From: a virus
Strand: one strand, 5' to 3'
DNA length: 27,156 bases
IMG/VR virus record: IMGVR_UViG_3300036945_000783
Coordinates: 1-27,156 of that record
In this document: positions 1 to 27,156 of the stretch, one piece after another
How positions within the stretch are numbered: position 1 is the stretch's first letter
Layout of the letters: every line of letters starts with the position of its first letter
Notes under the pieces: generated by a model
Database searches by the model: none
Told to the model about the DNA's origin: nothing
The model's input: the letters and a program-made list of their open reading frames with translations, nothing else
Position numbers and translations under genes: made by a program

Positions 1-2287
1 CAGGTGTATAGAATACTCCACGCTCTTCACGAAGACGAGCACCAGATACACGACCCTTATAGGTGGTTAGCTCAGTCTTCTGATCCTTAAGGATAGCCAA
101 GCTAGTTGAAGGTAGAGATGTTCTCTTACCATTTGCATCGATTACGGTTACGTAGTCACCATAGTCAAAGATGTCATCGCTCTGAGCAGGGCTAGCAGTG
201 TTTACTTTCTGCTTACCAATTACGCGAACAATTGACTTTTCCTTGATGTTGTTTTCGTATTCAACAACCTGACCGACCTCAAGTGAGGTAACCTTATCCT
301 TCGATGACCAAGGGACTGCTCGGTTCTCTGGAGTATCTAGAAGGTTCTGCTGCACAGCCTTAGACGCCATGGTCACGGCCATACCGAAGCTTCTCTTGTC
401 TTCCTCTGGGAAACGCTCGGCGAACAACTCTCTAATAGCTGTTCTAGCTTCTTCATGGGTCTGCTCGTCTACAGGTAGACGCCCGAATACTGCACGAAGT
501 CGAGCTTCTAGAGCTTCTCGATCTTTGTTTTGGTAAGCCTCGAATGTGCTAGGAACTTCCTGCTCTAGGAGTGTTCCATTAACCGGATTGATTCGCTGGG
601 CATACCCGGTAGAGTAGTACTTTGCGCTTTCGGTGATAGTCTTGGTTCTACCCTGATACTTGAAGTATAGGGAACGCTCTAGAACGTCGTTAGCGTGAAC
701 AGCTGTGTCGAAAGTTGGGCTGTACTTACGAGTCTCTTTACCGGTGAGAATATCAGCAAGAACTTCTGGACCGTTAGTCTTTCCAATTAGAGACTGAACG
801 GAGTCACGAGCATCCTTGTGTAGAAGTGTCTGCTCTTCGCCAGTGTCCAAGTCCTTAAAGTGGAACATGTAAGCGATCTTCTTTTCACCAGTAATGGCTG
901 CACGGATCTCCCACTCGATGTTCTTACCGTTCTCGCTAGAAGTCTCGCGCATTAGAACTAGCTGACCTCTGTCGTTGAACTTAGAGTTCTTATAGGTATC
1001 AGCCAAGAAGTTAAGCATCGCGTTAGGGTCACGAGGTTGACGGACCTTACCCTTAGCGTCGGTCTCTAGAGCAGATTCACCATTCTCGTTCACAAGAGGG
1101 TCTAGCTTGGTCTTGCGCAAGGCCTCTAGCTCTTCAGGGGTAAATTCCTGACGCTTAATGGTCTTGCCATCATCGGCACGGCGCTTAGCAGCACCAATTT
1201 TCTGAGGCTTAGCTGGAGTTGCAGGCGCTTCGGCAGCTGGAACTTCTGGCACTTCAGGGGTCTCTGGGGCGGCCGGTGCGTTTGGAGTAGCCTCGGGAGC
1301 GTTCGTCTCTGGGGCTGTAGGAATCTCGGCCTTAGGGGCTGGCTTTGCTGGCTTAGGTAGGCCCTTTTTGCCTTTCACGACAGAGTATTCCTTCTTAGGG
1401 TCAATAGGGAATAGTCGTGTAGGCACCTGCTTGCTAGGGTCCCTTGGATCCTGCATCGGCCTAGTTACTGGGCGACCATCAGCGGTGAGAAGCTTCATGG
1501 TTTTAGCTTCGAAGTCAATGTCTTCGATAGTGTAATCGTTTCCGTCATTAGCACGAATAACGTTTCCACGGTCAAGGCTGAATCCCTTAACCTTTTTAAT
1601 GTCAGAGTCTGCTTCTATCTTCTGGATAAGAGCGTCTAGAGTCTCTTCGGTGTCACCATTGTAGGCAATATCGGCAATAACTTCTGCGATCGGGTCTCTA
1701 GATACAAGTAAATCTTCAATAGGCTCGGCAGGCTGCTCTGTCTCGGTTGCGTCTGCACCCTTTGCTTCTTCAGCTTCTACAGATTTGCGGTAGGACGCCT
1801 GCTCTTTTGCCTCGGGAGCATCGATGCCCTCATTGATGAGTCGGATGTCCTCATCGGTGATATCGGCTCTCTCTAGTTGATCAAGAGTTGGAAGAGTTGC
1901 TTCCTGCTCCTTGCTGATCTGAGGCTTGTTCTCGATGCCCTGCTTTTTTAGTACTTCGTCAGGGATGATAGCGTCTGCAATTCGAACGTTAGCCGTGTTA
2001 GCACCATAGATACCATCGGCTACGCCTTCAGAGTCTTTGCCCTGGATTAGAACACGAACACCATCAGGGGTACCAGTAGAACCTACAGCTCTTCCGGTTA
2101 CGCTAGCTGTCTCGCCACGCTTGTTCTTGAAGAACATACGGAGCTCAGCGCCCATCTCGATCCACTGACCGGCATCTTCACCGAATTTTTCACGTGGCTG
2201 GACTCGCCAGAAACCCTTGTTAGCGCCATCATTGAACCCAATAGATGCTACTAGTGAATTTAGGCGCTTGTGCAGCTCGTTAGGCAT
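1..2287 (-). CDS. Very large phage protein of unknown function (3' end outside the window)
   Basis: The reading frame is open from the ATG at 2287 to the left edge, giving about 762 codons without a stop, so the gene is longer than seen. The start has an AGAGGA ribosome binding site 6-7 nt upstream. The product begins MPNELHKRLNSLVASIGF and is mostly charged and soluble. A proline/alanine/glutamate-rich linker occupies roughly residues 305-365 and separates two globular-looking halves. I see no signal peptide, membrane segment or catalytic motif that I recognise. It follows the portal and Dps genes in the head-gene direction, which suggests a virion or head-assembly protein; that is inference from position only. 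A 55-bp AT-rich gap precedes it. Confidence 0.85.
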   Translation of the reverse strand, partial: MPNELHKRLNSLVASIGFNDGANKGFWRVQPREKFGEDAGQWIEMGAELRMFFKNKRGETASVTGRAVGSTGTPDGVRVLIQGKDSEGVADGIYGANTANVRIADAIIPDEVLKKQGIENKPQISKEQEATLPTLDQLERADITDEDIRLINEGIDAPEAKEQASYRKSVEAEEAKGADATETEQPAEPIEDLLVSRDPIAEVIADIAYNGDTEETLDALIQKIEADSDIKKVKGFSLDRGNVIRANDGNDYTIEDIDFEAKTMKLLTADGRPVTRPMQDPRDPSKQVPTRLFPIDPKKEYSVVKGKKGLPKPAKPAPKAEIPTAPETNAPEATPNAPAAPETPEVPEVPAAEAPATPAKPQKIGAAKRRADDGKTIKRQEFTPEELEALRKTKLDPLVNENGESALETDAKGKVRQPRDPNAMLNFLADTYKNSKFNDRGQLVLMRETSSENGKNIEWEIRAAITGEKKIAYMFHFKDLDTGEEQTLLHKDARDSVQSLIGKTNGPEVLADILTGKETRKYSPTFDTAVHANDVLERSLYFKYQGRTKTITESAKYYSTGYAQRINPVNGTLLEQEVPSTFEAYQNKDREALEARLRAVFGRLPVDEQTHEEARTAIRELFAERFPEEDKRSFGMAVTMASKAVQQNLLDTPENRAVPWSSKDKVTSLEVGQVVEYENNIKEKSIVRVIGKQKVNTASPAQSDDIFDYGDYVTVIDANGKRTSLPSTSLAILKDQKTELTTYKGRVSGARLREERGVFYTP

Positions 2288-2319
2288 GGATATCCTCTAC
2301 AGATAATAATAAAATCTAA

Positions 2320-2331
2320 GTAAAATTTTAC
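2320..2331. repeat. 12-bp perfect palindrome in AT-rich gap
   Basis: The sequence GTAAAATTTTAC is a perfect palindrome in the gap between the 229-aa gene and the large left-edge gene. The gap is otherwise A/T rich and could hold a promoter or operator. I could not fix a convincing -35/-10 pair. Confidence 0.4.
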
Positions 2332-2342
2332 CCTATTAAAAT

Positions 2343-3032
2343 TTAGTCGACTTGTTGGTAGCGCTGAACCGCAGCTTTTAGCTGGTTCGTTGTGGCCTCA
2401 GAGAGGCTTCCGCTGGAGATTAGAACCTTAAGTCTGGTGCTTGAGTGCAAAGAATCTACATAATCAGACTCGTTGCTAAAAGCGTTGATAAGTATCTGAC
2501 GACCAGAGTTATCTAGCTCTGGAGCACCTGAAACCCAAAGCAGGGATGCAACTAGAGAGGCCTCGGTATCTGGGTGGCCCTCAGAGAGCAAGTCAGCATA
2601 CATTGAAAAATCTTCGCCGTCGGCTACAAGCCCGGTAGTTGCATATTCAGCAAAAGTGTGGAGTTCCCACATAATTGCAGAGTGAGTATCTTCGCACGAT
2701 GAAAGGTAGCTGTACTTATCGCAAGCCTTTCTGGCTACCTCGTAGGCAGCTTCCTTGCTTACATGGCGTGATATACCAAAAGACGAGTTAATATCATCAA
2801 TCAGATAGTTAATGGTTGCAGATGACGGTACACAGTTTGGAACTCTATTACCGTTCTTCTCTTTCATACCAACCTGGACATACCCATCCCAGCAAGGATC
2901 GTCTGCGTCTTTTTCAAGGGCAGCTTCGGTCTCTTCTTCTACCTCTGGAGCAAGGATCTCTTCCTCATTTAGGATTTCCTCTGGAGCCGCGGCCCCTCCA
3001 GTTGCTAGTAGTACTTTTTCTACGTATTCCAT
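2343..3032 (-). CDS. Phage head-region protein with CWDGYxQxGMK...VPNCVP motif
   Basis: This 229-aa protein has an acidic N-terminus (residues about 17-43, mostly Glu/Asp/Ala) followed by the motif DDPCWDGYVQVGMKEK and then NRVPNCVP. I know that Cys/Trp-Gly-Tyr/VPNC signature from many phage structural and prohead-associated proteins, but it does not define a function. The rest is predicted alpha-helical with no membrane segment. It starts 1 nt after the Dps stop codon, so the two are cotranscribed and probably translationally coupled. A head-assembly or scaffold-related role is inferred from its place downstream of the portal. The call as a real gene is firm and the function is open. Confidence 0.85.
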   Translation of the reverse strand: MEYVEKVLLATGGAAAPEEILNEEEILAPEVEEETEAALEKDADDPCWDGYVQVGMKEKNGNRVPNCVPSSATINYLIDDINSSFGISRHVSKEAAYEVARKACDKYSYLSSCEDTHSAIMWELHTFAEYATTGLVADGEDFSMYADLLSEGHPDTEASLVASLLWVSGAPELDNSGRQILINAFSNESDYVDSLHSSTRLKVLISSGSLSEATTNQLKAAVQRYQQVD

Positions 3033-3033
3033 A

Positions 3034-3489
3034 TTAGCGAACCCCTAAAAATGCCTTAATCTGCCAAATCCACTTAGAGTACATGTCCATGCGTGCAGCT
3101 AGGAAGTCCATAAGACCCTGAAGGTCGCAGGCCTGAGCAGCGCGGAATGCTTCGTTGTGGCACGCATACAAGTGCTCCATAACGCGCAATGCTGACTGAA
3201 GTAGGAACTGACTTGAGGTGCCGTCCTGGCGCTCTTCCTTGATACATGACATCTCTAAGAAGTCTGTAAGCAAGTACGGAGCTGGAAAGCCAACCTTAAG
3301 GATGTTCTCTGCTAGTTCGTCAACCGAACCATCTACATCTTCATATAAAGTTCTGAAGAATTCGTGGTACTCGCCGAAGTCTGGTCCCATTACGTTCCAG
3401 TGGTATCCGTGAAGGATAAACTTTGCGGTAACTACATCAGATAGCACTACTGCTAGCTTCTGGGCTACATCCATTTTGCTGTTTTCCAT
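3034..3489 (-). CDS. dps: Dps-like ferritin (DNA-protecting mini-ferritin)
   Basis: This 151-aa protein matches the Dps family. The segment from His30 reads HWNVMGPDFGEYH, followed by D57ELAE61. Aligned by spacing with E. coli Dps, His30, His42, Asp57 and Glu61 fall on the ferroxidase ligands (H51, H63, D78, E82), so the iron-oxidising site looks intact. Dps proteins form 12-mers that oxidise Fe2+ with H2O2, store Fe3+, and often bind DNA. There is no long basic tail, so DNA binding is uncertain. The gene starts 1 nt after the portal stop and ends 1 nt before the next gene, inside the head operon. This suggests late expression and possibly packaging with the virion (inference). Confidence 0.88.
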   Translation of the reverse strand: MENSKMDVAQKLAVVLSDVVTAKFILHGYHWNVMGPDFGEYHEFFRTLYEDVDGSVDELAENILKVGFPAPYLLTDFLEMSCIKEERQDGTSSQFLLQSALRVMEHLYACHNEAFRAAQACDLQGLMDFLAARMDMYSKWIWQIKAFLGVR

Positions 3490-3490
3490 A

Positions 3491-5209
3491 TTATGCCTCT
3501 GGCTCTGCTAGTCCTGTAGCCGGTGCTTCAGGTGCGGGAGCGGCCTCTGGAGATCCGCCCTGTAGTAGTTGGTCGATGTCTGCTGGAATCTCTGCTCCAC
3601 TCTGCTGCATGTTCTGTGCGCGAATTTTTCCCATAAGTTCTGGAGCAACAGCACCGAGCATAGATTCAGTTAGCTCTGGGCTAACCATTCCCTTGCTCAT
3701 GATGAGTCGCAGCGCGTATTCTGTAGGATCTGGAGCGTCAGTTTCCGAGAAACCGTGGGCACGACGCCATGCGTCGTACGATACGGCCATCTTGTCAAAG
3801 CCCATGTCGGCGTCGGCTGCACGGTCATTACGAGTAGCAACTAGAGATGGGTCGTACCAGATGCAGACGTTCTTCACTTCTTGCTCAGAGTATCCGTTTG
3901 CAACTAGGTATGGGCGCAAGTACATAACCGTCAGTGCGTCAACGATAAGTAGCATCAGAGGCTCGATGTGGGCCTTGTAGAGGCTTTCATCGATCTGAAG
4001 AGCGTTAGAGTACTTAACGTTAGCTAGACCCGTCACGATGTCTTTAGGGACGTCTAGACCCTGCATGATGCGCTCTAGCACGCGGTCAGCACGCTGAGCA
4101 AGGGCTGGGTCGAATGAACGCTCGAACTTGAACTGCTTAATCTTGTCACCAAGTTCTGCAGGACCACGAATGATTAGCGGAACAACGGCGCTCGCAGAGT
4201 CCTCGTCCTTAATCGGAGTGGTCATCGCATCGATAAGCTGGTCTTCGAAGTCGTCAGCAGCCTCTTCTGGGTTGTACTGCTGGTTGTATTCGCCATCTTC
4301 ATCGTATGGGTAGTCTGGGTCCGGAGACGCAGCTACTGAAAGACCATCTGGCAAGTAAAGAGCACCAGCGTTTAGGCGTGAACGTGCAGTGGCACGGAAG
4401 GTGCGGTTTAGGAGTAGAAGCTCTGCGCATAGGTCTAGTAGACCGCGAAGTGACGAGTCGGCCTCTTGAGTGTAGCGAGGGTGTGATCGCCAAATACGAC
4501 CAACGAAAGCTTTGTTTGGCAGAAGGATTGCTTCTTTGTTGCCCTGAGACATCATTCCGCCACCGCCAACATCGCGACGAGGGTTGATGATGTAGTTGCC
4601 CTTTTGGTCAATCTGAAGTTCGTCAACAGAGCGAACATCCCATGACTCTGGTAGACCAGAACCGATGCGCTCAGGGATCTGAACTAGGTAACACTCGCCA
4701 GTAACCTGCAAGTTGAGAGCCGCATCCTTGAGCAGTCCGGCTTGACCGCCGAAAGCTGAGCTTAGTCGATCTAGAGCACGCTCTGCAGCAGCTGCTAGAC
4801 GCTCATCAACCTTAGGTACATCGTCAATCGGAGCAGGTGCTTCATTTGGGTTATTGATTGCAGCGGCGTAAAGTCGAATTCTAGAGACGACAGACGCGAC
4901 TAGATTGAAAGCGTACTTAATTTCACCAATAGAGTCGTAGTATTCCCATGCTTCGCTCTGCCATGAGGTAGATGCAGACTGGCGACGAGCTTTAAATAGT
5001 TCGGCTTCGCCCTTGTCCTGAAGATTTACCTGCGCAGCTGCTGCGGTCATAGGCCGTGGTGTGTTAAAGACCTGAGGCTCGGCATAGACAATTCCGAAAG
5101 AGTCAACTGAAATACCAGGAGCTACACGGGTAGCATTCTTTGGAGCTGAAGCGCGTACACCAGATCTAGTGTCTCTAGATTTTGCGCTTTCTTTTTTGAA
5201 AATACCCAA
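3491..5209 (-). CDS. Phage portal protein
   Basis: This 572-aa protein has the order and composition of actinophage portal proteins. The N-terminus is basic and disordered. A helical segment around WQSEAWEYYDSIGEIKYAF is followed by a mixed alpha/beta core and a long C-terminal part ending in a Pro/Ala/Glu-rich tail. Portals form the dodecameric ring at the capsid vertex through which the terminase pumps DNA. The start is TTG at 5209, preceded 7-8 nt upstream by a strong AGGAG site; no in-frame ATG fits as well. It follows the terminase by three genes, which supports the call, and precedes Dps with a 1-nt gap. Fold-level confirmation needs a profile search. Confidence 0.85.
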   Translation of the reverse strand: MGIFKKESAKSRDTRSGVRASAPKNATRVAPGISVDSFGIVYAEPQVFNTPRPMTAAAAQVNLQDKGEAELFKARRQSASTSWQSEAWEYYDSIGEIKYAFNLVASVVSRIRLYAAAINNPNEAPAPIDDVPKVDERLAAAAERALDRLSSAFGGQAGLLKDAALNLQVTGECYLVQIPERIGSGLPESWDVRSVDELQIDQKGNYIINPRRDVGGGGMMSQGNKEAILLPNKAFVGRIWRSHPRYTQEADSSLRGLLDLCAELLLLNRTFRATARSRLNAGALYLPDGLSVAASPDPDYPYDEDGEYNQQYNPEEAADDFEDQLIDAMTTPIKDEDSASAVVPLIIRGPAELGDKIKQFKFERSFDPALAQRADRVLERIMQGLDVPKDIVTGLANVKYSNALQIDESLYKAHIEPLMLLIVDALTVMYLRPYLVANGYSEQEVKNVCIWYDPSLVATRNDRAADADMGFDKMAVSYDAWRRAHGFSETDAPDPTEYALRLIMSKGMVSPELTESMLGAVAPELMGKIRAQNMQQSGAEIPADIDQLLQGGSPEAAPAPEAPATGLAEPEA

Positions 5210-5225
5210 GATCAGGCTCCTATGT

Positions 5226-5516
5226 TTATCGCTCGACGCGAGTTGCTATTATCCCGATTATAGCGGAAATAGCCAAGACTAATGATACCACAAAAGTAAA
5301 ATCGGGTAGCAGGTAGGCAAAGAATACAGTGAAAAGTGCCACCCAAAAGCCCGTGCACCAGTAGCAAGTGAAGAGATATCCGATCTTCGTGCTTGGTGGG
5401 AATCTCTTCCAGACCGCATTACGTACTGGTTCGAACAATGTGTCAGCAACTATAAAGTGGGTAACCCTATACGCGGCTAAGCACAATATGATGAATGAAA
5501 CTAAACTAAAATCCAT
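5226..5516 (-). CDS. Small membrane protein of the DUF1360 type
   Basis: This 96-aa protein has an N-terminal hydrophobic helix (FSLVSFIILCLAAYRVTHF), then the sequence FTCYWCTGFWVALFTVFF and a C-terminal hydrophobic helix. The LxxYRxTxxIxxDxxxxPxR and CxWCTGFW pattern matches the DUF1360 family, which occurs in phages and bacteria and has no established function. Two to three membrane segments are likely. An AGGA site lies 7 nt before the ATG. It sits between the terminase-linked 116-aa gene and the portal, within the packaging/head operon. The position is typical of actinophages carrying this family, but the reason is unknown. Confidence 0.82.
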   Translation of the reverse strand: MDFSLVSFIILCLAAYRVTHFIVADTLFEPVRNAVWKRFPPSTKIGYLFTCYWCTGFWVALFTVFFAYLLPDFTFVVSLVLAISAIIGIIATRVER

Positions 5517-5525
5517 TTTTTCCTA

Positions 5526-5876
5526 TCAGACTGTTAAGGTTTTATATGGATTCCAACCACGCAGTCGTGATCCGCAGCCGCATCCAGTATCTTTCTTGAA
5601 TGCTAGCATTTTTCCTGACGCTGTGACAACAAAAGAATCTTTAGTTGGCTCCGTAGATGGTATAAACGTTTCGTATGTCTCTCGAAATACGATCTCGGGG
5701 CCAGCATTTCCGTCTTTTGCCACCACAATCTGGGTGTCGGTGATGATTACTCGGGTAATCTCTAGATAATTAGAGCCTGGAGTAGGTTCAAAGCTGCGCA
5801 TAGTGGTCACATCTTCCACTTTTCCAGGTCCGATAGCAGCTAAATGGCAAGGAAAGCGATCAAGTACAATTTTCAT
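5526..5876 (-). CDS. Hypothetical protein with C-terminal CGCGSRLRGWNPY motif
   Basis: This 116-aa protein has a beta-rich N-terminal part (MKIVLDRFPCHLAAIGPG...) and ends with GCGCGSRLRGWNPYKTLTV, where three closely spaced cysteines could bind metal. Its ATG overlaps the terminase stop codon (TAATG), so translation is coupled to the terminase. Such a tight link suggests a packaging or head-completion role, but I recognise no fold. It has no membrane segment or signal peptide. Confidence 0.78.
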   Translation of the reverse strand: MKIVLDRFPCHLAAIGPGKVEDVTTMRSFEPTPGSNYLEITRVIITDTQIVVAKDGNAGPEIVFRETYETFIPSTEPTKDSFVVTASGKMLAFKKDTGCGCGSRLRGWNPYKTLTV

Positions 5877-7309
5877 TATTTAACCCTAAAAATACGTCCA
5901 GCAGGACGATTATTTGGGTTTGATACTCCCAATTTACGGTCTGCGAAGCTCTTTGCGCGGATTTTTCCACCTGAAAATCCTGGAGGTGGCTTAATTAGGA
6001 GTGCAGTTAGCGCGTGAACAAGTGCATCGACGCGGTCAGGTGACTTAGATGAGCTTTCCGGAATCCAAGAGTACATCTGAGACTCTAAATCTTGCAAGTA
6101 GCCGACGTGGTGAACACGTCCCTGCTCGTATGCGAGCACAATTGGCTCTGCACGGAGCTGTTTTCCGTACTTTGAGTGTACTTCAAGCACTTTAATGCTC
6201 GGATCAATCGAAAGAATAGCATTTTTAACCAAAGCGCCACCCTGATTGACTTCAGCAACTACTGGGCAGCCCCATTTGCGAGCCATTTCAACAACTTTTC
6301 TCGCCCATGTGTCAGGAGAGCCGTGAACTGACGCATCTTCGAGGACCCAGGCGTTGCGCTTATACAGATCATGCTCTGCCGTAGAAGCTACAACAACAAT
6401 TCCACATTCGTCGCGAGGGTTTTCGGCGACAGAAGGGTCAACACCGATCACACGAAGCGGAGTAGAGAATGGGTAGATAGCTTCGCGAGCTGATTCGACC
6501 ATCTCTTCGCTCCATAGAGCGCCTTCGACGTCATCCAACATCTCACCATAGAGTTCCTGGCGAGCAAGTGATGTACCTTCGTAAACGCCAGTAATAGTGT
6601 CCAAGTAGGCCTGAGAGAGGTTACCTGCGTTATCTAGAGTCGAACCGCGAGTTACTCTAACGTTTGACGGTCTACCGTCAGCTCTATCAGTTCTAGACTC
6701 TTCAATAAGTTTGTAGAGAAGCGGAACACGCTTCGGGGTAGTGGTAACTACCATCTGAGGGTTAGCACCAAGACGAGTACCAACTCGCAAGTTGTCGAAC
6801 GCGGTCATACCTGCGGCATCCGGAGTCTGACGCCAAGCTGCAATCTCATCGCCCCATGCGTGAGTGAACTGAGGACCACGAAGCGAGTCAGGCTCATCCG
6901 CGGTAAAGAGTGTGGCGGTATTTCCGTTAGGCCAAGTTAGACGACGCTTCGAAGGCTCATACAGGGGTTTCTCGGAAGGAGGGGAAACGTTGATGATTCC
7001 CGACTCGCCTTCAACGATAACGTCACGCACGTCAGCTGCGGTACGAGCAACAAGTGCAAAACGGCGTTGGCCAGTAGTGGTGTACTTCGCTTGTTCGCGT
7101 ACCCATTCAGAAGCTAAACGGGTTTTACCGAAACCACGGCCAGCTAAAACTAGCCAAACGTTCCAGTCAATTCCAGGCGGGCAGAACTGTTCAGGTCTGC
7201 CCCAGACGGACCAGTCCCAAACCAGTGCTTCTGGATCCATGCCAGCAAGTATCTCATATCGCTCCTGATCTGGAAGCGACGAGATTTGTTCCATGATGCT
7301 TTTACCCAT
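5876..7309 (-). CDS. terL: Terminase large subunit (packaging ATPase/nuclease)
   Basis: This 477-aa protein shows the two-domain terminase layout. The ATPase has a Walker A motif AGRGFGKT (about residues 56-63), an acidic Walker B-like pair in HAWGDEIAAW (D154, E155) and a TTTPKR coupling motif (about 189-194). The nuclease domain starts at RVIGVDPSVAENP (D291 as metal ligand) and ends with PDRVDALVHALTALL, which carries another acidic ligand. It packages DNA into the prohead and cuts it. The length is normal. The ATG at 7309 lacks a clear ribosome binding site, and an internal ATG at residue 6 is an alternative. A terminator lies just upstream (7333-7356), so transcription probably starts in or just before that gap. 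No small subunit is recognisable next to it. Confidence 0.95.
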   Translation of the reverse strand: MGKSIMEQISSLPDQERYEILAGMDPEALVWDWSVWGRPEQFCPPGIDWNVWLVLAGRGFGKTRLASEWVREQAKYTTTGQRRFALVARTAADVRDVIVEGESGIINVSPPSEKPLYEPSKRRLTWPNGNTATLFTADEPDSLRGPQFTHAWGDEIAAWRQTPDAAGMTAFDNLRVGTRLGANPQMVVTTTPKRVPLLYKLIEESRTDRADGRPSNVRVTRGSTLDNAGNLSQAYLDTITGVYEGTSLARQELYGEMLDDVEGALWSEEMVESAREAIYPFSTPLRVIGVDPSVAENPRDECGIVVVASTAEHDLYKRNAWVLEDASVHGSPDTWARKVVEMARKWGCPVVAEVNQGGALVKNAILSIDPSIKVLEVHSKYGKQLRAEPIVLAYEQGRVHHVGYLQDLESQMYSWIPESSSKSPDRVDALVHALTALLIKPPPGFSGGKIRAKSFADRKLGVSNPNNRPAGRIFRVK

Positions 7310-7332
7310 TGTTTTATCTTACCCTAAAAGAA

Positions 7333-7356
7333 AACCCCCCGCTTGCGCAGGGGGTT
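7333..7356 (-). terminator. Intrinsic terminator after the tail-fibre-like gene
   Basis: A GC-rich stem (AACCCCC.CGC / GCG.GGGGGTT) with a 3-nt loop is followed on the minus strand by TTTTCTTTT. An A-run on the other side makes it usable in both directions. It separates the monocistronic tail gene from the terminase operon. Confidence 0.85.
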
Positions 7357-7369
7357 CTTTTTGTAGATC

Positions 7370-8302
7370 TTAGCTTGTGGTGAAAGTAGCAAGGATGTAG
7401 TAGTCAGTACCGCCGGTGATTCCGTTGCTTGCGCATGAACCCCAGTACATGTCGTTCTTACCGCCAGTGGTCTTTACGCAAACGGTCTGCTTACCGTAAG
7501 GAGCTAGAGATGGTTCAATGTCAACTCGACGGCCAGTTCCAAACTTTAGCTTGTGCCCGTCTTCGAAGTGGATGTCTCGCTTTGGAGAGATGTCGCCAGT
7601 GTCGGTAGCTGCACCAAGCTCGATGTCGGTAGAGGCTGTAGAACCGAGAATCTTTTTGACAGAGAGTGTCTTGGTGGCATCAACTACAGTATTTCTCTTT
7701 AGCACGAGGTTAGCTGAAGATGATGTCTGACCGATTTCGATAGCGGTTGATCCAGAGGTTGACTCGATGTTGTTGTCAACAAACTTTAGCTGACCAACCT
7801 GAAGCTGGTTAGCGCCGTCAATCTGAAGAACACCGTCAGAAACTGTTAGTCCAGCGTCATCGCCAGTCACGTCATCGGTGATGTAGATAGTTCCAGGGCC
7901 AACGTGGATTTCTGAGAAACGCTTTTCGGCTGTACCTAGAGAGCGAGCGTTGTCAGTGTCTGGGACAATGTTGGTGGTTACGTTTAGGAAGTCAGCATCA
8001 GCGCCCTTAAGGGTTCCAGAGTTGACCCACTCGTTGGTGTGGTTGTTCCATGCGTACAGGTCGCCGTCAACTATGTGAAGGTCGCCCGGCTCGCCGGTTG
8101 GGTGCTCATCGATGAAGTCCTCGTAGGTGTCGTGAGCGTCAAGGATCTGAAGGGTTAGGCCGTCAGATACGGTGACGTAGCGGTTCTGCTCGGAGATCGA
8201 GCCTTTGTAGATTCCGCCGTCAATTTTTACAATGATGTCTTCGTCTGGCGAGACAATCTGGTCTGTAATTACTTTATATTCAGAACTTGAATTAGATGCC
8301 AT
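7370..8302 (-). CDS. Tail fibre / receptor-binding-like structural protein
   Basis: This 310-aa protein is rich in beta-strand-forming, Gly/Asp/Thr repeats. The segment VPDTDNARSLGTAEKRFSEIHVGPGTIYI is the signature of phage tail-fibre shafts. A short GEPGDLHIVDGDLYAWN stretch resembles the linker found in other phage appendage proteins. The C-terminus (GGKNDMYWGSCASNGITGGTDYYI) may be the tip. It has a dedicated extended -10 promoter upstream and a terminator downstream, so it is expressed alone. That would suit a highly abundant or separately timed virion protein. Its ribosome binding site is weak. Confidence 0.75.
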   Translation of the reverse strand: MASNSSSEYKVITDQIVSPDEDIIVKIDGGIYKGSISEQNRYVTVSDGLTLQILDAHDTYEDFIDEHPTGEPGDLHIVDGDLYAWNNHTNEWVNSGTLKGADADFLNVTTNIVPDTDNARSLGTAEKRFSEIHVGPGTIYITDDVTGDDAGLTVSDGVLQIDGANQLQVGQLKFVDNNIESTSGSTAIEIGQTSSSANLVLKRNTVVDATKTLSVKKILGSTASTDIELGAATDTGDISPKRDIHFEDGHKLKFGTGRRVDIEPSLAPYGKQTVCVKTTGGKNDMYWGSCASNGITGGTDYYILATFTTS

Positions 8303-8341
8303 TTTGTTGCCTATGTTCCTAGATTTACGTCTCCCAGAGAA

Positions 8342-8370
8342 ATTATACCAGTAAAGGTAGAGAGTAATTG
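8342..8370 (-). promoter_or_regulatory. Promoter of the tail-fibre-like gene
   Basis: A perfect TATAAT (8342-8347) preceded by TGG gives an extended -10. The box 17 nt upstream (CAATTA, 8365-8370) is a poor -35. It lies about 40 nt before the start codon and is not linked to the 14-mer element of the accessory region. Confidence 0.65.
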
Positions 8371-8385
8371 CTAATAGTTAGTAGC

Positions 8386-9363
8386 CTAAAGATATTCTTT
8401 ATCTGATAAAAACTTTACTTTCTCCAAGTCCGAGTAGGGGCGAAGATCAACTTTTTCGTAATCAACACCGAAGGCGTTCTGGAAGTGTATATATGTCCAG
8501 TCAAAGTCGGGTATTAGCATAAGTTCAATAAGTTTGGTGCCTGAATTACTTAAATACAAGTTGACTAGCCCGGCTCCAGTAGGGCCTGCGACATGGGAGG
8601 CAGACATAAATAGAGTTATCTCCTCTTCGTAGGTCATATCTTCTAGGCAAACTATTTCGTAGCCTCTTGACTCGAAGAAATCCCAGAGAAACTCGTCTTG
8701 GTAATATCTAGTTCTAACTAAATGCTCGTGATCCGGATCGTCAATTAATTGCTTTAAACGAGCGTTCACGTCTTTTCTGGTTATAAATATTTTCTTAGCA
8801 GCAATGTCGTCTGCATGACCGAAGCTTCTGACTTTCTCAGCTAGAATTCTTATCCCGGTTAGAGCGTAGTCGACCTCGTGAGGCCACTCCGAAGAGCTCC
8901 ACTCGGAGAACCCCGGGTTGCCTGGTATAAAAGCAGGGTAGAGTCCATGCTCCGAGAAGAGTTCTCCATCTGCGTAGATATCGCAGGTAGTCATGCCGGC
9001 GTAAACGGTATCGAAGATAACGCCTTGGTCGCGGGTAAGTGTCACGTCCTGAGGGTACAGCTCAAGAAAAAATGGCAGGTAAGAGGCCTTGTCAATGACT
9101 TCTTGGTGCAGTTTCTTGGTGTCAGAGTTTACTGCTCCATGGATATCAAAAAGTCTTAAAGTTAGATCAGGTATTTGCGCCTTTAGCCCCTCAAAGTTGG
9201 CTAAATCTTCGTGAATGAAATGCCAGTAGTGAAGATTGTAGGTTGCAAGATAGGAGCTACCCTCGATTCGAACATAGTCGTCAGAAGGCACGGACCACTT
9301 TAGGTCAGTTATCTTGTAGAGCTGGTCAGTGACCTTTTCTATGGAGCCTGCACTCCAGCTCAT
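8386..9363 (-). CDS. Glycosyltransferase family 61-like protein
   Basis: This 325-aa protein matches the GT61 (DUF563) pattern: LHYWHFIHEDLANFEGL near residue 45, KKIFITRKDVNARLKQL in the middle, then GYEIVCLEDMTYEEEITLFMSASHVAGPTGAGLVNLYLS. The family transfers sugars, often xylose or N-acetylglucosamine, to glycans or proteins. A phage copy could decorate virion proteins, change the host surface to block superinfection, or modify the host receptor; the sequence does not decide. The gene starts 3 nt after the heme oxygenase stop and is probably cotranscribed with it. No signal peptide or membrane anchor is visible. Confidence 0.8.
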   Translation of the reverse strand: MSWSAGSIEKVTDQLYKITDLKWSVPSDDYVRIEGSSYLATYNLHYWHFIHEDLANFEGLKAQIPDLTLRLFDIHGAVNSDTKKLHQEVIDKASYLPFFLELYPQDVTLTRDQGVIFDTVYAGMTTCDIYADGELFSEHGLYPAFIPGNPGFSEWSSSEWPHEVDYALTGIRILAEKVRSFGHADDIAAKKIFITRKDVNARLKQLIDDPDHEHLVRTRYYQDEFLWDFFESRGYEIVCLEDMTYEEEITLFMSASHVAGPTGAGLVNLYLSNSGTKLIELMLIPDFDWTYIHFQNAFGVDYEKVDLRPYSDLEKVKFLSDKEYL

Positions 9364-9366
9364 AGA

Positions 9367-9957
9367 TTAGTCTGCCCACTTGCTCTGAAGACCGTCAAAA
9401 ATATTCTTCATGTGATCGAAAGCTAAGATAGCTTCGTCAATGAATTTCTGGTGGTCTTTTTCTCCGATTAAAGTGTCTAGATTCTCTCTATAGGTCTCTT
9501 TGTAGCGAACGCGGTCACCAATATCATCGAAGTCGTAGAAAGACAAAAAGTTTGGTGGGATCGAAAGGTTCCTAGCTACAAGGGCTCCGATTGCTTGACC
9601 GCCAGATAGATCGCCTAGGTAGCGGACGTAGTGGTGCGCAAGAATACGTACTTCATCCTTTTGCTGAATCAGCTCTTTGAGATGAGCTACGTAAGAAATT
9701 GTCTCATTGCAAACAACTCGGGTGCCAATGTATTCAAGGTCTGCAATGATGCGTTCAAATCGGTCAAGACGGCGGTCAAAGAATGGGAGGTTACCTTCCC
9801 ACTTTTCAATGGCTTCATAGATTGGAGCAAGCTGAGCTAGATAATCAAAGTATGCCTCTGATGGTAAATCACCCTTCATCAGAGCTGCCATAAATGGACT
9901 ACGCTCAGCGGCAACGTGTGCGTCTTTAGACGCTTCACGAACTAGCTGAGAGAGCAT
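9367..9957 (-). CDS. hmuO: Heme oxygenase
   Basis: This 196-aa protein is a biliverdin-forming heme oxygenase: heme plus O2 and electrons gives biliverdin, Fe2+ and CO. Seen directly are the proximal heme ligand His14 in REASKDAH, and the distal helix YLGDLSGGQAIG with Gly115, Asp116 and Gly119-120, the residues that position bound O2. I start at 9957 because AAGGA lies 9 nt upstream and the family normally begins just before the LREASKxxH segment. An in-frame ATG at 9999 exists but has no ribosome binding site. It follows the katG terminator, so expression needs read-through or a promoter I did not identify. It is paired with the GT61 gene. Confidence 0.9.
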   Translation of the reverse strand: MLSQLVREASKDAHVAAERSPFMAALMKGDLPSEAYFDYLAQLAPIYEAIEKWEGNLPFFDRRLDRFERIIADLEYIGTRVVCNETISYVAHLKELIQQKDEVRILAHHYVRYLGDLSGGQAIGALVARNLSIPPNFLSFYDFDDIGDRVRYKETYRENLDTLIGEKDHQKFIDEAILAFDHMKNIFDGLQSKWAD

Positions 9958-10003
9958 TAGGTAATCCTTACTGGTTGGGGAGGGTTTAAATTCTAACATA
10001 AAT

Positions 10004-10048
10004 AAAAAGACGCGGGCCCGATCGAGTACTCCCGATCCAAAGCCCGCG
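10004..10048 (-). terminator. Terminator after katG
   Basis: A CGCGGGC/GCCCGCG stem (10011-10017 with 10042-10048) contains a second small hairpin in its loop. On the minus strand it is followed by TTTTT. It ends the lysis/katG operon and separates it from the heme oxygenase gene. Confidence 0.85.
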
Positions 10049-10063
10049 CCTCTCTTATCTAGT

Positions 10064-12253
10064 TTACTTGAAGTTATCCAGCTGGGTGAGCTTGTACCAA
10101 ACCCACATGAAGTCCTCAGCAAACTTCTTAAGTGCATCGTCAGAAGCGTAAACCTCGGCGAGTGCACGTAGAACCGAGTTAGATGCGAAGACTAGGTCTG
10201 CGCGGGTAGCAGTCCACTTACGCTCTCCGTTGAAGTAGGAGTGCGAGCCATAGACGCCCTTCTGTCCAGCCTTCGGAGCCCAAGCAATGTTGATATCCAA
10301 AAGGTTACGGAAGTAGGAGTTATCTAGAACGCCTGGAGTCTCTGTCAGAACACCGTGCTTGGTGTCACCGTGAGTTACACCTAGAACACGTAGACCACCA
10401 ACAAGAACTGTCATGTCTGGAGGAGTCAAGCCAAGTAGGGCTGCCTTCTCTAGAAGTAGACGCTCTGCGATGTCTTCGGTTCCTTCAGGAATCCAGTTAG
10501 TGAATCCGTCAGCTAGAGGCTTCAGGTGGTTGAATGACTCGACGTCAGTCCACTCCTGAGTAGTGTCAGTGCGCCAGTTGCGGAACGGGATCTGCTCGGA
10601 GTGGCCAGCCAAGGATGCGGCACGTTCAATTGCAACGTTAGCTCCAAGGATGATCAAATCAGACTTAGTCAAGTTGATGTGATTAGACAACTGCATTGAC
10701 TGTAGTAGCTCTACAACGTCACGAATCTCTTCGGCGTTGTTTGACTCCCAGCTGATCTGTGGCTCTAGTAGAACGCGAGCGCCATTAGCACCACCGCGCT
10801 TATCAGAGTTACGGAAGCTAGAAATAGCAGACCACGCAGTGCGGATTAGCTTAGGTGCCAGCTCTGGGTTGATGTCAATCGCACGCAAGATTTCTGCCTT
10901 CAGCAAGTAAAGCTGTGGAGCAGAGATTGGTGACACTGATGACTCTCCAATAACTGGGTCCTGCCAAATTAGATCTTCGATAGGAGCTTCCGAACCAACG
11001 TAACGAGCGCGAGGGCCCATGTCACGATGGGTCAGCTTAAACCAGGCACGTGCGAAGACGTCGGTGAAGTAGTCGAAGTCTGCAAGGAACTTCTTGCAAA
11101 TCTCGTCGTACTTTTCATCGCCGAAACGTAGAGCCAGGTCTGTGGTGAGCATGCGAATCTCCACAAACTCGTCCTTGTGAGCGTGAGGAGCTAGGTGCAC
11201 CTCGTCTGCTACTGGACGCCACTGCTTTGCACCAGCTGGAGACTCTTCGAGCTCCCACTTGTCGTAGCCGTAGATCATCTCTAGGTAGCCGTTGTCCCAC
11301 TTAGTTGGGTTCGGGGTCCAAGTAACTTCTAGACCAGAAGAGATTGTATCTTCTGAGTGGCCCTTGCCCTGTGAGTTGGCCCAGCCGAGGTTCGCCTGGT
11401 GAATCTCTCCACCTTCTGGTTCAACGCCAACCTGCGAAGCATCGCCAGCACCATGAGTCTTACCGAAAGCGTGACCACCTGCGATAAGCGCAACGGTTTC
11501 TTCGTCGTTCATGGCCATGCGCTTGAAGGTTTCGCGGATGTCTGCAGCAGCTAGCTTGAAGTCTGGGTTACCATCTGGACCTTCAGGGTTTACGTAAATA
11601 AGACCCATCTGAACCGCAGCTAGTGGACCCTCTAGAGTTTCAGCAGCGCGTGACTCGTCGTAACGCTTGTTAGTTAGCCACTCGGTTTCTGAGCCCCAGT
11701 AGGTGTTGTCTGGCTCCCAAACGTCTTCGCGTCCGCCAGAGAATCCGAAGGTAGGGAATCCCATGTCTTCGAGTGCAACGTTACCTGCAAGGATCATTAG
11801 GTCTGCCCACGAAATCTTCTTGCCATACTTCTGCTTGATTGGCCAAAGTAGGCGACGAGCCTTGTCAAGGTTTACGTTGTCAGGCCATGAGTTTAGAGGC
11901 GCAAAGCGCTGAAGGCCCTGACCCGCACCGCCACGACCGTCGCTAGTACGGTAAGTACCAGCTGAGTGCCAAGCCATGCGAATAAAGAATGGACCGTAGT
12001 GACCGTAGTCTGCTGGCCACATCGGGTGAGAGGTCTTCATAACCTCGGTGATGTCTGCCTTAACTGCTGCCAAGTCTAGAGACTCGAATTCTTCGGCGTA
12101 GTCAAACATATCCGTGTAGAATGGGTCGCTCTTTGGTGAGTTGTGGGTCAGTGCATCGGTAGTTAGCTGGTTTGGCCACCACTTAGTTGTGTTGCTGGTG
12201 CCGGTCACGTTAGACGCCCCGTGCGGAACTGGGCATTTTGCCTCGTCTGTCAT
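10064..12253 (-). CDS. katG: Catalase-peroxidase KatG
   Basis: This 729-aa full-length bifunctional heme enzyme decomposes H2O2 (catalase) and oxidises substrates (peroxidase). Distal residues Arg92, Trp95 and His96 lie in IRMAWHSAGTYR and the proximal heme ligand His261 in GGHAFGKTHG. Tyr220 (GLIYVNPEG) and Met246 (RMAMND) complete the Trp-Tyr-Met crosslink needed for catalase activity; the Tyr-Met and Met-His spacings equal those of M. tuberculosis KatG. The C-terminal pseudo-domain is complete, with no frameshift. A GGAGAGG site inside the end of the preceding 75-aa gene drives its ATG, so it is translationally coupled to a phage gene. CTAG-rich codon use resembles its neighbours, which argues against very recent transfer. 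Confidence 0.97.
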   Translation of the reverse strand: MTDEAKCPVPHGASNVTGTSNTTKWWPNQLTTDALTHNSPKSDPFYTDMFDYAEEFESLDLAAVKADITEVMKTSHPMWPADYGHYGPFFIRMAWHSAGTYRTSDGRGGAGQGLQRFAPLNSWPDNVNLDKARRLLWPIKQKYGKKISWADLMILAGNVALEDMGFPTFGFSGGREDVWEPDNTYWGSETEWLTNKRYDESRAAETLEGPLAAVQMGLIYVNPEGPDGNPDFKLAAADIRETFKRMAMNDEETVALIAGGHAFGKTHGAGDASQVGVEPEGGEIHQANLGWANSQGKGHSEDTISSGLEVTWTPNPTKWDNGYLEMIYGYDKWELEESPAGAKQWRPVADEVHLAPHAHKDEFVEIRMLTTDLALRFGDEKYDEICKKFLADFDYFTDVFARAWFKLTHRDMGPRARYVGSEAPIEDLIWQDPVIGESSVSPISAPQLYLLKAEILRAIDINPELAPKLIRTAWSAISSFRNSDKRGGANGARVLLEPQISWESNNAEEIRDVVELLQSMQLSNHINLTKSDLIILGANVAIERAASLAGHSEQIPFRNWRTDTTQEWTDVESFNHLKPLADGFTNWIPEGTEDIAERLLLEKAALLGLTPPDMTVLVGGLRVLGVTHGDTKHGVLTETPGVLDNSYFRNLLDINIAWAPKAGQKGVYGSHSYFNGERKWTATRADLVFASNSVLRALAEVYASDDALKKFAEDFMWVWYKLTQLDNFK

Positions 12254-12481
12254 TTATACCTCTCCTGAGTTTGATTTGTTCATAGCTGTGCACACAATAC
12301 GTGCAATTTTGTCGGCAAACATTAGCTGTTGCTCTTCTACCGAGTTAAACACTCCGCCTACCGTTGCAAATTCCAAAACCTTTGCACTTCCAGAAAGAAT
12401 TTCATTAACGCGAGCAGCAACAAGCATTGCAAAACGCTCCTGCTGTAGTTCAACGTTATATTGATCAATCAGTTCTTGCAT
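12254..12481 (-). CDS. Hypothetical 75-aa helical protein upstream of katG
   Basis: This small, acidic, helix-rich protein begins MQELIDQYNVELQQERFAML. It has no recognisable domain, cysteine pair or membrane segment. Its ATG overlaps the stop of the helix-turn-helix gene (TAATG), and its stop codon lies directly before the katG ATG. It therefore links the regulator and KatG in one coupled operon. It contains katG's ribosome binding site in its last codons. The function is unknown. Confidence 0.75.
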   Translation of the reverse strand: MQELIDQYNVELQQERFAMLVAARVNEILSGSAKVLEFATVGGVFNSVEEQQLMFADKIARIVCTAMNKSNSGEV

Positions 12482-13068
12482 TAAATCTCCTTAGCTAGTC
12501 GGTTGTCTTTTAGAATCGGCTGGTAAACCTTAGACTTTGCAGTCTTCGGCTGAATGTAGCCATAGCGAGCCAAACGGAAGCGAATCGCACCGTGAGTAAT
12601 ACCTAAACGCTTAGCCAAACGGTAAAGGGTAACTCCTTCAACAGTTCGAGCGTGGTTAAGTAGCTCTGTGTACTCTTCAGCTTCTGCGCGGTACTTAGTT
12701 CCATTGGCACGAACCTGCTGAGCGTACGGCTGAAGTTCTAGAAGGCGCTTCAATGTTTCTGGTGAAGGCTCTATGTATTCCTTAGGCTTCTTCTCCTGAA
12801 TTACCGGAGGCTCCGGGATGTCAATGTTGAGCGGAAAAGCTGAACCAGCCGGTAACTTGTCTGCCGAGTTAGATATCTGTCGGATTCGCTCTCTGGTCAA
12901 TCCTGAAGCGTTTGAGATTGCTTCGTAGGTCCAGTTTGCCTCAACTAGTTCCTTAATCAGCCGATCTCTGCGCAAATTGTCAGTGATTAGCTCGAACTCT
13001 GCGTTGATGCTTTCAGGTAGGCGCTGGTTTTTCTTGATGTATTTCTTATCGTCGCTAGTAGTAGTCAT
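12481..13068 (-). CDS. DNA-binding protein with two helix-turn-helix segments
   Basis: This 195-aa protein has an N-terminal helix-turn-helix (NWTYEAISNASGLTRERIRQIS) resembling sigma factor region 4.2, a proline-rich linker around residues 85-100, and a second helix-turn-helix (TLYRLAKRLGITHGAIRFRLA) near the C-terminus. A lysine-rich tail follows. It could be a transcription regulator of late or accessory genes, or a small terminase-like DNA-recognition protein; sequence alone does not separate these. It lies in the lysis/katG operon. The 166-aa protein at 15302-15802 has the same two-headed plan, suggesting related roles. Confidence 0.8.
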   Translation of the reverse strand: MTTTSDDKKYIKKNQRLPESINAEFELITDNLRRDRLIKELVEANWTYEAISNASGLTRERIRQISNSADKLPAGSAFPLNIDIPEPPVIQEKKPKEYIEPSPETLKRLLELQPYAQQVRANGTKYRAEAEEYTELLNHARTVEGVTLYRLAKRLGITHGAIRFRLARYGYIQPKTAKSKVYQPILKDNRLAKEI

Positions 13069-13079
13069 TTTTCTCTCTT

Positions 13080-13427
13080 TTATCGGATGAAGCGCTTTCT
13101 ACCGATATTGTCATTATCTTCGATAAGTACAACACGGTAGTCGTCAGATGTCAAGTTTTCGCTGTCGGAACCAATTCGAACGTCAGTAACGTGAACCATA
13201 GACTCCAGAAGAGTAACCATTCGCTGGATCTCGTCGGTTTCCGCTAGTTCCGGGCACCAAATCTCTACGGCGCAGTCTGTCATTTCGAAAAGACCGCTAG
13301 TGGGGATTAGATCTCTGAAGTCATCATAGTCGTGAACGCTAAAGGTTCTATTTTTCTTAGGCTGTGGCAATTTAGTCGTTTGTCTTTCTCTTGATGGTGC
13401 CTTCGATGTGTACGTCATTGAAATCAT
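13080..13427 (-). CDS. Hypothetical 115-aa protein
   Basis: The basic N-terminus (MISMTYTSKAPSRERQTTK) is followed by an acidic alpha/beta domain (DYDDFRDLIPTSGLFEMTDCAVEIWCPELAE...). I choose the ATG at 13427 because GGAG lies 6 nt upstream; longer frames would run far back into the neighbouring membrane gene. It overlaps the end of the 53-aa membrane protein in another frame, a compact phage arrangement. No known domain is recognised. Confidence 0.7.
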   Translation of the reverse strand: MISMTYTSKAPSRERQTTKLPQPKKNRTFSVHDYDDFRDLIPTSGLFEMTDCAVEIWCPELAETDEIQRMVTLLESMVHVTDVRIGSDSENLTSDDYRVVLIEDNDNIGRKRFIR

Positions 13428-13533
13428 CAGGAGCTCCAAGGAACACAAATATGGCTGCAATAGACGCAATTATGAATAGCAGAAATAGTACGGACGCTAT
13501 GCCGAGAGCAATTAGGAATAGTGCCTCTTGCAT
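13372..13533 (-). CDS. Small one-helix membrane protein (53 aa), holin candidate
   Basis: The translation begins MQEALFLIALGIASVLFLLF and has one long hydrophobic helix at about residues 4-32, followed by a charged tail ending TIKRKTND. The ATG overlaps the stop of the previous 55-aa gene (TAATG). Its small size, single membrane helix and position downstream of an endolysin fit a holin, pinholin or spanin-like lysis protein, but no family match can be claimed. Confidence 0.7.
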   Translation of the reverse strand: MQEALFLIALGIASVLFLLFIIASIAAIFVFLGAPDDFNDVHIEGTIKRKTND

Positions 13534-13700
13534 TAGTAGTCAGATCTGCGAGGTGACAGTGTGGCTAACGCGATAGACGCTAGTCCAAATGCAAGGCTGA
13601 GATTCGGAGCAATAAACGCCGATATCAGTGAAGCAACAATAGAGACAACGGACAAAACCGAAGTCCAAACTATTGAACGTAGGAAAAGATAGATGCGCAC
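13533..13700 (-). CDS. Small two-helix membrane protein (55 aa, GTG start), holin candidate
   Basis: GTG at 13700 is preceded by AGAGAGGA and opens a frame beginning MRIYLFLRSIVWTSVLSVVS. Hydrophobic helices lie at about residues 4-30 and 34-48, and the C-terminus is basic/charged (SPRRSDY). It starts 2 nt after the 68-aa gene's stop and ends overlapping the next ATG. Two short membrane helices with a charged tail are typical of small holins. It is easily missed because of its size and GTG start. Confidence 0.7.
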   Translation of the reverse strand: MRIYLFLRSIVWTSVLSVVSIVASLISAFIAPNLSLAFGLASIALATLSPRRSDY

Positions 13701-13702
13701 GT

Positions 13703-13909
13703 TTAGTCCTCTCTGTTAGTGCGGTAAATAGTTGAGTTCTTGTGCTCAGGGTATACGACACCGAGAAGAGGTCCAGGGATGCTCTTCTTGTGTTTGCGAA
13801 TGCGTAAAACCGTACGGAGGTTGCTGATTGTGCGTACTACAGTTGGTGCTGCAATGACCGCTACAACCAACAACCATCCGAGGGTCGTAGTTAAGGTTTC
13901 ATAATTCAT
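13703..13909 (-). CDS. Small one-helix membrane protein (68 aa)
   Basis: The product begins MNYETLTTTLGWLLVVAVIA, with one hydrophobic helix at about residues 10-26 and then a basic cytoplasmic-looking tail (RTVLRIRKHKKSIPG). It is the first gene of the lysis/katG operon. There is no ribosome binding site, but a TTGCAT-17-TATGCT promoter ends only 6 nt before the ATG, so the mRNA is probably leaderless. A lysis role (holin or antiholin) is inferred from the neighbourhood. Confidence 0.75.
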   Translation of the reverse strand: MNYETLTTTLGWLLVVAVIAAPTVVRTISNLRTVLRIRKHKKSIPGPLLGVVYPEHKNSTIYRTNRED

Positions 13910-13915
13910 AGGGCT

Positions 13916-13944
13916 AGCATAACACTAATAGCGGATATATGCAA
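13916..13944 (-). promoter_or_regulatory. Promoter for the membrane protein-HTH-katG operon, leaderless
   Basis: TTGCAT (13939-13944) and TATGCT (13916-13921) are separated by exactly 17 nt. The expected start point is at or next to the A of the ATG at 13909. Leaderless mRNAs are common in Actinobacteria. Confidence 0.7.
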
Positions 13945-13952
13945 CCTTTGTA

Positions 13953-14219
13953 TTATTTAGATCTCGAAGGTGGAACCAAGCCCTTTAGTTTGCTTGGCTT
14001 CAACTTGGCGAAGAACTTTGGCTTCTGGCCGTACTTAACCCATTCGTAAACAAAGATGCAGGCAGCGATTAGTAAGCCTAGGGATTCTGCCTGAACAATG
14101 TAGTAAGGGGTTGGGTCAATTAGGTATGTGTCCCACGGGAAAGTGTAGGTGACAACAGGGAACGCAATGGCGTTTCCAAATACAACTGCGAGCACGATGC
14201 TCTTATAAACGTTTTTCAT
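13953..14219 (-). CDS. Two-helix membrane protein (88 aa), possible holin
   Basis: The start is taken at 14219 because AAGGAGAG directly precedes it; an upstream in-frame ATG at 14243 has no ribosome binding site. The product begins MKNVYKSIVLAVVFGNAIAF, with hydrophobic helices at about residues 6-24 and 42-57, then a basic tail with KPKFFAKLKPSKLKG. It lies between the endolysin and the smaller membrane genes. The layout (two helices, strongly basic C-terminus) fits class II holins. It has its own promoter upstream and probably forms a separate unit. Confidence 0.75.
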   Translation of the reverse strand: MKNVYKSIVLAVVFGNAIAFPVVTYTFPWDTYLIDPTPYYIVQAESLGLLIAACIFVYEWVKYGQKPKFFAKLKPSKLKGLVPPSRSK

Positions 14220-14253
14220 TTCTCTCCTTATGTCGTTTGTCATTTGTCATTAG

Positions 14254-14282
14254 ACGGTACTGCATAAATTTTTATTTGTCAA
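14254..14282 (-). promoter_or_regulatory. Promoter of the 88-aa membrane protein gene
   Basis: A consensus TTGACA (14277-14282) is followed after 17 nt by TACCGT (14254-14259). The leader contains a tandem ATGACAA repeat before the ribosome binding site. Confidence 0.55.
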
Positions 14283-14295
14283 GCTAGAGAGAAGA

Positions 14296-14315
14296 GCCCC
14301 TCCCGAGAGAGGGGC
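14296..14315 (-). terminator. Terminator after the endolysin
   Basis: A 7-bp GCCCCTC/GAGGGGC stem with a 6-nt loop is followed on the minus strand by a pyrimidine-rich run (TCTTCTCTCT), a moderately strong terminator. It lies directly after the endolysin stop codon. Confidence 0.7.
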
Positions 14316-14326
14316 CCTCTCGGTTT

Positions 14327-15082
14327 CTAGTTGTTTGTTTCTATAAGTCGAGTGTATGTAACCTCAACGTTGCCGTTTCCTTTTGCCCAGCGGCGGATGG
14401 ACACTATTTCAGTCCGATCTCCTTTTCGACCTCCGGCGTGGAGCATCTCATCGGGTCCAATGTAGATACCAGTGTGAAAGGCGCTGTTCGAGCCTTTACG
14501 GGTAAACGCCACTATATCTCCAAGCTTTGGCTCAGTCACAAACTCCCCCGAGTTTTTCTGCGCTGTAGCACCGTGGTAGAGATTGACTCCGACATTGCCG
14601 TATGTCCACATAACTAGACCTGAGCAGTCCCACCCGTCCGGGGTGGATCCTGTTAGCACGTACCAGGTCTTGCCAACATACTTTTTGGTTGCAGCTATTG
14701 CTTTGTTGAGATTTTTTGTGTCTCTAGCAATTTTTTCTAGACGCGCAATCTCTGCCTCAAGTTCCGCCTGCTTGCGCTCAGCGTCTGATTCGATTTTGTC
14801 TTGTCTAGCTTTTTCTTGTGCTAGCCACTCCACTGATCCAATCTCAGCCTCTTCGGTTGAGAATATTGGACCTGTTGAGAGTGGTGATACTTTTACCGGC
14901 CCAGAAAGAACGCTCTTAACCCTTACAGGTGAAGCAGTGATCAGTTCTGGTGCAACAGTTACCTGTCGCACGGTTGGTGACTCCTTGGATCCAACACTCG
15001 CGTCTGTTAATTGTGCGAATGCTGCCGTAGAGCTTGTCATCACTAGCGCTATTACGCTAATTGAAATGAACCTTTTTTGCAT
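14327..15082 (-). CDS. Secreted NlpC/P60 endopeptidase, probable endolysin
   Basis: This 251-aa protein has a Sec signal peptide (residues 1-23, basic start, hydrophobic core, AFA cleavage box), a Ser/Pro/Val-rich stretch, a charged coiled coil at about 77-125, and a C-terminal NlpC/P60 domain. The catalytic residues are Cys153 in GWDCSG, His203 in SAFHTGIYIG and His215 in MLHAGG. Such enzymes cut peptidoglycan stem peptides. The signal peptide suggests export without a holin (signal-arrest or Sec-type lysin). The plan also resembles actinobacterial RipA-like hydrolases, so a host origin is possible. It has its own promoter, a long leader of about 175 nt and a terminator. Confidence 0.88.
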   Translation of the reverse strand: MQKRFISISVIALVMTSSTAAFAQLTDASVGSKESPTVRQVTVAPELITASPVRVKSVLSGPVKVSPLSTGPIFSTEEAEIGSVEWLAQEKARQDKIESDAERKQAELEAEIARLEKIARDTKNLNKAIAATKKYVGKTWYVLTGSTPDGWDCSGLVMWTYGNVGVNLYHGATAQKNSGEFVTEPKLGDIVAFTRKGSNSAFHTGIYIGPDEMLHAGGRKGDRTEIVSIRRWAKGNGNVEVTYTRLIETNN

Positions 15083-15259
15083 TGGCGACCTACCTTTCAG
15101 AATTTGAATACCTTAGTACTCGGTCGTTTCTTGTTTTGTGGTTTTCTTTCACTATTCAGTTATGGTGTTGCACTCTAGCACGAAAGTCCCAGAGATGCTA
15201 AAAAGCACACCCTATGCTTTTAGTGCCAGGATGTGCCCTCCGTTAAAAAGGATAGCACA
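15083..15259 (-). promoter_or_regulatory. Structured 5' leader of the endolysin gene
   Basis: The predicted mRNA has about 175 nt before the endolysin start. Segment 15229-15236 can pair with 15205-15212 (8 bp including one G-U). Alternatively, 15215-15223 can pair with 15198-15207. The two hairpins share bases and exclude each other, as in attenuators or riboswitches. An AACGGAGGGC stretch lies upstream of them. The final ribosome binding site is GAAAGGTAGG. Confidence 0.45.
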
Positions 15260-15265
15260 AAAAAG

Positions 15266-15294
15266 ACCCTAGTAGGCCATTTTTTGTTTGTCAA
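15266..15294 (-). promoter_or_regulatory. Promoter of the endolysin gene
   Basis: TTGACA (15289-15294) is separated by 17 nt from TAGGGT (15266-15271). It lies just downstream of the 166-aa helix-turn-helix gene's stop codon. Confidence 0.65.
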
Positions 15295-15301
15295 ATCGTA
15301 A

Positions 15302-15802
15302 CTAGAGCTTAATTCTCTTGTACATGGCTCGGTAGGTGACTCCGGCGGCCTCAGCTAGCTCACGGATTGAGACGCTGTTTGCGTATAGATCCTTACAGAT
15401 CTGGGTTAGGCGCAGGTTGGCAACTGCAGGCGCTGACGTAGACGCCATTCTTGATCTAAACGTACGAGCTAGAGGAGATAGCTGCTGAATATCTTCGAAG
15501 GAATTCTGCGGGATACCTGGAGACACTCTCTTTTTCTGGTAACCAGCTTCAGACACTGCTGATTTAGGTGACGGAATAGGGGCGTCTACGATATCGGGTT
15601 GGTTCTTCATTACCCAGCTGCGGATCGTTGTGCGTGGGCGTCTAGGTTCTAGTGCCTCACCGATGCATTGAAGTGACCAGCCTTCGGTGTAGAGGGCGGT
15701 GACTCTTCCAATAAGGGCGTCTGAAGCGATCGAGTTCAATAACTCAACCTCTTGCGGAGGAAGCTTCTGACCTCGGGCTGGTTTTCTGGACATACGGTTC
15801 AT
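15302..15802 (-). CDS. DNA-binding protein with N- and C-terminal helix-turn-helix
   Basis: This 166-aa, strongly basic protein has an N-terminal helix-turn-helix (ALYTEGWSLQCIGEAL...TTIRSWV), a low-complexity middle and a C-terminal one (SVSIRELAEAAGVTYRAMYKRI). It is built like the 195-aa protein at 12481-13068. Possible roles are transcription control, recognition of the adjacent gene-free repeat region, or small terminase subunit. It lies next to that 690-bp region, so binding there is an attractive but untested idea. The ATG at 15802 has no clear ribosome binding site; an ATG three codons later is an alternative. Confidence 0.75.
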   Translation of the reverse strand: MNRMSRKPARGQKLPPQEVELLNSIASDALIGRVTALYTEGWSLQCIGEALEPRRPRTTIRSWVMKNQPDIVDAPIPSPKSAVSEAGYQKKRVSPGIPQNSFEDIQQLSPLARTFRSRMASTSAPAVANLRLTQICKDLYANSVSIRELAEAAGVTYRAMYKRIKL

Positions 15803-16016
15803 TTTAGTCTGAAGTAGGGGCGTTTATTTTTTAAAAAATTTTTTGGAAATTTTTAGTGCGTTTAAAAAGAGGGGGTGGGTCATTTTTTAGAAAGAAGGGG
15901 GGGGGGTGTACGGAGAGGAGGATTTAGTACCTTAACGCTAACTGCTTTTGGCGGGTGAGAACGCAGCGACATGTTTTCGGGCAAGGCCTATTTTGTTTCC
16001 TAAAATCAAGGGGGTC

Positions 16017-16057
16017 TAGACAAGAACTGTCAAGTGGGTCTTGACAACTTTTGTCTA
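16017..16057. repeat. Inverted repeat with 18-bp arms and divergent TTGACA boxes
   Basis: The arms 16017-16034 and 16040-16057 match at 14 of 18 positions (TAGACAA, 4 mismatched, TGTCAAG), with a TGGGT centre. Each arm carries CTTGACA pointing outwards, so it could be a two-way promoter or operator or an RNA hairpin. Confidence 0.7.
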
Positions 16058-16070
16058 GGGGGGCTAGAAA
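16041..16070 (+). promoter_or_regulatory. Candidate plus-strand promoter
   Basis: TTGACA (16041-16046) and TAGAAA (16065-16070) are 18 nt apart. No plus-strand gene follows, so any transcript would be a G-rich noncoding RNA. Confidence 0.35.
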
Positions 16071-16240
16071 AATAAATTATTTTTTCTTGAATCAAAGAAT
16101 AAAGTCTGACTAGGGGGGGTCTAGGTCTAGGTCTGAGTGTCTAGTCTAGTGGGCTAGTGGAGGGGGTCATAACTGCCTGGCCTCTGAAGGGGTCTCTGAG
16201 GGGCTGGCTAGTGGGTTAGGTGTCTGATACTAATCAAGTA

Positions 16241-16314
16241 TCTCCAAGCCCTCCTAGGGGCGCTGACGGGCTGTTCTGAGGGAAATACTCACAGACATCT
16301 CTCCAAGCCCTCCT
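16241..16314. repeat. Direct repeat of TCTCCAAGCCCTCCT
   Basis: Two identical 15-nt copies lie at 16241-16255 and 16300-16314, 59 bp apart, within the gene-free region. Confidence 0.7.
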
Positions 16315-16494
16315 GAGGCTGTCTGAACTCTCTGAGGGGGCTAGGCATAGCGCAACCCCCTGCCTGCCTCTGAGGGGGTGGGGGGGGGTCTGTATTTGAC
16401 TGACTAGCCCCTGCTAAGAAACCCTGCTATGCCCAGCCTATTCTGGCTACGGCAAAGGGCTGGAATAGCCATTACGGCACACGGCAAGAGAAAA

Positions 16495-16517
16495 CCCCCC
16501 AGCCTAGGGCTAGGGGG
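16495..16517 (-). terminator. Terminator after the 88-aa gene
   Basis: A CCCCC.AGCC / GGCT.GGGGG hairpin is followed on the minus strand by TTTTCTCTTG. It ends the accessory region at its left side. Confidence 0.75.
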
Positions 16518-16535
16518 TCTCTAGTGGGTGGGGGG

Positions 16536-16802
16536 CTAGCCCCAGTAAACGGCAACCCCTAGAGCCTTCGCCTCACGGGCGACACGCACTAACTGGCTGA
16601 ACCGCACAGGCTCAAGGCCGTGGCCAAGTGCCGAATAGCAACGGCGCTCGAACTCAACGGCAGGGCACTCGCCAACGCAAGCGTCCTCGAAGGTGGTGTC
16701 GGCAAGGAAGCCCATTGCCTCAAGGACTCGCCCAGCGTTCGAGTTTGAGTAGTTTGCCTCAAGAGTGGCGACATCGGCATTTGCGTAGAAAGAAACTGAC
16801 AT
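16536..16802 (-). CDS. Hypothetical 88-aa protein
   Basis: This is the last gene of the accessory chain, single in its unit, with an AAGGGG ribosome binding site. The product begins MSVSFYANADVATLEANYSN and is small, soluble and slightly acidic. It has two cysteines near CVGECP that could be structural or metal-binding. It has no known domain. The unit has the full promoter cassette and terminator of this region. Confidence 0.7.
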   Translation of the reverse strand: MSVSFYANADVATLEANYSNSNAGRVLEAMGFLADTTFEDACVGECPAVEFERRCYSALGHGLEPVRFSQLVRVAREAKALGVAVYWG

Positions 16803-16854
16803 TTGAAAAACCCCTTAGTTTGAAACTGAACCCCAGCCCTTGCTGGTTGACACC

Positions 16855-16924
16855 AGCCTACAAAGGGACACGGCAAAAAGCAAACCGCCACGCCAACCGC
16901 AGTGGTCGCCAGAAAAAATAACTA
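16855..16924 (-). promoter_or_regulatory. Cassette 1: 14-mer element plus promoter
   Basis: The 14-mer lies at 16911-16924. The -35 TTGCTT (16878-16883) is 27 nt from it, and the -10 TAGGCT (16855-16860) follows at 17-nt spacing. An inverted repeat CTGGT/ACCAG (16843-16856) spans the predicted start. Confidence 0.8.
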
Positions 16925-16951
16925 TGCCCCGAGGCGAGACGGCAAAAGAAA

Positions 16952-16975
16952 AACCCCTGCCTTTCGGCAAGGGTT
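16952..16975 (-). terminator. Terminator after the 83-aa gene
   Basis: An AACCC.TGCC/GGCA.GGGTT hairpin is followed by TTTTCTTTTGCCGT. Its stem base is 27 nt from the next 14-mer element. Confidence 0.85.
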
Positions 16976-16991
16976 TCTCCGTGTGAAGTCT

Positions 16992-17243
16992 TTACTCGTA
17001 AGTGCCTACGCCAACGAACTCGGTGGCTAGGACTCGGCTTGCGCCATTCTCATCGTTGTAGCCAAAGCCACGAACCCAAACAATCTTGTTGATGTAGTTC
17101 TGTCCACGATAGAAATCAACAATGGTCTGGAACTTCTCGTAGCCGTAAGCCTCGAAGGTTGGCTCAATGGTCTCGCCAGTGTTGATGTCTACAACCTTGG
17201 CGACTACGGTAACGATGTCCTTGGTGGTTAGTGTTGCGGTCAT
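16992..17243 (-). CDS. Hypothetical 83-aa protein
   Basis: The start at 17243 is set by GAAAGGGG directly upstream and by the promoter, which lies inside any longer frame. The product begins MTATLTTKDIVTVVAKVVDI and looks beta-rich, with a conserved-looking core YEKFQTIVDFYRGQNYINKI. It has no cysteine motif or membrane segment. It is a single gene between its own cassette and terminator. The function is unknown. Confidence 0.72.
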   Translation of the reverse strand: MTATLTTKDIVTVVAKVVDINTGETIEPTFEAYGYEKFQTIVDFYRGQNYINKIVWVRGFGYNDENGASRVLATEFVGVGTYE

Positions 17244-17284
17244 TTTGTATCCCCTTTCGAGCCAGACTTTCTGGCTACATAAGT

Positions 17285-17354
17285 AGCCTACTACATTCAC
17301 CGCAAAAGTCAAGTTGCTCGCCCACACGCCACGACACGCTAGAAAAAATAACTA
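17285..17354 (-). promoter_or_regulatory. Cassette 2: 14-mer element plus promoter
   Basis: The 14-mer lies at 17341-17354, then a 28-nt gap, TTGACT (17307-17312), a 16-nt spacer and TAGGCT (17285-17290). GGCTAC/GTAGCC (17273-17288) spans the start and CCAGA/TCTGG (17262-17274) follows in the leader. Confidence 0.82.
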
Positions 17355-17385
17355 CACCCTCCGACCCCGACCGGCAAAGAAAAAA

Positions 17386-17407
17386 CCCCAACCCTTTCGG
17401 GCTGGGG
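17386..17407 (-). terminator. Terminator after the 115-aa gene
   Basis: A CCCCA.CCC/GGG.TGGGG hairpin with a 4-nt loop is followed by TTTTTTCTTTGCCGG on the minus strand. Confidence 0.85.
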
Positions 17408-17422
17408 CTTTCGCTTGGTGGC

Positions 17423-17770
17423 TTACTTGTAGAGGCTGACAATCTGGAAATACTTGGTCATCTCTGGGTCAAAGCAAGCCTCGTAAGCCTCTGGGTAATC
17501 AACCGCCAACTTCTCGGTGTCTACGCCCTTGCGAACTCGTAGGTCAATGCGAGCGAACTCAATGCCGTTGTGGGTCAAGGTGTCGAACTCGCTGGTCTTG
17601 GTGTCCTTGTCCACGCCGAACACGCCCTCAATCTGGGCGGTCAATGCGACCTTCATCTTCTCTAGGCGAGCAATCTCGGCACGAACTTCTACCAACTGCT
17701 TTACCTGCTCAAGAACAACCTTGGTTGCCTTGGTGGTCTTGGTGCTCTGGGTCTTTACTGCTACTGACAT
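17423..17770 (-). CDS. Hypothetical coiled-coil protein, paralogue of the 26279-26623 product
   Basis: This 115-aa protein has a Thr/Lys-rich start (MSVAVKTQSTKTTKATK), a coiled-coil helix at about 20-50 (LEQVKQLVEVRAEIARLEKM) and a C-terminal domain ending VDYPEAYEACFDPEMTKYFQI. The ending aligns with the 114-aa protein at the other end of the accessory chain (FPEVYEACLVTKKQYPIRSV), with similar length and helix placement. They are therefore likely duplicates or members of one phage family. The function is unknown. The ribosome binding site is AAAGGG. Confidence 0.78.
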   Translation of the reverse strand: MSVAVKTQSTKTTKATKVVLEQVKQLVEVRAEIARLEKMKVALTAQIEGVFGVDKDTKTSEFDTLTHNGIEFARIDLRVRKGVDTEKLAVDYPEAYEACFDPEMTKYFQIVSLYK

Positions 17771-17814
17771 TTTGTATCCCTTTCATTTGATTCAACCTTT
17801 TGGCTGATGTAATC

Positions 17815-17885
17815 AGCATAGCCTATGCCAAAACAAAAAGCAAATCCTTTTTCTGGCGTGTCGCCTCTGCTAGAAAAAATAACTA
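17815..17885 (-). promoter_or_regulatory. Cassette 3: 14-mer element plus promoter
   Basis: The 14-mer lies at 17872-17885, then a 28-nt gap, TTGCTT (17838-17843), a 17-nt spacer and TATGCT (17815-17820). GCTGAT/ATCAGC (17803-17817) spans the start. CGTGTC lies between element and -35. Confidence 0.82.
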
Positions 17886-17912
17886 CGGCTCCAACTTTTC
17901 ACGAAAAAGAAA

Positions 17913-17930
17913 ACCCCGCCGAAGCGGGGT
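17913..17930 (-). terminator. Terminator after the 82-aa gene
   Basis: An ACCCCGC/GCGGGGT hairpin with a 4-nt loop is followed by TTTTCTTTTTCGTG. The stem is 27 nt from the 14-mer. Confidence 0.88.
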
Positions 17931-17945
17931 CTTGGTTGTCGAGGG

Positions 17946-18194
17946 CTACTCGGCAGGTTGAAGCAGGAACTCCAGCAGGTCTGGAAGATTCTCACCGTGG
18001 AACATCGGGTCATAGGCGTAGACGCTCCAGCGGTCACCGCAACATCCTGGGCAACCATCTGAGAAGTCAATGCCATAGTTCTTGGCAATGGTCTCCGCCT
18101 CGGTGCGGGTCTCGGCAACGATGGTCGCCATCTGAGGCATACCCTCTAGGAAGTAGCCTCCAGCGTTGTTCTGGTCTAGAACGAACTTGGTCAT
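17946..18194 (-). CDS. Hypothetical 82-aa protein with CPGCC motif
   Basis: The start at 18194 follows GAAGGGGGA; the longer frame would include the promoter. The product begins MTKFVLDQNNAGGYFLEGMP. It is acidic and contains DGCPGCCGDRW near residue 50, a tight cysteine cluster that could bind zinc. The mixed alpha/beta composition and the C-terminal LPDLLEFLLQPAE suggest a small globular protein. I recognise no family. It is a single-gene unit. Confidence 0.72.
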   Translation of the reverse strand: MTKFVLDQNNAGGYFLEGMPQMATIVAETRTEAETIAKNYGIDFSDGCPGCCGDRWSVYAYDPMFHGENLPDLLEFLLQPAE

Positions 18195-18240
18195 TTTGTC
18201 CCCCTTCGGACTTAGGCTTTCACTCTGAAAGCCTAGTAAT

Positions 18241-18312
18241 AACTTATCACTATTCCGTGTCATTTGTCAAGCCGTGAATCTTACGCACGGAAGCTCTAAG
18301 AAAAAATAACTA
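18241..18312 (-). promoter_or_regulatory. Cassette 4: 14-mer element plus promoter
   Basis: The 14-mer lies at 18299-18312, then a 28-nt gap, TTGACA (18265-18270), an 18-nt spacer and TAAGTT (18241-18246). A perfect 9-bp hairpin AGGCTTTCA/TGAAAGCCT (18214-18234) begins at the predicted start. Confidence 0.82.
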
Positions 18313-18340
18313 CGAGCTCAGCCCGAACGGCAAAAAGAAA

Positions 18341-18362
18341 ACCCCGCCACATTGGGCGGGGT
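18341..18362 (-). terminator. Terminator after the 117-aa gene
   Basis: An ACCCCGCC/GGCGGGGT hairpin is followed by TTTTCTTTTTGCCGT, 28 nt from the 14-mer. Confidence 0.88.
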
Positions 18363-18375
18363 CTCTCTGGCTTGA

Positions 18376-18729
18376 TTACTTGAGAACAACCTGAAGGCAT
18401 TTGTGAGGGCTGTTGTCGGCCCACTCGACCTTGATTCCATTGTCCTCGAACGCCTTGAGAACAATCTCTCCAGCCGAAGTCAATCCCTCTGCTGTGGCTA
18501 GGTTGCTGTGGTTGAAATACATCGTGTCGAAGTCGGCGTAGTTTCCAACAATCGAAGTGCGATTACCTTGTCCACCATAGTGCCAAACAACTGGCACATT
18601 GTTGGCCAGCCCAAGGTCAATACAACTACGGCAACATCCCATTACATTCTTGCGAGCAACGATTCCAGCCTTGCGAATAGCCTTCATCGCCTTGTCCATA
18701 CGAACCTCTAGGGTCTCTGTCTGCTCCAT
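18376..18729 (-). CDS. DUF6891-like hypothetical protein
   Basis: This 117-aa protein has the pattern ARKNVMGCCRSCIDLG (residues about 25-40), then PVVWHYGGQG and a C-terminal AFEDNGIKVEWADNSPHKCLQV. That resembles the DUF6891 family (N-terminal CCxSC, central H, C-terminal V.W). The family has no known function, and the match is by eye. The cysteine cluster could bind metal. The ribosome binding site is GAAAGGGG and the gene is alone in its unit. Confidence 0.72.
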   Translation of the reverse strand: MEQTETLEVRMDKAMKAIRKAGIVARKNVMGCCRSCIDLGLANNVPVVWHYGGQGNRTSIVGNYADFDTMYFNHSNLATAEGLTSAGEIVLKAFEDNGIKVEWADNSPHKCLQVVLK

Positions 18730-18772
18730 TTGTTTCCCCTTTCATTGCGTAACCATTTTTGGTTACACCAAA

Positions 18773-18841
18773 AGTCTACCCCATCTACAACAAAAAGCAA
18801 ATCGAATCTCCGTGTCGTGTCGCTGTCAGAAAAAATAACTA
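18773..18841 (-). promoter_or_regulatory. Cassette 5: 14-mer element plus promoter
   Basis: The 14-mer lies at 18828-18841, then a 27-nt gap, TTGCTT (18795-18800), a 16-nt spacer and TAGACT (18773-18778). TTTTGGT/ACCAAAA (18757-18773) spans the start. Two overlapping CGTGTC copies lie in the gap. Confidence 0.82.
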
Positions 18842-18868
18842 TGCCCTCGCACCGCAGACAAAAAAAGA

Positions 18869-18891
18869 ACGCCTGCCTTTCGGCAGACGCT
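18869..18891 (-). terminator. Terminator after the four-gene zinc-ribbon unit
   Basis: A GCGTCTGCC/GGCAGGCGT hairpin (G-U pairs at the base) with a GAAA loop is followed by TTCTTTTTTTG. Confidence 0.82.
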
Positions 18892-18913
18892 CTCTCTTTA
18901 GGGGGGACTAAAT

Positions 18914-19117
18914 CTATTCTTTTGCTAACGGGACTGTGTTGAGAATCTCTAACGCAGGAAGATACTCTGTCTCATAATCTTCCTCACGCCATTCGTTCGT
19001 CTCTGAATCCCAAACTCGTTCGTCTTTGCCGAACCTTGCTATGAATGTTTCATCATCTATGAACGGCACGCCTGAATCTAAATCAACGGTGACAACGAAA
19101 TGGACTTCTCTACTCAT
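18914..19117 (-). CDS. Hypothetical 67-aa acidic protein
   Basis: The start is at 19117, where the ATG overlaps the stop of the upstream 50-aa gene (TAATG). An earlier in-frame ATG at 19153 would sit inside that gene. The product begins MSREVHFVVTVDLDSGVPFI and is acidic, with RVWDSETNEWREEDYETEYLP in its C-terminal half. It is the last gene of the four-gene coupled unit. No domain is recognised. Confidence 0.7.
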   Translation of the reverse strand: MSREVHFVVTVDLDSGVPFIDDETFIARFGKDERVWDSETNEWREEDYETEYLPALEILNTVPLAKE

Positions 19118-19269
19118 TACGAACCCAACATTCCCATCTCGTGTTGTAGCCAATCGTCAAAATCATTCTGGCAATCGTCACATAGGGGGTGAACCTGTCC
19201 GACTATTGCTTCAATCTTTGCTTCACATTGGTAGCAAGTTGTCTGCTCTTTGAGAATAATCTGAGCCAT
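19117..19269 (-). CDS. 50-aa zinc-ribbon protein
   Basis: This short gene begins MAQIILKEQTTCYQCEAKIE and continues to a second pair in HPLCDDCQNDFDDW. CxxC-16-CxxC spacing is typical of a zinc ribbon. Both ends overlap neighbours as TAATG, so it is coupled upstream and downstream. Its small size makes it easy to overlook, but the frame, paired cysteines and perfect junctions support it strongly. The function is unknown. Confidence 0.8.
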   Translation of the reverse strand: MAQIILKEQTTCYQCEAKIEAIVGQVHPLCDDCQNDFDDWLQHEMGMLGS

Positions 19270-19442
19270 TACGCACCAACCTTTTCACGCTCGAAAAAAT
19301 CTTCCAACGCTTCCATTGTTCCGCACGCTGAACAAATCTCTGTCGTGTTGTCTCGGCGTGAAATAGCACCGGGGTATGCCCCCGGGGTCTTGTTGTTCGG
19401 AATGTAGCCAGCGCACTTAGGGCAACGCTTCAACTCGTTCAT
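19269..19442 (-). CDS. 57-aa zinc-ribbon protein of a common actinophage type
   Basis: The product begins MNELKRCPKCAGYIPNNKTP and contains YPGAISRRDNTTEICSACGTMEALEDF. CPKC and CSAC form a zinc ribbon, and the combination with PGAxSRxDN and MEALEDF is one I know from many actinobacteriophage hypothetical proteins. The start at 19442 overlaps the upstream stop (ATGA), and the end overlaps the next ATG. Its role is unknown; a nucleic-acid or protein-binding adaptor is plausible. Confidence 0.82.
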   Translation of the reverse strand: MNELKRCPKCAGYIPNNKTPGAYPGAISRRDNTTEICSACGTMEALEDFFEREKVGA

Positions 19443-19654
19443 ACTGCCCACGCTCCGAAATCTAGGTCGCTTGCTTCTCGGCGTGAATCGCTCCACGCAG
19501 ACTCGCCATAGAAATACTTCCTCTTGCCAGTAGCCACATCTGTCATACGCCAGTAGTCCTCTGGAAACTCGGCAGTCCCGACTGCCAGTTCAACTAGTTC
19601 GCTTGCGTAAACTGTGTCCCACTCTTTTACTGCTGAAACGCTTGGCTTTGCCAT
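19439..19654 (-). CDS. Hypothetical 71-aa protein, first of a coupled unit
   Basis: The product begins MAKPSVSAVKEWDTVYASEL and contains RMTDVATGKRKYFYGESAW. It is slightly acidic, with no cysteine motif or membrane segment. GAAAGGGG lies upstream of the ATG at 19654. It heads a four-gene unit with the two zinc-ribbon genes and the 67-aa gene, all joined by overlapping start/stop codons. The function is unknown. Confidence 0.72.
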   Translation of the reverse strand: MAKPSVSAVKEWDTVYASELVELAVGTAEFPEDYWRMTDVATGKRKYFYGESAWSDSRREASDLDFGAWAV

Positions 19655-19688
19655 AATCGCTTCCCCTTTCTTGATAGTCCAAACTTAC

Positions 19689-19760
19689 CACATACCTCAG
19701 GTATAAGCAACTACGCAACTTCCGTGAAAAGTTTCCCGCACGCAGCAGAAAAAATAACTA
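19689..19760 (-). promoter_or_regulatory. Cassette 6: 14-mer element plus promoter
   Basis: The 14-mer lies at 19747-19760, then a 28-nt gap, TTGCGT (19713-19718), an 18-nt spacer and TATGTG (19689-19694). An alternative pair is TTCACG-17-TATACC. ATACCT/AGGTAT (19692-19704) overlaps the -10 area. Confidence 0.65.
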
Positions 19761-19786
19761 TGCTTCGCAACGCAAGGGCAAAAGAA

Positions 19787-19821
19787 AAACCCTCGCAAGC
19801 GGGGGACACCTGCGAGGGTTT
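19787..19821 (-). terminator. Terminator after the 26-aa peptide gene
   Basis: An 11-bp AAACCCTCGCA/TGCGAGGGTTT stem is followed by TTTTTCTTTTGCCC, 26 nt from the 14-mer. A C-rich segment between 19822 and 19865 shows no further feature. Confidence 0.88.
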
Positions 19822-19865
19822 GACTTGGGGGTTATTCAGTTGTGTGTTTGTTGTTAGGGACAACT

Positions 19866-19946
19866 CTATTTGGCGTGTCTGCCACGCCCCTTTGCGTGAC
19901 GACCCTTGGGCTGAACTAGCCCGAAAATTGTTAGCAACTTCCTCAT
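19866..19946 (-). CDS. 26-aa cationic peptide
   Basis: The ATG overlaps the stop of the upstream membrane gene (TAATG), and GAGAGG lies 7 nt before it. The peptide has a short hydrophobic start (MRKLLTIFGLVQ) and a strongly basic end (KGRHAKGRGRHAK). It could be a membrane-active or RNA-binding peptide. The coupled start, good ribosome binding site and following terminator argue it is translated; there is no other support. Confidence 0.5.
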   Translation of the reverse strand: MRKLLTIFGLVQPKGRHAKGRGRHAK

Positions 19947-20176
19947 TACTTACCCTCTCCAGATACGAATGAAACGAACTTGTTGAACTGCGGTGAGAAT
20001 GTAAACATCACCGCAACGATAATGCCAATGCTAATCCCATTGAAAAAGGTTTCGCTAATGGTCTGGTTTGGCTCTCCACCAATCAGTAGCAACATTAGGT
20101 AAAGGAATACCCAAGCACCTGCTACGAATGGAATTGCTAGAACTCCTGCTACTGCTCTGCGAATGTAAAACTTCAT
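19946..20176 (-). CDS. Two-helix membrane protein (76 aa)
   Basis: The product begins MKFYIRRAVAGVLAIPFVAG. Hydrophobic helices span about residues 8-33 and 45-62, and the tail is short (NKFVSFVSGEGK). The ribosome binding site is AGGGAGA. It is the first of two genes in its unit, followed by the 26-aa cationic peptide. It does not match a family I know. A role at the host membrane (superinfection exclusion, holin-like) is only a possibility. Confidence 0.75.
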   Translation of the reverse strand: MKFYIRRAVAGVLAIPFVAGAWVFLYLMLLLIGGEPNQTISETFFNGISIGIIVAVMFTFSPQFNKFVSFVSGEGK

Positions 20177-20219
20177 TTTGTTCTCCCTAACTTTCTATCA
20201 GGTTTTCCTGATACGAATA

Positions 20220-20290
20220 ACTATACCTAACACCACATCTAAAGTCAAACATCTTTCTCGTGTCTGCGGAAGCGTTAGAAAAAATAACTA
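20220..20290 (-). promoter_or_regulatory. Cassette 7: 14-mer element plus promoter
   Basis: The 14-mer lies at 20277-20290, then a 28-nt gap, TTGACT (20243-20248), a 17-nt spacer and TATAGT (20220-20225), one of the strongest promoters in the set. ATCAGG/CCTGAT (20197-20212) begins at about +2. Confidence 0.85.
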
Positions 20291-20316
20291 TGCTTCAAGA
20301 ATTTACGGAAAAGAAA

Positions 20317-20340
20317 ACCCCGCCAGTTTTCTGACGGGGT
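20317..20340 (-). terminator. Terminator after the 225-aa gene
   Basis: An ACCCCG.CAG/CTG.CGGGGT hairpin is followed by TTTTCTTTTCCGT, 26 nt from the 14-mer. Confidence 0.87.
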
Positions 20341-20356
20341 CTACGAAACTATGAAA

Positions 20357-21034
20357 TTACTTCTTAGTCTTACTAACTCTCTTTGACTTTGGCTTGGTAG
20401 CACTGTGAACATCTATGCCCCAGTTTATGAGAATCGAGGCTGTGCTTTGTTTCAATTCCATTACCTGCGCTAGATAAACTTCTTGCTTGTTTCTATCTTT
20501 TAGGTCGGTAATCAAACTATCCAGCGACTTCTGCCACTCAACTACTCGCCTCTTGGTCAGTCTGTTAGTTCCAACTATCGTGCGATTACCCTTAGCCCAC
20601 GCTCTTGAGTATTGAATGTCGTGTGGCGCACCCAACTCTCCAGACGCAATAGCGTAAGTTCTAGAATCTGGTCGGCGCTTCAATAGAGTAGCAATCTCGG
20701 CTGACATTACTTCATCTCTAATCGGCAAACGAACCTCTTCGGCGTTTAGGTAGTAAGTCGTCCTGCTTGGTGCTTCTAGTTTGCGTTTGAGTTCTGCCCT
20801 CAATGCCTTGGTGTGAATTTGAACATACTCGGCTTCCCAGTCGGAAACTTCTTTTTTGGCTTTTGCTATTGCGTCTGCGAACGACTGCTCTTGCGCTTCA
20901 ATCAATGACTCACTGTCGGCGACTATCGCCTTTATGCCCTCTAAGTATCCAATCACCACATACTTATTGACTGTGCCTAGCAACTTCTCACTTGGTGTAG
21001 TTCTGTAAGCCATCATTTTATTGTTTACTAGCAT
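20357..21034 (-). CDS. Hypothetical 225-aa helical protein
   Basis: This is the largest product of the accessory chain. The start has GGGAGG 7 nt upstream. A long charged helix at about 40-85 (EAQEQSFADAIAKAKKEVSDW...) looks like a coiled coil, and a second helical stretch lies at about 165-205. The C-terminus is very basic (KPKSKRVSKTKK), suggesting nucleic-acid binding. The middle contains RTTYYLNAEEVRLPIRDEVM. No domain is recognised, and it is alone in its unit. Confidence 0.78.
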   Translation of the reverse strand: MLVNNKMMAYRTTPSEKLLGTVNKYVVIGYLEGIKAIVADSESLIEAQEQSFADAIAKAKKEVSDWEAEYVQIHTKALRAELKRKLEAPSRTTYYLNAEEVRLPIRDEVMSAEIATLLKRRPDSRTYAIASGELGAPHDIQYSRAWAKGNRTIVGTNRLTKRRVVEWQKSLDSLITDLKDRNKQEVYLAQVMELKQSTASILINWGIDVHSATKPKSKRVSKTKK

Positions 21035-21058
21035 TTATGCCTCCCTTTGTTATAAGCA

Positions 21059-21129
21059 AGTTTACCAATTACGACTGACATTACCGTGAACTTTTTACGG
21101 GTGTCGTATCCTGGCAGAAAAAATAACTA
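21059..21129 (-). promoter_or_regulatory. Cassette 8: 14-mer element plus weaker promoter
   Basis: The 14-mer lies at 21116-21129. The -10 TAAACT (21059-21064) fits the usual geometry (28-nt gap, 17-nt spacer), but its -35 would be the poor ACGGTA. A TTCACG box at 21085-21090 (gap 25) is an alternative. Confidence 0.6.
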
Positions 21130-21156
21130 TGCTTCGAAAAATAACGGCAAAGGAAA

Positions 21157-21194
21157 ACCCCCACTAGGGAAATGTCAGTAAACCTAGTGGGGGT
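21157..21194 (-). terminator. Terminator after the 111-aa membrane gene
   Basis: A 12-bp ACCCCCACTAGG/CCTAGTGGGGGT stem is followed by TTTTCCTTTGCCGT, 27 nt from the 14-mer. Confidence 0.88.
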
Positions 21195-21215
21195 CAGGGG
21201 GGGTGTTAGGGGGAA

Positions 21216-21551
21216 CTAACTCTTTCTATTTCTAAACTCTTGCCATTCGTCATAAATCTCACTTCGCATAGTTCTACGGCGACTCTTTGGATAGCGACTC
21301 TGCTCTGCCAAGAAAAGTATGTGTTCCGCTTCTACGGCACTAATGCTACCTAGGAAAAACACTCCAATCAGAATCAGTAGTTCTACTGTCGTGTCTACTC
21401 CAGCAACCATAAACATAACCACACAAAACGCTGAACCAAGTGTCACGCCACGAAACATAGTTGCTATGTGTTCGGCGTGATTCATTCGATTCAAATAGAC
21501 GGCACGCTGATACTGCCCTCTGCGTTTGCGTTCGTGATAACTAAGTGCCAT
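21216..21551 (-). CDS. Two-helix membrane protein (111 aa)
   Basis: A basic N-terminus (MALSYHERKRRGQYQRAVYL) is followed by hydrophobic helices at about residues 36-52 and 56-73, then a charged tail rich in Arg (SRYPKSRRRTMRSEIYDEWQEF). The layout places both ends in the cytoplasm. Its ATG overlaps the stop of the upstream 81-aa gene (TAATG). The function is unknown. Confidence 0.75.
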   Translation of the reverse strand: MALSYHERKRRGQYQRAVYLNRMNHAEHIATMFRGVTLGSAFCVVMFMVAGVDTTVELLILIGVFFLGSISAVEAEHILFLAEQSRYPKSRRRTMRSEIYDEWQEFRNRKS

Positions 21552-21796
21552 TAGATACCAAATACCTCTCGCAACTTTTCATCTAGGCGAGCAAGATTAC
21601 GCTCTGCTCTTGCTGACGAACCAACCAGATACATACCAGACAAAATCTTTATCTCGGCATTGGCATAGCACTCTGACGAGATAGAGGCTTTGGTGCTGTC
21701 GCCATAAACGCTCTCGCCACCAGCCAACTTCATAGCACGCTCAAAGGCGAACTCTGCGTATAACTCTTTTGCTACTTTGTTGAGAATCTTTGACAT
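21551..21796 (-). CDS. Hypothetical 81-aa protein
   Basis: The product begins MSKILNKVAKELYAEFAFER and looks helical throughout, without cysteine pairs or membrane helices. GAAAGGGG precedes the ATG. It heads a two-gene unit with the 111-aa membrane protein. No domain is recognised. Confidence 0.72.
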   Translation of the reverse strand: MSKILNKVAKELYAEFAFERAMKLAGGESVYGDSTKASISSECYANAEIKILSGMYLVGSSARAERNLARLDEKLREVFGI

Positions 21797-21820
21797 TTTT
21801 GTATTCCCCTTTCATCAACT

Positions 21821-21891
21821 ACATTACCAGCCCCCTCTGACATTTTCAACTTTTCATCAACGGCGTGTCGAAGCTCCAGAAAAAATAACTA
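21821..21891 (-). promoter_or_regulatory. Cassette 9: 14-mer element plus promoter
   Basis: The 14-mer lies at 21878-21891, then a 28-nt gap, TTGAAA (21844-21849), a 17-nt spacer and TAATGT (21821-21826). No inverted repeat is seen at the start. Confidence 0.8.
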
Positions 21892-21919
21892 TCCACCCCC
21901 GAGCGCGGGCATAAGAAAA

Positions 21920-21939
21920 CCCCCCACTTTCGTGAGGGG
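21920..21939 (-). terminator. Terminator after the DUF3846-like gene
   Basis: A CCCCTCAC/GTGGGGGG hairpin with a GAAA loop is followed by TTTTCTTATGCCC, 28 nt from the 14-mer. Confidence 0.85.
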
Positions 21940-21954
21940 CTAACTTTTTACGAA

Positions 21955-22308
21955 CTATCCTGTGAAGGCTTTTCGTGTCTCTTCGACAAGTTCCAACATC
22001 TCTGCCACATCTGCGTCACTCAAGCCAATGGTGTAACCCTCTGGATCTGTGCCACCTGTGAGAACTACTGTTCCAAAGATTGGGCGATTGCCACCAATCT
22101 CTGAGTAGAGTGCTGAACCAATAATGTTTGCTTCCAACTCTGGGCGGAAGATGAACTCCTCGTTCACCCACATAATCACATCTGAAGCAACGACTACTGC
22201 TTCGATGTAACCATCAACGGCCTTCTGAAGTTTGCTCAATTCATCCTGAGCAATGTCAATGACACTTGCTTCCAATGCTGGTGTGATTACTACTGCTGAC
22301 TTTGACAT
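21955..22308 (-). CDS. DUF3846-like phage protein
   Basis: This 117-aa protein has the central pattern LQKAVDGYIEAVVVASDVIMWVNEEF, followed by IFGTVVLTGGTDPEGYTIGLSD. This matches the DUF3846 outline (GGYIE.V, VNEE, G.VVV.G). The family is common in phages and plasmids and its function is unknown. The match is by eye. The ribosome binding site is AAAAGGGG and the gene is alone in its unit. Confidence 0.8.
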   Translation of the reverse strand: MSKSAVVITPALEASVIDIAQDELSKLQKAVDGYIEAVVVASDVIMWVNEEFIFRPELEANIIGSALYSEIGGNRPIFGTVVLTGGTDPEGYTIGLSDADVAEMLELVEETRKAFTG

Positions 22309-22346
22309 TTCTGTCCCCTTTTCTGTCAGAATCTCTGACTAAGAAA

Positions 22347-22418
22347 ATCCTAACACCTTCCACCGCATTACGCAAATCCTTCATAAAAAGTTTCCACCGG
22401 CAGCAGAAAAAATAACTA
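22347..22418 (-). promoter_or_regulatory. Cassette 10: 14-mer element plus promoter
   Basis: The 14-mer lies at 22405-22418, then a 29-nt gap, TTGCGT (22370-22375), a 17-nt spacer and TAGGAT (22347-22352). GTCAGA/TCTGAC (22325-22339) begins at about +2. Confidence 0.82.
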
Positions 22419-22445
22419 CAACTTTTACGGCAAGCAAAAAAAATA

Positions 22446-22465
22446 CCCCGCCATTTCTGACGGGG
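22446..22465 (-). terminator. Terminator after the 88-aa coiled-coil gene
   Basis: A CCCCGTCA/TGGCGGGG hairpin with a GAAA loop is followed by TATTTTTTTTGC, 27 nt from the 14-mer. Confidence 0.88.
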
Positions 22466-22479
22466 CATTTCTTATTTGG

Positions 22480-22746
22480 TTACTGGTGACAACCGCACTC
22501 GCAGGTCACTGTTCCGCGTTTGGCTTCACGCAACTCTTTACGCTCGTTAGCAAGTTCTTTCAACTTAGTGTTGAACTTCTTGACTTCCCTAGCCCACTTC
22601 GATAACTCGTCTAGGTTTATGCCTAGGTTATCCTCGACCCCAAGGTCATTCACAAAGTTCATAGCCAACTCTCGGCGTTGCTCTACAACTTCGTTTATCT
22701 CTTCTTGAACAATGGCAAGTCTTGCCTTTATCTCGTTGGTGTCCAT
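22480..22746 (-). CDS. Coiled-coil protein with terminal CECGCH motif (88 aa)
   Basis: The product begins MDTNEIKARLAIVQEEINEV and is almost entirely charged heptad-like helix, ending in GTVTCECGCHQ. Three cysteines and a histidine in the last residues could form half of an intermolecular metal site in a coiled-coil dimer (inference). The ribosome binding site is AAAGGAG. It is alone in its unit. Confidence 0.75.
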   Translation of the reverse strand: MDTNEIKARLAIVQEEINEVVEQRRELAMNFVNDLGVEDNLGINLDELSKWAREVKKFNTKLKELANERKELREAKRGTVTCECGCHQ

Positions 22747-22770
22747 ACCAACTCCTTTCGTAGTATTACT

Positions 22771-22841
22771 ACTTTACCGCACCTACATAAAAAAGTCAAG
22801 TTGTTCTCTCGTGTTCGTGTTGCTCTCAGAAAAAATAACTA
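22771..22841 (-). promoter_or_regulatory. Cassette 11: 14-mer element plus promoter
   Basis: The 14-mer lies at 22828-22841, then a 28-nt gap, TTGACT (22794-22799), a 17-nt spacer and TAAAGT (22771-22776). GTAGT/ACTAC (22760-22772) spans the start. Confidence 0.85.
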
Positions 22842-22869
22842 CACTTCAAAACTTCACGGCAAAAGAAAA

Positions 22870-22927
22870 GCGGCAGTAGATTGGGGGGAATCTACTGCCG
22901 CGACTAGGTAAAGGGGGGTAACCTAGT
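22870..22927 (-). terminator. Terminator with two tandem hairpins
   Basis: A 13-bp stem GCGGCAGTAGATT/AATCTACTGCCGC (22870-22901) has a six-G loop on the plus strand. A second stem ACTAGGT/ACCTAGT (22903-22927), also with a G-run loop, lies upstream of it in transcription. CTTTTCTTTTGCCGT follows the first, 28 nt from the 14-mer. Confidence 0.82.
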
Positions 22928-22977
22928 ATCTTCAACTGTTAGTGAGCAACTTTGCTGCTATCCAGTTGAAATCTATA

Positions 22978-23262
22978 CTACTCTACAAATTCTTCTTCCG
23001 CATCCACGCACCACGCGTCAAGGTGGTGATTAATAATAATCTCACGCGCTGGCGCTGTCTTCTTACCGCGATAAGTTACTCCCTCTGGTAAGTCAATCTC
23101 TTTATCCAACTCATCTGCCCAATAGCAATCAATTGCTTCGACGCAAGGTGTAATCATTGATGACGGCACTGGCGGGAAGTGGTTGCCCCTTAGGTGCCAA
23201 TCCAGTTGCTGTTCCAGCGTCAATTCTGTTTCCGCAATTCCCATTGCTGTTACGTGTCCCAT
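22978..23262 (-). CDS. Conserved phage-type hypothetical protein (94 aa)
   Basis: The start at 23262 overlaps the upstream stop (TAATG) and has GGAGAGGA before it. The product begins MGHVTAMGIAETELTLEQQL and contains HLRGNHFPPVPSSMITPCVEAID, then DLPEGVTYRGKKTAPAREI and HHLDAWC. This NHxPPV...CxEAID...HHLDAW pattern is one I know from many actinophage proteins of unknown function. It is second in a two-gene unit. The histidines and aspartates could bind metal, but nothing is established. Confidence 0.8.
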   Translation of the reverse strand: MGHVTAMGIAETELTLEQQLDWHLRGNHFPPVPSSMITPCVEAIDCYWADELDKEIDLPEGVTYRGKKTAPAREIIINHHLDAWCVDAEEEFVE

Positions 23263-23648
23263 TAGTTTTCCTCTCCATAGTATTCTTCGACCAATTGCTC
23301 TTGAATGTCGGGCGCAGTAATAAATTCGTCGAATGTCCATTCGTGTGAACCGAATGTAACTCGCTGATTAGGGAAGTCAATCACCGCGTGAAAATAACTT
23401 TCCTCGAATAGGTTATCGCTGTCATTGCCTACGGCAATCCCGAATCCAGTTACGCTGTCCCATTCGTTGCCAATAATCTGGCTGATAAAAATACGCACGC
23501 CATAACTCGTGTCGCTCCAGCGTGACATTGCGCTAATAAGCGCTCGCTGTGTATCGGCAAACTTATCTTCTCCGCCATTGTGGCTGTAAAGGTGAACGGC
23601 GTTTCCGCTGTTGTCCTCTTTGATAATCCATTCTGTTCTCGAACCCAT
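23262..23648 (-). CDS. Hypothetical 128-aa acidic protein
   Basis: The product begins MGSRTEWIIKEDNSGNAVHL. It looks beta-rich with many aromatic residues (ESYFHAVIDFPNQRVTFGSHEWTFDEF). GAAAGGGG precedes the ATG. It is the first gene of a two-gene unit with the NHxPPV protein, and overlapping codons suggest coupled synthesis. No domain is recognised. Confidence 0.72.
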   Translation of the reverse strand: MGSRTEWIIKEDNSGNAVHLYSHNGGEDKFADTQRALISAMSRWSDTSYGVRIFISQIIGNEWDSVTGFGIAVGNDSDNLFEESYFHAVIDFPNQRVTFGSHEWTFDEFITAPDIQEQLVEEYYGEEN

Positions 23649-23676
23649 TTCGAAACCCCTTTCTAGGTATGTCCCA

Positions 23677-23751
23677 ATTCTATCAATCTTTCGTGAAAAG
23701 TCAATCTCACTGGCAGCGGCGATTCGCTGAAAGTGTGAGAAAAAATAACTA
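23677..23751 (-). promoter_or_regulatory. Cassette 12: 14-mer element plus promoter
   Basis: The 14-mer lies at 23738-23751, then a longer 33-nt gap, TTGACT (23699-23704), a 16-nt spacer and TAGAAT (23677-23682). A CGTGAAAAGT motif overlaps the -35. No start-site inverted repeat is seen. Confidence 0.78.
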
Positions 23752-23781
23752 CACTCGGCGAGCGCAAAAGGGTAAAAGAAA

Positions 23782-23800
23782 ACCCCGCCTAAGCGGGGCT
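23782..23800 (-). terminator. Terminator after the 111-aa gene
   Basis: A CCCCGC/GCGGGG hairpin with a 4-nt loop is followed by TTTTCTTTTACCC. CATAAAAAGTTA lies between stop codon and stem. Confidence 0.85.
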
Positions 23801-23815
23801 AACTTTTTATGGTGT

Positions 23816-24151
23816 TTAGTAAGTTGGGGTGTATTGAATGTTGAGCATACGAACCAATCGCTTTTTGTTTGGCGATGGTGAGTAATACGCTAGAAACTTC
23901 TCGACCGCATTTGTTGGTAGCGACCTTAGGATTCTGCCCAGTAGCGTGCTAGTTGTCTGACTAATCTTCCAATCTGCCAGAGAAACAATCTCGTGAGTGT
24001 GAATGTTGTATTCGAGAATCGTAGTTCTCCAGTGGACAATCGTGTAGATTCCAGTGTCGCTCATCTCAGCTACAATCGTGCCATTGTAGTTTACGAATGG
24101 CTGAAACTTCTTGATGTAGCCATTGATTTCATAGTTAGCAATTCTTGCCAT
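23816..24151 (-). CDS. Hypothetical 111-aa protein, DUF8033-like
   Basis: The product begins MARIANYEINGYIKKFQPFV, continues GTIVAEMSDTGIYTIVHWRTTILEYN, then KISQTTSTLLGRILR. The order (substrate-like N-terminus, Y.V..W.T.I, TT..L) resembles a small family common in actinophages, which I recall as DUF8033; the match is by eye and weak. It is basic, without membrane helices. The ribosome binding site is GAAAGGGG. Confidence 0.72.
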   Translation of the reverse strand: MARIANYEINGYIKKFQPFVNYNGTIVAEMSDTGIYTIVHWRTTILEYNIHTHEIVSLADWKISQTTSTLLGRILRSLPTNAVEKFLAYYSPSPNKKRLVRMLNIQYTPTY

Positions 24152-24189
24152 TTTAGTTCCCCTTTCGAACTTGCTATAAGTTTACCAAT

Positions 24190-24258
24190 ACCCTACGACA
24201 TTTTTCGTGTTCGTGAAAAGTTTCGTGAAAAGTCTGTCACCTCCAGAAAAAATAACTA
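24190..24258 (-). promoter_or_regulatory. Cassette 13: 14-mer element plus promoter
   Basis: The 14-mer lies at 24245-24258, then a 27-nt gap, TTCACG (24212-24217), a 16-nt spacer and TAGGGT (24190-24195). AACTT/AAGTT (24168-24182) begins at the predicted start. The gap carries tandem CGTGAAAAGT copies. Confidence 0.75.
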
Positions 24259-24285
24259 TGACTTTGATTTATGGCAAAAAAGAAA

Positions 24286-24305
24286 CCCCCGCATTTCTGC
24301 GGGGG
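24286..24305 (-). terminator. Terminator after the 105-aa gene
   Basis: A CCCCCGCA/TGCGGGGG hairpin is followed by TTTCTTTTTTGCC, 27 nt from the 14-mer. Confidence 0.88.
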
Positions 24306-24321
24306 CTTCTCGTGATTCGGC

Positions 24322-24639
24322 TTAGTCCAACTTAGCCAGTTCGCTGGTGAGGCAAGCGAGCAAGGCTTCTGCTTCTGCCTTGGTGAACCTGTGGCTGATG
24401 ATGTCCACGTAAGTCGTGATTGGTTCGACTCTGGTGTTGAACGATACGTAAGTGTGCCCAGTAATCGAAACCCATACGCTGTTGTCGTCTGCGTCTGCGC
24501 TGGTGTGGATGTCAATCGAGTTTGACACGTAAGCGTCGCTCTCGTGTTCGTTCTTTACGGAAATCTTGGCAGAGCTTTGCTCTCCAAGTTCGGTGGCTAG
24601 GTCTAGAACGACCTGCTCCTTTACAGCTGTGGTAGTCAT
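24322..24639 (-). CDS. Hypothetical 105-aa protein
   Basis: The product begins MTTTAVKEQVVLDLATELGE. A beta-rich middle (NSVWVSITGHTYVSFNTRVEPITTYVDI) ends with a helix FTKAEAEALLACLTSELAKLD. It is acidic and soluble, with no metal motif. GAGGGGA precedes the ATG. Other frames on the same strand overlap it but include the promoter or terminator and are not genes. Confidence 0.72.
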   Translation of the reverse strand: MTTTAVKEQVVLDLATELGEQSSAKISVKNEHESDAYVSNSIDIHTSADADDNSVWVSITGHTYVSFNTRVEPITTYVDIISHRFTKAEAEALLACLTSELAKLD

Positions 24640-24687
24640 AATGACTTTCCCCTCGTTTTGTATAAGCCTTGTTGCTTATGTAATAAG

Positions 24688-24755
24688 CGTATACCCTATG
24701 GCTGACATTTGTCAAATCTTTCTCGTGGGGCGTGTCGTGCCAGAAAAAATAACTA
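24688..24755 (-). promoter_or_regulatory. Cassette 14: 14-mer element plus promoter
   Basis: The 14-mer lies at 24742-24755, then a 26-nt gap, TTGACA (24710-24715), a 16-nt spacer and TATACG (24688-24693). GCTTAT/ATAAGC (24674-24688) spans the start. CGTGTC lies in the gap. Confidence 0.82.
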
Positions 24756-24783
24756 CACTCGAAAAAATGACGGCATAAAAAAA

Positions 24784-24821
24784 TCCCCCAATCTGGCTCG
24801 CTGTCCAAGATTATTGGGGGA
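24784..24821 (-). terminator. Terminator after the two-gene zinc-ribbon unit
   Basis: A TCCCCCAAT/ATTGGGGGA stem is followed by TTTTTTTATGCCGT, 28 nt from the 14-mer. Confidence 0.87.
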
Positions 24822-24835
24822 AAACTTTTTATGGA

Positions 24836-25045
24836 TTACAAATAGCAATCTCCGCATTTAGGGATTCTGCCACCCAGGCTCTCAATCCAATCTTGAGTTC
24901 GCTGGTCTACTATGTAATCATCTCCGCACTTGTAGCAAGTGTGCGTGTAGCGTGGCTCGTCTGGTGATAGTCGTCTACCACTTCTCATAGCGAGGTTTGT
25001 AAGTTCCTCGTCTGTGAGTTCTGGATTCTCGGCGTGTAGTCGCAT
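24836..25045 (-). CDS. Zinc-ribbon protein (69 aa)
   Basis: The product begins MRLHAENPELTDEELTNLAM. CYKCGDDY and CGDC at the C-terminus form a CxxC...CxxC zinc ribbon. Its ATG overlaps the stop of the upstream zinc-ribbon gene (TAATG), so the two are made together and may form a pair. The function is unknown. Confidence 0.78.
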   Translation of the reverse strand: MRLHAENPELTDEELTNLAMRSGRRLSPDEPRYTHTCYKCGDDYIVDQRTQDWIESLGGRIPKCGDCYL

Positions 25046-25290
25046 TAGTCCCTCTCATCTCTCCATTGGTCGTAAGCGGCATCTTCGTCATAGCCGCCCT
25101 CGTCTGCTATCTCTTTGCTCAAGATAGCACCGCAATCTGGGCACTCCGCACTTGCGTTGTGTCCCCAATCATCTGTCTGCCCATCTAGCACAAACTCATC
25201 TTCGCAGTTGTCGCAGTAGAAGATACCTGAATAATCTTCGGCGTAGATACCTGACCCACGCATTGAACCCTCTGGATAGTTGCTTGACAT
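25045..25290 (-). CDS. Zinc-ribbon protein (81 aa)
   Basis: I start at 25290, where GAGAGGAAG lies directly upstream. A longer frame to 25341 would contain the predicted -10 box (25320-25325) and so is unlikely. The product begins MSSNYPEGSMRGSGIYAEDY. FYCDNCEDEF and AECPDCGAIL supply the two cysteine pairs of a zinc ribbon. The tail is highly acidic. It is the first gene of a two-gene unit. Confidence 0.78.
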   Translation of the reverse strand: MSSNYPEGSMRGSGIYAEDYSGIFYCDNCEDEFVLDGQTDDWGHNASAECPDCGAILSKEIADEGGYDEDAAYDQWRDERD

Positions 25291-25319
25291 TTCTTCCTCT
25301 CTGTCTTTCGACAATCTGA

Positions 25320-25398
25320 TTATTACATAGTGGTCGGACATTTAGCAACTTTTTATCAGCGTGTCAAAGTTCTAGGAATCTGTCAGAAAAAATAACTA
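25320..25398 (-). promoter_or_regulatory. Cassette 15: 14-mer element plus promoter
   Basis: The 14-mer lies at 25385-25398, with an unusually long 36-nt gap, then TTGCTA (25343-25348), a 17-nt spacer and TAATAA (25320-25325). TGTC/GACA (25302-25313) forms a 4-bp stem at the predicted start. Confidence 0.7.
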
Positions 25399-25422
25399 TG
25401 GGGAAAATCCAGACAAAGAAAA

Positions 25423-25445
25423 ACCCCTAGCAGTTTGCTAGGGGT
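25423..25445 (-). terminator. Terminator after the Xre gene
   Basis: A perfect 10-bp ACCCCTAGCA/TGCTAGGGGT stem with a 3-nt loop is followed by TTTCTTTGTC, 24 nt from the 14-mer. Confidence 0.88.
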
Positions 25446-25460
25446 CAAATCTTTTTTTTG

Positions 25461-25775
25461 CTATCGCAGGTCTGCGTATTGCTTCTGCCAATCCAAGTTT
25501 CTGACTGACTCTGCTTCCAAAATGCTTTCAGCATTGTCGGGAACTTGAGCCATACGCAGTCCAGCCTGAATCACAAGTTCATACGAACCTACACCCAGTC
25601 CGTCTGCGATTGACTGAATAATCCCACTCGAAGGACACTTATGTCCTCGCTCTACCTCTGACAGGTAACCCAGAGCAAGGTATCCGTTAGAACTTAGTGT
25701 GCGTAGGCTTAGACCTTTAGCAAGCCGTTGCTCTCGCACAACCTCGCCGAAAGCGGTCTGAAAATCTGTTCTCAC
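25461..25775 (-). CDS. Xre-family helix-turn-helix regulator (ClgR-like)
   Basis: This 104-aa protein starts at GTG 25775 with GAGGAG upstream. An Xre helix-turn-helix spans about residues 8-65: FGEVVREQRLAKGLSLRTLS, GYLSEVERGHKCPSS and IIQSIADGLGV. The SLRTLS...LGYLSEVERG core resembles actinobacterial ClgR, which controls Clp protease genes. A phage copy could act as repressor or as a host-mimicking activator, and it is a prime candidate to bind the 14-mer or the promoters of this region (inference). It follows the 117-aa gene by 2 nt. Confidence 0.85.
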   Translation of the reverse strand: MRTDFQTAFGEVVREQRLAKGLSLRTLSSNGYLALGYLSEVERGHKCPSSGIIQSIADGLGVGSYELVIQAGLRMAQVPDNAESILEAESVRNLDWQKQYADLR

Positions 25776-25777
25776 TT

Positions 25778-26131
25778 CTACTCCTCGCCGTCCGTGTGGT
25801 CGTGGTCGCAGTTGGCGTGAGGGTCTGACCAGTTCTTGCCCTCTTCTTGCCAGCCGTTCTGCTCGATAATCCGTTCAACAACCTCGCCACATTCCATAGC
25901 GGTTAGTTTCAGATTGGTAATCAACTCGTCCACGCCGTCCATAAGGTCGGTGTTGTCCGTGCCTTCGTATTCAAGCCGTGCCTTGAACTGCTCGGCAAGT
26001 TGCTCGGTTGCTTTCAACGCCCGATACATAGTTGGGTCTGCGTATCCGTCTTTCACATACGACTCAATAAGCACGCCGACTACCGTGAGGGTAAGTCCCG
26101 TGATGTCCTCTAGTTCCAATGGCTGATTCAT
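25778..26131 (-). CDS. Hypothetical 117-aa acidic protein
   Basis: The product begins MNQPLELEDITGLTLTVVGV and is helix-rich and acidic, ending in a His/Asp-rich tail HANCDHDHTDGEE that could bind metal. GAAAGGGG lies before the ATG. It is the first gene of the unit that ends with the Xre regulator, so it may be a partner or modulator of it. No domain is recognised. Confidence 0.72.
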   Translation of the reverse strand: MNQPLELEDITGLTLTVVGVLIESYVKDGYADPTMYRALKATEQLAEQFKARLEYEGTDNTDLMDGVDELITNLKLTAMECGEVVERIIEQNGWQEEGKNWSDPHANCDHDHTDGEE

Positions 26132-26155
26132 TCAGCACCCCTTTCCTTTGGTATC

Positions 26156-26226
26156 AGATTACCACTTACTTCCGACAATTTCCACTTATTTCCAAGTCGT
26201 GTCAAACCTGCCAGAAAAAATAACTA
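26156..26226 (-). promoter_or_regulatory. Cassette 16: 14-mer element plus promoter of the Xre unit
   Basis: The 14-mer lies at 26213-26226, then a 28-nt gap, TGGAAA (26179-26184), a 17-nt spacer and TAATCT (26156-26161). CGTGTCAA lies in the gap. Only a weak 4-bp repeat is seen near the start. Confidence 0.7.
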
Positions 26227-26244
26227 TTCGTGTTGGCGAGAAAA

Positions 26245-26270
26245 AGGGGCAGGGCTTTCGCCCCACCCCT
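26245..26270 (-). terminator. Terminator after the 114-aa gene
   Basis: An AGGGG.GGGC/GCCC.CCCCT hairpin with a GAAA loop is followed by TTTTTCTCGCC, 18 nt from the 14-mer. Confidence 0.82.
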
Positions 26271-26278
26271 CTCTCGTG

Positions 26279-26623
26279 CTACTTCGCCTGTCGTGTCACA
26301 GAGCGAATAGGGTATTGCTTCTTGGTGACGAGGCACGCCTCGTAGACCTCTGGGAACTTGGTCTTTAGAAGTTCCATGTCTACAGACTCTTTCGACTGCT
26401 CTGCGATAACGGCAACCTCAACGGCATTGTGAACAAGGGTCTGGGCTTTCTCGCCCACTACAGCAAAGATGTCTTTGCGTAGTTCGTCTACACGCTTGGT
26501 CGCCGAGTTCGCAATCGCACGAACATCTTTCAGTTCGTCCAACATAGCCACGAACTTCTTTGTGACCTTGACGACCTCTGCTACTGGTGTTGCCTGTGTT
26601 GCTTGGGTAATGACCTTAGTCAT
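26279..26623 (-). CDS. Hypothetical coiled-coil protein, paralogue of the 17423-17770 product
   Basis: This 114-aa protein has a Thr/Ala-rich start (MTKVITQATQATPVAEVVK), a helical coiled-coil stretch at about 25-60, and a C-terminus containing SVDMELLKTKFPEVYEACL...QYPIRSV. That end aligns with the 115-aa protein at 17423-17770 (GVDTEKLAVDYPEAYEACF...KYFQIVSL). The ribosome binding site is AAAAGGGGG. The pair sits near opposite ends of the accessory chain. The function is unknown. Confidence 0.78.
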   Translation of the reverse strand: MTKVITQATQATPVAEVVKVTKKFVAMLDELKDVRAIANSATKRVDELRKDIFAVVGEKAQTLVHNAVEVAVIAEQSKESVDMELLKTKFPEVYEACLVTKKQYPIRSVTRQAK

Positions 26624-26671
26624 GACTCCCCCTTTTGGGCTACTTCTTTTTCACCCTGATTGGATACTCCA

Positions 26672-26738
26672 ATCCTACTCCTTTTCATTCAAAAAGCAAA
26701 TCAAAGTTTCCTGCGTGTCGCACCAGAAAAAATAACTA
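26672..26738 (-). promoter_or_regulatory. Cassette 17: 14-mer element plus promoter
   Basis: The 14-mer lies at 26725-26738, then a 25-nt gap, TTGCTT (26694-26699), a 16-nt spacer and TAGGAT (26672-26677). GATTGG/CCAATC (26658-26674) spans the start. This is the rightmost copy and the only one without a normal terminator nearby. Confidence 0.8.
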
Positions 26739-26849
26739 TTGGGCTGGCAATCCGGGCGGGGGAGTGCCAACTTTTTACGAGCTAAAGAAAGTCAGAGCGG
26801 CAACTTTTATGATCACTAGAACTCCCAGAGCGATACCTCGGGAAAGGCG

Positions 26850-26895
26850 AAACCCCTACCAAGACTTGGGGGAAGCAACTTGATAGGGGTTTCTA
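26850..26895 (-). terminator. Long hairpin in the 240-bp gap, possible terminator
   Basis: GAAACCCCTA.CAAG pairs with CTTG.TAGGGGTTTC, about 14 bp with one mismatch. No U-run follows, so it may be a weak terminator or a structured RNA. The rest of 26739-26980 shows no gene. Confidence 0.45.
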
Positions 26896-26980
26896 TTGAC
26901 TATCCGTTGGGAACTAGTGTCAGGTGAAAGGGGGGAACTCCCGAGTTTCGCTCAACCTCTAGATAGGCAATCCGTTGTGC

Positions 26981-27156
26981 TTAGGTGAGTGAACCCACCT
27001 TTGCTAAGGCTTCGCTTGCCGACTTGCCAACTAGCAGGGCAATCTCGGCGGTGTCTAGGTTGTCCAAGTGAACTCCCCACGCCGATTCTCGGATAATGCT
27101 TCTAGCACCAATCGAGTAGCAATCTTTCGGTGTAATCCAGAGAACCGCCACGCCGT
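26981..27156 (-). CDS. Partial hypothetical protein (5' end outside the window)
   Basis: The frame is open from the right edge (first complete codon at 27154) to TAA at 26981-26983, giving 57 residues. It reads GVAVLWITPKDCYSIGARSI and further SAWGVHLDNLDTAEIALLVG. Its hydrophobic/alpha-helical mix suggests a small soluble protein. No family is recognised. It may head or belong to the next unit to the right. Confidence 0.65.
   Translation of the reverse strand, partial: GVAVLWITPKDCYSIGARSIIRESAWGVHLDNLDTAEIALLVGKSASEALAKVGSLT

Follow-up and report, generated by a model that had tools for sequence, protein, structure and literature searches.

A conserved single-copy element as the predicted right end of a long direct terminal repeat in an uncultured phage

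Introduction

The lambda-type cos site is a noncoding, single-copy site that lies beside the terminase genes, where the packaging and late genes start. To our knowledge, the mechanism by which long direct terminal repeats (DTRs) are formed is poorly understood. DTRs and shared terminal sequences are described for phages of the Bacillus cereus group in the available part of PMC5418689. For Microbacterium phages, the accessible text of PMC7302621 gives DTRs of 203-3,809 bp in genomes of up to 97.8 kb, a size limit which indicates that these are not the 186-195 kb Microbacterium phages considered here. DSL-LC01 is a metagenome-assembled phage whose terminase large subunit (TerL) is nearest to those of Microbacterium phages, and the part of its report that is available contains no mention of a terminal repeat (PMC10611076). 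Full-text literature searches gave no title on the termini of this phage group among the matches listed, which is not proof of absence.

The window, by which is meant the whole 27,156-bp stretch of DNA analysed here, is an IMG/VR virus record. The closest records in the phage collection, by the portal protein and by a two-HTH DNA-binding protein (HTH1), are DSL-LC01 and Microbacterium phages including Pumpernickel (NC_073468), Cece (OP068343), Big4 (ON637770), A3Wally (MZ150783) and Zooman (OK040793). Judging from sequence comparison, it is very probable that a gene-free region of the window is the right end of a long DTR, where terminase would cut the concatemer at a bipartite element of about 115 bp.

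The gene-free region

Every gene of the window with an assigned function is on the minus strand. The late genes occupy the left part, with the portal protein (3491-5209), TerL (5876-7309) and tail proteins, while many small genes occupy the right part. The gene-free region (15803-16535, minus strand) lies between the early genes on its right and the late genes on its left, and its minus strand is C-rich and rich in CTAG and in runs of C or G. Its true right border is 16535, at the stop codon of the next gene. An earlier note on this DNA had called 15803-16494 gene-free, and the stretch indeed holds no open reading frame of at least 60 aa, the longest found in a scan from 25 aa upwards being 34 aa. 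A terminator-like hairpin with a T tail, identified by a consensus scan only, follows the last early gene (16493-16511, minus strand).

The repeats and runs that the earlier note had listed were found where it placed them, including the run of ten G at 15897-15906, three copies of CTCTGAGGGG at 16194, 16330 and 16368, and the exact 15-nt direct repeat TCTCCAAGCCCTCCT with starts at 16241 and 16300 (16241-16314). An AT-rich block lies at about 15824-15857. Its count of 17 CTAG in about 520 bp is correct only for 16055-16574, which overshoots the end of 15803-16494 by 80 bp and enters the next gene; 15803-16494 itself has 13 CTAG, against a mean of 4.95 in 2000 dinucleotide shuffles of the region, 0.1% of which reach 13. 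CTAG is not rare in this phage, since the whole window has 158 copies against 113 in 20 shuffles. In the same 2000 dinucleotide shuffles of the region, CTCTGAGGGG occurs on average 0.008 times, and a run of ten G is present in 8% of the shuffles and is thus unexceptional for the composition of the region.

Nucleotide searches of the phage collection with 10.0 and 5.7 kb around the region gave no match. The early protein encoded at 16536-16802 found no relative as a query, yet one relative of the window (L012) carries a similar stretch.

A conserved bipartite element

The HTH1 gene (15302-15802) was used as a query to retrieve 34 relatives in viral contigs, and the regions upstream of it were aligned. 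The part with CTAG and G runs, together with its repeats, is fast-changing, whereas about 90 bp are nearly constant. The earlier note would have taken a lack of conservation of the repeats as evidence against its reading; this applies to the repeats that it named, the 15-nt pair included, which are kept in L011 and absent from L012 and L013, but the region holds another element that is strongly conserved. The AT-rich tract between this element and the HTH1 gene (15824-15857, minus strand) is kept by close relatives, and L039, L046 and L062 are without it.

The element is on the minus strand at 15892-16008, where a profile of divergent copies (R2) gives a match of 78.9 bits (E 3.9e-24), the window itself being one of the 20 rows of this model. 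In the direction of the minus strand, its order is GGAAAC, 32-33 bp, YTCTCACnCGnCAAAAGCA, TAAGGTAC and GTACA. The constant part of about 90 bp consists of GGAAACA, the 32-33 bp counted from GGAAAC, which are mostly variable, and YTCTCACCCGYCAAAAGCAGTnnnCGYTAAGGTAC, with GTACA about 15 bp further in the window. The upstream half-site GGAAAC (15995-16000) is invariant in alignments of 22 sequences. The alignments also place the downstream core TTCTCACCCGCCAAAAGCAG at 15942-15961 and the TAAGGTACTA box at 15925-15934, followed by GTACA at 15911-15907; the G10 run, which reads as C10 on the minus strand, lies just downstream of the element. In the 22 aligned copies the distance between GGAAAC and the core stays the same to within 1 nt although the intervening sequence varies, as would suit a protein complex that binds to the two sides of a cut.

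The element is probably non-coding. A small peptide was considered, as the window has one open frame of 34 aa here, and rejected, as relatives examined by eye show in-frame stops and absent start codons. A structured noncoding RNA or a leader that opens the late operon, such as a riboswitch or an antitermination RNA, could be suspected from about 90 strongly conserved nucleotides in a noncoding region, and the variable segment forms a hairpin in a few relatives (L031, L040). RNAalifold, however, predicts no base pair over the 22 sequences, the mean folding z-score of +0.42 means a stability no better than that of shuffles, and no Rfam family reaches the gathering threshold, the other matches being to unrelated families only (E at least 0.45). 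On these results the structured RNA was rejected; it is largely refuted and extremely unlikely, and the element acts as DNA rather than RNA.

Two sequence models were used to follow the distribution of the element. R1, a sequence-only model of 22 copies, was built before any physical end was known. It matches 32 of 41 sources, 22 of which are rows of the model itself, has only weak matches in DSL-LC01 and none in the other eight. These eight are five contigs that start within 110 bp of the HTH gene, Pumpernickel, and L014 and L019, whose contigs start where their nearest relatives have the element further upstream. R1 found one copy each in 16 of 18 and in 15 of 22 records, many of them partial and some near-identical. 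In a wider HTH search 80 loci were kept and 49 of them searched with R1, which matched 31 and gave no match in 18. R2 is a wider model built from 20 divergent rows, namely 19 IMG/VR loci and the window, with no cultured phage among them; it has a single match in each of 13 records, 10 of which supplied rows of the model. Altogether the element is present in one copy in each of 51 distinct records with a match, several of which are near-identical. The 91-bp element of L013, used alone against the phage collection, gave 27 records, and the 20 listed were matches of 27-28 bp with E values of at least 0.8. In L165 the gene order is element, a two-HTH gene, TerL and HTH1, which implies that the element goes with the head of the packaging and late genes and not with one gene.

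Position of the element in cultured phages

Pumpernickel is deposited with an exact direct terminal repeat of 19,963 bp. In the other four Microbacterium phages the last 60 bases of the record recur within it, at 18079 in Cece, 17669 in Big4, 15503 in A3Wally and 17079 in Zooman, and these places were taken as the right end of the repeat. The likeness between the element and these ends was first noticed by eye, before R2 existed. R2 was searched against stretches of 7-16 kb chosen around the ends, and in all five Microbacterium records, which belong to phages related to one another, its best match lies across the deposited right end of the DTR (E 5e-6 in Cece, 1.7e-4 in Pumpernickel, 3.9e-4 in Zooman, 1.7e-3 in A3Wally and 1e-2 in Big4). 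The matches at the ends score 11-22 bits and any other match in these stretches at most 4 bits; by chance, a best match would land on the end with odds that can be put, as a crude estimate, at between one in 100 and one in 400 for each record. The best match of R1 is the Cece end (E 5e-5) and its sole match in A3Wally is the end of that DTR (E 1), while R1 finds nothing in the Pumpernickel and Big4 stretches, nor in the whole Pumpernickel record at E <= 0.001.

Among Arthrobacter phages, the best match of R2 in 24 kb of Atuin covers the DTR end and is not significant (E 0.14-0.21). In Racecar, with its DTR end at 20468, the best match is elsewhere and only a match of E 5.6 lies near the end; for Sixama, a search of the stretch examined did not recover the tail of the record. 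The deposited end corresponds to R2 position 47 in Cece, A3Wally and Zooman, 48 in Pumpernickel, 46 in Atuin and 37 in Big4, so that it falls within 1 nt of model position 47 in five of six phages and is 10 nt off in Big4. At the left ends of the DTRs R2 gives no score. In DSL-LC01 the element is found just upstream of the HTH1 gene (R2, E 1.6e-9). A hypothetical CDS annotated in this record (OQ999401, 46806-47402) spans the terminus element and overlaps a 202-aa frame homologous to HTH1; the annotation may be in the wrong frame.

The surroundings of the element in the cultured phages bear on another reading, that it is a promoter or operator, placed where early and late genes meet, by which the late genes are turned on. 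Its place is indeed where the late genes begin, boxes resembling a promoter -10 were seen by eye directly on the ATG of the following gene in relatives, and the two-HTH gene and TerL of L165 come after it. As a shared function, however, a promoter is unlikely because the genes on either side of the element converge in all five Microbacterium phages and none starts after it on the same strand; a same-strand gene directly downstream is therefore not a property of every element bearer. Its single occurrence in each record and the 0.5-1.3 kb that separate it from the HTH gene in L015, L017, L018, L031 and L040 also speak against control of the late operon, which in addition leaves the coincidence with the DTR ends unexplained. 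We regard such control as distinctly unlikely.

The terminase small subunit and the other end of the repeat

A terminase small subunit gene opens the DTR in Cece and Pumpernickel, the annotated gene of Cece starting 62 nt inside the left end. Homologues of the Cece protein are encoded in two circular genomes (G002 and G005), on the same strand as the element and upstream of it, and that of G002 matches a terminase-small-subunit PHROG (E 8e-5). Of 14 IMG/VR records, among which G004 and G014, and likewise G027 and G028, look like the same phages, 10 have a homologue that shares the strand of the element and lies 18.0-26.8 kb upstream of it. The four records without a match have 3.6 (G007), 14.1 (G008), 18.3 (G009) and 23.4 kb (G030) of room upstream. 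In DSL-LC01 the distance is 26.1 kb. The window has no small subunit match, as is expected if the gene lies outside it.

This linkage was also followed from the other side, in an out-of-sample set of 26 loci found through the small subunit alone. Seven loci in known records and one 4-kb contig were left out, and the remaining 18 new records were searched for the element. Where more than 27 kb of room was present downstream, it was found in six of six records, on the same strand and at a distance of 18.4-33.5 kb; with 18-27 kb of room it was found in two of five, and with less than 18 kb in none of seven. None of the 18 records has a second copy. Only three of all 26 contigs have an end in the 1.5 kb that precede the small subunit gene, which counts against the reading preferred here.

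Some features of the right end may recur at the left ends. CTCTC occurs within a few nucleotides after the cut in Cece, A3Wally, Big4 and Zooman, four of the six left ends looked at, and CCTCTCC blocks are conserved upstream of the small subunit gene. When 528,693 bases, with some stretches included twice, were searched on both strands for a plain form of the bipartite pattern, it occurred five times: the elements of G002 and G005, the right end of Atuin, the left end of Cece and one place elsewhere in Cece. The bipartite pattern at left ends is a lead only. About 70-180 nt upstream of the small subunit match in L223-L242, 18 of 21 sequences have a conserved CCTCTCCCC(A/G)G block, often with a second block like CCCTCTCCACGCGCAAAA further upstream, which resembles the core of the right-end element and is a candidate left DTR end.

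Neighbouring genes

In the window, as in most of the freshwater-type relatives examined, the gene that comes next after the element is that of HTH1 (15302-15802, minus strand), which is recognised by weak HTH matches. The protein has 166 aa and two HTH regions (AlphaFold mean pLDDT 83); no PDB match was found at E <= 0.001, and viral models gave only matches without a telling name. A role as small terminase was considered for HTH1 and finds no support, as a different protein is annotated as the small subunit in Cece. The window encodes a second two-HTH protein, HTH2 (12481-13068, minus strand). Its homologue in Cece is the last gene before the DTR end, and in L165 the element is followed first by a gene for a protein with the two-HTH layout of HTH2. 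In L015, L017, L018, L031 and L040 the interval between the element and HTH1 holds a gene where checked (316 aa in L017).

Elsewhere in the window, TAGTTATTTTTTCT occurs in seventeen exact copies between 16924 and 26738, all on the minus strand and all to the right of the element. Four of the six copies in the stretch scanned for terminators come just after a terminator-like hairpin, and the sequence is likely a repeated early promoter or a start-associated motif. Among the late genes, and together with a glycosyltransferase 61 gene, are adjoining genes for a peroxidase-domain protein (PF00141, E 4e-67; 10064-12253) and a heme oxygenase (PF01126, E 1.5e-34; 9367-10167). These three genes are possible auxiliary metabolic genes.

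Contig breaks near the element

The suspicion of the earlier note that the G10 run is a weak point of assembly is borne out, as contigs break beside it. Over the 8,607 bp compared (7305-15911), one contig has the same sequence as the window, and it stops 5 nt past the G10/C10 run; the match of a second close relative starts at 15895, just short of the run, and a third (L011) reads through. Among the 34 relatives, 16 contigs end within 1.5 kb upstream of HTH1, against 1.85 expected, and none within 3 kb downstream. The ends scatter over more than 1 kb with no pile-up at the predicted cut, a pattern that suggests difficulties of assembly and not the cut. The clustering was for this reason rejected as direct proof of physical ends; moreover, contigs with late hallmark genes may be over-represented in the collection.

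Such breaks raise the question of whether the island of CTAG and G runs is a fast-evolving spacer that is hard to assemble, with the element having an unrelated function. The absence of the repeats from L012 and L013, the enrichment of scattered contig ends upstream of the HTH gene and the breaks of L009 and L010 beside the C run are what would be expected of a spacer. It would account for the island, but not for the conserved element or for its position at DTR ends, and in the four Microbacterium phages measured, gaps with G runs and CTAG likewise stand before the DTR end. In these four, the first to be examined, the noncoding gap before the end is 570-652 bp long, with 4-12 CTAG and G runs of 7-15. 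The C/G runs and CTAG are mostly on the repeat side there and likewise in the window, the G10 run itself being beyond the predicted cut; the sequence of the island and its strand bias differ between the window and the Microbacterium phages. We consider a mere spacer unlikely.

Proposed role of the element

The reading that we prefer is that the element of about 115 bp serves as both recognition and cleavage site. Terminase, perhaps with one two-HTH protein, would bind it, the two-HTH proteins encoded beside the site being candidates, and would cut the concatemer there to produce the right end of one virion genome. GGAAAC would lie about 30 bp from the cut on the repeat side, and YTCTCACnCGnCAAAAGCA...TAAGGTAC...GTACA directly on the unique side. 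Model position 47 puts the predicted cut, and with it the physical DNA end, between 15966 and 15965 (minus strand). The repeat would extend from the small subunit gene, some 18-27 kb upstream and outside the window, to 15966, so that 15966-27156 would be its last 11.2 kb, the left end also lying outside the window. The early genes carried in the repeat would be duplicated at both ends of the virion DNA. The metagenome assembly of the window displays no repeat, and metagenome contigs collapse repeats of this kind. G002 and G005 have end repeats of about 100-127 bp, as in circular assemblies, which fits a collapsed long DTR and also circular permutation.

The earlier note had proposed an origin, a packaging site or an attachment region. 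The packaging site gains support from homology to the deposited DNA ends of cultured relatives, while origin and attachment are without positive evidence; no tRNA was found in the window. For a phage replication origin one could cite the lack of genes, the AT-rich tract and the sharp fall of GC skew at the element in the two circular genomes. For some 20 kb ahead of the element, which lies near 122.7 kb in G002 and near 73 kb in G005, the skew is mostly positive, to about +0.1; the 2-kb bin that holds the element has -0.11, and most values beyond it are close to zero. This break is explained equally well by the boundary between early and late genes, with which it also coincides. Conserved short repeats are lacking, those found being absent from L012 and L013, and in relatives the conserved part is located at physical ends. 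We regard an origin as very unlikely.

On balance, we think it somewhat more probable than not that one bipartite element fixes the genome end from uncultured aquatic actinophages to soil Microbacterium phages, possibly including those of Arthrobacter, that termini can be read from it, and that variants of the core may be present at the two repeat ends and be handled by the same machinery. Physical ends and terminal repeats normally need virion reads, whereas the element on a metagenome contig predicts both. If the proposal is true, genome ends become predictable for uncultured actinophages and their packaging biology testable, and the virion termini and DTR length become readable for phages known only as circular assemblies. 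The element would tell annotators where to linearise such genomes and would give research on long-DTR packaging a defined target.

Comparison with known systems

The proposed site differs from the lambda-type cos site in that the closest cultured relatives have direct repeats of kilobases, not short cohesive ends. The phages of the Bacillus cereus group share position-specific DTR cleavage with the present proposal, and a short identical terminal sequence has been proposed as the site of terminase recognition or cleavage; their terminal sequence and hosts are different, and the available part of the report describes no long bipartite element (PMC5418689).

The Microbacterium DTR phages are the nearest counterpart, although they differ in several respects. 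The GGAAAC half is poorly kept in them, their early coding strand is G-rich whereas that of the window is C-rich, and convergent genes flank the end where late genes start in the window. The DTR is present in the Microbacterium records and predicted in the window. In common are the element, at the right DTR end in the Microbacterium phages (within 1 nt of position 47 in four of five), the noncoding gap with CTAG and G runs before the end in the four measured, and homologous portal and HTH1 proteins. Where compared, the Microbacterium phages also have homologues of TerL (Pumpernickel) and HTH2 (Pumpernickel, Cece), and they carry at the left DTR end a small subunit gene, annotated in Cece and homologous in Pumpernickel and A3Wally, whose relatives lie upstream of the element in uncultured phages.
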